A stretch of 64,000 bases of DNA from Trileptium ribeirensis (Eukaryota; Nematoda; Enoplea; Enoplida; Thoracostomopsidae), in the NCBI GenBank assembly GCA_030248225.1, contig JASANE010027917.1:1-64000 (forward strand). Reading direction: 5' to 3'. Shown here in pieces: positions 1 to 64,000 of the stretch. The position numbers and the translations under genes are program-made. The number at the start of each line of letters is the position of its first letter. Within the stretch, counting starts at the first letter, position 1. Under the pieces are notes generated by a model. That model did not search any database. It was not told the origin of the DNA and saw only the letters and a program-made list of their open reading frames with translations.

Positions 1-345
1 ATACTTTTAATGAAATTTTGACAAATTAAAATTGATCTTAATGTGAATAAAACCCTATCGGGTTGTTCAGATAGCTATATCTTTTACTGAAATTTTGTTA
101 ATTTGTGTCGTATAAAGTTCAGTCATTAATGTGAATAAAATAACTTCCATTTATGAATTGATTACCATTATTCTAATGAAATCAAAAAAATCTGGTTCTG
201 TCAAAAAAAAGAATTTCTTTATATAGTCTAAAAGTCATGGAGGTTTGACCTGATCCCTGCGAATCGAAACCCAACGACCTAGTTCGTTTTGAGATCCGAC
301 GGGTTTTGATCGCCCAGACCTAGTTTCTTATGGTTACCCTAGGTT
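1..345. other. AT-rich non-coding stretch
   Basis: No coding pattern, splice-framed exon or repeat with a recognisable boundary is visible. It leads into the hairpin array that starts at 346. Confidence 0.4.
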
Positions 346-625
346 GACCCACAAGGAGAATTTATGTCCTTGTGGGTCTGCCGTTGTCTTCGGCGCTTTG
401 TTGCGTTTCTTTTCCCGCCTTCCCACGGCACTACGCGAGGGTTTCCGTTTTTTTTAAGTCTCGTATGTGCCGCTAAGTTATAAAAAAACTTGACACACAG
501 GGGGTATAATGTCCCTGTGTGCCGTTTACATATATAAGGTGACACACAGGGGGTGTAATGTCCCTGTATGCCACGGCATGCATTTTGAACTGAGCCCGCA
601 GGGGGATTTTATGTTCCTACGAGCT
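346..625. repeat. Array of four short perfect or near-perfect hairpins
   Basis: Four short inverted repeats follow one another. At 346-378 a 12-bp perfect stem (gacccacaagga / tccttgtgggtc) closes a 9-nt loop. At 494-521 a 9-bp stem cacacaggg / ccctgtgtg does the same. At 543-570 the same stem has one mismatch, and at 592-625 a more decayed version (gagcccgcaggg with ttcctacgagctc) follows. The last three stems start exactly 49 bp apart (494, 543, 592), so they form a tandem array with a palindromic core; each loop ends in an ATG or AATG-type sequence. I do not recognise the family. It could be a palindromic satellite, transposon ends, or structured RNA. No coding function is visible. Confidence 0.7.
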
Positions 626-2360
626 CTCGGTCGTTCGCGGTAGCGTTACAGATAAAATAGCATTGTTAATAAATTGAAAAAAAAAATAAAATAAAAACTT
701 GTTTAGACCGCGTAAAACTTTCTGTTTCTGTTAGCATGCATGTCTATTTGATTAGGTTGCAGCATTACAGCGAACATAAAAAAAGCAATGCTGTAGATTA
801 CAAAAAAATTGGAATTAAAAATGTGTTTTTACACATAAAAACAAAAGCTGGTTTCACAGCACATTATTGAAAATATTTTTTAAATAAAAATGTATAGACA
901 TATATATAAGTGAAGTGCGTATTATTTTTATCTAGATACATATATGTACGTGCATGTGTGCATAGTATGCTATAGGGATGCATTGCACATGTATATCCTA
1001 GCTGGTCAAAACCTCGGGAATTATAGCGGGGGCCTGAGTCGGGGGGGCCGCGCTCACTTGCCGGAGGGTGCCGGATTTTGCCGGAGGGCCCAAAAAAATT
1101 TTTTTGCCGGATTGTGTTGCGTTTAGACGTTTCGTCTCAACAGGGGGCGTTGAGCCGGGGTATGTTTTTGCTGGGGTGTACGAGCAGGCGGGGTTCCGCC
1201 GCGTTGCCGGGCAGAGCAAAAATCCGCCCAGGGTCTACACAAATTTTCATAGAATTCCTTTGCCGTAAAGCAGTTGTAGTAATTCATCACTTTGATGGAG
1301 AAATCAAAAAAAATTATTAATTAAGGTTCAGCAACACTTTTATCTGAATCTAGTTAAAAGTTGTACTATGGTTGATCATGCCTGTCAGATAGGTTTTTTC
1401 TAACGTTTACAACAAAATTTATTACAATTGGTTATATTGAAATTATTCTTAGCAAAAATTGGGGTAAAACTGTTAAAGAAATATACAAATATTTAAGCAT
1501 GTATGCCTTTGTACGTCTCTATAAGTGTAAGTAAGCTAAATGTGGGCCGATATCCAGGGACCCAAAAACAACTGTAACTCAACTTAAGGATGGATATATG
1601 TGTCGTATGATTGTCGAGATGAATATGTTCTTCGTTCCGTATTTATTTATAGCTACGATAAAAATTTACTTATTTTGTAGTAATGAAATATATAAAAATG
1701 TTTGGTATGTCTATATGTATGTTGATATGTGTCAAATGTTTTTGTGTGTATTTCATGAGTATATGCTGTGGAACGATTTTGGAAGTGGATTATGTGTATT
1801 ACGTAGAACCTCCACATAATCGTCGGCATAATCCGCGTCATCAACCAAGGAGCGACGAACATTTCAGTCACTTTCAAGGCGAGGCCCCACCGTCATATAA
1901 ACCGTGTAACTGTCCCAACATCCTACCAAATGTCTCCAATATCGTCAATAATATTGCATCAACCAACCCCAGATGGAATATCGGCGGACCTGTATATGTG
2001 CGATGGTTGAATGTGAGATGATGGTGTTTGGAAACATTTATGTGGTGTTATCAATATATGTATACGATTGTGGCAAAACCGGTAACGATAACGAACGTCG
2101 ATGATAGTGAAACACCGTAATTGTGGACATTTAAACATCCTCTTGGAACATTATTCAAAGAACTATCTTCAGAAGAGTATTAATGTAAAACAATAATCAG
2201 ACAGTTTGTATCGATTAATATGATTTGCACAACTAACTAATAAAAAATCTTTATAAGTATAGATGACACAAGTATAAAAAAGAAGTCTGTGTCTCAATCT
2301 CACCCCTACGATAAAATTATTTGAAATTTGAGGACAAATTTATTGTGGCGGAGGGGGTAA
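626..2360. other. Non-coding stretch, no supported gene
   Basis: Mostly AT-rich sequence. A GC-rich island at about 1020-1240 contains several runs of G and the repeated word 'gccgga'; its open frames overlap on both strands, which reads as base composition and not as coding. An open frame at 1683-2021 has no recognisable motif. Just before 2361 the purine-rich word ggcggagggggtaa looks like a polypurine tract of an LTR element. Confidence 0.4.
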
Positions 2361-3842
2361 TGTAACGATTTATGGCCTCGGGAACAAATTGCCTCATGTG
2401 AAGCTGGGGGACGTATTAAGTCGTGAACCCCAAACACGACGGGCCGAAGCCCTTTAACTTTACTTCACATGAGGGAATTGGTTTTATCCGATCTGATATT
2501 GCCTCACTGCGCCTATAACCGCTATACGTGATGAACTACCGTGGGAATCATTTCGGTGTGAAAATATAGGTCTTGCGTCATCTGTTTATTACGTGTATAA
2601 TATGTATGTGCTGTGTATATTGTTTACTGCTTGCATACATTTCGTGTGTTAGCGCATGTATAATTGATGTATGAGTTTTCACGTGTGTGAAATTGTTGTA
2701 TTTATTACGTGTGAGTCGTATACAATACATGTAATTTAGCCTATGTGATGAAAGTATGTGTATGATTTGTTGTGTTCATTATGTGTAAGTTATATGTATA
2801 CATACCAAATTTGGCATCATTTGGCCCACCCGTTAAAGAGTTACGGACCTCATCCCCTCGGTCATTTCTGCGATAAGATTTTCATAAATTTGTGAAATTA
2901 TAACTTTGGGAGAGTTTAAAATAATATAAAATCGTAAAATTTGTGTGCCAGGACTATAGTTTAGGTACCTATCGGATTTGAGTGTAGCCACTGGGTGCTT
3001 TAACTATTACACTTACATTAGCGGATATGTAAGTGTATTTCTGCTGGATTTTCACGAAAATTGTTTTGAGTTAGGGATTCCAAGAATTTCATAAAAAGGG
3101 GTTCTCTAACGCAAAAATTAAAATTTATGTTAGAGAGCGAATTTTACAATTCTAAGAATTCACAACCCGGTTGGCAACCATTATATTAAAAATTAAAGGA
3201 TTAGAGAGATTTCAGAACTGGGTTTCTTTTGAGTTCCAAGAAATAGGGTTTAGAAAAGTTATTTAAGCGGTTGCGCAGTTAGATCAGGGCCTCAGTCGGC
3301 CTCAGAAGCTGCGCGATCAAGGTGAGTACGGTTCAGCCGTTTATGTGTTTAATGTGTGTAAAACTTATAATTGATTGTAGTGAGTGAAATAAAATATTTG
3401 CGTTATAAGTGGTGACATATTAAGGCCTTAAGAATAAGCTCATAAAGTAAATAGCCCTTGGTGCTCGCATTGGAGTATCGTGTAGTAACGTGCAGTTAGA
3501 TTGTGTGTAATCTACGGTGGGACTAAACACCCCTAGAACCACGTAGGTTACAGTTCGAAAATTGGAATCTTGGGTGAGTGGAAGAGAGACACGAATTTTG
3601 ATGAGATTAGGTGTTTCGGAATCTGGAGGGAAACAATTTTAAAGAAAATGAAATGATTTCGAAATTTTTGTAGGAAATAATGAAGAAAGGGGTAGGGAGA
3701 AGTAAAAATGGCAAATTTGGGAAGCGGTAAGTGTTATGGATTTGCTTCGCCGGAACATTTTGGAATTACATTCGATACTGTTTTGGAAGCTCCTATGATG
3801 TACGAAGACATCCTCACACGTGGAGTGACGGCATCACAATCC

Positions 3843-3855
3843 TTCTAGAATGTTC
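3843..3855 (+). promoter_or_regulatory. Heat-shock-element-like motif
   Basis: TTCtaGAAtgTTC is a perfect three-unit alternating nTTCn/nGAAn array, the consensus bound by HSF trimers. It lies 28 bp upstream of a TATA-like box within the probable LTR. Function is inferred from the motif only. Confidence 0.45.
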
Positions 3856-3883
3856 TACGGATTTCGAAGACTGATGTCACGAT

Positions 3884-3893
3884 TATATTTAAA
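3884..3893 (+). promoter_or_regulatory. TATA-like box of the probable LTR
   Basis: TATATTTAAA lies between the heat-shock-like motif and the AATAAA at 4046. Spacing suits a U3/R boundary near 3915. This is inference from motif order. Confidence 0.4.
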
Positions 3894-4045
3894 GACGGTT
3901 GCTTACCACAACTGGAGTTACTGTGTAATTACTGCTGAAGTACTGTTTCATTACTGTTCAGTTTACTGTTTCTTATTGTCTCGATTTAACGTTACTTTTA
4001 CTGTCTTGTTTACTACGTTTTGTTCACTTACTACTGTTGGCTTTC

Positions 4046-4051
4046 AATAAA
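4046..4051 (+). terminator. AATAAA polyadenylation signal of the probable LTR
   Basis: AATAAA followed by a T-rich stretch (gtttgttttct), as expected at the R/U5 boundary of an LTR. It could equally be chance in AT-rich DNA. Confidence 0.35.
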
Positions 4052-4098
4052 CGTTTGTTTTCTACAACTCAACGTGGATCTACGCCTCTGGGAATACA

Positions 4099-6650
4099 AC
4101 AGTAAGTAAAGGACGTAAGGATGGTAAAACATAGCGACAAGAAAAATAATGCATTTTTATTAAGAGGAAAGAGGAGAGGTTTATATAAGGGAATTGGATG
4201 GAGAGGGGCGTTTGGGAATATTGAGGTCGGTGTTGAGAGAAGAATGATTATTACTTATTTTGAAGAAAGAAAATCATATTTGCATTATAACTACATAGCT
4301 AGCGTTGAATAAAGAAGGTAAAGATTTGGCTGTTGGAGTTCGGTAGGTTTTGTCGGTTTCTGGTAGGCTACCAGAGGGTTCCCGAGGTTAAAAATTTCTA
4401 CTTTTTGATTCTAAAATTTTAATTTCACAAAATTCTTCATTATATGGCTCCCCAATTTTAGTTTCTTAAAATTCATAAATTTTTGTTTACGTCCTACAAC
4501 TAATTGCATAAAATCGTTAAATTATTTAATTAGCTAACCTATGCTGAAGTTTCAATTTTAGTTTTGGATTCAGTCTTGATCTGGCATCAGTGGAAGTGTT
4601 GAGCAGCACGTTCTCAGATCTAATATGTTTTCGATTTAATTGTTTTAATTTTAATAGTGATTACATAGCCAACTGTTTTGTGTTATCGGATGTGTTTAGC
4701 GGTTACTAGCATACTGTTTATCAGACTGGTAGTGTAAGCGGAAGTAGTGGTTTATGATGCTAGCTTATTGTGTTGTTGATTCTTTTGACTGGAAATTATG
4801 ATTAACGCAGAAAGAATTGGGTGTCGTTATATGGTATAGCTGTCCTACTGGAAAGGTGCTTATACACGGCCCTTAGCCCAGTAGATTAGCAATTTGGACT
4901 TTCGGAAGCGCCTATACTCGGGTTTCCTGTTGCATTACAATTGGCTTATTGTTCAGTTGTACCTGGAGCGCAAAGAAGGCGCAGTGCTTGAGACCTGGTA
5001 GCAATAGAGTGCTGGGAGCGAGTTGCTAGCTGATCTTTCAAGAATTTGTAGAGTTGTGGAAAAGGATCTAACCCAACTTTCAGTATCTAGTACTCGGAGC
5101 AGCTGCACACATAAGTATCTTAACCTGCGTAGTATCTTAATTAGTAATATTATTTCTCAATTATATCGAAGTGAGAAGTGGCCATAATTATAATAGTAGC
5201 GGTAGTTAATAGCAACATCCAGCTTTACTAATACTTTAAAAATTAAAATTTCGGCCCCTTTGTGTCGAGTGAGCGGTAACCAGGGCGAGAGTGCAGGTGG
5301 GTCTCGAAAATATTAGTATTGTAACTGCGTCGTCTGACGCCCTTCCGGTGTCGTCGGCGTGGGAGCATTATTCTTGAGTAGACCGGGCGAGTAAGGGGAC
5401 TGGTTTGGACGACCAAAAACTTGAGCGCCGTACCTAAAGACCAGTATTGTCATTCGTCCGAGGGCATACGCTGAGCAAACTTCAACTGCATAGTAGTCGA
5501 TCGCTATTGTACAGTTTTAATAACGTCGTCTGGGAGCCTTCCGGTGTCGGCCTGTGTAATATAACTGGCACTATTAGCGTAAATCTAAGGCTTAGGTTGG
5601 GGTAATTACATGATCGCATGGTGCACTCGCCTTCCGGGAGTGTGTTTTGTTAAAACCATAATGTTTGTAACGTAACAGATAAAGTTAAACCCCAATCACT
5701 ATCGCTCAAGTGTAACCCTTAAACAATAGCTGTGATAACTTAAGGATAAGGACTAGGTCAAGCCATAGGTAGCTTTAACTTAACCTAAGATCTATGTACT
5801 AGGACGGGATTGTCTAGAGTACCGAATTTAGTGGCCGAAGTGTAGAGTGAAAGTGAAATGTCAGACTGTGCAAGTCGAGTGTCAGTCCGTGCAATAGTAG
5901 GAGTCAGACTGTGCAATAGAGTCCGGTGGAGTAGAAATGTGAGCTAAAACAACCTCGTACTAAAGAATAGTACGGTCATTTTGGTTCCTCGAGCTCACTC
6001 AGTCGTTACGGAAGAACTAGTGCGAAGTCCGCGTCAGCTAAGAGTACGGTACGAAAGAACGGTGCCGAAGGTTTTCTAATCGAGCGTCGAGGATAGTACG
6101 AGAGTCTACAAGTAGCAAATTCGTGCCGCGAGTGATCGATACTATAACGGTGCCTAACATTTTATCATTTCGTAATAAACATTCTATATCCGTGTCTGTT
6201 GACCGAATATCTGGAACTCGAGCAATAGAGCCGAGCAAGGGTCACGCCGCATCGCAAAATATAAGGCACGAGTACCGCTCACGAAAAAGAAAGACGCGCG
6301 CCACACTAACGTCCCACCGGCATACTACTGGCCACACCTCGAACCACACAATCTTTCAGTGACGAATCCCGTCCCCTTTTTAATTCCGATAGCCGACATA
6401 AGGACAGATCCCCATCCAACCCCTGCCCCTGGATTTAAAAAGGATATAACATGCTGACCACGATGTTGTGTAAAAGTGGGACAGTTTAAAGATAAAATTA
6501 GTCAGTATCTTTCGAAAACCCAAAAGGCAACCCCCATTGACCCTAAATAAGGCAGAAGCCAAAATAAGGATTAGTTATATTGTAGTAGCAACTAGTAGTC
6601 CACATAACCAGGACGTTTTACGTAAGCCTGTGTAAATTCTAAATTATTAA
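4099..6650. other. Leader-like region without a supported gene
   Basis: No coding frame with recognisable motifs. The region contains weak internal repeats: the word 'ccttccggtgtcg' recurs at about 5340 and 5535, and 'cagactgtgcaa'-type words recur between 5860 and 5925. It may be the untranslated leader or an undetected LTR of the Gypsy element starting at 6651, but I found no second copy to prove it. Confidence 0.35.
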
Positions 6651-7152
6651 ATGCCACTTCAGAGTACACCACCTAGCACAGCAGTTCCGAAAGAAGCGAC
6701 GACGAAACTCAAGAACGTCGAGACGGAAGAATTATCAAACGAAAAACCACAAGAAACGACTACAGACTCGAAGATGACAAAAAATTCGAAGACATCATTC
6801 GAGAAGTTGAATCAAAACGCCTGAACCAAAAGTACAAGAGCAGTCGCACGACAAAAGAAGTCTACAACAAACGTACACCGAGACCTTTCAAGAAGAACCA
6901 AGCGACGACCGACTATTCCCAACAGCACAAGATCGCGAAAAAGAAATGCGAGAAGCAATACAAAAATTACAACAACAAAAAGAAAAGCAATTGCAATTCA
7001 TAAAGAAACATGCAACTTTAACTAAAGAATTACAACAACTATGCCAAAGTTACGATCAAGCCGAACCAGAAATTCCAGTAGCGCAACCAAGGAAGGAATT
7101 GCAAAGCACCGACGAAGATGAAGGAATCAAAATACGAAAAATTTTCGAATGA
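6651..7152 (+). pseudogene. Gypsy copy 1: N-terminal coiled-coil part of gag
   Basis: A frame opens at ATG 6651 (MPLQSTPPS...) and is Thr/Lys/Glu-rich; it stops at TGA 6822. A second frame then reads Gln/Glu-rich sequence to the stop at 7150-7152. That second part contains a heptad-like run (EMREAIQKLQQQKEKQL, near 6946-6996) that predicts a coiled coil. The two pieces are most simply one protein broken by a small indel near 6820. It sits directly upstream of the repeat and capsid regions of the same element, so I read it as the start of gag. No similarity to a named gag domain is claimed. Codon use (many CGA, GAA, CAA) resembles the downstream Gypsy frames. Confidence 0.5.
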
Positions 7153-7263
7153 GATCAAGCGAAAATGGTGCCGAACAAGGAGAAAAATTCGGAGCAAGTA
7201 CAACCGACAATAATCACGATTTACGATCAAGACACAATCGGTGCAATAAGAAGCACAGTCTAG

Positions 7264-7990
7264 GTCTACGAGCAACAACCGAACGAAAACGATAAGAATA
7301 GGCCAACAATCGGCGTATATCGAACGCAACTCAATGCAATCGGTGCAAGTCAAAAGCGACCCAATGTAAATCGCGACGAACCTAACGCAAACTACGATCA
7401 TTTCGGTGCAATTAACGACCAACCTAGAACAACTCAAACACGACTCAGTGGAAACCAAGATCAAAGCGCCACGAACCATGTTCAATTCGGTGCGAATAAC
7501 GATCAATTCGGGTCAAAGAAAGCCCAATTTGGCACAACCCAAACGCGACTTAACGTGAACCGAGATCAACCCGAGACAAATTACGATCAAACCGGAGCGA
7601 ATAAAGAACAAACCGGTGCAAGTCAAAACCGATTTAACGCAAACGGTGATCAAATCAACATAGATTACCGTCAATTCGGTGCAATTCAAATGCAATCCAA
7701 AGCAAACCCGGAACAATTCGGTGCAAATTACAACGAATTTGGTGCAAACCAATATCGAATTGGTACGAATCAAATGCGATACAACACAAACCGAGACCAA
7801 ATCGACACGAACCACGAACAACTTGGTACAAACCCATAACAAATTGGTGCAATGCAAGAGCGAGCCGGTGCAAATAAAGAACGAACCGGTGCAAGTCAAA
7901 CGATGAACACATGGAACCAATTACAAGTTCCAAGTGCGACAACAAATTTCGGTGCAAACCAAAGCGCAAATGGATGCAACCACCGTACGT
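7264..7990 (+). pseudogene. Gypsy copy 1: Asn/Gln/Gly heptad-repeat domain
   Basis: One frame from 7264 encodes more than 20 tandem 7-residue units, for example NYDHFGA, NHVQFGA, NPEQFGA, NYNEFGA, NQYRIGT, NHEQLGT. Position 1 is usually Asn, position 4 Gln/Arg/Glu, position 6 Gly/Asn/Ala and position 7 Ala/Thr. The unit is 21 bp. An in-frame TAA at 7837 interrupts it, but the repeat continues in the same frame (QIGA, MQERAGA, NKERTGA) to the TGA at 7988-7990, so the stop is a later nonsense mutation. The protein would be hydrophilic, low-complexity and possibly filamentous or disordered. It lies between the coiled-coil piece and the capsid-like gag. Several ORFs on the opposite strand here are shadows of the repeat. 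Confidence 0.65.
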
Positions 7991-8345
7991 GAATACGAAC
8001 TGCGGGGCATTTCAAACGATGAGCACATGGAATCTAGTGCAACCAACAGCAACCGGTGCAATAAAAAGCGACGCATATTGATATTGCGGTGTAACGCCTA
8101 TGGTACCGCAGTACCATCAAATCCCACTCGCGGGAAGTAATTCGATGATCAATCCCGTAGTACCATTAGCAACGGCAACACCGTATATATGTCAACTACA
8201 TCAACCGCAACAAACAACAACGAATCAAATCATTAATTTGATGACAATGAATCAACAACAGATCGAAGTATTGACCAAAGTGGTGGCCAAAGAAACGCCG
8301 TAAGTACCGAACACGACGCAACAAACAATCGGTCAAGCGATCATG

Positions 8346-9066
8346 GTCAATATGGAAAACGAGACCCGAAACCCGCGATCATATAAAGGTGACAGCAACT
8401 TTGAGAAATTTCACAAAGAATTCGAAAAAGCGCTGGCCCAAGACGGAATTGATGAAGAACAAGAGAAGTTGCGGGTCCTGAAAGCGCAGATGCGCGGAAA
8501 AGCGGAACAGTAATTGGAAGTCTTGACGCTCGAAAAGGCCGAAGTACTCAACTATAACGAATTGGTCAAGAAGTTCAAAGAAAGATTCGACGTGTCAAAG
8601 ACGTTGACGAATCATACGAACAAGTTGCATAGTCTACGGCAAACGGGAACGGTCAAAGACTTCGTTGATGGATTACGGGACTAGGCAGCAAGAAACCTGA
8701 CCGCGAAGGGCATACCTGAATCAATCGTGGAAGAAGTTCTCAAGTCCGCGTTGATCACCTGGTTAAAGAACGAAACCCGAAACCGACTATTCGTGACAAA
8801 TGAAGAAACATTCGCAACGTTGACACAGAAAGCCGGAACGGTGGAGAACCTCGATCAACAAATGACGCAAGGATTGGAAAGTACAGTCGAGCAACGACCA
8901 AAATATAGAGAAATCCATTCGAACCGACCGAGTCAACCGAACGTCAATCAAACGAGACCAAGTACGGGTCAATGGATATGGCGACCGAGAATACAAAGAC
9001 CGCAGCAGTGGAGCAACCAACCGATGCAAGTACGTCAAGCGCAACAACAACAAACCATGCAACCGT
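8346..9066 (+). pseudogene. Gypsy copy 1: capsid-like gag
   Basis: The frame starting with MENETRNPRSYKGDSN reads as a retrotransposon gag/capsid region: the 'W/Y-x-G-D...F..F...F' start, a helix-rich stretch with EEQEKLRVLKAQMRGKAEQ, then FKERFDVSKTL and a Gln/Pro-rich tail. It is broken by in-frame TAA (8513-8515), TAG (8683-8685) and TGA (9067-9069); the frame resumes with recognisable gag sequence after the first two. Gag forms the particle that packages element RNA. The capsid-like pattern matches the Retrotrans_gag type of Ty3/Gypsy elements; this is assigned from pattern and context, not from an alignment. The Gln/Pro-rich tail continues past 9066 into the zinc-knuckle frame with further disruptions. 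Confidence 0.6.
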
Positions 9067-9273
9067 GAGCGACACCGATACCGGTAATACCAATGCAAAC
9101 CGGTATGAATTACCAGCAACCGATGCAACCATACTAAGACAAGCAGACAAGCGGGAATGCAACAACCGATACTGCAAACCATGCAACCGATGCAAGTACC
9201 GCAAATGAATTGGCACCAACAACAAAGAATGCCAGCACCGACGGCAAACCAATAGCAACAGAACCGACAAACG

Positions 9274-9720
9274 GTGATGAATCAAACACCACCAAGGTGT
9301 AGCAACTGCGGAAGACTGGGCCATGGAACGAAGCAATGCACTTCAAGAAACACGGGACAAAGTACAAGAGAAGACCGAACGGGAAGTCAACAACAGACTC
9401 AAAATCGATATCGAATACTACCAAGCCGACCGAACCAATCAAATGATATGGCGAACAATCGACTATCAAAATCGAGCGGAGTGGAAAGAAAAGAGAATAC
9501 TCAAACAAAATTTGAGAAGATCGAAGATATATATATCCGCGGACGAAAAGAAAGAAATGTTAATGGAAGTGAACCAAGTGATCATCAAAGAAAAATGCGT
9601 ACCTGGAAGGAACAGAAGAAGGTCCGTGGTTTGCTCGATACGGGATCACAAATAACGATCATCAGTGAAGAACAATACGAAAGACACTTCAAGCACCTAC
9701 CACTCGAAGAAATCGCATAA
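9274..9720 (+). pseudogene. Gypsy copy 1: zinc knuckle and aspartic protease
   Basis: The open frame contains a CX2CX4HX4C knuckle (9298-9339, CSNCGRLGHGTKQC), the nucleocapsid signature. After a basic, Gln/Asn-rich linker comes the retropepsin motif LLDTGSQITII, with the catalytic Asp codon at 9637. The knuckle binds the element's RNA and the protease would cut the polyprotein. The frame stops at TAA 9718-9720, but the same frame continues directly with protease-like sequence (AVGFNGDLTERAVG..., IVIKNFPKVAIYGHDFL) to 10068, so the stop looks like a nonsense mutation inside the protease domain. The order knuckle-protease-RT is that of a Ty3/Gypsy pol. Confidence 0.8.
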
Positions 9721-10595
9721 TGCGCAGTTGGATTCAATGGAGATTTAACAGAAAGAGCGGTAGGATGCTTCTTTGTACAAGTCCATTTGGAAAAGAAAGT
9801 ACGGAAGATTCGATTCATCGTAATCAAGAACTTTCCGAAAGTTGCGATATATGGACACGACTTTCTGGCAGCGTTCAAACTGTTGATCGACTACCAACAA
9901 CTACGGATCAAGATGAATGGTCAACCGATACCACATTGTTGGAGGACCAATGAAATGGGATCGATCATCCAAGAAGATGACCATCACATAGAAATCTACA
10001 AGCGTTCGTATAGACAAGTGATCCCACCATGGTCAGCGAAGCGCATCGACGTGAAGAGCCCGGAATGAACAAAAGAATGTGACACCGTAGTAGTGGAACC
10101 ATTGTTGAAGACCAACAATGGATTGGCAATACCGAACAGTATCGCCAGAGTGGAAGAAGGCAACGTCATGATGCCGGTGCGCAACCTAAACACATTCGAG
10201 TTAGAGATAATTGAAGATCAACTATTGGTACGGAAGGTTAAAGAAACGATTATGAAAACAGTAGTTGACGAAGAGAAAGCACAAAGAGGATGGATCGGTT
10301 CAAGCGATAAAAATAAAGAACCAAGCAAGCAAGAAGAGGAGTCAAAATGGATCACAGTCGGAAAAAGAGGAAAGCCGATAACCAAGTCATGGACTGGCGA
10401 AATCCAGATAAAGAATCCACAAACGATATCACTTGTGGATACGGAAGTCCAAGAACGAAAGAAAGAACAACGTCGGTTCAACTTCGAACAATTCCAAGAA
10501 CAAGCTATACGCCAAACCGAGAATTTGAACAGTATTGAACTTACGGCCGAAATCGATTCGGAAAAATCCGTTACCGATGAAGAAGGAAATCTTAC
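9721..10595 (+). pseudogene. Gypsy copy 1: protease end and protease-RT linker
   Basis: Two pieces in one frame (9721-10068 and 10093-about 10595), separated by the TGA ending at 10068, continue the pol polyprotein. The first has the hydrophobic ILG-like end of a retropepsin (KVAIYGHDFL). The second is an acidic/basic linker rich in Glu and Lys. The true frame changes near 10595, where the RT N-terminus (LHNYQDVFSKSD) is read in another frame, so a one- or two-base indel lies there. No separate enzyme is implied. Confidence 0.6.
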
Positions 10596-11553
10596 TTGGC
10601 AACCGTTCTACACAATTACCAAGACGTGTTTTCGAAATCGGATTTCGACATTGGGATCAACACGCAGGTAGAACATTACATCCAAACCACGGTCGAGAAA
10701 CCGGTGCAACAACCAATGCGACGCCTACCGTATGTGGATTGGGACCAAAGCGATCAAGCAAGTCCAAGAGATGTTGTACCAAGTAGTGATCAGAAGATCC
10801 TACAGTCCATGGGCATCACCGATCGTGCTGACCAACAAGGAGGATGGATAGAAAAGATTCTGTACCGATTACAGAATGCTCAATTCAATCACACAGCGTG
10901 ATAGCTTTCCGTTACTGCGAATCGACGAAATGTTGGATGCGTTACGCGGAGCGAAGTATTTTTCAACTTTGGATCTTAAGTCGGGATACTGGCAAGTCCC
11001 GATGAACCAGCGAGATAAAGAAAAGAGCGCGTTTGTCTGCCACGACGGTGTATTCGAACTCAACATCCTGCCGTTTGTATTGACGAAGGCTCCTGCAACA
11101 TTGCAAAGAATGATGCAGTTGATTTCGGCGGGCTTTCTAATGGAATCGTGCTTATGCTACCTCGATAACATATCTTCAACGTCATACTGGGATCATTTAT
11201 ATGACATCATCCAGATACTACAACGTCTTCGCGAAGCGAACTTCAAAGCAAATGGATCAAAGTGCGAATTCTTGAAAGAAGAAATTCCATTCCTGGGATA
11301 CATCGTGTCGAACAAAGAAATTTCAACGGACCCTGGAAAGATCGAGAAGATACAGAATTTGGCGAAACCAAAGACGATGACGCAATTCAAGAGCTTCCTC
11401 GGATTAACGGGATACTACAGACAATACGTACCCGATTATGGAACAATGGCAGCACCGTTATACGACATCACCAACAAGCGATCAAGAATGGTGAAGTTCA
11501 GTCAATTGTGGACAGAAGAAACCCAGCGTTTGATACCCTGTAAATCAAGATGA
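10596..11553 (+). pseudogene. Gypsy copy 1: reverse transcriptase
   Basis: Typical Ty3/Gypsy RT blocks are visible across two frames: LHNYQDVFSKSD at the start, SPWASPIVLTNKEDG (about 10798-10845), LRIDEMLDALRGAKYFSTLD (10918 on), LKSGYWQVPM, FELNILPF, TKAPATLQRMM and FLGYIVSNKEIS, then FLGLTGYYRQYVPDYG. At 11158-11169 the polymerase box reads YLDN where YLDD is expected, so the second catalytic Asp is Asn. Frameshifts lie near 10595 and 10770, a stop codon at about 10850, and the frame shifts again at the RNase H boundary (11553). The 'SPWASPIVL' and 'LPFGLTNAPATFQ'-type blocks mark the Ty3/Gypsy class. The copy is not functional. Confidence 0.85.
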
Positions 11554-12080
11554 CAACACCTCCGGTATTGGGATATCCGGATCCGTACAGGCCGTTTATA
11601 TATCTTGTACACCGACGCAAGCAAGCATGGCATCGGATATATTCTATCCCAAGAAGAGAAACGGGAAACGAACATGTGATCCGCTGTGGCAGCAACAAGT
11701 ACCCCGACGAAGAAACCCGGTACTCGAAAACGGAACAAGAATGCCTGGCAGTAATCCGCCCGGTTCAATACTTTCGGCCGTACTTGTTGGGAAACCATAC
11801 AACGATGATCACGAACCATGCACCATTTGTCCAAATCCTCAATAAGAAACGACCGCTGGAACAAATGACCGTGCGATTGGCACGAATGGCGAACAAGATC
11901 CTCGAGTACGAGTACACAATCGTATACAAACCAGGACGATACCACCAAAATACGGATTGCATGTCACCAGTAGTTCCTGGAACCGAAAATATGGAATCGG
12001 ATGGTAAAGAAGTAAAGAACCAGTACAAACTACTGGTGACCAAAACAACTGGCGTAAAAAACAACAAGCGATCCAAATAA
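11550..12080 (+). pseudogene. Gypsy copy 1: RNase H
   Basis: The region reads as the Gypsy RNase H: PPVLGYPDPYRPFI, then the LYTDAS-type block is out of frame near 11610, followed by ETRYSKTEQECLAVI, GNHTTMITNHAPFVQIL and EYEYTIVYKPGRYHQN. Asn replaces the Asp expected in TDH (ITNHAP), and the first catalytic Asp lies in a frameshifted piece. The end of the domain runs into a charged linker. The matching segment in the inverted repeat (23284-23768) keeps TDHAP, showing that the change here is private to this copy. Confidence 0.75.
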
Positions 12081-13083
12081 GAACGAAATGAGCCAGTAAG
12101 AAGAAACAAAAAGAACAACAACTCAAGAAAGATCAAAGAAAAGGAAACCAAAGAATCAAAAACTATTTGATAGCTGCGGTGGATTAAGAAGAATCCGACT
12201 CTGAAGTATCTTTGATATTCGAAACAGAGATACCAGTTCAACCAACGCAAGGAGAAGACGTTCAGTGGTCCGATATCGGAAGCCAAAACTAAACGGGAAG
12301 AGGCAAATAATCAGTGACCGGTGGCGGACGGAAGAAGTACAATCGGAGGAAAGATCCGCAAAGTCAAAAGAAGAGTCGAATAAAGGACGAACCCAATAAA
12401 AGATCAAGTGGAAAAGAGAAAGAACATCAACAAAAGGAAAGGCCCGATCGACCAGAAACATGATAACACTTAGTGACGATAGCGAGGAAGACGAAAACCA
12501 GTTGAAATCGTGGGCGAAACTTCAGAAGGATACATTATACTTAAACTCCTTGATGACGAAAACAAACGGAGCAACCACTATCACAACGGCGGGAGCAACA
12601 AAGGAGGAAAGTTCGAGTGGAACCACTGGTAGAAACGGACCAAAGATTTGAACCAAACGAACGACTGGAGGAAAGATTAGAATCAGATGAAGAATTGGAA
12701 CAACCAGACGCACCCGAAGAACCAGAAATAACCGAAGCCGAGATGTACTCGCAATACTTCAGATTAGAACCACCATGGACATCAGACCTCGTGCGCGCAC
12801 AAAAGAAGACCCATGTATCCACTCGTTCAAGCACTACATCGAGCATAACGAATTCGTGGATACGACACTCGATTTCGAAAAGAAATGGATTGTGGCACAT
12901 GAACACTAATTCAACATCTTCGGCGACATCCCGTACAGGCTACGAAGAAAAGATCGACCACAACAAACCGAACCATGGGAATTCCAGATTGTGGTACCTC
13001 GCGATTTCCGACGACCGTTATTCGAAATGTACCACACATCAAAGTACGGAGGACGCTTGTGATACGAGAAAGTATGGTCGAAA
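12081..13083 (+). pseudogene. Gypsy copy 1: charged linker and integrase N-terminus
   Basis: A Glu/Lys/Arg-rich linker with several stops joins RNase H to the integrase. The integrase part shows PLFEMYHTSKYGGRL-type sequence in pieces (about 13015-13065), the H2C2 zinc domain. In this family the second His of the usual GGHxG block is Arg (GGRL), and the same residue is seen in the inverted-repeat copies, so it predates this copy. Linker segments match 22600-23210 (minus) and 23700-24240 (plus), which helps to align the three copies. Confidence 0.6.
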
Positions 13084-13713
13084 ATGACAAGAAAGTTTTT
13101 CTGGCCGACCATGACCGGCGACCTACGACAATATATAGAAGAATATATTCCTTATGCCCGATTTCGTCAAGGACCGAAAAAAAGAAACCCGCTTCAACCG
13201 ATCAAAGGCCTAGCACCATTCCACATGCTAGGCATCGTCATTGGACCATTACCACCAACCCAATCCGGCAACAATTATATCATCTGTTTTATAGATTACT
13301 CCACGAAATGGCCCGAAGTGTTCGCAGTACCAGACCAAACAGCAACGCGATAGCCATCGACATCATTGGACCATTACCACCAACCCAATCCGGCAACAAG
13401 TATATATATCATCTGTTTCATAGATTACTTCACGAAATGGCCCGAATCGTTCGCAGTACCAGACCAAACAGCCAACACGATAACCAAACTTTTCATCGAA
13501 AGAATTGTGTGTCGACATGGAGTCCCTCGCGTAGTAATAACCGACCAAGGCCCTTGTTTCACTGCTGAGAACTTTACGAAAGAATTGGCACAAATTGGAA
13601 CAAAGAAAGTGTACTCAGCCCCATATCATCATCAAGCAAATGGACTGGTTGAAAGATGGACCCAAACACTCAAGGCGATGCTCAAACAAACAACAGAATT
13701 AACTACTGACTAG
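13084..13713 (+). pseudogene. Gypsy copy 1: integrase core, truncated
   Basis: DDE integrase blocks are visible: FFWPTMTGDLRQYIE, the CxxC position (here YIPYAR, so the first Cys of CIPCAR is Tyr), FIDYFTKWPESFAVPDQT, RHGVPRVVITDQGPCFTAENF with the second Asp, and HHQANGLVERWTQTLKAML with the catalytic Glu. A 125-bp tandem duplication (13230-13486) repeats the first-Asp block. In the first unit the Asp is Val and in the second it is Asp. The frame ends at TAG 13711-13713 and everything downstream (integrase C-terminus, PHD finger) is missing. The junction at 13705-13735 contains a short piece (tcggtagtggaact) resembling the 5' end of the repeat at 44209. The copy is dead. Confidence 0.8.
13230..13486 (+). 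repeat. 125-bp tandem duplication inside the integrase
   Basis: The block beginning attggaccattaccacc and ending in the codons for VPDQTA occurs twice, with its marker words 125 bp apart (13241 and 13366). The two units differ at a few bases. The inverted-repeat Gypsy copies have one unit only, so this is a local duplication. Confidence 0.75.
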
Positions 13714-13859
13714 TCGGTAGTGGAACTGGGAAGGTAACAAGGGCCGGTTGAATGGGAAAGAAATAAAACCGGAACGGTAGCGTCAGTGGTAGACGCAGTC
13801 TGGACGAAGGTGGTAAATGGTGATGAAAGAAATGAAAGATGGGAAGGTAACCGAGATAA

Positions 13860-15236
13860 AAACAGATAGGGAATGAACTCAAGAGGCAAAGTTAAGGGCT
13901 TCGGCCTGTGGTGTTTAGGGTTCACCGCTGAAAAGGAGGCATTACAAGTGGTATGGCATCGCTGGCACTGTCCTGGAATGGTTCCATCTTACCTTACTGA
14001 TCGTAGACGATTTCTCTTTGAACAGGATATGATTCCTCGTGGACTGAGGTTTCAAGTGGCGTTCCTAGGGCTCCGTTCTCGGTCCATTCGGATGTTTGTC
14101 GTTTTTGTAATGATATTGACAATTATGTTTCCGGGGCGATATTTAGGTATGCTGACGATTTGAAACTTGCACGTCGAGATTATTAAAACATCGAATGAAT
14201 GCTTTTTCGACGCAATGCAAGCAGATTTAGATGGTTTGTCGGCCTTCTGCGACGACTGAACTTGAATGTAAATTGTAATAAATGTCATGTGATGCTTTCG
14301 GATATGATAATCCTAGGGTAGCCTATTCTCTATGTAATAACCTGCTGCATATATCGACGCGAGAACTTGATCTTGGAGTTGTGGTTTGCGATAACCTGAA
14401 ATTTTCGGAGCACTGTAGCAGAGTTACTCGGAAAGCGTTTGTCATAATTAATATTTTGCGGCGTACTATTCAACTCTGGACTAAAAAAGTTTGGCTGAAC
14501 CTCTATCGTTTCCTTGTCAGGCCCACGTCGAATATGCTATGAGTGCTTGGTCACCATGTCTCTTGCGAGATATTGCTGCCATTGAACGGGTCCGAAGAGT
14601 TGCCACCAAAGTTGATACCGTCTATTCGACACATGACCTACCACGATCAACTCCAATTTCTTATACTTCAAACACTCCAGACTCGGCGACTTCGGAGCGA
14701 TCTAATCTGTCTATACAAAACGTTTCATGGTGACATCGATTTGTCAACATCACCTTTTTATTTTGTTCCCGGATGCGAACAGACGCGAGGCCATAATTTT
14801 AAAACTGAGACGATAGACATTCCCAGGATGGATTTGCGGCGTCAATTTTTTAGCCATAGAGTGGTCCGTTTTTGGACATCTACGCTGGGATGTCGTAATG
14901 CTTTAGCATAGAGTGGTCCGTTTGGACGATCTACGCTGGGATCTCGTAAATGCTTTAGCCATAGAGTGGTCCGTTTTTGGAACAATCTACGCTGGGATGT
15001 CGTAAATGCTTTAGCCATAGAGTGGTCCGTTTTTGGAACAATCTACGCTGGGATGTCGTAAATGCTTTAGCCATACAGTCGTCCGTTTTTCGGAACAATC
15101 TACGCTGGGATGTCGTAAATGCTTTAGCCATAGAGTGGTCCGTTTTTGGACAGATCTACGCTGGGATGTCGTAAATGCGACAACCCTGTCATCTTTCAAG
15201 CGACGGTTGCATGCGTCTAATGTACTTCCTGTTTAA
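13860..15236 (+). pseudogene. 5'-truncated CR1-like LINE reverse transcriptase, copy A
   Basis: This is a more decayed version of the LINE in the inverted-repeat arms (26940-28236). It retains pieces of the RT: the 'GIAGTVLEWF...YLTDRR' block near 13965-14010, VNCNKCHVM (about 14270), RELDLGVVVCDNLKFSEHCSR, the MSAWSPCLLRD block and FKRRLHASNVLPV at the end. The central SSGVPQGSVLGP and YADD blocks are disrupted by indels. The end of the ORF is displaced by a 56-bp minisatellite (14851-15176). It is joined directly to the truncated Gypsy copy. The class (CR1/Jockey-like) is inferred from the RT blocks; no endonuclease is present. Confidence 0.75.
14851..15176 (+). repeat. 56-bp minisatellite in LINE copy A
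   Basis: About six units of a sequence marked by 'tagagtggtccg', 'tttttgga' and 'ctgggatgtcgtaaatg' follow one another, each about 51-56 bp, with marker positions near 14858, 14909, 14963, 15018, 15074 and 15131. The unit is part of the LINE coding end (HRVVRFWNNLRWDVVNAL). Because 56 is not a multiple of three, each unit shifts the reading frame. Homologous arrays occur at 18622-18955 and 27893-28175. Confidence 0.85.
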
Positions 15237-16345
15237 AGTGATTGTTTATTTTTTCTTCAAATCATCTTGCCTTGCCTCTGCAAGGCTGAATCCGTCCTCC
15301 GTCCAATCGTCTGTTTCGCTCCGGCTGGCTCGAGGAACAGTGCTGCAATCGACTTCAAATAACGACAGACAATTCGGGGGATGAAGGTGACTATGAACCA
15401 GAGGGGCTTCTGGGTCCGAACCGAGAGCACGCAATTTTGCCAGGGGCCATTTTGCCAAAAGAAAAAGGGTTCAGAATCCTGTCAGAAACAATGCCAAAAC
15501 GCTTTTGATGAGAGAGAAAAAGCGATTTTGAAGCAAATTTGGTAAAATTTGAGAATTTTTTGGCTTCAGCACGGAATTTTGGTGCAAATTTTCATCAAAT
15601 GTTTTTTACTTTGGACCGCTCGAAACAAAAAAAATTTTTCCAAGAACCAGTGAACCCGGCGGAGCCCAAATTTTTGCCAAGAACATGAACCGAGGGGAAC
15701 CTGTTCTGAACCAGGGAAAACCGAAAAATGTCAGGCCCCCACCCCCCCCCCCCAAGTGGAGAGACCAGTATAAAAAAATATAATAAGTATTATATTATAA
15801 ATTTTTATAACGAAGTACCTTAGTGTATAAGATTGTGTTCTTCACCTAACGATATTTTTATTTGCTTTAGCGCTATGTGATTTTCAGTGGTACCACCATG
15901 TAAGCCTTTCTCCAGTCTACAGCCAATCTTTTGAAATTTTAGTACAAATTTTTATCAAATCTTTTGTACTTTGGACCGATTGGAAACAAAAAATATTTTC
16001 TAAAAAGCGGTCAATCGGCGGAGCCCAAAATTTTGCCAAGGGTTGAACCGTGGGCACCTGTTCTGAATAAGGTTGAACCGAAAATGCAGGCCCCCCACCC
16101 CCAATTTGGAGAGGCCAGTATATTATATAATAAGTATTACTAGGTTTTTATAGCGAAGTACCTTAGTGTAAGATTCTATTCTTCACCTAACGATATTTTT
16201 ATTTGCCGAAGCGCTATGTGATTTTAAGTGGTACGTCCATATAAGCCTTTCTCCAGTATACAACCAATGTTTTGGATAAAACTAAAACCATAAAACCACA
16301 GAAAATTCATCAAACCCTAAATCAGCGATTCGTCACGCATTTCAT
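15237..16345 (+). repeat. Post-LINE repeat module, copy A
   Basis: The sequence matches 28237-29320 on the right arm and the reverse complement of 17450-18562 on the left arm. It contains two diverged tandem versions of a roughly 320-350 bp unit (15580-15790 and 15940-16140) with the words 'tttggaccg', 'gccaag', 'tctgaa' and a C-rich run before 'tggagag'. The C run at about 15740-15755 has more than ten consecutive C. No coding function. It may be the 3' part of a composite or an LTR-like module. Confidence 0.6.
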
Positions 16346-17449
16346 TGCTGTGCTTAAATTGTTCGTTCATCACCATGCTGTATAAGCCACGTGCCTTCCT
16401 TTGTCTTGCTTTGCGTTCGAACGGAATAAAAATATTCTTTTATTTACTCATTGTTGTCTAGGTAATAATATCTCCAAGAAATTGAGTACGTTCATATTGC
16501 TAATGCTGTCGCTCCGCTCAAAAATGTGGTTACACTACGACTGGTATAAGTAAGTAGAAATATAGTGGTGTGAGTTAAAAGTTTTGTGGTTTTACTAAGG
16601 CATACCCTAACATTACATTCGTAACCAGGTTCAAAATATAATGGAGAATTGATATTCTTAATTCGAAATACCAAATGACACTGTTTACAAAAATTTTTTC
16701 ATGTGACCATCAAAGGTTTTTGTCGTTACATATATATCTCTATTTTGGCTCTAAGCAATCAATATGTATGTACCGGCGTTAAATCGTGTGATTCGACTAT
16801 CTATAAGCAAATTTTGTGTTTCTAATCTTCGAAAAATGACAGACTTCCGCTTTTCTTTCTAGCTTACGCCGACACAGGATCTTTAAAGCATGAGGCTCTA
16901 AACCAAAGTGGAAGACTTAAGGATCTTCTCTTTGAGAATGTCAATAACCAGGACAATACGTACAAACTATGCACACAGATAATTTGTGCATACTGTCGAA
17001 CAGCCAGAATAAAACAAACCCACAACACAACTCTAACAAACAACAACAACTTCACTCAGCTCAACTAGATAATGTAATGAGTTCCCGTAGCTAAGAAGAG
17101 AGTTTAAGCACGAATACCACCCAAATTTAGTTTATTTTTAGTTAATAAATTTTTCCGGGTTTTTCGGCTTGTGGGTGAACTTGACTCATTGGGATCCCAC
17201 CAATATAGGTTTTTGAGAAAATTCCCATTGGTCGGGGGTTTTCAAATCTTCCAAAAGCATGAGTCGTCAATTATGTGGTTGATGCGACTCCTCTGCTGTT
17301 GGCCCGTGGAGTTTAATTTGATTTAGTTTTGCTTTTTGTTAATCAGTCTTGATTTGCCGTCAACGAATTTGGTGCGCAAAGGTTGCGCTGTCCACACATG
17401 TTATTCTTTTATAATATTGTTGTTGGTTTAGTAATCACAAGCAAAGAAA

Positions 17450-18562
17450 TGCGTGACGAATCGCTGATTTAGGGGTTTTCTCAATGAATTTTCTGTGGTT
17501 TTATGGTTTTAGTTTTGGATTCCAAAACATTGGTTGTATACTGGAGAAAGGCTTATATGGACGTACCACTTAAAATCACATAGCGCTTCGGCAAATAAAA
17601 ATATCGTTAGGTGAAGAATACAATCTTACACTAAGGTACTTCGCTATAAAAACCTAGTAATACTTATTATATAATATACTGGCCTCTCCAAATTGGGGGG
17701 TGGGGGCCCTGGCATTTTCGGTTCAACCTTATTCAGAACAGGTGCCCACGGTTCAACCCTTGGCAAAATTTTGGGCTCCGCCGATTCACCGCTTTTTAGA
17801 AAATATTTTTTGTTTCCAATCGGTCCAAAGTACAAAAGATTTGATAAAAATTTGTACTAAAATTTCAAAAGATTGGCTGTAGACTGGAGAAAGGCTTACA
17901 TGGTGGTACCACTTAAAATCACATAGCGCTAAAGCAAATAAAAATATCGTTAGGTGAAGAACACAATCTTATACACTAAGGTACTTCGTTATAAAAATCT
18001 AGAATATAATACTTATTATAATATTATATACTGGTCTCTCCAAATTGGGGGGTGGGGTGGGGGCCTGACATTTTTCGGTTTTCCCTGGTTCAGAACAGGT
18101 TCCCCTCGGTTCATGTTCCTGGCAAAAATTTGGGCTCCCCCGGGTTCACTGGTTCTTGGAAAAATTTTTTTTGTTTCGAGCGGTCCAAAGTACAAAAACA
18201 TTTGATCAAAATTTGCACCAAAATTCCGTGCTGAAGCCAAAAAATTCTCAAATTTTACCAAATTTGCTTCAAAATCGCTTTTTCTCTCCATCAAAAGCGT
18301 TTTGGCATTGTTTCTGACAGGATTTTTAACCCTTTTTCTTTTGGCAAAATGGCCCCTGGCAAAATTGCGTGCCCCCGGTTCGGACCCAGAAGCCCCTCTG
18401 GTTCATAGTCACCTTCATCCCCCGAATTGTCTGTCGTTATTTGAAGTCGATTGCAGCACTGTTCCTCGAGCCAGCCGGAGCGAAACAGACGATTGGACGG
18501 AGGACGGATTCAGCCTTGCAGAGGCAAGGCAAGATGATTTGAAGAAAAAATAAACAATCACT
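17450..18562 (-). repeat. Post-LINE repeat module, left arm
   Basis: Reverse complement of the module at 15237-16345 and 28237-29320. Two diverged tandem units are seen (17690-17900 and 18040-18250). The G-rich run ggggggtggggtggggg at about 18047-18063 has three or more G-tracts and could form a G-quadruplex. No gene. Confidence 0.6.
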
Positions 18563-19904
18563 TTAAACAGGAAGTACATTAGACGCATGCAACCGTCGCT
18601 TGAAAGATGACAGGGTTGTCGCATTTACGACATCCCAGCGTAGATTGTTCCAAAAACGGACCACTCTATGGCTAAAGCATTTACGACATCCCAGCGTAGA
18701 TTGTTCCAAAAACGGACCACTCTATGGCTAAAGCATTTACGACATCCCAGCGTAGATTGTTCCAAAAACGGACCACTCTATGGCTAAAGCATTTACGACA
18801 TCCCAGCGTAGATTGTTCCAAAAACGGACCACTCTATGGCTAAAGCATTTACGACATCCCAGCGTAGATTGTTCCAAAAACGGACCACTCTATGGCTAAA
18901 GCATTTACGACATCCCAGCGTAGATTGTTCCAAAAACGGACCACTCTATGGCTAAAAAATTGACGCCGCAAATCCATCCTGGGAATGTCTATCGTCTCAG
19001 TTTTAAAATTATGGCCTCGCGTCTGTTCGCATCCGGGAACAAAATAAAGTGATGTTGACAAATCGATGTCACCATGAAACGTTTTGTATAGACAGATTAG
19101 ATCGCCCCGAAGTCGCCGAGTCTGGAGTGTTTGAAGTATAAGAAATTGGAGTCGATCGTGGTAGGTCATGTGTCGAATAGACGGTATCAACTTTGTGGCA
19201 ACTCTTTGGACCCGTTCAATGGCAGCAATATCTCGCAAGAGACATGGTGACCAAGCACTCATAGCATATTCGACGTGGGCCTGACAAGGAAACGATAGAG
19301 GTTCAGCCAAACTTTTTTTAGTCCAGAGTTGAATAGTACGCCGCAAAATATTAATTATGACAAACGCTTTCCGAGTAACTCTGCTACAGTGCTCCGAAAA
19401 TTTCAGGTTATCGCAAACCACAACTCCAAGATCAAGTTCTCGTGTTGATATATGCAGCAGGTTATTACATAGAGAATAGGCTACCCTAGGATTATCATAT
19501 CCGAAATGCATCACATGACATTTATTACAATTTACATTCATGTTCCAGTCGTCGCAGAAGGCCGACAAACCATCTAAATCTGCTTGCATTGCGTCGAAAA
19601 AGCATTCATTCGATGTTTTAATAACTCGACGTGCAAGTTTCAAATCGTCAGCATACTTAAATATCGCCCCGGAAACATAATTGTCAATATCATTTACAAA
19701 AACGACAAACATCAATGGACCTAGAACGGAGCCCTGAGGAACGCCACTTGAAACCTCAGTCCACGAGGAATCATACCCGTTCAAAGAGACAAATTGTCTA
19801 CGATCAGTAAGGTAACTACGGAACCATTCCAGGACAGTGCCAGCGATGCCATACAAACTCATCTTGTAATGCCTCCTTTTCAGTGGTGAACCCCTAAACA
19901 CCAC
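18563..19904 (-). pseudogene. CR1-like LINE reverse transcriptase, left arm
   Basis: On the minus strand one frame of 351 codons (19904 to 18849) covers the RT C-terminal half: LYGIAGTVLEWFRSYLTDRR, SSGVPQGSVLGPLMFVVFVND, the intact catalytic box KYADDLKL, VNCNKCHVMHFG, RELDLGVVV, MSAWSPCLLRD and HRVVRFWNNL. RT would copy element RNA at the target site. The frame is open only because two indels compensate: a homopolymer of seven T (19313-19319 area) shifts the frame and a family-wide missing base near 19280 shifts it back. The residues between (SLAEPLSFPCQA) are therefore out of frame. A 56-bp minisatellite then separates the frame from the true end (FKRRLHASNVLPV, stop at 18563). No endonuclease or ORF1 remains, so the copy is 5'-truncated and dead. 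Confidence 0.85.
18622..18955 (-). repeat. 56-bp minisatellite, left arm
   Basis: Six units of the 56-bp repeat (markers 'cggaccactcta' at about 18656, 18712, 18769, 18825, 18881, 18937), more homogeneous than in copy A. The uniform spacing of 56 bp suggests recent expansion. Confidence 0.9.
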
Positions 19905-20770
19905 AGGCCGAAGCCCTTAACTTTGCCTCTTGAGTTCATTCCCGTATCTGTTTTTATCTCGGTTACCTTCCCATCTTTCATTTCTTTCATCACCATTTAC
20001 CACCTTCGTCCAGACTGCGTCTACCACTGACGCTACCGTTCCGGTTTTTATTTCTTTCATTCAACCGGCCCTTGTTACCTTCCCGATTTACTTCATTCAC
20101 TTCCGTCCCTGTTTTATTTCTTGTTTTGCAAACCTTCCCGATTTACTCTTCTTTGTTTGTGACCTGGTTCTTCGGACTTGCGGTCTCCCCCCAGAATTTT
20201 GAAATAAAAGCCTGAAAACATAGAAAATGTGATTAGACAATACACATTAATAACACAACAATTATTAACAAAAAATATAACACTATTTTTGTTTAGCAAA
20301 TTTGGGTTTTCTTCTTTGGACTGCACTAGGCAGAGTTATTTTTGGCACTATTATTATAGCTATTATTATGTCGTCCTTTTGGTCTAGAATGGGGTCCGTA
20401 GCGACAATGATCGTCTCTGTCAATCGTAGGGTTAAGATTCAATGTTTGAGATCACTGGCGTTTATTCGGGGCGACGGAGCTCGACGTCGTTGGGACAATT
20501 ATCACCGATTTCGTAATGTACCGGTTCTTTGGTCGATTGTCGTCTATCACCGAATCCTTTCGGTTTTGATTCTATTGTAGTTCCGTGGTCGGTTTATAGC
20601 ATTCCGGAATAGATTCTTTATTCGGTCCTGTCGTCGTCATTCCGAATCCGTTGGCCTTTGTCCTTCGTTGATTCCGTTCCGGTTCCCATCTTGTTGATCA
20701 TTTTAGGTCGGCATGAGTTCTGGGATCCCAGTGCCCCGGTCCTCTCTTCCCTCATTATTTGCCTTCCTGA
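19905..20770 (-). other. Gypsy 3' untranslated and LTR-like region, left arm
   Basis: Between the LINE and the Gypsy PHD tail. It contains a segment resembling 2425-2462 of the probable LTR (gaacccctaaacaccacaggccgaagccc at 19885-19915). No supported coding frame. Matches 26075-26935 on the right arm. Confidence 0.45.
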
Positions 20771-21250
20771 TCAACTAAGATTTGGTGAAGAAGTGACGTC
20801 CGAACGGCTCACCACCTCCTCCACCTCGAATTTTGTTGTTCTTTTGAACACCGATTGTGGATTTAGGGTCCTTTCGTTCACCGATTGTTGATTTCGAATT
20901 ATTTTTGATCGATTTGTCGTTGTTTTTCGGGTCGCTTTTCGTTTGCTGGTCTGTTTTCGCTCATTCCTGCATTGTTCAGCCCTGGCTCCGTATGTGTGGT
21001 CATGTACCACTCCATGTAGAATATGTTCTTGCGTTGTGTAAATTTTGATGCATGGGGGACTATACCACAGGGCTTCTAGAGGATCATCTTCCAATTCTAC
21101 GCATGCCTGGTGATACCACAAAAACATCTGTCGCATTGTACCCATTTGATAATAAGCCCAGTTTCGTTATCTTCTTTCCATGAGCCCATGCATTTTCCAC
21201 AATAATAGTCCTCGGGGCTAATCGTTGGCGTGATTCTTTTTGAACGCCCT
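20771..21250 (-). pseudogene. Gypsy PHD-finger C-terminus, left arm
   Basis: The minus strand reads EDYYCGKCMGSW...VQCDRCF in one frame and LWYHQACVELEDDPLEALWY in another, followed by a basic tail rich in Lys/Arg/Thr that ends at 20771. It is the mirror copy of 25600-26074. The same one-base frame change after CDRCF and the same Ser in place of the seventh zinc-ligand Cys are present in both arms, so they predate the duplication. See the right-arm entry for the domain argument. Here an additional stop lies just before the finger (near 21255). Confidence 0.7.
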
Positions 21251-23216
21251 TAGTTAAGCTTCGTAAACTGCGTAATCTTCCAGATCACCACCGAAATGTT
21301 TCAATTGTGTGCAGTTGTACCATTTTGGATGTTGAGTTGCGCTACCGACCTTCACTAATAAGATATTCGGGAATTTAACTTCGACCACGCGGAAAAGTCG
21401 ATCGAACTCCGGATGATAGACGCTGCTATAGGGGCCCATCGATGATTTATTTGGGTTCTTTATTAAGACTAGGTCACCGTTGTTAAACGTTCTTTTCTTT
21501 GCTCTCCGATCGAAATACTGTTTGTACTGGTTTTGTGCTAACAATAGTCTTTTTCTTACTCGTTCCCATGCTACTGTTAATCTATCGATCAATTATGGGG
21601 CGTATCCATCATCTGTGGTTGCCGTTAAGAATCCATGAATCGGGTTTTCTCCAGGTAGATCGGGATTACGGCCATGTAGAAGGAAGAATGGGGTTTGGCC
21701 TGTTGAAGCGTGGACCGCTGTTCTGTATGCGAAGCACAACGGCTCCAGGAATTCGTCCCATTTGCCAGGAGTTAATTCTGTTGTTGGTTTGAGCATCGCC
21801 TTGAGTGTTTGGTTCCATTGTCAACTGTCCATTTGCTTGGTGATCATATAGGGCTGAGTACACTTTCTTTATTCGAATTTGTGCCAATTCTTTCGTAAAG
21901 TTCTCGGCAGTGAAGCAAGGGCCTTGGTCGGTTAGTACTACGCGATGGATTCCATGTCGACACACGATTCTTTCGATAAATAATTTAGTAATCGTCGTTG
22001 CCGTTTGATCGTGTACTGCGAACGCTTCGTGCCATTTCGTGAAATAGTCCATGAAACAAATGATGTAGATACTTGTTACCGGATTGAGTTTGTGGTAAGG
22101 GTCCATTGATGTCGATGCCTAGCATGTGGAATGGTGCTAGGGCCTTGATCGTTTGAAGCGGGTTTCTTCGTTTGGGTCCTTGTTGAAATCGAGCACACGG
22201 AATACATTCTATGTATTGTCGTAGGTCGCGGGTCATGCTCGGCCAGAAAAACTTTCTCGTGATTTTCGACCATACTTCTCGAATCCCAAGCGTCCTCCGT
22301 ACTTTGACGTGTGGTACATTTCGAATAGTGGTCGTCGGAAGTCGGGAGGTAACACAATCTGGAATTCCCATGGTTCGGTTTGTTGTGGCCGATCTTTTCT
22401 TCGTAGCCTGTACAGGATGTCGCCGAAGATGATGAATTGCTGTTCATATGCCACAATCCATTTCTTTTCGAATTCGGGTGTAGTATCCAGGAATTCGTTA
22501 TGCTCGATGTAGTGCTTCAACGAGTGGATACATTGGTCTTCGTTTTGTGCGCGCGCGAGTTCTTCTGGTGCCCATGGTGATTCCAATCTGAAATATTGTG
22601 ACTACATCTCGGCCTCGGCTATTTCGGGTTCTTCAGGTGCGTTTGGTTGGTTCAATTCTTCATCTGATTCTAATCTTTCCTCCTGTCGTTCCTTTAGTTC
22701 CAATATTTGGTCCGTTTCTATCAATGGTTCCACTCGGACTTTTCTTTTTGATCGCTTTTGATGTTGTGATATTGGTTGTTCGGTTTGTTTTTCGTCATCA
22801 AGGAGTTTAAGTATACTGTCTTCTTCTGAAGTTTCGCCCGTGGTTTCAATTGGTTGTTCGTCTTCATCGCTATCGTTACTAAGTGTTATCATGTTTCTGG
22901 TCGATCGAGTCTTTTCCTTGTTCTTTCTCTTTCCCACTTGATCTTTTATTGGGTTCGTTCTTTATTCGATCCTTCTTTTGACTTTGCGGATCTGTCTTCC
23001 GATAAGGTCGTACTTCTTTCGTCCGCCACTGGTCACTAATTCTTTGCCTCTTCCCGTTTCGTTTTGGCTTCTGATATCGGACCACTGTCCGTCTTCTCCT
23101 GCTAACTTATCTTTTCGAAAGATACTCAGAGCATTCTCATCCACCGCAGCATCGAACTCTCGTCCTCCTCGATCTCCAGTCTCCCTCACGGCCCATACAC
23201 ACACCAACAAGCACAA
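21251..23216 (-). pseudogene. Gypsy linker and integrase, left arm
   Basis: Reading leftward on the minus strand: a charged linker (DGQWSDIRSQNETGRGKEL, from about 23216), LLDDEKQTEQPISQHQKRSKRK, the acidic stretch, the H2C2 zinc region with CIPCARFQQGPKRRNPL, FMDYFTKWHEAFAV, VLTDQGPCFTAENF, then FAYRTAVHASTGQTPF and the C-terminal VRKRLLLAQNQYKQYFDRRA with FRVVEVKFPNILLVKVG. Integrase would insert element cDNA into chromosomes. The catalytic-Glu block (NGLVERW in copy 1) is lost to a small deletion here. The copy starts inside the linker, so RT and RNase H are absent. Mirror of the right arm. Confidence 0.8.
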
Positions 23217-24041
23217 GAAGGAAGTCAGTCAAGGACAGAGGAAACCCACAAGCTCGATACCCAAAACCAAGAACAACACCCAGATGGATATCCTTATCCG
23301 TACAGGCCATTTATCCTGTACACCGAAATAAGGAAGCATGGTATCGGATATATTCTATCCCAAGAAGACGAAACGGGAAACGAACATGTGATGCACTATG
23401 GCAGCCACAAGTACCGCGACGAAGAAACCCGATACTCGATAACGGAACATGAATGCCTGGCAGTAATCCGCGCGATTCAACACTTTCGGCCGTACTTATT
23501 GTGAAATCTTACAATGATCATCACGGACCATGCACCGTTGGTCCAGATCTTCAATAAGAATCGACCGTTGGAACAAATGACCGTGCGATTGGCACGAATG
23601 GCGAACAAGATCCTCGAGTACGAGTATACAATCGTATACAAACCAGGACGATACCACCAAAATGCGGAGTGCATGCCACGACCACCAGTAGTCCCTGGAA
23701 CCGAAAGAAGTACGACCTTATCGGGAAGACAAATCCGCAAAGTGAAACCAAAAGAAGGATCCGAATAAAGAACGAACCCAATAGGAAAACAAAGATCAAG
23801 TGGGATCAAGAGAAAGAACAAGGAACAAAAAGTATCCGATCTGCGGTGGATCGCGACCAGAAACATCTTTGATAACAAGGATACAAGTTCAGCCAACGCA
23901 AGGAGAAACGATAGCGATGAAGCACGAACAACCAATTGAAACCACGGGCGAAAAAAGAGCTTATCGAAGACAGATCGAAAGTAAAAGAGCTTCAGAAGAA
24001 GACAGTACACGATAAAAAAAATAAACCCCCCCCCCCCCTCC
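22804..24041. other. Spacer at the centre of the inverted repeat
   Basis: About 1.2 kb separates the strictly matched arms. It is not unrelated sequence: 22804-23210 (minus) is Gypsy linker and 23284-24041 (plus) is RNase H plus linker, so two unequal Gypsy fragments diverge from about 23210-23284. In the plus copy the linker is rearranged, and a run of about 14 C (24026-24039) lies exactly where arm identity resumes. Confidence 0.7.
23284..23768 (+). pseudogene. Gypsy RNase H, right copy
   Basis: The plus strand reads YPYPYRPFI, then GIGYILSQEDETGNEH, ETRYSITEHECLAVIRAI, ITDHAPLVQIFNKNRPLEQM and EYEYTIVYKPGRYHQNAECM, the same order as 11570-11960. The TDH block is intact here. The LYTDAS-type block reads LYTEIRK, so the first catalytic Asp is not preserved. 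A stop near 23504 breaks it after FRPYLL. It starts abruptly, so RT and everything before are missing. Confidence 0.75.
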
Positions 24042-25254
24042 TTGATGACGAAAAACAAACCGAACAACCAATATCACAACATCAAAAGCGATCAAAAAGA
24101 AAAGTCCGAGTGGAACCATTGATAGAAACGGACCAAATATTGGAACTAAAGGAACGACAGGAGGAAAGATTAGAATCAGATGAAGAATTGAACCAACCAA
24201 ACGCACCTGAAGAACCCGAAATAGCCGAGGCCGAGATGTACTCACAATATTTCAGATTGGAATCACCATGGGCACCAGAAGAACTCGCGCGCGCACAAAA
24301 CGAAGACCAATGTATCCACTCGTTGAAGCACTACATCGAGCATAACGAATTCCTGGATACTACACCCGAATTCGAAAAGAAATGGATTGTGGCATATGAA
24401 CAGCAATTCATCATCTTCGGCGACATCCTGTACAGGCTACGAAGAAAAGATCGGCCACAACAAACCGAACCATGGGAATTCCAGATTGTGTTACCTCCCG
24501 ACTTCCGACGACCACTATTCGAAATGTACCACACGTCAAAGTACGGAGGACGCTTGGGATTCGAGAAAGTATGGTCGAAAATCACGAGAAAGTTTTTCTG
24601 GCCGAGCATGACCCGCGACCTACGACAATACATAGAATGTATTCCGTGTGCTCGATTTCAACAAGGACCCAAACGAAGAAACCCGCTTCAAACGATCAAG
24701 GCCCTAGCACCATTCCACATGCTAGGCATCGACATCAATGGACCCTTACCACAAACTCAATCCGGTAACAAGTATCTACATCATTTGTTTCATGGACTAT
24801 TTCACGAAATGGCACGAAGCGTTCGCAGTACACGATCAAACGGCAACGACGATTACTAAATTATTTATCGAAAGAATCGTGTGTCGACATGGAATCCATC
24901 GCGTAGTACTAACCGACCAAGGCCCTTGCTTCACTGCCGAGAACTTTACGAAAGAATTGGCACAAATTCGAATAAAGAAAGTGTACTCAGCCCTATATGA
25001 TCACCAAGCAAATGGACAGTTGACAATGGAACCAAACACTCAAGGCGATGCTCAAACCAACAACAGAATTAACTCCTGGCAAATGGGACGAATTCCTGGA
25101 GCCGTTGTGCTTCGCATACAGAACAGCGGTCCACGCTTCAACAGGCCAAACCCCATTCTTCCTTCTACATGGCCGTAATCCCGATCTACCTGGAGAAAAC
25201 CCAATTCATGTATTCTTAACGGCAACCACAGATAAAGGATATGCCCACAATTGA
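23936..25254 (+). pseudogene. Gypsy linker and integrase, right arm
   Basis: One frame of 307 codons (23936-24859) carries the acidic/basic linker and the integrase N-terminus: LPPDFRRPLFEMYHTSKYGG, FFWPSMTRDLRQYIE, CIPCARFQQGPKRRN, FHMLGIDINGPLP with the first Asp. The next frame (24738-25178) continues with ICFMDYFTKWHEAF and LTDQGPCFTAENF with the second Asp, and 25048-25254 gives WDEFLEPLCFAYRTAVHAST. The Glu block is disrupted (NGQLTMEPNT where copy 1 has NGLVERWTQT). The HHCC domain has Arg in place of the second His (GGRLG), as in copy 1. It continues at 25251 into the C-terminal domain and PHD finger. Confidence 0.85.
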
Positions 25255-26074
25255 TCGATAGATTAACAGTAGCATGGGAACGAGTACGAAAAAGACTATT
25301 CATAGCACAAAACCAGTACAAGCAGTATTTCGACCGGAGAGCAAAGAAAAGAACGTTTAACAGCGGCGACCTAGTCTTAATGAAGAGCCCAAATAAATCA
25401 TCGATGAGCCCCTATAACAGTGTCTATCATCTGGAGTTCGATCGACTTTTCCGCGTGGTCGAAGTCAAATTCCCGAATATCTTATTAGTGAAGGTCGGTA
25501 GTGCAACTCAACGTCCAAAATGGTACAACTGCACACAATTCAAACATTTCGGTGGTGATCCGGAAGATTACACAGGTTACGAAGCCAAACTAAGGCGTGT
25601 TCAAAAAGAATCACGCCAACGATTAGCCCCAGAAGATTATTACTGCGGAAAATGCAAAGGGTCATGGAAAGAAGATAACGAAACTGGGCTTATTATCAAA
25701 TGGGTACAATGCGACAGATGTTTTTGTGGTATCACCAGGCATGCGTAGAATTGGAAGATGATCCTCTAGAAGCCCTGTGGTATAGTCCCCCATGCATCAA
25801 AATTTACACAACGCAAGAACATATTCTACATGGAGTGGTACATGACCACACATACGGAGCCAGGGCTGAACAATGCAGGAATGAGCGAAAACGGACCAGC
25901 AAACGAAAAGCGACCCGAAAAACAACGACAAATCGATCAAAAATAATTCGAAATCAACAATCGGTGAACGAAAGGACCCTAAATCCACAATCGGTGTTCA
26001 AAAGAACAACAAAATTCGAGGTGGAGGAGGTGGTGAGCCGTTCGGACGTCACTTCTTCACCAAATCTTAGTTGA
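25251..26074 (+). pseudogene. Gypsy integrase C-terminus with PHD finger, right arm
   Basis: From 25251 the frame gives VRKRLFIAQNQYKQYFDRRA, FNSGDLVLMKSP and FRVVEVKFPNILLVKVG, the GPY/F-like integrase C-terminus. It is followed by a C4-H-C3 zinc pattern: Cys codons at 25644 and 25653, then 25710 and 25719 (CDRC), then after a one-base frame change His 25733 and Cys 25742, and finally WYSPPC with Cys at 25793. Spacing CX2C-X18-CX2C-X4-H-X2-C-X13-(S)-X2-C and the Trp before the last pair are those of a PHD finger. The seventh ligand is Ser. PHD fingers bind histone H3 tails; here it would sit where chromoviruses carry a chromodomain, so integration targeting is a reasonable guess. A basic tail rich in Lys/Arg follows to 26074. 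Confidence 0.75.
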
Positions 26075-26939
26075 TCAGGAAGGCAAATAATGAGGGAAGA
26101 GAGGACCGGGGCACTGGGATCCCAGAACTCATGCCGACCTAAAATGATCAACAAGATGGGAACCGGAACGGAATCAACGAAGGACAAAGGCCAACGGATT
26201 CGGAATGACGACGACAGGACCGAATAAAGAATCTATTCCGGAATGCTATAAACCGACCACGGAACTACAATAGAATCAAAACCGAAAGGATTCGGTGATA
26301 GACGACAATCGACCAAAGAACCGGTACATTACGAAATCGGTGATAATTGTCCCAACGACATGAGCTTCGTCGCCCCGAATAAACGCCAGTGATCTCAAAC
26401 ATTGAATCTTAACCCTACGATTGACAGAGACGATCATTGTCGCTACGGACCCCATTCTAGACCAAAAGGACGACATAATAATAGCTATAATAATAGTGCC
26501 AAAAATAACTCTGCCTAGTGCAGTCCAAAGAAGAAAACCCAAATTTGCTAAACAAAAATAGTGTTATATTTTTTGTTAATAATTGTTGTGTTATTAATGT
26601 GTATTGTCTAATCACATTTTCTATGTTTTCAGGCTTTTATTTCAAAATTCTGGGGGGATACCGCAAGTCCGAAGAACCAGGTCACAAACAAAGAAGAGTA
26701 AATCGGGAAGGTTTGCAAAACAAGAAATAAAACAGGGACGGAAGTGAATGAAGAAAATCGGGAAGGTAACAAGGGCCGGTTGAATGAAAGAAATAAAAAC
26801 CGGAACGGTAGCGTTAGTGGTAGACGCAGTCTGGACGAAGGTGGTAAATGGTGATGAAAGAAATGAAAGATGGGAAGGTAACCGAGATAAAAACAGATAC
26901 GGGAATGAACTCAAGAGGCAAAGTTAAGGGCTTCGGCCT
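26075..26939 (+). other. Gypsy 3' untranslated and LTR-like region, right arm
   Basis: Mirror of 19905-20770. No supported coding frame. A purine-rich word (ctggggggat) occurs near 26650. A direct match for a 5' LTR was not found in the window, so element ends are undefined. Confidence 0.4.
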
Positions 26940-28236
26940 GTGGTGTTTAGGGGTTCACCACTGAAAAGGAGGCATTACAAGATGAGTTTGTATGGCATCG
27001 CTGGCACTGTCCTGGAATGGTTCCGTAGTTACCTTACTGATCGTAGACAATTTGTCTCTTTGAACGGGTATGATTCCTCGTGGACTGAGGTTTCAAGTGG
27101 CGTTCCTCAGGGCTCCGTTCTAGGTCCATTGATGTTTGTCGTTTTTGTAAATGATATTGACAATTATGTTTCCGGGGCGATATTTAAGTATGCTGACGAT
27201 TTGAAACTTGCACGTCGAGTTATTAAAACATCGAATGAATGCTTTTTCGACGCAATGCAAGCAGATTTAGATGGTTTGTCGGCCTTCTGCGACGACTGGA
27301 ACATGAATGTAAATTGTAATAAATGTCATGTGATGCATTTCGGATATGATAATCCTAGGGTAGCCTATTCTCTATGTAATAACCTGCTGCATATATCAAC
27401 ACGAGAACTTGATCTTGGAGTTGTGGTTTGCGATAACCTGAAATTTTCGGAGCACTGTAGCAGAGTTACTCGGAAAGCGTTTGTCATAATTAATATTTTG
27501 CGGCGTACTATTCAACTCTGGACTAAAAAAGTTTGGCTGAACCTCTATCGTTTCCTTGTCAGGCCCACGTCGAATATGCTATGAGTGCTTGGTCACCATG
27601 TCTCTTGCGAGATATTGCTGCCATTGAACGGGTCCAAAGAGTTGCCACAAAGTTGATACCGTCTATTCGACACATGACCTACCACGATCGACTCCAATTT
27701 CTTATACTTCAAACACTCCAGACTCGGCGACTTCGGGGCGATCTAATCTGTCTATACAAAACGTTTCATGGTGACATCGATTTGTCAACATCACTTTATT
27801 TTGTTCCCGGATGCGAACAGACGCGAGGCCATAATTTTAAAACTGAGACGATAGACATTCCCAGGATGGATTTGCGGCGTCAATTTTTTAGCCATAGAGT
27901 GGTCCGTTTTTGGAACAATCTACGCTGGGATGTCGTAAATGCTTTAGCCATAGAGTGGTCCGTTTTGGGAACAATCTACGCTGGGATGTCGTAAATGCTT
28001 TAGCCATAGAGTGGTCCGTTTTTGGAACAATCTACAAAGCTGGGATGTCGTAAATGCTTTAGCCATAGAGTGGTCCGTTTTTGGAACAATCTACGAAAAA
28101 GACTGGGATGTCGTAAATGCTTTAGCCATAGAGTGGTCCGTTTTTGGAACAATCTACGCTGGGATGTCGTAAATGCGACAACCCTGTCATCTTTCAAGCG
28201 ACGGTTGCATGCGTCTAATGTACTTCCTGTTTAAAG
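26940..28236 (+). pseudogene. CR1-like LINE reverse transcriptase, right arm
   Basis: The frame at 26940-27584 holds LYGIAGTVLEWFRSYLTDRR, SSGVPQGSVLGPLMFVVF and the intact KYADDLKL box; it stops at 27584 because one base is missing near 27566. The frame at 27533-27994 then carries the remaining C-terminus (MSAWSPCLLRDIAAIERV, HMTYHDRLQFLILQTLQTRR, HRVVRFWNNL). A minisatellite and the end FKRRLHASNVLPV follow. The base missing near 27566 is shared with both other copies, so it was already present in the source. The start is a 5' truncation inside the RT. Confidence 0.85.
27893..28175 (+). repeat. 56-bp minisatellite, right arm
   Basis: Five units (markers at about 27896, 27952, 28008, 28067, 28126). 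Units three and four carry insertions of 3 and 5-6 bases (ctacaaagctggg, ctacgaaaaagactggg) not seen in the left arm, so the arrays have diverged since the arm duplication. Confidence 0.9.
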
Positions 28237-29320
28237 TGATTGTTTATTTTTTCTTCAAATCATCTTGCCTTGCCTCTGCAAGGCTGAATCCGTCCTTCGT
28301 CCAATCGTCTGTTTCGCTCCGGCTGGCTCGAGGAACAGTGCTGCAATCGACTTCAAATAACGACAGACAATTCGGGGGATGAAGGTGACTATGAACCAGA
28401 GGGGCTTCTGGGTCCGAACCGGGGGCACGCAATTTTGCCAGGGGCCATTTTGCCAAAAGAAAAAGGGTTAAAAATCCTGTCAGAAACAATGCCAAAACGC
28501 TTTTGATGGAGAAAAAGCGATTTTGAAGCAAATTTGGTAAAATTTGAGAATTTTTTGGCTTCAGCACGGAATTTTGGTGCAAATTTTGATCAAATGTTTT
28601 TGTACTTTGGACCGCTCGAAACAAAAAAAATTTTTCCAAGAACCAGTGAACCCGGGGGAGCCCAAATTTTTGCCAGGAACATGAACCGAGGGGAACCTGT
28701 TCTGAACCAGGGAAAACCGAAAAATGTCAGGCCCCCACCCCACCCCCCAATTTGGAGAGACCAGTATATAATATTATAATAAGTATTATATTCTAGATTT
28801 TTATAACGAAGTACCTTAGTGTATAAGATTGTGTTCTTCACCTAACGATATTTTTATTTGCTTTAGCGCTATGTGATTTTAAGTGGTACCACCATGTAAG
28901 CCTTTCTCCAGTCTACAGCCAATCTTTTGAAATTTTAGTACAAATTTTTATCAAATCTTTTGTACTTTGGACCGATTGGAAACAAAAAATATTTTCTAAA
29001 AAGCGGTGAATCGGGGGAGCCCAAAATTTTGCCAAGGGTTGAACCGTGGGCACCTGTTCTGAATAAGGTTGAACCGAAAATGCCAGGGCCCCCACCCCCC
29101 AATTTGGAGAGGCCAGTATATTATATAATAAGTATTACTAGGTTTTTATAGCGAAGTACCTTAGTGTAAGATTGTATTCTTCACCTAACGATATTTTTAT
29201 TTGCCGAAGCGCTATGTGATTTTAAGTGGTACGTCCATATAAGCCTTTCTCCAGTATACAACCAATGTTTTGGAATCCAAAACTAAAACCAGAAAACCCC
29301 TAAATCAGCGATTCGTCACG
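28237..29320 (+). repeat. Post-LINE repeat module, right arm
   Basis: Third copy of the module, with two diverged tandem units (28440-28790 and 28890-29110) and C-rich runs (gcccccaccccaccccccaa near 28730). No gene. Confidence 0.6.
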
Positions 29321-30447
29321 CATTTCTTTGCTTGTGATTACTAAACCAACAACAATACTATAAAAGAATAACATGTGTGGACAGCGCAACCTTTGCGCAC
29401 CAAATTCGTTGACGGCAAATCAAGACTGATTAACAAAAAGCAAAACTAAATCAAATTAAACTCCACGGGCCAACAGCAGAGGAGTCGCATCAACCACATA
29501 ATTGACGACTCATGCTTTTGGAAGATTTGAAAACCCCCGACCAATGGGAATTTTCTCAAAAACCTATATTGGTGGGATCCCACTAGCTAAGTTCACCCAC
29601 AAGCCGAAAAACCCGGAAAAATTTATTAACTAAAAATAAACTAAATTTTGGGTGGTATTGTGCTTAAACTCTCTTCTTAGCTACGGAAACTCATTACATT
29701 ATCTAGTTAAGCTGAGCTAAGTTGTTGTTGTTTGTTAGAGTTGTGTTGTGGGTTTGTTTTATTCTGGCTGTTCTACATACTCACAAATTATTGTGTGCAT
29801 AGTTTGTACGTATTGTCCCGGTTATTGACATTCTCAAAGAGAAGACCCGAGTCTTTCGACTTTGGTTTAGAGCCTCATGCTTTAAAGATCCTGTGTCGGC
29901 GTAAGCTAGAAAGAAAAGCGGAAGTCTGTCATTTTTCGAAGATTAGAAACACAAAATTTGCTTATAGATAGTCGAATCACACGATTTAACGCCGGTACAT
30001 ACATATTGATTGCTTAGAGCCAAAATAGAGATATATAGATGTAACGACAAAAACCTCTTCCCAGATGGTCACATGAAAAAATTTCTGTAAACAGTGTCAT
30101 TTGGTATTTTCGAATCAATATTTAATTTTTCTCCATTAATAATATTTTGAACCTGGTTACGAAATGTAATGTTAGGGTATGCCTTAGTAAAACCACAAAA
30201 CTTTTAACTCACACCACTATATTTCTACTTACTTATACCAGTCGTAGTGGAACTACATTTTTGAGCGGAGCGACAGCATTAGCAATATGAACGTACTCAA
30301 TTTCTTGGAAATATATTATTACCTAGACAACAATGAGTAAATAAAAGAATATTTTTATTCCGTTCGAACGCAAAGCAAGACAAAGGAAGGCACGTGGCTT
30401 ATACAGCATGGTGATGAACGGCAATCGAAGCACAGCAATGAAATCAT
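29321..30447 (+). repeat. Outer module of the inverted repeat, right side
   Basis: Matches 16341-17450 in reverse complement and is absent after copy A. It includes the start of a repeat of the 44209 family (tagtggaactacatttttgagcggagcg at about 30246-30275). Open frames here (29732-29971) have no recognisable motif. Confidence 0.6.
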
Positions 30448-30959
30448 AGGACACGGAGTGTGAAAATAATTTTGCCTAATTTTGAAAATAATGTGCGGTC
30501 TTTCTTGATTTTACTTCGATGCGATTGTTTCTTTTTTGCCATTACTCTAATACAGTTTGATGCTGTATAAAATTTAACAATTGTGAAACAGTTATATCAA
30601 CTTAAAACATTGACGTACTGATATTTATCATACCTAGGTCTCTGTGAAAAGGCTTAAAAATCATTAAGAGTAGAACCCTTTGTTGCTTTAAACATACCGA
30701 GCGGACTCAAATGAAATGACGTCAGTTCCGACTCGTACTGTCACTTCAACTCCAATCCAAAATATCAGGAATGTTGTAATTAGTAATGTTCCACAGAGCA
30801 AATATGTAATAGATGCTGAAATTTGTAGGCTAAAGCATAATATTACACATGCTACCCATCCCATACCGAAGAATTCTGAACATGTAGGCTTGGAAACGCA
30901 TAATTAAAAATGTAAGAGTTGCGACTCGCCATATCTGAAAGCCCCAGGTTATATGCCGT

Positions 30960-31262
30960 TAAAACGACTCTACGACCGATAATTAAGCTGTTATGAGCTT
31001 AATTAGGGTGTTAATTAGATAATTAGCTTAATTAATGATAAAATTGGCAAGTTGCCAAACTTCTAAAATATCAGGTGCACATCCTGACATGATAAGCTTT
31101 CAAACAAAAAAGTTTTGAAATAGGTTCAGTGGTTCTTGAGATCCATGAAAGACTAACGAACGGACATCAACTTTTTTGCTCCCAGACAGAAAATAAAAAC
31201 GCTTCGCTCCGTCGCCTCGCTTCGCTTAGCGACCTCGCTCCGCTCAACCAGGACCAGATGCC
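30960..31262 (+). repeat. Diverged copy of small repeat family M1
   Basis: Shares with 44209-44655 and 59918-60380 the words 'aattagctaatta', 'cacctgat/cctgacatgat', 'ggttcagtggttcttgag', 'gaacggacatc', 'ttttttgctcccagacagaaaataaaaacgcttcgctc'. It ends in the 'gcttcgct...ccgctcaa' motif. Confidence 0.7.
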
Positions 31263-31582
31263 TGTAGAACATCTAGCCCAGGACGAGAGTATCCTGTCTT
31301 AACTACCAGTTATTCTTTGGATTGAAGAAACTGATGTGAGTCACTTTTACCGGAGTCTGTTACTTTCGTGAGCAATCAGGTGATGGATCTCAAATTATAT
31401 ATATTTTGTAGCTAAATACATCTAGGTATTACAGCCGTCCAGTGAAGTAGAAAAATTTCACCACCTCCAGCGTGGGAATGTATATTTCTTCTCGACCTTC
31501 GGAAAGCGTCTTTCTACCCTAAGTAGGGATTAAGTGGCCCGACCATATGAACTCCGGATCTCCCGATTCATATTGTTACAAG

Positions 31583-31635
31583 AGGCTTACCAATCAAAGG
31601 CACTACTCAGAGTAGTGTCATTGATTGGTAGGCCT
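31583..31635. repeat. 25-bp-stem hairpin
   Basis: The arms aggcttaccaatcaaaggca... (31583-31607) and its complement (31611-31635) pair at 22 of 25 positions around a 3-nt loop. It could be a tiny foldback element or a hairpin RNA. No flanking evidence decides. Confidence 0.6.
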
Positions 31636-33312
31636 TTTTGAAAGAACAATCTTGGTTGTTGCTTCAGGTATGTTTTGTAGCAACAGTTGGTACCACTAAT
31701 CGTGAACATTGATAGAAATTTAGTGCAATAAAGAATACGGGGCTACGGATTTTGTAGCCATAAGCATTATGATTGCCACAAATTCTGTAGGTATAAACAT
31801 GATAATAAATGCGCAGTGGGTGCACACATTTATCTATGAACGCTGCATTATTTGATCCCAATCGAGTATCAGCTAAGCGTATCGTGGCAGTGACATGATA
31901 GCTGACCCAATCTCATCGCTATTCAGTCGCTCGTTGCTTTTTCAATCGTAAGCGATCTAGTTGTTGATGCAGGCGGATACAATCCAATTCGGGTGGCTCA
32001 CTTTTTAGATTATTTAGCTACGTATTTAGATTAAAATTCGGTAATTATGGATACTCCGTTTTAGTACAGTATATCTTCAGCGAGTACAACACTGAAAATG
32101 GAAGACGCTGGAATTCAGGTATGCTATTTTGGCTTGCGGAGATTCTTCAAACAGTGGGAAACTAGGTGGATGGTTATAGAAAGTATTTTTCGAGCTGAGG
32201 CAAATGTAAGTTTTCTTTTGTTTTCAGCTATTGTAGTTCAAAAACTGGCACCTATTTGTCGTTTTGGCGATTTTCAAAGTTTCTTTTCACTGCAGTCCAT
32301 ATGAACAAAAATTTTCTGTTCGGAGCAATATCCTCGAGCAAAGTTTGAATATGGTGTAACATAAGGAACAATCTCCACAAAATTATGCGTATTTGAATAA
32401 GTCAGCTTGTCTTTACGGAATCCTTAAAATGATCACTTTTGGTCATATCACTTTTAACATGGTATCTATCTACCTACCTCAATATATCTACCTCAATAGA
32501 CAATAATTCGTAAAGTCTCGCCTCTGTATGTGCAGCGACTGTATTTTGCTCGTCTTGCTTAAGAAATATTTTGATGAGCCACTGGTTCGACGGGCTTCCA
32601 TAATGGCACTAAGTGATGAAAAGAAGCCTTAGAAGTGGGTTTTTGGCGGTAGTTATCCGGTAAGTAGGCATTGTTAGATATCGCTCAAGTTGGTAGCAGT
32701 CAACAGGTCTTGTAGAAAGGAGTCCAACGGTAAGGCCGAATGCGAAAGAATATCGACTTCAGAAATTATTCATTAGGTTTCGCTTTGGCATCTAATACAA
32801 TCGCGGCATCGATTGTCTGATAGTGTCAGGTTTGGTATTGCTCGACGAGGCTGAGTCATTGATGATGCAGAACTTGGTCGATTTCCGATATTGCAAGGCT
32901 GAGGTGAGTTATCGCCAAATTGATCATATTTGACTTATTTTCGTAAAATAAGGGGATTTTTGGAGGACCACTGATTTTTTGTTTAAATGTTTGTTACTTG
33001 AAACAGTCTTGTACAAAATATTTTTGCTTGTTGTACAGATATAGTGGATTAAATGGAAAATATTTCAAATTTAGTAATGGCGAACTACACACCTACTACA
33101 TATGGCGTTTGAATTTGTTAGCTCTTTGGATCGACTTTTTAATGAATATGTCTAACGAGCCACTAAGAAATTAATAATAATAATAATAATGGATTTATAA
33201 TTTCATTGATAATGTTACAAAGGCATAAGCAAAAGAACACGGTATAACACAAATGGGGTTAATATTGTATCATACTGTATCATCTATTCCACGAAATTGG
33301 AAAGTTTTTAGC

Positions 33313-33611
33313 GAAGAGAAACAGCTAACTATTTAGCTGTTTCGGATTCGCTTAGTTAGCTAGATGTTTTGCATAAAATTGGTGGGCGGTTTTTGTTGGC
33401 GCTTTTGAGAACATTGTTATATAATTGGTTTTTCGTGACAATAAGTTTTAGTTACGATTTTAGCTCACAGTGTGTGGTCGTTTTCGTTTTTGGTGGATTG
33501 TTCTCCTTTGCATTCAGGTAAAAATAAATAGTTTGTCTTGACATAGTCGTTTTTCTGGAATTGTTCAAGTTTGTTGAACAATTCTCGTCTTAAAATTGTA
33601 CATTTTCGACA
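33313..33611 (+). mobile_element. BEL element 5' LTR
   Basis: From agaaacagctaactattt (33318 on) to ...ttttcgaca (33611) it is almost identical to 40442-40740; I count two differences in the aligned part (aagtttta versus aagggtta near 33449). The first four bases TGTC of the 3' LTR are not present here, so the 5' edge is damaged. The LTR ends ACA, as usual for TG...CA ends. Near-identity implies a recent insertion. Confidence 0.9.
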
Positions 33612-33629
33612 TGGTCCTTCGGACCTCAT
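33612..33629 (+). promoter_or_regulatory. BEL primer-binding-site candidate
   Basis: Directly after the LTR comes tggtccttcggacctcat. It starts with TGG, complementary to the CCA end of a tRNA, and contains the palindrome ggtccttcggacc. The tRNA was not identified. Confidence 0.5.
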
Positions 33630-33693
33630 CAAATTTCATTAAATTTCTAATATTATTCGAACCAGTTTCGTACTAGTTGAGCCTCATTTTGCA

Positions 33694-36600
33694 ATGGATC
33701 CCAAGGTATTCACTTTACGTAGAAAACAGAAGAATGGGTTTCTAACTAATGCAAAACGTGAACTTACTAAGGCTCAACAGCTATTGACATTAGACGTTTC
33801 TGTTGATGTAGAAGAACTTGAGCATTGCAGAAATAAGCTCGTATCGTATCGTGCACAGTTAAAAACACTGGACGAGGAAATTTTACCAGAATTTGAGGAC
33901 ACTCAACTAACAGATGAAATACAAAAGTCACTGGATTTCGATGACACTTTACTAGATTATATAGAAAAATTGTCTATTCGTATCAATAAATGCGAACGAA
34001 CCGCAAACTTTATTGTTCAAACTTCGACCGCTCATGAGTCATGTGTTACCGACAAATACCAAGCGTCTATTCGACTTCCAAAACTTCAACTCGATCAGTT
34101 TGATGGAAATGCGCTGAACTTTCAGCATTTTTGGGATAACTTTGAGAATTCTATTCACAAAAATGATTCGTTATCCGAGATTGACAAATTTACCTACCTA
34201 CGGTCATTTTTGACCGGGGAGGCTCTTAGATTAATTGAAGGCTATCGACTGACAGCTGCTAATTATCAAGCGGTTGTCGCTGTATTGCAAGAGCGTTATG
34301 GTGACCCGCAAGTGGCGGTATTTTCCCATTTTGAAGCAATGCTAGCACTTCAGCCAGCAACGCATGATATCGGCCAATTGAGGTTAGTATACGATGAATG
34401 CGAAAAACACATTCGTTGTCTAGTTGCTCTGGGCTTACCGGAGGAAACTTTTGGTCAGGTATTTACTCCTATTGTTCTTTCGAAGCTTCCTAAGTTTGTT
34501 AAGATGGAGCTTCATCGTAGTAACGGGTTTAAAAAATGGACTCTTGCTAATCTTCGTGATCTTTTGAAGGAAGAGATTCATGCCCGCGACATGTCTGAGA
34601 GATCGTTTGGGTCTAATGGTAAGTCGGACAAGGTCCACAATGTATCGAATGAGAAGACAGTAACTAATCATAAAAGTCGCAAGCCGTTTCGTGTTGAAAC
34701 GACAACTTCAGCCCTAGTTACTCCATCATCTGAGTCAAAAATGAAGTGCTCATATTGCAACGAAGCTCACTACAGCGATCAATGTTCTGTGTATCCGGAC
34801 GTCAAATCTCGACGGGCAAGGTTAGCTAACAAGTGCTTGCTATGTCTTAATACAGGTCATCGAATCAAAGATTGTCGAAGTCGCCGCACATGTGTGCATT
34901 GTCAACGCCCTGGTCATCATCGTAGCTTGTGCCAAGCTAAATTTGGCAACAAATCCGCAATTAAACCAAGTTTTCAGAGTTTGTCCGCGAACAACAAAAT
35001 TGTATCGCTCAATGCTGATGGCAATTCTTCGCAAGATCCAGTAGAGGATGTGGTCGTCACGAATATGTTGTCACATGGTCAACAATCGATATTGCAAACA
35101 GCCGTCACTCAAATAATTGGTTCGAAACATTCAGTAGCTCGCCTACTTCTAGATACTGGTTGTTCGAGATCTTTCATTACGACGGAGATGAGCCGGAAAA
35201 TCGGCGCGCGTCGCGTTGGTAACGAAATGATTGCGATTTCGGGATTTGGTGATACTGTTCGAAAAACTCAATCCTACCCAACATTCGAATTTGAGGTTGC
35301 CCTCCGTGATGGCAGTTGTAAAACGTTGACAGTAAATGCAATCGACTGCATCAGTTGCCCGGTCCAAAAGGTAGCTCTTGATTGCGCAAAGCATCCTTTT
35401 ATTGAAAAGTTAAGCCTTGCAGAGCCTCTATCTACAGTCAATCAAATGGTTCATATTGATGTACTTATCGGAGCGGACTACTATTACGATTTTGTGGGTC
35501 ACGAACAAATTAGAATTTCTGATGGGCTTATTTTTCTATCTTCGTCTCTTGGATACATAGCGACAGGTCGTCTCGAACAGAGCACGTCATGCTCTAACAA
35601 GGTGAATGCAATGTTGCTAAGTCGGTCAAGTGTGTTGCCCGAAAGCAACTTCGAACTAGAAAAATTTTGGCGGCTCGAAGACATCGGGATAAAGGATGTG
35701 GCTGATTTGGAAGAAGATGAAGTAGCAATCCATCAATTTAACGAAACAATTGAATACGGCGATGGGCGATATGCTGTGAAATGGCCATGGAGAAATGATG
35801 GTTCGGATCTCGGAGAAAACTATGGCTTGTCGATTGGTCGTCTCAAGTCATTACTACGACGATTGGACGTGAATCCAGCATTGAAGGAAAAGTACGATGA
35901 AATCATACAAAATCAGTTACAGAGTCAAATTATTGAGCATGCTCCGTCGGAACCTGATGGTGACAAGCTGTACTATATGCCACATCATTGTGTCGTGACT
36001 CCACAAAAGACAACGACAAAAATTCGTATTGTTTACGATGCTTCAAGCAAATGTAACTCAAAGACGCGAAGTCTAAATGAATGTGTTCTTCGTGGACCGG
36101 TCTTACTGGCGGACATGTGTGGCCTGATTATACGATTTCGATTATCAAACATTGCTGCCGTAAGCGACATTGAGAAAGCATTTCTGCAAATCAGGCTGCA
36201 GAAACCAGATCGGGATGTCACACGCTTCCTCTGGCTTCGAGACATTTCAAAGCCTATTTCGGAAGAAAACTTGGTCACACTTCGATTTTGTCGGGTTCCC
36301 TTTGGTGTTAATGCAAGTCCATTCTTACTCGCTGGCACTGTCACATATCATCTGAATTCTATTGGTTCGTCGGTGGCCAAAAACATTTTGGAAAATGTTT
36401 ATGTCGACAATGTAATTGGTGGATGTTCAACATCTTCGGAATTGGTAGAATATTATACAGAGGCCAAGACTATCTTCAGAGCGGCATCCATGAATCTTCG
36501 AGAATGGTATTCAAATGATACATCTTTCATGGAGAATCTTCCAGCTAACGATCGTGGTAACGGCTCAAAAACAAAAGTATTGGGCATTTGTTGGGATATT

Positions 36601-38439
36601 ATTTCAGATACCCTCAGTTGTACCGTTGGACATTCTGTAAATGCAATCGTGTCGACAAAGCGACAACTATTGAAAATAATCGCTTCCGTTTTCGACCCCT
36701 GCGGATATTTTTCGCCAGTGACGATCCGTGGTAAACAATTGCTACAAGAAATTTGGAAAGCAAAATATGGATGGGATGACGTTTTGCCGGCTGATATCTT
36801 GAATACATGGGATGTATATCGGCAAGATTTGGTTCGTATAGTCGAACATAAATTTAATCGTCAGTATTGCCAGAATGCTTTGGAAGATGGAAACACATTC
36901 GATTTGCATTGCTTTTGCGATGCTTCGGCTAAAGCTTTCACAGCTGCTATTTACCTAAGCGTGGTAAAACCCGGTCAAACAACATCGAGTCTAGTCTTTT
37001 GTAAAGCCCGGGTTAGCCCACTCAAAACAATTTCGATTCCTCGACTAGAACTGGTAGCGGTTACGATTGGTACTAGACTTATTGATTTTGTCGAAAAACA
37101 GCTACAACTTTCGATTCGATCAAGATATGTGTGGTCCGATTCTCAATGTGCGCTTCATTGGATTCTGGGGAAAACTGTTTCTTCTGTTTTCGTCCGCAAT
37201 CGAGTTCGACAAATCAGATCCAACGTCAAACTAAAATTTCGGTATGTTCCTACAGAAGAAAACCCAGCCGACATGGCTTCACGAGGTACAAGTTTTCAGA
37301 GTTTGTCTGAGAACGTCATGTGGTGGCATGGCCCCTCTTGGTTAAAAGCAGCCGAATCAGTCTGGCCAAAGATGAACTTATCGAGTAAAATGCCTGAAGA
37401 TCAGAAGGTGGAAGAAGCAAGGCACCAGCCTCAACAACTGGTCCTGTCAACTGATACTGTTATAGACATACAGCGTTATTCGTCATTGCAATATTTAGTT
37501 AGAGTTAATGCTTGGGTGTTGCGATTTGTCTCGGTAATTTTGCGAAGAAAGGGACCAACAAAAACTTTGGCGGAAGTAGAAATTTCGCATTCGTTAATGA
37601 CTTTGATTAAGTTTGTGCAGAACGCCACTTTTGGTCATTTGTTTGTTTCCAACTTTGACTCTCAGCCAATGGTAAAATCATTAAAGTTGTTCGTCGATAA
37701 AGACGGAATCATTCGATGTCGTAGTCGGTTTCAAAATTCGAATATTAGCGAGAATACAAAATTTCCCATTCTTCTTCCCCGACACAATCACTTTACAACA
37801 CTCGTTATCATGGATTGTCATGAAAAGTTGCACCACTGCGGAATTCAACACACTTTGTCTCAACTACGTCTTGTCTACTGGGTTGCACAAGGAAGAGCTG
37901 AGGTGAAACGGTGCCTAAATACCTGCCGTATTTGTCGACGGCATCAGGGTGGGCCATTTAATGTTCCTGATGCTCCTCCTCTTCCGGAATTCCGTGTAAC
38001 GCAACAGATTCCTTTTAGTTGTGTAGGCATTGACTATCTTGGTCCCTTATTGATTCGTGTAGAGGCTAATGAAACGAAAAAAATCTGGATTTGTCTCTTC
38101 ACGTGCGCTGTTGTTCGAGCAATTCACTTAGAAATTGTTGGTGATTTATCGGCTGCAGAATTTCTCTTATGCTTTCGGCGTTTTATGGCAATATTCGGTT
38201 GTCCTAAAATTGTTATTTCGGATAATGCAAAGCATCTTCACCTCTCCCGGAAAACTATAGATCGTCTTTGGACTGATTTACTCGAGACTGCTGGTGTGCA
38301 GGACTTCTTGGCAACTCGAGGTATCGCGTGGAAATTTATTGTTGAAAAGGCTCCTTGGATGGGAGGATTCTACGAAAGGTTAGTAGCTCTGGTTAAGAAT
38401 GCTCTCAAAAAACAATACATGGTCGAAAACTTAACTTAA
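33694..38439 (+). CDS. BEL/Pao gag-pol polyprotein, main frame (1581 codons)
   Basis: Domains in order: Pao-type gag (about residues 126-290, LPKLQLDQFDGNALNFQHFW), three CCHC knuckles (about 352-412: CSYCNEAHYSDQC, CLLCLNTGHRIKDC, CVHCQRPGHHRSLC), protease with LLDTG (D487), RT with DIEKAFLQIRL, LRFCRVPFGVNASPF and the catalytic box YVDN (903-906), the A17/RNase H region with FCDASAKAF (D1076) and SIPRLELVA, the integrase zinc domain (HEKLHH near 1376, C...CRIC near 1408-1415), and the core D1447, D1510, E1561 with IDYLGPLL, ISDNAK and GGFYERL. This order and the long D-to-E spacing mark BEL/Pao. YVDN has Asn where Asp is usual; I recall some Pao lineages with Asn there, so it need not be dead. 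The frame ends at TAA 38437-38439, one base out of step with the next frame, so one base was probably lost. Confidence 0.93.
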   Translation: MDPKVFTLRRKQKNGFLTNAKRELTKAQQLLTLDVSVDVEELEHCRNKLVSYRAQLKTLDEEILPEFEDTQLTDEIQKSLDFDDTLLDYIEKLSIRINKCERTANFIVQTSTAHESCVTDKYQASIRLPKLQLDQFDGNALNFQHFWDNFENSIHKNDSLSEIDKFTYLRSFLTGEALRLIEGYRLTAANYQAVVAVLQERYGDPQVAVFSHFEAMLALQPATHDIGQLRLVYDECEKHIRCLVALGLPEETFGQVFTPIVLSKLPKFVKMELHRSNGFKKWTLANLRDLLKEEIHARDMSERSFGSNGKSDKVHNVSNEKTVTNHKSRKPFRVETTTSALVTPSSESKMKCSYCNEAHYSDQCSVYPDVKSRRARLANKCLLCLNTGHRIKDCRSRRTCVHCQRPGHHRSLCQAKFGNKSAIKPSFQSLSANNKIVSLNADGNSSQDPVEDVVVTNMLSHGQQSILQTAVTQIIGSKHSVARLLLDTGCSRSFITTEMSRKIGARRVGNEMIAISGFGDTVRKTQSYPTFEFEVALRDGSCKTLTVNAIDCISCPVQKVALDCAKHPFIEKLSLAEPLSTVNQMVHIDVLIGADYYYDFVGHEQIRISDGLIFLSSSLGYIATGRLEQSTSCSNKVNAMLLSRSSVLPESNFELEKFWRLEDIGIKDVADLEEDEVAIHQFNETIEYGDGRYAVKWPWRNDGSDLGENYGLSIGRLKSLLRRLDVNPALKEKYDEIIQNQLQSQIIEHAPSEPDGDKLYYMPHHCVVTPQKTTTKIRIVYDASSKCNSKTRSLNECVLRGPVLLADMCGLIIRFRLSNIAAVSDIEKAFLQIRLQKPDRDVTRFLWLRDISKPISEENLVTLRFCRVPFGVNASPFLLAGTVTYHLNSIGSSVAKNILENVYVDNVIGGCSTSSELVEYYTEAKTIFRAASMNLREWYSNDTSFMENLPANDRGNGSKTKVLGICWDIISDTLSCTVGHSVNAIVSTKRQLLKIIASVFDPCGYFSPVTIRGKQLLQEIWKAKYGWDDVLPADILNTWDVYRQDLVRIVEHKFNRQYCQNALEDGNTFDLHCFCDASAKAFTAAIYLSVVKPGQTTSSLVFCKARVSPLKTISIPRLELVAVTIGTRLIDFVEKQLQLSIRSRYVWSDSQCALHWILGKTVSSVFVRNRVRQIRSNVKLKFRYVPTEENPADMASRGTSFQSLSENVMWWHGPSWLKAAESVWPKMNLSSKMPEDQKVEEARHQPQQLVLSTDTVIDIQRYSSLQYLVRVNAWVLRFVSVILRRKGPTKTLAEVEISHSLMTLIKFVQNATFGHLFVSNFDSQPMVKSLKLFVDKDGIIRCRSRFQNSNISENTKFPILLPRHNHFTTLVIMDCHEKLHHCGIQHTLSQLRLVYWVAQGRAEVKRCLNTCRICRRHQGGPFNVPDAPPLPEFRVTQQIPFSCVGIDYLGPLLIRVEANETKKIWICLFTCAVVRAIHLEIVGDLSAAEFLLCFRRFMAIFGCPKIVISDNAKHLHLSRKTIDRLWTDLLETAGVQDFLATRGIAWKFIVEKAPWMGGFYERLVALVKNALKKQYMVENLT

Positions 38440-38453
38440 CAGAACTACAAACA

Positions 38454-39050
38454 GTGGTGGTTGAAATAGCTGGTACGCTGAATACCAGACCTCTGGTGTA
38501 CGTTGGAGATGACGTCTCTGATGTGGCATTGACACCAGCCCATTTCTTGTTACGTTCCGGACCCAAATTCCCATCGATTATTCCCGACGATGAAGAGTTC
38601 CGTCTGCAACCGTCATCAGGTGCGTCGTTGATCCTGCAATGGCGGCGCCTTCAGGCTGTTCTTGCTTCGTTTTGGGACGTCTGGTACAATAGTTACTTAC
38701 CAGGCCTTCGCGAACAGTGGCGGTCTAAAAGACAGCGTGGTACTGGTGCATTCATTCCTCAACCAGGCACTGTTGTCCTAATCAAGAGGGATTTACCTCG
38801 ATCACGTTGGAACATGGGTATCATTGTACACCTTATTTTTAGTCGTGATCGAGTTTGTCGATCAGCTAAACTTCGTTTGGCAAGCGGTAAAACAATGAAT
38901 CGCCCACTTAAAGATCTATATCCGCTAGAATATTCTGAATCGAGTTCTCTCGACAAACCATCAAGTTCCGTGTCTAGATCAGATAGACCGCCGACTCGCT
39001 TCGCTGCCAAGCAAGCCGGTGAAAAAATTAGATTGAACTTGAACAATTGA
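38454..39050 (+). CDS. BEL/Pao integrase C-terminus in a shifted frame
   Basis: This frame continues the integrase without a gap: VVVEIAGTLNTRPLVYV, VALTPAHFLLRSG, then RRLQAVLASFWDVWYNSYLPGLREQ and TVVLIKRDLPRSRWNMGII, the DUF5641-like C-terminus typical of BEL/Pao integrases. The same frame is open upstream to about 38425 (KLNLTELQ), which overlaps the end of the 1581-codon frame. No canonical slippery heptamer is seen at the overlap, so a one-base deletion is likelier than programmed frameshifting. The frame closes at TGA 39048-39050. The copy therefore would not make full integrase unless the ribosome shifts. Confidence 0.88.
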   Translation: MVVEIAGTLNTRPLVYVGDDVSDVALTPAHFLLRSGPKFPSIIPDDEEFRLQPSSGASLILQWRRLQAVLASFWDVWYNSYLPGLREQWRSKRQRGTGAFIPQPGTVVLIKRDLPRSRWNMGIIVHLIFSRDRVCRSAKLRLASGKTMNRPLKDLYPLEYSESSSLDKPSSSVSRSDRPPTRFAAKQAGEKIRLNLNN

Positions 39051-39127
39051 ATTCGTTGTATCGTATTCGTTAATTGCGAACAATTGTGAAACTTAATTGT
39101 GTTGTTGATCATAACTTAATTTGTTGG

Positions 39128-39235
39128 TGTCAGAAACAGCTTGCTATTTAGCTATTTTGGATTCACGCGGTTAGCTAGATATTTTACATATAATTGGTGG
39201 GCGGTCATTTGTTGGTGATTTTGTTATATTTTTGT
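39128..39235 (+). repeat. Internal U3-like fragment inside the BEL element
   Basis: The stretch tgtcagaaacagcttgctattt... matches the first ~100 bp of the 3' LTR (40442 on): shared words are tgtcagaaacagct, ctatttagct, gttagctagat, attttacat/ttttgcat and aattggtgggcggt. It is more diverged (roughly one difference per seven bases by eye) than the terminal LTRs are from each other. It lies directly upstream of the third ORF. Confidence 0.8.
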
Positions 39236-40413
39236 TATCCTTTACCTTTAGACTGTTTATTATGTCAACCACTACCTACATAACTGGTGATCATTGTTTG
39301 TCGCGATTCTATTCTAATTGGGTTTTAATGCAAAACAATGAGGTAATAAATTCAATTGAATTTGGATATTGGACAGTGATGTTGCGGCAACATAACAGAG
39401 ATGATCTATTGTCAGAGCTTAGAGCAGCTACAGCAATCGTTGACAACCCAGGCAACATTGCTCATTGGCTTAAAACAAAGCGATTTGAACTATCTGCCCA
39501 TTGGATAATGTCATCAGACTATGTCTACCACAATGTGCTTAGTCACCAACTGGAACAACCAAATACGCCGTTTTACAAAGCCTTTCATAGCCAGATTCCA
39601 GCTGCTGATCAACTCGCGAACCACAAGTTTGTTGTGTGTTCATCGCAGCAAGAGTACATCTGGTCATGCGGATTACGTCGATCTGCGGCTCAAAAGGTTG
39701 CGAGCTATCCTGGTTTCAACAGATATGGTCAAATATTGTCGAATTTGGCGAAACAAGTTGTCGAAAAGGAGATAGATGGTTCGTCAATCATGTCTCTAGC
39801 ATCTCAAGTTTTGCCACGTGACGATTATCCTGAGTTCACAACACTGTTGGTTTCTGATAGTCAATGTCGATATATTAGCCATATTCATCGTGGCGAAATA
39901 TCAAAAGTATCCGGTGGTACATTTCGAGATATGTCGTTTGTTTTAGATTCCGTTGGCGCTCGCGGTCTGAAAACATCAGATTTTAGTATCGTAATTGTGA
40001 ACTGTGGAATTAACGATTGCCAAAGGTCAGTTGATCAGCAACATCGGGATTGGGACATGTTTATCAATACGCTCAATCAATCAGGAATCCCCTTGGATAG
40101 CGACAGAGTTTTGATATCTCCACCGTTTCCACATCCTCGAGCTCATAATTCCAGTGCCTATTCTCAATGGGTTTGTTCAAAATTGGTTGGAACTGGTATA
40201 GACGTCATTGATTGGAACGATGAAGTAAATCCGTTTACTGATGGCAATGACATTCGGCGGCACTTATTCGAAAAGGATGGCTTTCATTTAAATCACAGTG
40301 GTGTTCGGGAACTGTGGAAACTATGGTGTCGTAAACTACCTAGACTACAATTAGTCGGTTATGAGTTGGCAAGTTTGGCCTCTGGTGTAAGAAAGCGTCG
40401 TTACATGTGTTAA
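39232..40413 (+). CDS. BEL third ORF: putative SGNH/GDSL-like hydrolase
   Basis: 393 codons, between the integrase and the 3' LTR, where some BEL elements carry an env gene. I see no signal peptide or membrane segment typical of env. Instead, four blocks of the SGNH-hydrolase fold occur in order: block I LLVSDSQCRYI (Ser210; the usual GDS is SDS), block II SGGTFRDM (Gly228/229), block III NCGINDC (Asn261 in GxND) and block V KDGFHLNHSGV (His352 with Asp349 three residues before). SGNH enzymes are esterases or lipases. The N-terminal ~200 residues have no recognised domain. A second Met at codon 11 (MSTTTYITGD) may be the true start. The frame is intact and free of stops, unlike the pol frame. 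The assignment is from motifs; remote homology should be tested with profile search. Alternative: a catalytically inactive SGNH-fold RNA-binding protein (compare the OSK domain of Oskar). Confidence 0.68.
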   Translation: MLSFTFRLFIMSTTTYITGDHCLSRFYSNWVLMQNNEVINSIEFGYWTVMLRQHNRDDLLSELRAATAIVDNPGNIAHWLKTKRFELSAHWIMSSDYVYHNVLSHQLEQPNTPFYKAFHSQIPAADQLANHKFVVCSSQQEYIWSCGLRRSAAQKVASYPGFNRYGQILSNLAKQVVEKEIDGSSIMSLASQVLPRDDYPEFTTLLVSDSQCRYISHIHRGEISKVSGGTFRDMSFVLDSVGARGLKTSDFSIVIVNCGINDCQRSVDQQHRDWDMFINTLNQSGIPLDSDRVLISPPFPHPRAHNSSAYSQWVCSKLVGTGIDVIDWNDEVNPFTDGNDIRRHLFEKDGFHLNHSGVRELWKLWCRKLPRLQLVGYELASLASGVRKRRYMC

Positions 40414-40441
40414 CAGAGTGCGTTACTCCGTCGCTTGGGAG

Positions 40442-40740
40442 TGTCAGAAACAGCTAACTATTTAGCTGTTTCGGATTCGCTTAGTTAGCTAGATGTTTTG
40501 CATAAAATTGGTGGGCGGTTTTTGTTGGCGCTTTTGAGAACATTGTTATATAATTGGTTTTTCGTGACAATAAGGGTTAGTTACGATTTTAGCTCACAGT
40601 GTGTGGTCGTTTTCGTTTTTGGTGGATTGTTCTCCTTTGCATTCAGGTAAAAATAAATAGTTTGTCTTGACATAGTCGTTTTTCTGGAATTGTTCAAGTT
40701 TGTTGAACAATTCTCGTCTTAAAATTGTACATTTTCGACA
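40442..40740 (+). mobile_element. BEL element 3' LTR
   Basis: TGTCAGAAAC... to ...TTTTCGACA. 299 bp. Contains gttatataattgg (TATA-like, about 40547-40560) and aaaaataaatag (polyadenylation-like, about 40649-40660). No strong polypurine tract precedes it (cgcttgggag). No 5-bp target duplication could be matched with the damaged 5' edge. Confidence 0.93.
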
Positions 40741-40774
40741 ACCACTAGTTTAACTCGTACAGCTGCAACCCCAT

Positions 40775-41210
40775 CTTTTTTGGGGGTCAAAATGGCAAAA
40801 ACAGGTTTTTAAGGGTTTTTTCAAATTTGGCCATAAAGGTGCCAGTCTTTCGCAGTCCATATCTCGTGACACAGGCTTCATATCTAAAAATCGAATCAGC
40901 TCATCGAGTCTACAACTTTGCTGCTACAATTACAAATGTATTAAGGGACCACTCCCTGGACTGCTCTGGGTCCGAATATAGTTCATGGACCCTTTGCTAG
41001 AAATATATAGAGATTTTTAGGTTTCACGTGTTATTGCTTTGTTTTGCCTTACAATGCGTGTCTATTAGGTTATCAAGCACGCTGGATATGATGGTTTTGC
41101 TCTCTAGAGTTCAACTTCACTATGTTATACCTTTTTATTTGGTTTCAAGGGGTTTACGGTCGACGAACTCGATTTCCAAAATGTAGTGTGTTTTCGTTTG
41201 TCTGATTATT
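40775..41210 (-). repeat. Repeat family M2 with satellite tail (copy 1)
   Basis: The first part (ggggtcaaaatggcaaaaac, ccagtctttcgcagtccatatctcg) matches, in the same orientation, 59055-59140, and is the reverse complement of 41925-42000 and 54115-54200. The second part (40940-41210) resembles the ~155-bp satellite unit of 53330-54000 (ggtttcaaggggtttacggtcgacgaactcgattt). Confidence 0.6.
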
Positions 41211-41772
41211 GCATGAGTAAACTTAAGTTGCGCCCCCTACCATCCCCTTCTGTCATTAGCGATTGACGATCGCTTGTTCGGCTTACAAGCCATCCGTCAA
41301 CATAACAGAGAACATAAAATTGGGGGTTTGGGCAACGTGTCCAAAACGTTAAGTAACAGAAAACCGCCGTATTAACAGTTACCTCAAAAACATTAAGTAT
41401 ATAACAGATTTATGACCGTTTGGTACTTGAAATGGAAAATTTATATTTTATTATCGAACGAAAATTCCACCGTTTAATATTTATACACGTATTATCAATA
41501 ATAAAACGAAATGTGTTAGCGTAACGAAAAAACGCGGAATGGTAGTTGCCCCTTTGTACGTTATGAAACGCATTTGTGGCCAAACAAAAAATAAGTGCAT
41601 TGTGTTAGCGAACAGAAATTACACAGTTTTGCAATCAGTCGCTCTGCGTTCGCGAACTGAAATTTTTGAATTTGGAATTGGCTATTGCAATCAATTTTTT
41701 TGTTCGCAAACAGCGTTTTGTACATAGTGTCAAAAGGGGACGGTATGAGGCGCAGCTTAGCTTTACTCATGC
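41211..41772. mobile_element. TIR-bounded MITE, family M4 (copy 1)
   Basis: The ends gcatgagtaaacttaagttgcg (41211) and cgcagcttagctttactcatgc (ending 41772) are inverted repeats extending about 40 bp (continuing ccctaccatcccctt / aaggggacggtatg). The interior repeats the word gttcgc/gcgaac. It has no coding capacity and so is non-autonomous. Same family as 44687-45167. Confidence 0.75.
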
Positions 41773-41924
41773 ATGTATATTGCAACTGGTTTAGGGTCAA
41801 TGAACGCGATATCCAGAATATATATTCTCTGTCTTATGTTATTTCGTGTTGCGTAATTACCTATATAGGTTTTCCAGTATGTTGAATACGACAAATCTCG
41901 ATGAGCTGCTTATGCAAAGCCTGT

Positions 41925-42216
41925 GTCGCCTGATATGGGCTGCGAAAGACTGGTACCCGTGTGGCCAGATTTGGCAAAGAACCCTTAAAAACCTGTTTTT
42001 GCCATTTTGACCCAGAAATTGGGTCTGAGCTATTCGCGTGTTGGGGTATATCGTCGTCATTTTTATTATCGAACAAAAAATTTGTCACAATCTGTCCATC
42101 CGAAAATGAGGTATTAATGAAAGCTACAGACAAAAAGAAATTTTCAAGCGATTTTCCCCTAGCGCCCTCAGCAGAAACTCCGCTAACTTCGCTCACTCCG
42201 TTTCAACTCTTAATTA
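41925..42216 (+). repeat. Repeat family M2 (copy 2)
   Basis: Contains tgtgtcgcctgatatgggc, cgaaagactggtaccc, tttttgccattttgaccc, gagctattcgcgt, tccatccgaaaatgag and cctagcgccctcagcagaaact, ending ccgctaacttcgctcactccgttt. Matches 54095-54415 in the same orientation and 58850-59165 inverted. Confidence 0.75.
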
Positions 42217-42443
42217 ACACCTCAGTATTATAACACTGAAATTACACAAAGCATAGCTATCTTTTGATTAAACTCTGCAGACTTACCTAGCCAGATAAGT
42301 ATTAGAGTTGAGAAATGTGATCCACAGCCTGGACTGGGCATCCCAACGCCCGATTACGACAGGGCCGGGCCAGTTTCGGCAGTGAAAAATAATCAGTCTG
42401 AATAGTGTGCCCTATAGTTATTCTATATTATTTCGTTTTACAG

Positions 42444-42549
42444 AAGGCTGATGTCAAGCCGATTGGGGCGACGGTACCTCAACAGTCGTCATTGCCAGGA
42501 ACGAACCAGCTTGGAATATCGACGGCTGCATCAATGTCTAAATCACCTG
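42444..42549 (+). CDS. USP25/28-like deubiquitinase, exon a (N-terminal)
   Basis: Starts after tttcgttttacag and ends before gtgcgt. It encodes KADVKPIGATVPQQSSLPG... in phase 0, ending phase 1, which exactly fits the next exon. Low complexity; no domain. The assignment rests on phase agreement with exon b and on position. The upstream exons with the start codon were not found. Confidence 0.55.
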
Positions 42550-43040
42550 GTGCGTAAATGACGTAAATTTGATGGTTTTCACGCTGCAGTTATGCACTGA
42601 CGACAGTGTTGCATGGTCAGGCTAAAATTGTTTTTTTCGGCTATAATTCCCCCAAAGCGTACTGGGAACGTTCGTTGTATGGATAAAAGTTGATATTTTG
42701 TTTTACTACATTAAGATGTACGATAATACTTTAATAGGTAAATTTCTGTCTTTGTTATTGTAAGAGTTGTAAAAGTCATTGTAAGTAGCTATGCATGCCA
42801 GGAATTGTTGCAGCTAACTAGCTATCCGAAACCAAATATTCGATTACGCATTACTCTACGAATTATATTTGTATTCCATAAGGTAAAAATCGTTCTGAAA
42901 TAATGAATAATTTATGCTCGCATAGTCCTGTTCTAGAGATGTCCGTAGATACAATCAGCATGCTTCACATTTTACAACTGCGGTATGCAGAAAACTTTAG
43001 TGTGAGCAATATATACATGAATTGAGTTCCATTTTTTTAG
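42550..43040 (+). other. USP intron, no other feature
   Basis: AT-rich, gtgcgt to tttttttag. Nothing recognised. Confidence 0.5.
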
Positions 43041-43275
43041 AGTGTGTTGATTTAACTGAAGATAAAGATGCCTTTAACAGCAGCAGTGGTGTTGGCGGAG
43101 TCACAGGTCGAACGCTCGAGCAAGATCAGTTGGAAAAAGCTATTGCACTGAGTTTGAAAGAGTCAGCATCATGTGGTGGTCCTCTTGGTGTATCAGGGCA
43201 GTCCAACATTTCACCCGGTTCCGGCGTTGGAGGTAAAATTATGCCGCTTTCTACCGAAGAGCAAGAGATTAGCAA
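43041..43275 (+). CDS. USP25/28-like deubiquitinase, exon b (SIM and UIM)
   Basis: After tttttttag the exon encodes ECVDLTEDKD, corresponding to the SUMO-interacting VIDLT motif of USP25, then LEKAIALSLKES, a clear ubiquitin-interacting motif (LxxAIxLSLxE). It ends STEEQEISK before gttagt, where human USP25/28 have a second UIM start split by an intron. These motifs bring the enzyme to SUMO and polyubiquitin. Phase 1 in, phase 2 out. Confidence 0.85.
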
Positions 43276-44015
43276 GTTAGTTTCCATTCATTTCTTTTAT
43301 GGGTTGACGTGTTTTCATACATTAGGATAAATTTAATTGATCCATTGTTTTACGGAACACCGTTGATATTTTTAAGCCATCAATTATTGTACTTTTTGAA
43401 TAAAGGTGCGATTGATTCAACCAGTTGGTGTGGACGTAGTAGGCGCGAAGATTAAACCATTCAGATTAAGTGCATTGTTAGTCAATCGCCTTTATGTTTA
43501 CAGCCGCGGAAGTGACAGATATTTTTTGTTTAAACCATGACTTTTTTTAATGATTGGGTTTATCTGAACCGTAAACCATTTAAGGTTCTGTGTGGAACTG
43601 CCACAAATAATGCATTTCGTTCCATCTAGGAGAATGAAAAAAAATTACTGTTTTAGTTGTGAATGTATCTAGAATAAGGTCATGTATTCAGTGCACATGT
43701 TTTACGAATGTATGTTTGAAAGAATTTTAATGGGACGCATCGAGTGAAAAACATGTTAAGTTTTCGCCTGAGCTTTCTAAATTGTGAGGTTTGAGAAAAA
43801 GCGCATTTTGTTTCGCGTTGGTGCATAAAAAGTCCCCTGTATAATTTTGATGTTCGTGTGGCTTAAAACCAGTGGCATAATCCTAAAGCAATTCTTTTGT
43901 GTTCGATTTTCTAGCCTAAAAGTAACCAAATCCTATGTCACCTGTGTAACCAATCGTTTTCTGAATTGCCATCTTTAACCAACAATATTTAATATTTGCA
44001 TAATTTATTGTTTAG

Positions 44016-44190
44016 AGTTATTGAACAAAGTCTGCTCGAAAGTCAGTCCCGAAGCGTTGCCGGCGATCTCCCGTATTCTGCTCTTTTTTTCGTGGATCCT
44101 GCTAATCCCCACGAGCGTGCACGTAGCGATGTATGGCCGGTTGGATTGAAAAATGTGGGCAACACATGTTGGTTTAGCGTTGTGATACAG
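44016..44190 (+). CDS. USP25/28-like deubiquitinase, exon c (UIM2 and catalytic Cys box)
   Basis: Encodes [10 protein letters not shown] (end of UIM2), then [17 protein letters not shown], the Cys box of ubiquitin-specific proteases; the nucleophile Cys codon is 44167-44169. The [17 protein letters not shown] wording is specific to the USP25/USP28 branch. Acceptor tttattgtttag, donor gttaga. Ends in phase 0. A repeat of family M1 begins about 20 bp after the donor. Confidence 0.92.
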
Positions 44191-44208
44191 GTTAGATCAT
44201 GTTTACAC

Positions 44209-44655
44209 TACTACTCGGTAGTGGAACTACATTTGTGAGCGGAGCTACGAATGTACTCAATTTTATATTCTTCAAATAACTACATTTCATAGGGCATAGG
44301 GTTTATCATTGTTAAAAATATTATATTTGAATTCTTCGACCCAAAAAACCTATAATGGTTTGATCGAAGCGATTCTATTTCAATAAATAACACAAATATT
44401 GCAAAATTCTCTATTTTAGCTGCATAAGCTTAACTAATTAGCTAATTACTAATTAACCACTCAAAATTTTTTAATCCCAAATATCACGTGCACACTCTGA
44501 CATGATACCTAGGCTTTCAAACAAAAAAAGTTTTTTAAAATCGGTTCAGTGGTTCATGAGATCCATGAAAGACGAACGGACATCGACTTTTTTGCTCCCA
44601 GACAGAAAATAAAAACGCTTCGCTCGGCTTCGCCTCGCTTCGCTCAATTAATATA
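44209..44655 (+). mobile_element. Small repeat family M1 (copy in USP intron)
   Basis: Starts with gtagtggaactacatttgtgagcggagc and ends aaaaacgcttcgctcggcttcgcctcgcttcgctcaa. Inverted copy of 59918-60380 along its full length (shared internal words: gggttttttgggtcgaag, cttaactaattagctaatta, cccaaatatcacgtgcac, ctgacatgat). The ends form a short inverted repeat around TTGAGCGGAGCG. Non-coding, so a MITE- or SINE-like non-autonomous element. Confidence 0.8.
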
Positions 44656-44686
44656 TAAAGCTTAGTCATGAACTCCTCTGTAATGC

Positions 44687-45167
44687 GCGAGTAAACTTAA
44701 AATGACCCCGTCAACCATCCTATTTTGTATTTTTGGATAAAATTTGTTACGGAACGCTGTTTGTTCAATTGAAATCGGGCCTAAAACTGTTCGCGAACAC
44801 AGCACTCGCGATTGAAATCTAACCATTTTGTGTTCGCGAAACTGAAAGTAAAATTACCGAAATGTTTGAGAACCAAAATTTGTCGATTTGATTGTGACGT
44901 CACTTTTGCATTAAATTTGTTCGCGAACACTGTATAATCCGAATTTAAATGACAATACATTAGGGGACAGAATTTCTGCAAACTGAAATCGCCAAAATTC
45001 TGTTCGAACACAAGGTCTAATTCCTGTCACTTGAATTTGATTTTGCCAATTTTCGGTTAGCGAAAAACCGAATTAAATTAAGCCTGTTTTCTGTAACAAG
45101 GATTTGCGATTCGATATCGGTAATGACAGAATAGGATGGTTGGCGGGGTCACCTTAAGTTTACTCGC
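44687..45167. mobile_element. TIR-bounded MITE, family M4 (copy 2)
   Basis: Ends gcgagtaaacttaaaatgaccccg (44687) and the complement cggggtcaccttaagtttactcgc (to 45167), with inverted similarity of about 40 bp including ccaaccatcctattttgt / acagaataggatggttgg. The flanks both read TAATG (44681-44685 and 45171-45175), a possible target duplication. Interior words gttcgcgaacac recur several times. Confidence 0.85.
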
Positions 45168-46338
45168 ACATAATGGGTATATATTTTAAGCAAATTTGTT
45201 AGATTGTTGTCTTGTGGATTAAATGGGCTTACTGTCCGAATTTTGGTGGTTTTTTAGGGTCATAAAAACTTTAATTTTATCACACCTATCGTAAGGCACG
45301 GTTCCTTCGCTTTGGGCCACGTGTCTAGCATTTCTGTCGGGACCCGTTGTTTGTGCCAATGCTTTCTAAAACAAATCTATTACTATGGGCGGTTGTTGCG
45401 GAGCCCATGAGCGAAGATGTTACTGTATAGTAAGTACTCAGCGGTTATGCGACATGTGTATTCTGCATACTAAACGCACAACTGTCTGTTTGATCATATT
45501 GCGCTATTACAACGCGGTATTAATACCATGTCAACCTTTTGGTAGTACAGGTTCCTGATAACGTTAATTTTATTGTTGATGCAATTATATTCTCTCGGCT
45601 CAGTTGCACTGTGCTAACTGCAGATGAATTAGCTGCATTGTCAAACAATGGCAACAACAATATGATGTACGACTAGCAGGGTTCGAATTAGTGGCAGATT
45701 TGCTTAACATTCAATTTCAGTCAGGTACATGTTTCAAAGAAAGACGACATGTGAATTGTAAGTTTTTATGTTACGGGGAACATGCATTGAGTCGCGGAAA
45801 GTGCGAAGGCATTGTTACTTTGAAGATTGTTGCATTTTGTGATGGTTGTTGTGCTAATGAACAGGTAACTCCTGATGTTTTAGTATTATTATTTTCGGCG
45901 TTCCGGCCCGGCACCGCAGTTTTGTGGCTTCTTTGACATTGGGGAAATAGGTATACCCTCTTACATCTCTAGTAAGGATTTATTTTTAGGGGTTCAAATT
46001 TTATTACATAACCCTTCATATTGCCTGAAGCCCGCCAGAACCCCGGTAATATTTGCACACCCTGTACACATCAAGGGATCTGCTCTCGCAACATAAATAT
46101 AAATGGCTACAACGTTTAACTATCTCTTTTATTTGTCTCGAGATTTTGACAAAACCTTTGTGTATTAACCTTTGTGAAGATTGATGTTTGATTTTTTAGC
46201 TTGATATTTTAAAGGAAATTATTAGACGGAATTTAGAGATCCTAATAAAAACAATATTTCGTATGAAAGTATATTGTAAAATTTCAAGTTGCCCATGTTT
46301 TACATGCTCCGATTTTGGCTCGTGTATGTTATTTTTAG
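45168..46338 (+). other. Rest of USP intron c-d
   Basis: No supported feature. An open frame at 45691-45936 has several Cys but no acceptor, start context or motif I trust. Confidence 0.4.
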
Positions 46339-46420
46339 GCTCTCTTTCATTTGCCCGTTTTCCGAGAGCACGTTTTGCGGTTCGACGAGCGAATTGCTGC
46401 GTTCAAGTCAATTGATGCAA
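46339..46420 (+). CDS. USP25/28-like deubiquitinase, exon d
   Basis: After gttatttttag it encodes ALFHLPVFREHVLRFDERIA, matching the SLFNLLEFRRLVLNY region that follows the Cys box. The donor is uncertain: gatgcaa|gtcatt (46420) leaves phase 1, but exon e needs phase 0. A small exon may be missing, or another donor is used. The intron that follows (4.4 kb) contains a LINE relic and satellites. Confidence 0.75.
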
Positions 46421-46741
46421 GTCATTTGTTTATTTATTGCAAATTACCGTGAAAGTTGAAACGAAAAAACACTAGTCTGTGCTAACGTAGATTCGTTTTG
46501 GAAAAATAGCGGTGTTGAAGCTCAATTTGAATTTGCATTCAACGTAAACGGCAAACATGGCCTATTCAACGTCATTATTAATGTTTCAAATGTATCTGTT
46601 AGTTTCGAAATATTCAGGCACAGTATTTTTGTTCTATAAAGGCAGCAAGGTATTCTGGGTCCTCATGAGAGCGGTGGTAAGAATTTCATATCTCTTCAGT
46701 TTTGTATGACAAATTAAGGTAGTTTTGATGTTCGATGTAAC

Positions 46742-47752
46742 GGATTTGATGGCCTTCTTCTCAAAAGGCTTGAATCATTTCTACACGGTCGTCGACAATG
46801 TGTAATTATATCTGGCATACCATCTCGATCAATCGAAGTTCTTAGTGGTGTCCCACAGGGATCCGTTCTGGGTCCAGCCCTCTTTCTATTTTTCATAAAT
46901 GATCTTCCGGATGGTATCATCAGCCACATCTGGTCATTTGCTGACGACACATGTCTCCTCCGTCGTATTAGAAAATCTTGTCCCGACATAGATAGTTATC
47001 AACTCCGACTAGATCTAAACACCGCTGTTGACTGGTCTACAAATTCACTAATGTCTTTTTCCGCTACAAAAAGCAAGGTTATTCACTTCGGTCGAAATAA
47101 TCCCAGACATGAGTACGAGCTTGGCGGCGAATTCATCCCATCAAGTGACGTCGAAAAGTATCTCGGCTTTATGTTGTCATCATCTCTAAAATGTGGAGAA
47201 CTCTGCCGCGTAACTGCAGCTAAGGCACATTGCGTCATTTCGATGCTTCAACGAACATTTGGCACGCTTGACAAACAAGTCTTTCTCCTCCTGTATCGTT
47301 ATCTAGTACGCCCCATAGTAGAATACGCCAGCCAAGCTTAGTCTCCACATCAACGCGGCGACATCAACTTGTTGGAAAACGTCCAACGCCGTGCCACTCC
47401 ACTTGTCAACGGCATCTTGCACCTGAATTATCAGGACCGTTTGCGCTACTTGTCTCTACAAACTCTGGAAACCAGGCGCCTCCGTGCCGATCTGATCTTT
47501 ACATATCAACTTGTACACGGGTTCCTGGATTATGATTGTGGCCAACTATTTACGTTCGCTCGAGACAGTAATCTCCGCGGTCATTCATTGAAACTTGTTA
47601 AACCACGCGCTCGAGTGAATACACGCCTACACAGCTTCGCCCTACGTGTTATTCGACCTTGGAACTCGCTTCCGCAACAAGCGGTGTCAGCACCGTCAGT
47701 GCAAACTTTTAAAAGGCGGCTCCACCTCACGAACTCAGTACCAGAGCTCTGA
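46742..47752 (+). pseudogene. CR1-like LINE reverse transcriptase relic in USP intron
   Basis: A single frame from 46742 gives GFDGLLLKRLESFLHGRRQC, VLSGVPQGSVLGPALFLFFI, the intact catalytic box FADDTCLL, VIHFGRNNPRHEY, VEKYLGFMLSSSLKC, RPIVEYASQA, then TAG at 47339-47341 (a Trp is expected there), and continues with LLENVQRRATPLV, YLSLQTLETRRLRADL and FKRRLHLTNSVPEL to 47752. The family differs from the LINE in the inverted repeat. It is 5'-truncated (no endonuclease) and inserted in the sense orientation of the USP gene. The last blocks are typical of CR1/Jockey-type ORF2 C-termini. Confidence 0.9.
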
Positions 47753-47764
47753 CACCTACCCCGC

Positions 47765-48186
47765 ATGCTGATCATTCTCGACTCGTCTGTCTCGTAAAAA
47801 TGTTGTTTCAGTCCAACGTCATCTGTCCCCTATTAGCTGGGGACGAAAATACCGGTCGCGGAAATCTTCTACCATGTCTCTGATGAAAGTCCCGGACAAC
47901 AACATTCCGCGATCCTGGTTAGAAATAAAGGTGACCCTATGGTTATTCCACATTTGTTCGCTGTGGAATAAACTCATGCTGCTCATTCTCGACTCGTCTG
48001 TCTCGTAAAAATGTTGTTTCAGTCCAACGTCATCTGTCCCCTATTAGCTGGGGACGAAAATACCGGTCGCGGAAATCTTCTACCATGTCTCTGATGAAAG
48101 TCCCGGACAACAACATTCCGCGATCCTGGTTAGAAATAAAGGTGACCCTATGGTTATTCCACATTTGTTCGCTGTGGAATAAACTC
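47765..48186. repeat. 211-bp tandem duplication after the LINE
   Basis: Two virtually identical units (starting at 47765 and 47976) each contain the hairpin gtcccctattagctggggac. As it follows the LINE stop by about 12 bp, the unit is probably the LINE 3' UTR, duplicated. Confidence 0.9.
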
Positions 48187-49249
48187 TGCCTTATTACATG
48201 GCAAACACCAGTCGCTGTTCCCAATCCAAAATGACATTATATCCATTTAAGATGAAAGAAGTCGTTTAGGATTGAAGACTTTTGTTCGCAAAGTACAACA
48301 CCAAAATGAGTTTGGGCCATAGGGGATTAGAGTTTCCACATCTGCGCGGGAAGTATAGGAGAAATTACAAAAAAAAATTAAAAATATGTGGAAAATAATG
48401 AAAAAAATTGGAGAGAATGGGAAAACATTTGGTTATTTCCTGGCCTACCTCTGTCGGAACCTTTTACCCTTTTCTTAGCCGACGGACCTTAAACTAAACA
48501 CCGTTTTAAGCTGTAATGTTTCTCTTCCATATGACTAAACTATTAGTTGGGAGACCTGTAATAATATTTCGCTACTGAATGTTCTTTTATATCAACGTAC
48601 AATAAAACTATCATGTACAAATCACTCATTGAAGCTATTTTAGGGACCATATTAATTTTGGTCCAACGGCATCAGGATTTCCTGAAAGTAGTGAATCACG
48701 TCATTGATAGCTACAACACTGTTATGCGTCATTTGTCAGCGCTGCTCTTTTCTCATCTATGAGCCAAGATATAAAACAGACGCCAAGGTATAAATTCAGA
48801 ATAAAATTCTCCAAAAAAGTGGCTCAAAAGGCTGAAAGAACGTTTGAATTTAGTGGTTCGAAGACCGGTCGGAGTCTCAAAAGTGGGTTGTAAACATGGA
48901 GGGTTCTACACTTAGCGGTTCTAAAACCTTGTTAGAAAACATGGGAAGTTTGGATGTTTTACCTCAAAAAATTGGCAGGTGGGTCATGTTTTCGACTCAT
49001 TTGTTGGTTGAAAACCTAGAGGGTGTAAAGGCGAAAACGACTGCGAAGTGCCGCGGTGGATTATGGAGATTATCCTAGACTCTTGATTATCAGAACGTAT
49101 TGGACATTGTGTGTTGCAGGGATGAAATCTTTTAAATTCCGTCTGTGTGTGACCGGCCGTAAGTCGAGAACGCCTTAACCGATTTTAATGATCTTGGACT
49201 CATTCGAACCGGCATAGTTGATTTACCGTGTACATCCCCGAGCGTTTTG
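48187..49249 (+). other. Part of USP intron d-e, no feature
   Basis: AT-rich, no repeats with clear borders. A missing small exon between exons d and e could be in this intron, but I could not identify it. Confidence 0.4.
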
Positions 49250-50640
49250 GATTTGGGGTCTGGTTCAGGGGTGAGGGTTCAAAATGTTGGGTTTTTGCCC
49301 CATTTTATCCCATTTTAGTACCCTTCACGGAAGCAAGGTTATTCTTATCTTAACTATCCAATTTTTTCTCTGGATGGATTTATTTTATAGTAAAATGATA
49401 AATGCCGATGCCTCTTTTTTTGTTTTTCGATTAAAGTTCCGGTTCTGGATTTATGGGGTTTTGAGGTACGGGGTATGGCACATCAATGGTTCCTTGACCC
49501 AAAATTTGAAAATTTGTTCTGATGTCTTGGGGTTTTTGTTCGGATGATGGAGGTTTTTGGGCATGGGAAACTCATTCCCGGTGCCGGTTTTGCTCTGCGA
49601 CCCATGGTTCCATTGGTACCCCGGTTTTTTTGCCCCATGTCAAAAGTCAAAATGAGGGTTTTTTAGTACCCTTCACGGAAGCAAGGTTATTTTTTATCTT
49701 AACTTTCGAATTTTTATCTCAGGATGGTTTTATTTCATAGTAAAATGATAAATGCCGATGCCTCTTTTTTGTTTTTCGATTAAGGCTCTGGTTCAAGAGA
49801 TTGGGTTTGAGGTATGGCTCCATCACGGTTTCTCATCCCAAAATTAGAAAATTTGTTCTGACGTCCTGGGCGGCTGAAAAGTTTCACTTGGGGGTTTTCG
49901 GGCATGGGAAACTCATTGCCCATTACCGGTATTGGTTTTACCGTGCGATCCATGGTTCCATGGGTACGGGGGTATGACGCCCCATGGTTCGGGGTCAGAC
50001 GTCAAAATGTGGGTTTTTAGTACCCTTCACGGAAGCTATTTTATTTTTTATCATAACTTTCGAATTTTTATCTCAGAATGGTTTTATTTCATAGTAAAAT
50101 TATACTTGCCGATGCCTCTTTTTTGTTTTTCGATTAAGGCTCCGGTCAAGAGATATTGGGTTTGAGGTATGGTGCCCCAATGGTTCCCCTACCCAAAATT
50201 CAAAAATTTGTTCTGACATCCTGGGCGGCTGAAAAGTTTCTGTGGTTTTCGGTCATGGGAAACTCATTGCCGGTACTGCTTTTGCTCTTAGACCCATGGT
50301 TCCATGGATACTGGGGTATGGCGCCCCCAAGCTTCGGAATCAGAGTTCAAAATGATGGTTTTTCAGCCCATTTTAGTATCCTTCACGGAAGCAAGCTTAT
50401 TTTTATCTTAACTTTCGAATTTTTTCTCTGGTTGGTTGTATTTTATAATACAATGATAAATACCGATGCCTCTTTCTTCGATTAAGGCTCCGATTGTGAA
50501 GTTATTAGGTTTGACGTACCCTCGTGGTTCCTCGATCCAAAATTTGAAAATTTGTCCTGATGTCTTGGGCGGCTGATAAGTTGCACCTGGGGGTTTTGGG
50601 GCATGGGAAACTCATTGCCGGTGTTAGTTTTGTTGTAACT
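49250..50640. repeat. Four-unit satellite of ~350 bp in a USP intron
   Basis: The marker gtacccttcacggaagc occurs at 49318, 49676, 50020 and (gtatcc) 50376; spacing 358, 344, 356. Each unit also has tgataaatgccgatgcctctttttt, ttgttctga-tc-tggg and catgggaaactcattgcc. Open frames in it on both strands are shadows. Confidence 0.9.
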
Positions 50641-50827
50641 TGTGCTGGTATTGTGCGATGTCCACACATAGCATATCGACGAATGCTATCGAGAGCTGAT
50701 TTGATGTGCACGCAAAAGGCGTAGGTGTACCCATGCTTCACTACGTTCTGCAATCTCGGTAGAGTTACATATGTCATATTTGTGTGACCAAAAAGTCGTT
50801 TCTATTCGGGAATATGTATCATTTTAG

Positions 50828-51004
50828 CAAGCCGAAACTGCTACCATTGCATCGAAGGAGTTGGGCTTTATGACAGCATTTCGAAATTTGTTTGGGCAGT
50901 TGTTGGCATCCAAGCGTAAATATATCGACCCAACCAACGTTGTGGAGGTACTTCGACTCCATGGCGGAGTTATGATGAAAAACGGAAGTCTGGACAACCA
51001 ACAG
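50828..51004 (+). CDS. USP25/28-like deubiquitinase, exon e
   Basis: After atcattttag it encodes QAETATIASKELGFMTAFRN, then FGQLLASKRKYIDPTNVVEVLR, corresponding to [22 protein letters not shown] of USP25. Ends NQQ before gtaagc; phase 0. The next exon opens with DVSEF, so the conserved QQD is split by the intron. Confidence 0.92.
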
Positions 51005-51869
51005 GTAAGCAGTGCTATTGTTTTATTTAGACGTTTAGAACTACAATATGTTGCGTTGTATGAATTTCATCGAGCTTCTCATCTATCCGAGACGGTCAAG
51101 TACAGCCAAAAACTACGTCCCTGAAAGATTGGGTTTCTTAAATTATAGTCAGTCAAATCTTAATGTCGTTTTTAATTGAACATTAGTAGTCTTTTTTACA
51201 TGTTAATAATAGAACCTTAAGAGTCAACATAACCATCGTGAAGAGTAATTTTTGGAGAAAATAAAAAATTTTTAAAATTAAAAAAATATGTTCCACAGGT
51301 TCGCACAAGTTCCAAACTACTAGTTTCTATTGTCGTAGGACATATTCTGACCACATTTTTGCTATAAATACCAATCGGTTCTTAAGTTCTGACTTTTTTA
51401 ATTTTACTTGTTTTCTATTGAGAGTTGAGAAAGCTAACATTTTTATTTTTGCAGGCTTCAGCATATTTGATCATGTAATAGTCCGGAAATGTGCATCTAG
51501 TTTTATGTTTGCTCCAATGATTCTCTATACAAATTCTCTGAAAACCAACGCGAACTAGAAGCTTTTTTAACTTGGCGATGTTAATTTTATTGCTTTAAGC
51601 CTATATATGGCTTGTTAATCTTTTAGAGCGATGCATCCGGATAAGATGCAAATTTTTTGGCACCAAAATATTAACATTTTGCTGCTTGTACAATTTAGGT
51701 TTAGGGAGAGGGTTGGAATGAATATATAAATATTCGAACCTATTGAATGCGATAAAAGCAGTCGTAATTGGTTAGCTTATATGCAATACGATAAGCGCTA
51801 AAGCGTCTACAATACGAGGAAGCGACGTTTCAAATTATATTTTTTTGTATATTTACAAAATTTCCAAGG

Positions 51870-52212
51870 TTTTTTGCCTTGTTGATCATCGAAGAAAGAA
51901 ATAAAAGATCCTACGGTTTTGATATGTGTTGAATTTGGTTGAAGCGTTGCCGGTGATTATTGTTATACTGAGGTTCTAAAGAGTTTTTTTGCCTTGTTGA
52001 TCATCAAAGAAAGAAATAAAAGATCCTACGGTTTTGATATGTGTTGAATTTGGTTGAAGCGTTGCCGGTGATTATTGTTATACTGAGGTTCTAAAGAGTT
52101 TTTTGTCTTGTTGATCATCGAAGAAAGAAATAAAAGATATTACGGTTTTGATATGTGTTGAACTTGGTTGAAGCGTTGCCGGTGATTATTGTTATACTGA
52201 GGTTCTAAAGAG
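51870..52212. repeat. Three-unit 115-bp tandem repeat
   Basis: Units begin at about 51870, 51985 and 52099, with tgccttgttgatcatc, agaaataaaagatcctacgg, gaagcgttgccggtgatt and gaggttctaaagag. Nearly identical, so recent. Confidence 0.9.
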
Positions 52213-52870
52213 GTCTCAGAGAGTTCAGCATACAACATTAAATTAGCTCACTGACATTCGTCGTTTAACCTCGCTGTGCTACTAAATAGTCAAAACATCG
52301 TTTGATCAGGAATATATTTCACCAAAAGGATAATGTTTAGTAGGCGTTGGCCTCAGTGATGTTTACGATGATCAGTTTTAGTCACTAGTTTAAATAGTAA
52401 TGTATTGCCCAAACATACTGATTTACACTTGATTGTTTGTTATATTCTTGTAAACTTATAAATGGTAGACGGCTCTGAACAGATCAGTTTAATACTTGAA
52501 AATAGTTGAGTATTGTAGTTAAAATTTTGGTCGCCTCTTTAGAGCGGTGTAAGTTGAATATTGACCAGTGTTTGCTATGAAAGCTTTCGGATGGCATATC
52601 TGTGTCCCGCATGATATCATATTTTTGCCGTTTTCATGGTGTAGCTGGACCGATTATATTTCGTTCCTTGCCTACAACTTATATGATCATTGTCGCATTG
52701 TTGAACTATTTACCTGATTTTAAATATCAACGGTTTTATTAGAGCAGAAATTTTTCAATTACCATCATTAAGAGCTGGTCTGGAGGACAGGTCGAAACGC
52801 GTCGACACTGAATTGTTCATTTTGGTAATGACAGTAGCTAACTGAATTACGATCGTCATTTTTATTTTAG

Positions 52871-52956
52871 GATGTGTCTGAGTTTACCCACATTTTACTA
52901 CAATTACTTGAAGACGCGTTTGGCTTACCTGACCAGCAATTTCCAGTCAAGGAGAG
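52871..52956 (+). CDS. USP25/28-like deubiquitinase, exon f (QQD box)
   Basis: Encodes DVSEFTHILLQLLEDAFGLP, the conserved segment after QQ in USP catalytic domains. Acceptor tttattttag, donor gtaagc, phase 0 in, phase 2 out. Confidence 0.92.
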
Positions 52957-53329
52957 GTAAGCGTATTTTGCTGAGTATCGCTCATGTCTTGCAAAAGTGA
53001 ACGTTCATTTCTCCATAGAATTTTTCTAACACTCCTTGCTATTGATTTAGTACAGCAAGTTTAGGGTCATGACGCTGACATTCAGGGTCGGAATTCTTGG
53101 GCCAGCAGTGTAGTCTAAGTTACTAATATTTTACTTTGTGATTAATCGCAGGAAAGTAACGAGCACTGTGTGAAATCTTAACTTGTAAATAGGTGTATTT
53201 GTTGTAAAATGAACAAAAAATAGCGAAACGAGTTCTTTTATAGTGTCGAGCAAGTAGTTGTTTCACCAATGCATCCGCGATAATTCAAAGCGCTCTAGTT
53301 AAACGAATACCAAACAACTGAAGACAGAC

Positions 53330-54000
53330 TATATTCTAGAAATCGAGTTCGTTGGCCCTAAACCCATTGGAAAAGCATGAAATATACAGAATGGACTACA
53401 GATAACCATATCACTGCATTCAGTTTACCGAAAAAGCTCTATATAATCTATTTTTGATGTCATGTACAAAAACTACTAAAGCCACACTATTTTCTGAAAA
53501 TTGAGTTAATTCATCTTAAAGTGTCTGAAATGCATAAAATACTCTTGCTGAGCTCTAGTTATTCAAACCATTGTATTCAGCATACTGGTAAATCTATATA
53601 GGCAATTCTTGATGACCTGTACGCAATACGTAACCAAATAACAGAAAACTGAGTATATTCTGGAAATAGGGTTCTTTAACCCTAACCCCACTGAAAACAC
53701 ATGACAAGGCTTGAAATATGCACGCTGGACACAAGATAACCAAATCAGTGTATTCAGCCTTAAGAAATACCTATATAGACCATTCTTGATACCCTGCACG
53801 CAATTACCTAATCAGACAAATAATGAAACACATATTTTGGAAATCGGGTTGGCCGACCGTAAACCCATTGAAACCCTATGAAAAGGTATAATATAGTCAA
53901 GTTGGACTGTAGATGGCTAAACCATCCCGTTTAGCGTGCTTCATAAAATAACAGGCACTCGCTGTAAGATAAAAACAACCAATAACACAGCGAAACCTGA
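53330..54000. repeat. Decayed ~155-bp satellite
   Basis: Four or so units share words such as 'attctggaaatcgggtt', 'cctaaacccattgaaa', 'gataaccatatcactgcattcag', 'tatataggcaattcttgat' and 'ctgtacgcaat', at roughly 155-165 bp spacing. It immediately precedes the M2 repeat at 54095. The same unit, inverted, follows M2 copies at 59230-59510 and 40940-41210. Confidence 0.6.
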
Positions 54001-54094
54001 AAAACCATTATTTTTGGTAAAGGGTCGATAAACTATATTCGGGCCCACAGCGGTGTAGGAGTGTTCCGACAAAAAGTATTAGTCAGCATTCATT

Positions 54095-54415
54095 TTTTCA
54101 TGGAAAGCCTGTGTCTCGCAATTTGGGCGGATATCTTTTGCGAAAGGCTGGTACCTCTTTGCCCAGATTAGACAAAAAACCCATAACATACATGTTTTTG
54201 CCATTGTTATCCCGAAGATTGTACCTGAGCTGTTCGCGTTCAACTAAAGCTCACATCCTCGCCACTTTTGCTTTTGAATAAAAATTTTTTTCGAAATCCA
54301 TCCATCCTAAGATAATGTATGAATGGCAGAAACAGGGAAAAATTTTTCGCAATTTTTCTTCCTAGCGCCCTCGGCGGAAACTCCGCTCACTTCTATCGCT
54401 CCGTTCAATAATATT
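54095..54415 (+). repeat. Repeat family M2 (copy 3)
   Basis: gtgtctcgcaatttgggcgg, gcgaaaggctggtacc, tgtttttgccattgttatcc, ctgagctgttcgcgttcaac, ttcctagcgccctcggcggaa and cttctatcgctccgttcaa, in the same order as copy 2. Confidence 0.75.
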
Positions 54416-54538
54416 TCATTCGCTGCTGTTTGTGTCTAAACGCTATCATAGATTATGTCGAGCAAGTAGCATCTAATTCTATTGTGTGATATTCGTGGTA
54501 CTCTATTAAGGTAGTACTGATGATTTGATATATTCTAG

Positions 54539-54624
54539 TGATATTTGTGCGCGGACGGAAAATCCAATGATTGACTTGTTCTATGGACGTGTTTGCAGTG
54601 CGCCGAACCAAGATGACGGTGAAG
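54539..54624 (+). CDS. USP25/28-like deubiquitinase, exon g
   Basis: Encodes DICARTENPMIDLFYGRVCS, matching KNPMVELFYGRFLA of USP25. Acceptor atattctag, donor gtaaaa. Phase 2 in, phase 1 out, both fitting the neighbours. Confidence 0.9.
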
Positions 54625-55524
54625 GTAAAACTTTTTAGTAATATTGCATATTTAATAATATTTTAAATTAATGTGTTGTGGTTCAAACAACTAACAAGCA
54701 AGAGAGAGAGTGATTTATTACAAGAAAGAAACAGTTTATATACAGTATAGAACGAGAAATATTGCATCAGCCGTATTGCATCAGCCTTGCTATACAATAT
54801 GCATAATTAGGCATAGTAATGTTTGTGAGCATATTGTCATTTTCATGTTGTTACATCTTCATTGTTACATCATCTTGACACGTTGGCAAGGAAATAGTTC
54901 CTACAAATGTTTTATAATATAATACCTATAATGTTTTTGTCGGTTTTTCAGCATAACAGCATTGAAATGACGTTACGGCTGCAAGATATAAGTTGTTACA
55001 TAGCCAAAGTACAATATTATTGACCTTAGAGAGACTCAATCACACCAGCATTATGTATGTAGCTACTCAAAATTTTAATACTTGTCAACATTGCGGTTCA
55101 AAACGGCCGACCTGTCGGTGCGAAACATACCATAGCTGTAACATCAAAGCGGAGCTTGCGACTGTTGATTCGGATCATCATATTAATATGTATGGTCAGA
55201 GTGAAGTAGCTTTTCGATTTCACACAGGAATTAATTGCCTACTGTAGAATGTTATAAAGGGATCAAGCGTTGAGTAGTCACATGATCACTGGTGCAATCA
55301 AATGCACACCAGCGCGCGGCATTGGGAAAATTTTAGGTATACCGTGCACTGATATTCTAATCAAGGAATTAGTGGTAAAAGAATATTTTAGTCTTAAAAT
55401 TTAGGGATCGCATACTCATCAAATGTTAGTTAAGGACATTGAAGGTTTGTTGACTCGCTTATGTGATATTGTTAGTTCTATGAGGCGTAAATAGAATAAA
55501 TTGGAGCTATGATGATTGGACTGA

Positions 55525-56060
55525 TGTTCAGCAAGACGATTTCGATTTGCTCTGATACACAGATGACTCTGCCATTGATGATGGTATCCGGTGTTGTGAC
55601 GCAGGTTGAAATAAAAAGATGGGCATTTTTAGTGACAGTACCGCAGCAGTGGGAAAAGACAGATTGGATCTTTATGCACTCCAGGTTGAAATAAAAACAT
55701 GGGTATTTGTAGTGACAGTACCGCAGCAGTGGGAAAAGACAGATTGGATCTTTATGCACTCCAGGTTGAAATAAAAACATGGGTATTTTTAGTGACAGTA
55801 CCGCAGCAGTGGGAAAAGACAGATTGGATCTTTATGCACTCCAGGTTGAAATAAAAACATGGGTATTTTTAGTGACAGTACCGCAGCAGTGGGAAAAGAC
55901 AGATTGGATCTTTATGCACTCCAGATTGTGTAAACTGGCTAACAAGATATATAAATAATAACTCTGGGTTGCGTCAAAGTCTGTTCCGGAGTTGAAGGCA
56001 ATGAATTAGCGGATGAGCTAGCGAGACATGGGTCTAATACTAAGTCTCTGTAACGGCCAG
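55525..56060 (+). pseudogene. LINE RNase H relic with 80-bp minisatellite
   Basis: Pieces of an RNase H domain are recognisable: YTDDSAIDDGIRCCDAG (about 55550-55605, catalytic YTD), GIFSDSTAAVGKDRLDLYAL in each repeat unit, and VEGNELADELARHGSNTKSL (about 55993-56050), the last catalytic block of RNase H from R1/Jockey-type LINEs. Four 80-bp units (55602, 55682, 55762, 55842 to 55921) repeat the middle block, and 80 is not a multiple of three, so the frame is destroyed. Confidence 0.7.
55602..55921. repeat. Four-unit 80-bp minisatellite
   Basis: Exact 80-bp spacing of caggttgaaataaaaa. Units two to four are nearly identical. See the RNase H relic entry. Confidence 0.95.
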
Positions 56061-56299
56061 AAATTGGTGAATACACGTTGGTGTGATCATTAAATGTGTG
56101 TCGGCTTATGAAAGTAGCCCTTATGTTACTAATATATCCTAATGTAAATATTCCTGTAACCAGTACTTTAGTTTTCTCAAATAATGCATGTGCCTTGTCA
56201 GGTGTTATGTATATCTGTGTTGTTCAAACGATCAGAACACTTGAATTAGCAGCATATGAATCTATAGTAATCATATGGTCTTATCGTTGCCAATTTCAG

Positions 56300-56562
56300 G
56301 ATCGATGAAGTACTCAAGTACGGAAAAATTCTCCCAATATCCCTTACAAGTCGCCGGTTACTGCAATATTCACGACAGCCTGGAGGCGTCTTTAACGTCG
56401 TCGCAAAATACGACTTGTTCCCTTTGTTCTCAGCAGCCATCCGGAGCAGGCGCTGAGCCTAGTCCTGGAAATAAGTCCAGCGATAATAGCGGCGCGGATA
56501 GCAAACTACATGACGAGCACGTCACAAGTCCATCGAGCAGTGTTCGGCCGCCGATAGCTGAG
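56300..56562 (+). CDS. USP25/28-like deubiquitinase, exon h
   Basis: Encodes GSMKYSSTEKFSQYPLQVAG and YCNIHDSLEAS, matching [20 protein letters not shown], followed by a Ser/Pro/Gly-rich insert with several Cys (TTCSLCSQQPSGAG). Acceptor caatttcag, donor gtatcg. The insert is longer than in human USP25. Confidence 0.9.
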
Positions 56563-57841
56563 GTATCGCTTTTCTTATAAATTGTTAAGAGTTAACTCCG
56601 CACAATAATGTACACGAAGAATTTGCTTAAGATCTTTCAGTTCATGCGGGAAACGACTGTACAGTTTCGAACGAACGGGCTTCGAGCGAACATCTGAAGC
56701 CTTGTAAGGAATTTTCGAACAACATTTCTCTTTTTAAATAAATGCACGTCGAACAGTTTCGATTATGGTTTGAAAAATATTAATATTTTTATTATTATTA
56801 TTATATTAAAAGTTAATTGTTATTATGAGCTGGCCTCGCCACAAGATCAAAATTTTACATGGGTGTACTAAGGTGAGGACCCAGCTCCAACGTGGGTTTT
56901 ACCCAGATTAGGTGGTGGGAAGCCCCTTAGGTCCACTGTTTATGTTATAACTGTACAAGATGTATAGCGTTGTTGTATATTTGTTATTTGCCTACTGAAA
57001 ATGTGTACTACTACAGGCCGTGCTTCATTTAACTTGTGATTTTGTGGGCGGTCACTCAAAATACGTGAGGGGAAACCAAAGTGGACATGACAGGGGCAGG
57101 GTGGCTGCGCTCTGAAAATTCCTGGAATTCGAACAGTGTCCTGGAAAATCCTGAAATTTCAGCGCTGCATTTGCGCAACCACCCTGCAGGGGGAACCAGC
57201 GAAAGCCTGGGCGATCTCGAAAATCCCGGGGTCCTTCCCCCCTCCATGGAGAGGCCAGAGAATTTATTATTTTTGACGCTCGTTTATATTTAACTGGTAT
57301 TGTTGAGTTGCGGTGGAATAGTTGTGGAACATGTTCGAGCACCTTCGAAAATGGTACGAACGAAAAAAATATCTTTCATCGAACATCAAATGGCACATTT
57401 TCTCTCAAATAAGTTCTTAACAGTTAAACAAGTGCTTTCCCGATCAATACCTTTTATCTTTCAGTGCGGTAGAGTCGCGGGCCTAAGCAGGCATGGTTGC
57501 ACGTATAAATTAGTGTAATTTGAGATTATCCTGACTCTCCTGCACCTCTCTACAGTAAAAATATTACATACATGCACATTAGTTTATAATGCATTACATT
57601 ATTTTAACATTACATTTCATTGTTAACCGCGTAAGATCCACATAGACAAGTTTGATCGTGTATTCACTGTAAACAAACACAAAGACGCAAGGTCAAGCAG
57701 GCATGGTTTCAGATATAAATTGGTCTGATTGGAGTTGACAGTTTGACTGTGTCATCTGAATATTATGAGCATAAGTAAATAACGGCGTTGTAATAATAAA
57801 GTATTACCGATGCCGCATTTTGACAGTCAATCAATCGTCAA
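56563..57841 (+). other. Part of USP intron h-i
   Basis: Contains an (ATT)n stretch near 56795, a degraded repeat-like segment (56830-56940, caacgtgggttttacccagat) and a GC-richer stretch at 57100-57250 with frames open on both strands. No supported gene. Confidence 0.4.
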
Positions 57842-58216
57842 AAACCAAAGTGATGCGCTGAAAAACATTGGTTATTTTAAAAGTACTTTAGGGAGGCTTG
57901 TTCACACATTTCCAACAAACCAGAGTGACGCGCTGAAAAACACTGGTTATTTTAAAAGTACTTTAGGGAGGCTTGTCCACACATTTCTAACAAACCAATG
58001 TGACGCGCCGAGAAACACTGGTGATTTTAAAAGTACTTAGGGAGGCTTGTCCAGACATTTCCAACAAACCAAAGTGACGCGCTGAAAAACACTGGTTATT
58101 TTAAAAGTACTTTAGGGAGCCTTGTCCACACATTTCCAACAAACCAAAGTGACGCGCTGAAAAATACTGGTTATTTTAAAAGTACCTTAGGGAGGCTTGT
58201 TCACACATTTCCAACA
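57842..58216 (+). repeat. Five-unit 75-bp minisatellite
   Basis: Units start with aaacc at 57842, 57917, 57992, 58066 and 58141. The length of 75 bp is 25 codons, so a plus-strand frame repeats NQSDALKNTGYFKSTLGRLV with little change until a one-base deletion in unit three (58037) closes it. I see no start context or splice site that would make it part of a gene; it lies in a USP intron. Confidence 0.9.
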
Positions 58217-58598
58217 AAAGGAGATAGCTTCATGTTCATTCGCAGGGTAAATTCCAAGGTGAACGGGTATCATAAATTTTCTCTATGTGCTTCATGCTTC
58301 CATAATTTCAGGTACTTTTCATCGTCATACAAATATTTTCGGGCTATAAAATAGTGTTTTAGTGCAGTATTAGAAATAGTAGTAATCAGTATTAAAAAAT
58401 AATTAGTGAACAAAAAACTAGAATTTATAGTCATTAGTGAGCCATGGATTTTGTTGAAGATGTGGAATTTCGGGAAAATAGGAGGACGAATATGGAGGAT
58501 TTGCAAAGTAAGGGGGCTCCCCTCACCTCTTCCTACACACTAGGTACAGTTCATTGTAGCAGGGGTTGTTTCAAAAGATTAAAGCATGTATCTTTCAG

Positions 58599-58726
58599 CG
58601 ATGGCTATCCCAGCTTCCACCCGTTCTGCTGTTTGAGCTGTCGCGATTTCAATATAACCAGTCGGACAAGCGACCAGAAAAGATTCATCAGAAATTCACG
58701 TTTCCGAAGCAGCTGTACATGGATCG
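58599..58726 (+). CDS. USP25/28-like deubiquitinase, exon i
   Basis: Encodes RWLSQLPPVLLFELSRFQYN, then RPEKIHQKFTFPKQLYMD; this is the conserved LPPVLTFELSRFEFNQ...RPEKIHNKLEFP segment of USP25/28. Acceptor tatctttcag, donor gttagt, phase 2 out. Confidence 0.94.
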
Positions 58727-58849
58727 GTTAGTCGATAAAATAGCTGAAGTTAACTAGAACCGGCAATTTACAATAATCCATAGTTGTGCCTCTAAGAAGC
58801 AAATCGTTTCGTTTGAAGTACATGCGAATTGAATGGATTTGTTGGAGAA

Positions 58850-59510
58850 ATCCTTAGTTGAAACGGAGCGACCGAAGCGAGTTGAGATTCCACTGTTGCC
58901 GCTAGGGGAAAAACCGTGAAAATTTCTTTTTATCTGTTATCATTTATAACTCATGTTCGGGTAGATGGATTTCGACAAGTTTTTTATTCGATAAGAAAAG
59001 TGATGAGGATATGCCTTTTAGTTGAACGCGAACGGCTGCGAGCTTATTTTCGGGGTCAAAATGGCAAAAAAACAGTGTTTAAGGGTTCTTTGCCAAGTAT
59101 GGGCATACAGGTACCAGTCTTTCGTTGCCCATATCTCGCGACACAAGAAATGGAGACCACCACGCAGAACCAGGTCATCAACATCTACAACTTTGCTGAC
59201 AGGGCATCAAGAATTGCTATAAGTTTTTCGGCATACTGAATACGATGTTTTGGTTATTTAGAGTCCAGTACTAATATTTTGTGCTCTTTTCAGATGTTTT
59301 CAATGGGCTTAGGATCAATAAACTCGATTGCTGAAATATAGTCTGTTTTCAGTAATTTGGTTACTTATTGCGTACAGGGCGTCAAGGAATCTATATATTA
59401 GTTTTTAGGCATGAAGAATATGGTGGTTCGGCTATCTAAATACTAGCCTTAATACTTGGAACGTTTTCAGTCGTTTTCGACTGGTTTATGGTCGACAAGG
59501 ATTTCATTGG
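58850..59510 (-). repeat. Repeat family M2 with satellite tail (copy 4)
   Basis: Reverse complement of M2 copies 2 and 3 (gaaacggagcgaccgaagcgagttga at the outer end, ccgctaggggaaaaa, ggggtcaaaatggcaaaa, cgttgcccatatctcgcgac) followed by about 280 bp resembling the satellite of 53330-54000 (ttgcgtacagggcgtcaagga). Confidence 0.7.
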
Positions 59511-59917
59511 CTTCAAGGTTACAGAGGTTTTAGTGTAGTATATACATCAAACGCAAAACATGTTAGAAGGGATTTCACAAAATTACCACTTATTGACACC
59601 ACGGTCGCTCGGTTTCATACTTGCTTGCGACTTACTGGTTTTGCTAGGAAATTATTTATTATTTGGTTTGGTTCGAGACTTGTTTGCAAATATTTTGTTT
59701 GTGGTCATGTTTTGGAAACCCAATAGTTATGTTTAGCGCGTACGGCAGCTTGGCAGTGTGCAATAGAAAGTTGTTTGCATGGCTCATTTTAAGGATCAGT
59801 TGCAAAGCGATTCGCAGGAGTAAATAGTAAAATTAGGGTAAGGAGAGTTATTCGTGTGTAAACAAGAATGTGCCCGTTCCACGACTATTTGGAGTTTTGT
59901 GCACTTCTTCACAGTTT

Positions 59918-60380
59918 CTTGAGCGGAGCGAGGCGAAGCCGAGCGAAGCGTTTTTATTTTCTGTCTGGGAGTAAAAGGTCGATGTCCGTCCGTTCGTTCG
60001 TTCGGTCCGACTTATCTCAAGAACCACTGAACCGATTTTAAAAAACTTTTTTTTGTTTGAAAGCCTTTCATGTCAGAGTGTGCACCTGATATTTGGGATT
60101 AAAAAATTTTGGGTGGTTAATTAGTAATTAGCTAATTAGTTAAGCTTATGTAGCTAAAATAGATAATTTTGCAATATTTGTGTTATTTATTGAAATAGAA
60201 TCGTTTCGATCAAACCATTATAGGGTTTTTTGGGTCGAAGAATTCAAATATAATATTTTTACCAATGATAAAGACCTATGCCCTATGCGATGTAGTTACA
60301 AGAACATAAAATTGAGTACATTCGTAATGCCACAGCCCAAGCTCCGTTCACAAATGTTGTTCCACTACAGACTACTTAAG
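59918..60380 (-). mobile_element. Small repeat family M1 (inverted copy)
   Basis: Full-length reverse complement relative of 44209-44655, in another USP intron, with ends ttgagcggagcgaggcgaagc and ctccgttcacaaatgttgttccac. Roughly 85-90% similar by eye. Confidence 0.8.
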
Positions 60381-60621
60381 AACTTCGCGAATTGCTTGGA
60401 AGCACGTTTTTGCTTGTAGTAGTGATCAGACCAAAAATGGAAAGCTAACATGGTGTGCTAATAATATTAGTACGCACCAGATATGACAACCACGTTTTTC
60501 CAACGGGTACAGATCGAACATCGAGCTAGTAACGAGCGAACAACGGGCATTAATAGCGGGTACTGTCTTATAATTGTTGAACCTCGTATTGCTATTGGAT
60601 AAATTCTATCATTTTTTTCAG

Positions 60622-60717
60622 TTACATGTTCGAAAACCGAGACGTTGTCAGTCGAAAACGTGTACAAGTGAGGCAACTGAAGTTGAAATTGAAGCAGCTC
60701 CGATCGCAACTATCGAG
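60622..60717 (+). CDS. USP25/28-like deubiquitinase, exon j (coiled coil)
   Basis: Encodes YMFENRDVVSRKRVQVRQLK and further basic/Leu residues up to QLRSQLS, corresponding to [20 protein letters not shown] of USP25, the helical insertion of USP25/28 that mediates oligomerisation. Donor gtaagg; start position accurate to about one base. Confidence 0.88.
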
Positions 60718-61539
60718 GTAAGGCTTGTGATTTCTGTGGAATAAAATCTGCAATCATGGTATTTTATTAATAGAATATATTAATAAATTATTTCCTCTAT
60801 AACAAATTACTTTGTATAATAATGCTTATGATTACGGAGTCAGTATACAGTCAAGAGCTGCATATCTGACAATTACAATTACTTCGACCGTAACATTTTC
60901 TGAGTTCTGGGAAGATGTTTAACGAGTGTCGAACTTGGATTGATTCCAAGTTATGACCTAGGTCTTAAGGGGCATTCGGTGGGACTTTTTTGGCTATAAT
61001 TGGGTGTCGGGCGACAAGTAGTAGTTTGCCCATCAACAGATCAAAAAAATCTCGAGATATGATGGTCTGAGTTCAATGGTTAGTGTAATTTAATCTTCGT
61101 CGCTATGGAGGAACTCTTGATTTTTCGAATAAAACTAGTCGTATCGATGTTTGCAATTACCAAAATGTATTAAACGAAATATAATTTTTTCTTAATGCTA
61201 TTCGGTGTAGTTAGTCATCCTTACCTTGGCATCAACAAACATCGTATTTGTAACCATCTTTTTGTTCACGGACACTGATTGTGTTTTCGATATGTGCATA
61301 GGGCGGCCTGCAAAGATTTGTATGCTATAGAGCACAGGTTTCCGCTTGGACCAATTACTTCTTATACCCGCCGAATAAAAACTTTGCAGCTGGTGATTGT
61401 TCGTATCACGGTGTGTTGTTGCTTCAGCGGTGCGATGACATTTTCTTTGTGGTGCTACATCTTAGTAATTAATAAAGCTTTTGCTCCAAAACGGGTTGCG
61501 AAGTGAGCAAGCATATAGCGGGCAGGCAATTGGTTTCAG
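60718..61539 (+). other. USP intron j-k
   Basis: An exon-like piece at about 61302-61393 (between gtgcatag and gtgatt) does not fit: exon j joins exon k directly in phase and in homology. Otherwise nothing. Confidence 0.4.
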
Positions 61540-61782
61540 ATTCGAAAACTACGGGTCCCCACAACAAAAACATGACGGCACCGGCAGTGCCGATATGTCC
61601 ACTTCAGTGTCACTTCCGCTTCGGGATATTTTGCGGCATACGCTGGAATTCGCTGAAAGCCGGCCAGGGGACACTCACGGCGGCGATGACAAAACAACGT
61701 CTTGTGCGATAGCGGCGCAGTTGAGTTCTGGAAATCATCGTCATCTTCCAAGTCCTTCTACAAACAGCGACAAGGAAATAAT
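61540..61782 (+). CDS. USP25/28-like deubiquitinase, exon k
   Basis: After ggtttcag it encodes FENYGSPQQ, then LPLRDILRHTLEFAESRPGD, matching [25 protein letters not shown]. A Ser/His-rich linker follows to DKEI before gtaagc. Phase 2 in and out. Confidence 0.9.
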
Positions 61783-62034
61783 GTAAGCGTACTTTGTCGA
61801 CTTGTTTATTTATTTTGTCTGTTTGGTTTGTCTTACGGTTCAGAGCCCTATGGATGTGTTTGCATTTTGCGGTGCATCGGGTACGAATTTTTTTACTGCG
61901 GATTTTTTATGTTTCCAGCAAATAATATAAAAACATTACCCTCGGCATAGTGTTACGTGCATAAGCATAAATATTGCTATCTGCATAATGCTGAAGTGGC
62001 TATTTCATTTTGTTGACGTCATTTTTATTCGTAG

Positions 62035-62082
62035 AGCCATTATTTTAGAAGCCGGTGCGAGTTTTATTGGACGCAAGGATAG
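62035..62082 (+). CDS. USP25/28-like deubiquitinase, exon l (small)
   Basis: 48 bp between attcgtag and gtgagt encode AIILEAGASFIGRKD in a phase that links exons k and m (phase 2 to phase 2). No motif; supported by splice sites and phase only. Confidence 0.5.
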   Translation, partial: SHYFRSRCEFYWTQG

Positions 62083-62329
62083 GTGAGTTAGTCTCTGCAA
62101 TCAGTGGAACGGTGTGATTTGACGCTAAATGAGAAATCCTGTATAACCATCTAATATCGCGGGTTGTGGCTTGAGCTGCCTAGAGCGCAAAATGGCCACA
62201 ATATAATGTTTTGTAATGTAATTTTCAGTTTCTTATTTTTAAGTAGACCACATTCAGAATCAGTTTTTACCCATGCAAGAGAGATGTGGAAAAATATTTT
62301 TCGGTGCAGCTTACAAAATATTTTACAAG

Positions 62330-62474
62330 GTGTCAAGAACCTGGTGACGATTGTGAAGCAACGAGGTCGCAGCAGCTTTCACGTTCAGCCTGGAGCGATG
62401 ATCGCGGATCATCGCCTATGGATCACGATCCTGAAGATGTCGGTGGCAATGCTGATGGCGCTCAAATTGAGACA
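62330..62474 (+). CDS. USP25/28-like deubiquitinase, exon m (acidic insert)
   Basis: Encodes CQEPGDDCEATRSQQLSRSA, then an acidic stretch with GSSPMDHDPEDVGG, ending QIET before gtaagc in phase 0, as exon n needs. The acceptor is atattttacaag, a weaker form. Matches the disordered insert region of USP25/28 only in character. A competing open frame (62164-62478) breaks the phase. Confidence 0.6.
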
Positions 62475-63414
62475 GTAAGCAGTTGTTAGTTTAAGCGCGG
62501 AAAATAATTACCGTTACTATCGGAATTAAGCGCACAAGAATTGAAGAATTTTCTTTAGATTTTGATCGTTCCGTTTAAAGGTGAATCGATCGTTCGTGAT
62601 TAATAAAGTTCGATGGCGCTAAAATAAAATTTCCATAAATGTTGTAGTTTGCGAATATCTTAACCAATTTCGTTTAAACGAAGATTGTTCTTTTGTTATA
62701 TCGTTCGGTTTCGTCTCCTTTAAATTCCCGATTCGAAGGCTCTCCCCCTACTCGTTAGCAACAGTAGGAATCTCGTTAATCCATTCATTCACGCCCCTAA
62801 TTGGATGAGGATGCATTTGGCTAATATAAGAGATTCATATGTTCTATAATTAACGGAGAGGTCAGCCACGTGTTTACCGCATAGATTTGACATTCGGTTG
62901 ATGCCCCAATACAGCTCATTTGATCATTGTTATTGAAGCATTGAACGCCAATGGTAATGCAGTTCGTACCACATGTAAAATAAATTGCCGAGTCATCCAT
63001 GAATATCTTTATTCAACTCAGGAATGTCCCGAATGTTAGTTTTTACGCTTTCGAATCCACTATCCGTTATTACATTATTGTGGATATGGTTTGACATCGG
63101 ACGTAATTTTGTTATCATATTTAACTTCGCAAAGTGTTGATTGAGTTGACCTGACGTGATATATATAAACTGTCTCAATTGTGGTGTCTTAGAGGTTAAA
63201 TAAAGAGCTTATAGGCCATTCGTTATGGCACAAGTTTGACGTTTGCTAAATAAATAGGTAACATGAAAATGGCTGAGTTTACTGTTTTAGTTTGGTGTTC
63301 GATATATGAGGCCATTAGTAATTTTTGTGTTGTGCCGTCACCAATGAAAACTAATCTGGCATTGCTGACCCAGCTGTAGTTCTGTCCGAGAATCAGTTAC
63401 ACAACTTATTTTAG

Positions 63415-63880
63415 AACAAAACCTTACAAACCATGGAAAGTACAAGTCCAGCCACCGATATTGAAGCAAATTCGAGTCTTACAGCTTCACACAATAATGA
63501 AACGTCGAAGCCTGTTGGTACGATGTTAAAAATTGATACAACCGCTCCCGAAACGAAGCCGGTTACACTCGACGGTGACGATCCGGATGCAATGGAACAT
63601 TGTGATGCAGAATTTTCTGCAAGTGGAGAATTATTGATCAAATCGTCTGAAATCGGTGATAACATTGCTAGTCATTCGTATAATAATAATACATCGGCGT
63701 CTGGCGTCAATTCCGTAACAACTGCTACTGCTGCCGTAGCAGGTATGACATCAAAGCGACGGTGCGATCACGAGTTAGATTTGTCGCCGCCTTATCCGTT
63801 GCAAGTGTCGCCGGACGAGCTACGATGCTTTCAAACTTGTCTGAGCCGATGGATTGCTCAGGTGAACATTCAAGTCAAAG
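63415..63880 (+). CDS. USP25/28-like deubiquitinase, exon n
   Basis: After acttattttag the exon encodes NKTLQTMESTSP, an acidic/Ser/Thr-rich linker, then LQVSPDELRCFQTCLSRWIAQ, matching ITEEELSVLESCLHRWRTEI of USP25. Donor aaag|gtatga, phase 1 out. The following exon (acceptor about 63983) could not be framed convincingly before the window ends, and the His box is not included. Confidence 0.88.
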
Positions 63881-64000
63881 GTATGATTTTATTCTTTGGC
63901 AACTAAATTCTGTGTGTGGTGAGCATGCGTAGCGAACAATAATTATTGTCACTGGTAGAATGGTGAATTTTTTGCGTTTTTAGTGTTCGCGTAATTCAAT

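What the first reader, a model, noticed from the sequence alone, without database searches (positions are those of the whole stretch)
39232..40413. BEL/Pao retrotransposon carrying an intact SGNH/GDSL-hydrolase-like ORF in the env position
Seen: a stop-free 393-codon ORF between integrase and 3' LTR with four SGNH blocks in the right order (SDSQ with Ser210, GG at 228-229, GIND with Asn261, DGFH with Asp349/His352). Known: SGNH esterase domains are described in ORF1 of CR1-type LINEs, and BEL third ORFs are usually env-like. I do not know of an SGNH ORF in a BEL element. Inferred: an esterase or an SGNH-fold RNA-binding protein was captured by an LTR element. The ORF stayed open although pol has a frameshift.
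Basis: partly seen in the sequence, partly recalled or inferred. Interest (0 to 1): 0.88.

Follow-up and report, generated by a model that had tools for sequence, protein, structure and literature searches.

The report
Jumping gene with two-domain third gene
An old family of virus-like jumping genes in this genome carries a well-preserved third gene for a protein that joins an ester-cutting enzyme to what looks like a reshaped ADP-ribose-handling domain; its job is unknown.

Summary
The window's genome gave 105 matches including the window copy, 74 of 105 without stops in the match. In 28 of the 30 best loci BEL integrase/DUF5641 lies upstream on the same strand, and ORF3 divergence follows pol divergence. 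ORF3 is thus an inherited third gene of a BEL lineage. Two diverged pairs with unsaturated dS give dN/dS 0.13 and 0.15.

The C-terminal half is an SGNH esterase: Ser and Asn 30/30, His 29/30; best solved relative by sequence 4c1b, E=8.6e-5. In two clades ORF3 is in frame with pol, which speaks against an envelope.

SGNH ORF3s are known in rotifer Vesta LTR elements, NADAR domains in brown-algal Gypsy and oyster Tx1. The NADAR-SGNH fusion, its home in BEL and its linkage to Pol look new. Mechanism is inferred; no useful structure model was obtained.

The parts
33313..33611 (+). 5' LTR (first four bases differ from the TGTC start of the 3' LTR; no target-site duplication seen by eye)
33612..33625 (+). 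primer-binding-site-like stretch starting TGG directly after the 5' LTR
   Evidence: sequence; inferred by position
33515..33521 (+). splice-donor-like CAG|GTAA inside the LTR (consensus only)
33694..38439 (+). gag-pol ORF: DUF1759, DUF1758 protease, RVT_1, Peptidase_A17, integrase zinc-binding domain
38454..39050 (+). end of pol in another frame, DUF5641
39128..39223 (+). internal copy of about the first 97 bp of the LTR (84.5% identical); of 29 loci checked, clear only in this one
39232..39251 (+). pyrimidine-rich stretch ending in TTTAG, acceptor-like, 10 bp before the ATG (consensus only)
39262..40413 (+). ORF3, 383 aa from ATG (open frame listed from 39232)
39289..39750 (+). NADAR-like domain (residues 20-173 of the 393-codon frame)
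39841..40311 (+). SGNH esterase domain (approximate limits); Ser at 39859, Gly-Gly at 39913, Asn at 40012, Asp at 40276, His at 40285
40442..40740 (+). 3' LTR (TGTC...GACA)

Best explanation
ORF3 is the conserved third gene of a diverse BEL/Pao lineage. Shown: the gene recurs in many diverged copies, sits behind BEL pol in 28 of the 30 examined, co-diverges with pol, and in the two measurable diverged pairs both halves are under purifying selection. Well supported: the C-terminal half is an SGNH esterase close to the retrotransposon type, and the N-terminal half is a derived NADAR fold. Inferred: the protein is an accessory enzyme made beside Pol or as its C-terminal domain, carried with the particle and not an envelope. 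The SGNH half cleaves an ester and helps the particle or RNP act at membranes, as proposed for the LINE ORF1 esterase. The NADAR-like half works as a binding module for an ADP-ribose-like nucleotide or modified nucleic acid, because ligand-contact positions mostly persist while two catalytic positions are gone.
For: 105 matches with the window copy counted, 74 of 105 without stops. BEL IN/DUF5641 upstream on the same strand in 28 of 30 loci (HSPs). ORF3 and pol distances of 27 loci correlate, Mantel r=0.90, 0 of 5000 permutations as high, though Spearman is only 0.47; trees of 13-14 elements share the well-supported clades. dN/dS: window-L016 0.133 (N half 0.117, S half 0.147), L041-L043 0.150 (0.201 and 0.094). 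SGNH, 30 rows with a letter: Ser 30, first Gly (aligned to oxyanion G165) 28, Asn 30, Asp 21, His 29. Best PDB match 4c1b, ORF1-encoded protein, E=8.6e-5. GDSL_2 in 15 of 20 members, best 3.4e-8. NADAR: Pfam E=0.0019, TIGR02464 E=0.042; profile-profile P=3.4e-5 and 7.3e-6 with probability 84; N-half score 38.8 against a maximum of 21.7 in 200 column shuffles, 12.2 reversed, 10.9 for the SGNH half. Single-frame gag-pol-ORF3 of 2232 codons (L049, LTRs 99.5%) and 2325 codons (L050, LTRs 96.7%).
Against: No activity or expression data. The NADAR Pfam match appears in 3 of 20 members, best E=1.4e-4, and profile searches of the PDB did not list the NADAR structures 2b3w or 8bau (entries). The single window sequence gave hhalign probability 2.7. 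Single-sequence AlphaFold was poor (pLDDT 34 and 45.6). Foldseek gave no match below 0.001; a GDSL protein, 4rw0, ranked sixth with the highest probability and TM-score of the 50 rows listed of 922. The catalytic Asp is missing at its usual place in 9 of 30 rows. Two near-identical pairs give dN/dS 0.91 and 0.70, on 4 and 10 changes. Two of 20 members (L032, L042) have a 19-residue mean hydropathy above 1.6. How many BEL elements of this genome lack ORF3 could not be tested.
Confidence: 0.6

Rival explanations
1. The SGNH half is no longer an enzyme but an RNA- or protein-binding SGNH fold, like the non-catalytic SGNH protein Oskar named in PMC3905857.
For: Asp of the triad absent at its usual place in 9 of 30 rows. 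The transposon-specific H191 is mostly replaced (6 His of 30); a H191/S228 double mutant of ZfL2-1 lost activity (PMC3905857, passages).
Against: Ser 30/30, Asn 30/30, His 29/30, first Gly 28/30, S228-equivalent Ser 26/30. Binding alone would not be expected to keep the nucleophile.
Confidence: 0.2
2. ORF3 is an env-like protein that has replaced an envelope and helps the particle leave or enter cells.
For: It lies in the env position and often in its own frame. The window copy has donor- and acceptor-like splice consensus sites. Two of 20 members have one stretch above the usual hydropathy threshold of 1.6 (threshold recalled).
Against: 18 of 20 members stay below 1.6, and the window protein peaks at 0.76. 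ORF3 is in frame with Pol in two clades. PMC5408684 also argues against env roles for GDSL ORF3s (passages).
Confidence: 0.1
3. The N-terminal half is an active NADAR-type hydrolase that strips ADP-ribose from element nucleic acid.
For: E48-equivalent kept in 22 of 28 rows, D130-equivalent acidic in 27 of 29, W133-equivalent Trp in 21 of 29.
Against: The position seven residues after that Glu is never Lys (0 of 29), and the E125 position is never Glu, Asp or His (0 of 29). The paper reports the equivalents of these positions as catalytic in a NADAR (PMC11543638, passages).
Confidence: 0.12
4. The N-terminal half is not a NADAR but an unrelated domain with a chance profile match.
For: Weak single-sequence hits, no PDB profile hit, two catalytic positions lost.
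Against: Co-linear profile-profile match over 139-144 columns, far above column shuffles and the reversed control, and a YbiA-type model of another library matching the same region.
Confidence: 0.15

Closest known systems
GDSL/SGNH ORF3 of bdelloid rotifer Vesta LTR retrotransposons (PMC5408684; passages)
   Same: SGNH esterase as third ORF behind pol in an LTR element; SGNH residues kept; no transmembrane domain
   Different: [quoted passage not shown] BEL and Pao do not occur as whole words in the held text. No NADAR domain is mentioned in the passages seen; in Adineta sp. 11 DEDDy and GDSL can share one ORF3
SGNH esterase of LINE ORF1, ZfL2-1 / CR1 clade (PMC3905857, passages; PDB 4c1b)
   Same: Best solved relative of the ORF3 profile; Ser, Gly, Asn, His and the S228 equivalent mostly kept
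   Different: There in ORF1 with a coiled coil, in a non-LTR element; H191 mostly replaced here
[quoted passage not shown]
   Same: NADAR-type domain taken up by a retroelement
   Different: Other element classes and positions; no SGNH partner is mentioned in the passages seen
E. coli YbiA and DarT-associated NADARs (PMC11543638, PMC11125620; passages)
   Same: Profile similarity, first Glu, Trp, Gly-x-Asn-x-x-Gly block
   Different: Catalytic Lys and the last-strand acid or His are absent in ORF3

Membership tests
BEL/Pao LTR retrotransposon | Pao peptidase/RT/integrase domains between LTRs | tested here: met
   (PF05380 E=5.5e-49, PF00078, PF17921, PF18701); LTRs
BEL/Pao LTR retrotransposon | TG...CA LTR ends, PBS, target-site duplication | tested here: inconclusive
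   3' LTR TGTC...GACA, TGG after the 5' LTR; the 5' end of the 5' LTR is altered and no duplication was seen by eye
SGNH/GDSL hydrolase | Four blocks with Ser, Gly, Asn, Asp-x-x-His in order | tested here: met
   window copy has all; over the family Ser 30/30, first Gly 28/30, Asn 30/30, Asp 21/30, His 29/30
SGNH/GDSL hydrolase | SGNH fold | tested here: inconclusive
   model pLDDT 45.6; Foldseek no significant match
SGNH/GDSL hydrolase | Esterase activity | not testable with these tools
   -
Retrotransposon-type esterase (CR1/ZfL2) | H191 and S228 | tested here: inconclusive
   S228 equivalent Ser 26/30, H191 equivalent His 6/30; residue roles from PMC3905857 passages; positions placed by eye on the alignment
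NADAR superfamily | Profile similarity over the domain | tested here: met
   against: 3 of 20 members by Pfam, no PDB profile hit
NADAR superfamily | YbiA fold | tested here: inconclusive
   only a model of pLDDT 34 was obtained
NADAR superfamily | Catalytic Glu, Lys and last-strand acid or His | tested here: not met
   Glu 22/28, Lys 0/29, acid or His 0/29
Envelope (env) gene | Transmembrane anchor, separate secreted product | tested here: not met
   hydropathy scan only: window 0.76, 18 of 20 members below 1.6; Pol fusions; signal peptide not tested

The most novel reading that the evidence does not exclude
Some LTR retroelements package, as a Pol-linked cargo, a two-domain module that reads an ADP-ribose-type mark on nucleic acid or protein with its NADAR-like half and cuts an ester-linked modification with its SGNH half, so as to undo a host defence that marks the element.
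Probability: 0.1. Interest if true: 0.88.

Novelty: new variant of a known kind. Interest (0 to 1): 0.62.

Why it matters
Enzymatic third ORFs of retroelements have been reported, but their use is unclear; in bdelloid elements their evolution within the genome showed no significant departure from neutrality (PMC5408684, passages). Here one such gene is old, shows constraint in both halves, and in two clades is in frame with Pol. That points to a real step in the element's life and gives many natural variants with which to test it. NADAR and SGNH domains are now seen in several retroelement classes, which suggests that such domains are traded among retroelements.

Tried and rejected
Capture scar: the LTR fragment before ORF3 first looked like the trace of the capture. 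Of 29 loci it is clear only in the window copy; of the 28 others, L042 gave one 29-bp AT-rich match and 27 none. Each locus held at most about 1500 bases behind ORF3, less at contig ends (L020 about 400, L026 about 830), so an LTR further away would be missed. I take it as a later event in this subfamily, perhaps a second promoter (untested). Chance ORF: rejected. Lone capture: rejected.

Other collections: no relative at the limits used among 1761 candidates of 5.8 billion proteins, 16 candidates with the N-terminal half alone, IMG/VR, GTDB contigs, phages or plasmids. Searches cover viruses, prokaryotes and plasmids, so this says little about other animals. TesA relatives were too alike to help and were not used. 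NADARs: of 341 phage records with a YbiA match (30 listed) I fetched 11, picked for spread, and one IMG/VR hit (L002). L002 and L009 were left out of A2, which is YbiA plus ten phage proteins. PADLOC gave no family.

Corrected on checking: the oxyanion Gly is the first Gly of the pair (28 of 30), not the second (24 of 30); one search had cut its lists at eight letters, so recounts them in full; 'no membrane helix' is now the actual hydropathy count.

Not answered: how many BEL elements lack ORF3, and whether host NADAR or SGNH genes or LINE ORF1s are the donors. The genome search answered once and was busy. for NADAR and retrotransposon listed mostly papers with one or two occurrences of the word, probably author names.

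Full report
What is there. The window holds a BEL/Pao element of about 7.4 kb between 33313 and 40740. Its two LTRs differ at two adjacent bases over 295 aligned. One ORF (33694-38439) carries DUF1759, DUF1758, RVT_1, Pao peptidase and integrase zinc-binding domains. DUF5641 follows in another frame. Next comes a 393-codon open frame, 39232-40413, with its first ATG at 39262, then the 3' LTR. In first-order Markov simulations of the same composition the longest open frame in 2000 runs was 226 codons.

Relatives. The window's genome (687 Mb, 20,229 contigs, unnamed) gave 105 scored matches out of 894 first-look candidates, the window copy among them; a copy broken by frameshifts can give more than one match, and only the best candidates are scored. 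By the table, 74 of 105 have no stop inside the match; frameshifts are not excluded by that. Identities of the 104 others run from 25 to 73%. I examined the 30 best. In 28, BEL integrase and/or DUF5641 lies upstream on the same strand. L021 starts at a contig end and could not be judged. L042 has no BEL pol within 4.6 kb upstream. All 30 were found through ORF3, so they do not show how many BEL elements lack it.

Inheritance and selection. For 27 loci, pol (integrase plus DUF5641) and ORF3 distances correlate with r=0.90, and none of 5000 permutations reached that (best 0.29). Spearman is only 0.47; I take this to mean that close pairs drive r and deep distances are saturated. Mean identity is 49% for pol and 32% for ORF3. 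The two halves of ORF3 also co-vary, r=0.91. Trees of RT plus integrase (13 elements) and of ORF3 (14) share the well-supported clades; deep nodes are unsettled. Window against L016 (dS 1.31) gives dN/dS 0.133, 0.117 for the N half and 0.147 for the S half. L041-L043 (dS 1.74) gives 0.150, 0.201 and 0.094. L026-L027 gives 0.103 at dS 3.88, which is saturated. Two near-identical pairs give 0.91 and 0.70 on 4 and 10 changes, too few to read.

C-terminal half. Lipase_GDSL_2 is found in 15 of 20 members, best E=3.4e-8. A profile of 20 members finds 4c1b, 'ORF1-encoded protein', at E=8.6e-5 as its only PDB match below 0.1. From PMC3905857 (passages) this is the ZfL2-1 LINE esterase, with triad S143, D279, H282, oxyanion residues G165 and N195, and transposon-specific H191 and S228. 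That the paper's structure is entry 4c1b rests on that code occurring in the paper and on the molecule name. In 32 ORF3 rows from 30 loci (30 rows with letters here) Ser is 30/30, the first Gly of the Gly pair, aligned to G165, 28/30, Asn 30/30, His 29/30, Asp three before His 21/30, the S228 equivalent Ser 26/30 and the H191 equivalent His 6/30 (equivalents placed by eye on the alignment). So the esterase core is kept, with variation at Asp.

N-terminal half. Pfam NADAR matches residues 20-173 at E=0.0019, below cut-off. NCBIfam TIGR02464, riboflavin-intermediate N-glycosidase (a YbiA-type model), matches the end of it at E=0.042. phrog_1017, of unknown function, matches the same region at 0.0081. 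Only 3 of 20 members hit NADAR, and PDB profile searches listed no NADAR structure. Profile against profile is clearer. A2 (E. coli YbiA and ten phage NADARs) against A3 gives probability 72 and P=3.4e-5 over 144 columns. Against the N halves alone (A4, 21 members) it gives probability 84 and P=7.3e-6 over 139 columns. The N half scores 38.8, against at most 21.7 in 200 column shuffles, 12.2 reversed and 10.9 for the SGNH half. The single window sequence alone gave probability 2.7. The Glu of YbiA E48 is kept in 22 of 28 rows, the D130 position is acidic in 27 of 29, W133 is Trp in 21 of 29, and the Asn and second Gly of Gly-x-Asn-x-x-Gly in 29 and 30 of 30. The position seven after the Glu is never Lys (0 of 29), the E125 position never Glu, Asp or His (0 of 29), and a Cys stands next to the latter in 20 of 29. 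PMC11543638 (passages) gives the equivalents of that Glu, Lys and last-strand acid as catalytic in one NADAR, and W133 and D130 of another as ADP-ribose contacts; I matched them by alignment. Hence a derived NADAR fold, probably a binder.

Expression. The junction of pol and ORF3 varies. In many loci ORF3 opens in another frame after a short gap; in some it overlaps the end of pol. In L027/L054, L030/L053 and L022 its frame follows pol in the same frame after one stop. In L049 and L050 gag, pol and ORF3 form a single frame of 2232 and 2325 codons, with LTR identities of 99.5 and 96.7%. L055 joins DUF5641 and ORF3 in one frame, and L051 and L052 join the end of pol to the start of ORF3. On the tree these fall into two clades, L049/L055 and L050/L051/L052. 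Highest 19-residue Kyte-Doolittle mean: 0.76 in the window protein; 18 of 20 A3 members stay below 1.6, L032 reaches 1.84 and L042 1.77 inside the domains. This is a crude scan. The window copy has a donor-like CAG|GTAA in the LTR and a TTTAG acceptor-like site 10 bp before the ATG, consensus matches only.

The LTR fragment. About 97 bp starting at the LTR's 5' end, 84.5% identical, lies just before ORF3. Of 28 other loci, one (L042) gave a 29-bp match and 27 none, with at most about 1500 bases searched behind ORF3. It looks like a later event, not the scar of capture.

Structure. AlphaFold on single sequences gave pLDDT 34 (whole) and 45.6 (C-terminal half). Foldseek with the latter gave nothing significant; 4rw0, a G-D-S-L protein, ranked sixth with the highest probability and TM-score of the 50 rows listed. 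This is no test of the fold.

Known and new. SGNH ORF3s are known in bdelloid Vesta elements and in Athena elements (PMC5408684, passages), SGNH in LINE ORF1 (PMC3905857), and NADAR in Ectocarpus Gypsy Pol and oyster Tx1 ORF1 (PMC12477816, passages). [quoted passage not shown] In the held library no paper has both 'BEL Pao' and NADAR. The one paper found to hold BEL, Pao, SGNH and retrotransposon together names SGNH only in a reference. Searches showed no BEL case in the titles and abstract openings listed. Subscription papers, preprints and Repbase are not covered.

Mechanism. Most likely a Pol-associated accessory esterase with a nucleotide- or nucleic-acid-binding N-terminal module. Fold assignments and conservation come from tool results. 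Packaging, ligand and substrate are inference.

Noticed in passing
L042 (G000:C6850:14615-15754) with L059: An open 390-codon ORF3 relative with no BEL pol within 4.6 kb upstream; an upstream minus-strand frame looks to me like an IMPACT-type protein (recalled, not tested), beside Gypsy-like pieces. Possibly a solitary or domesticated copy.
   Followed up: partly
window 14849-15178, 18621-18956, 27887-28176: The same 56-bp unit (on either strand) is tandemly repeated at three places; two of them overlap the 3' ends of LINE-like RT frames.
   Followed up: no
window 6001-14000, 24001-26000 (opposite sign 20001-22000): Strong AT skew (up to 0.39) over Gypsy-like frames.
   Followed up: no
window 33313-33316: The 5' LTR lacks the TGTC start and no target-site duplication was seen by eye although the LTRs are 99% alike.
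   Followed up: partly
ORF3 alignment A3, column of the lost NADAR acid: A Cys stands next to the position of the lost last-strand catalytic residue in 20 of 29 rows; its role is unknown.
   Followed up: no
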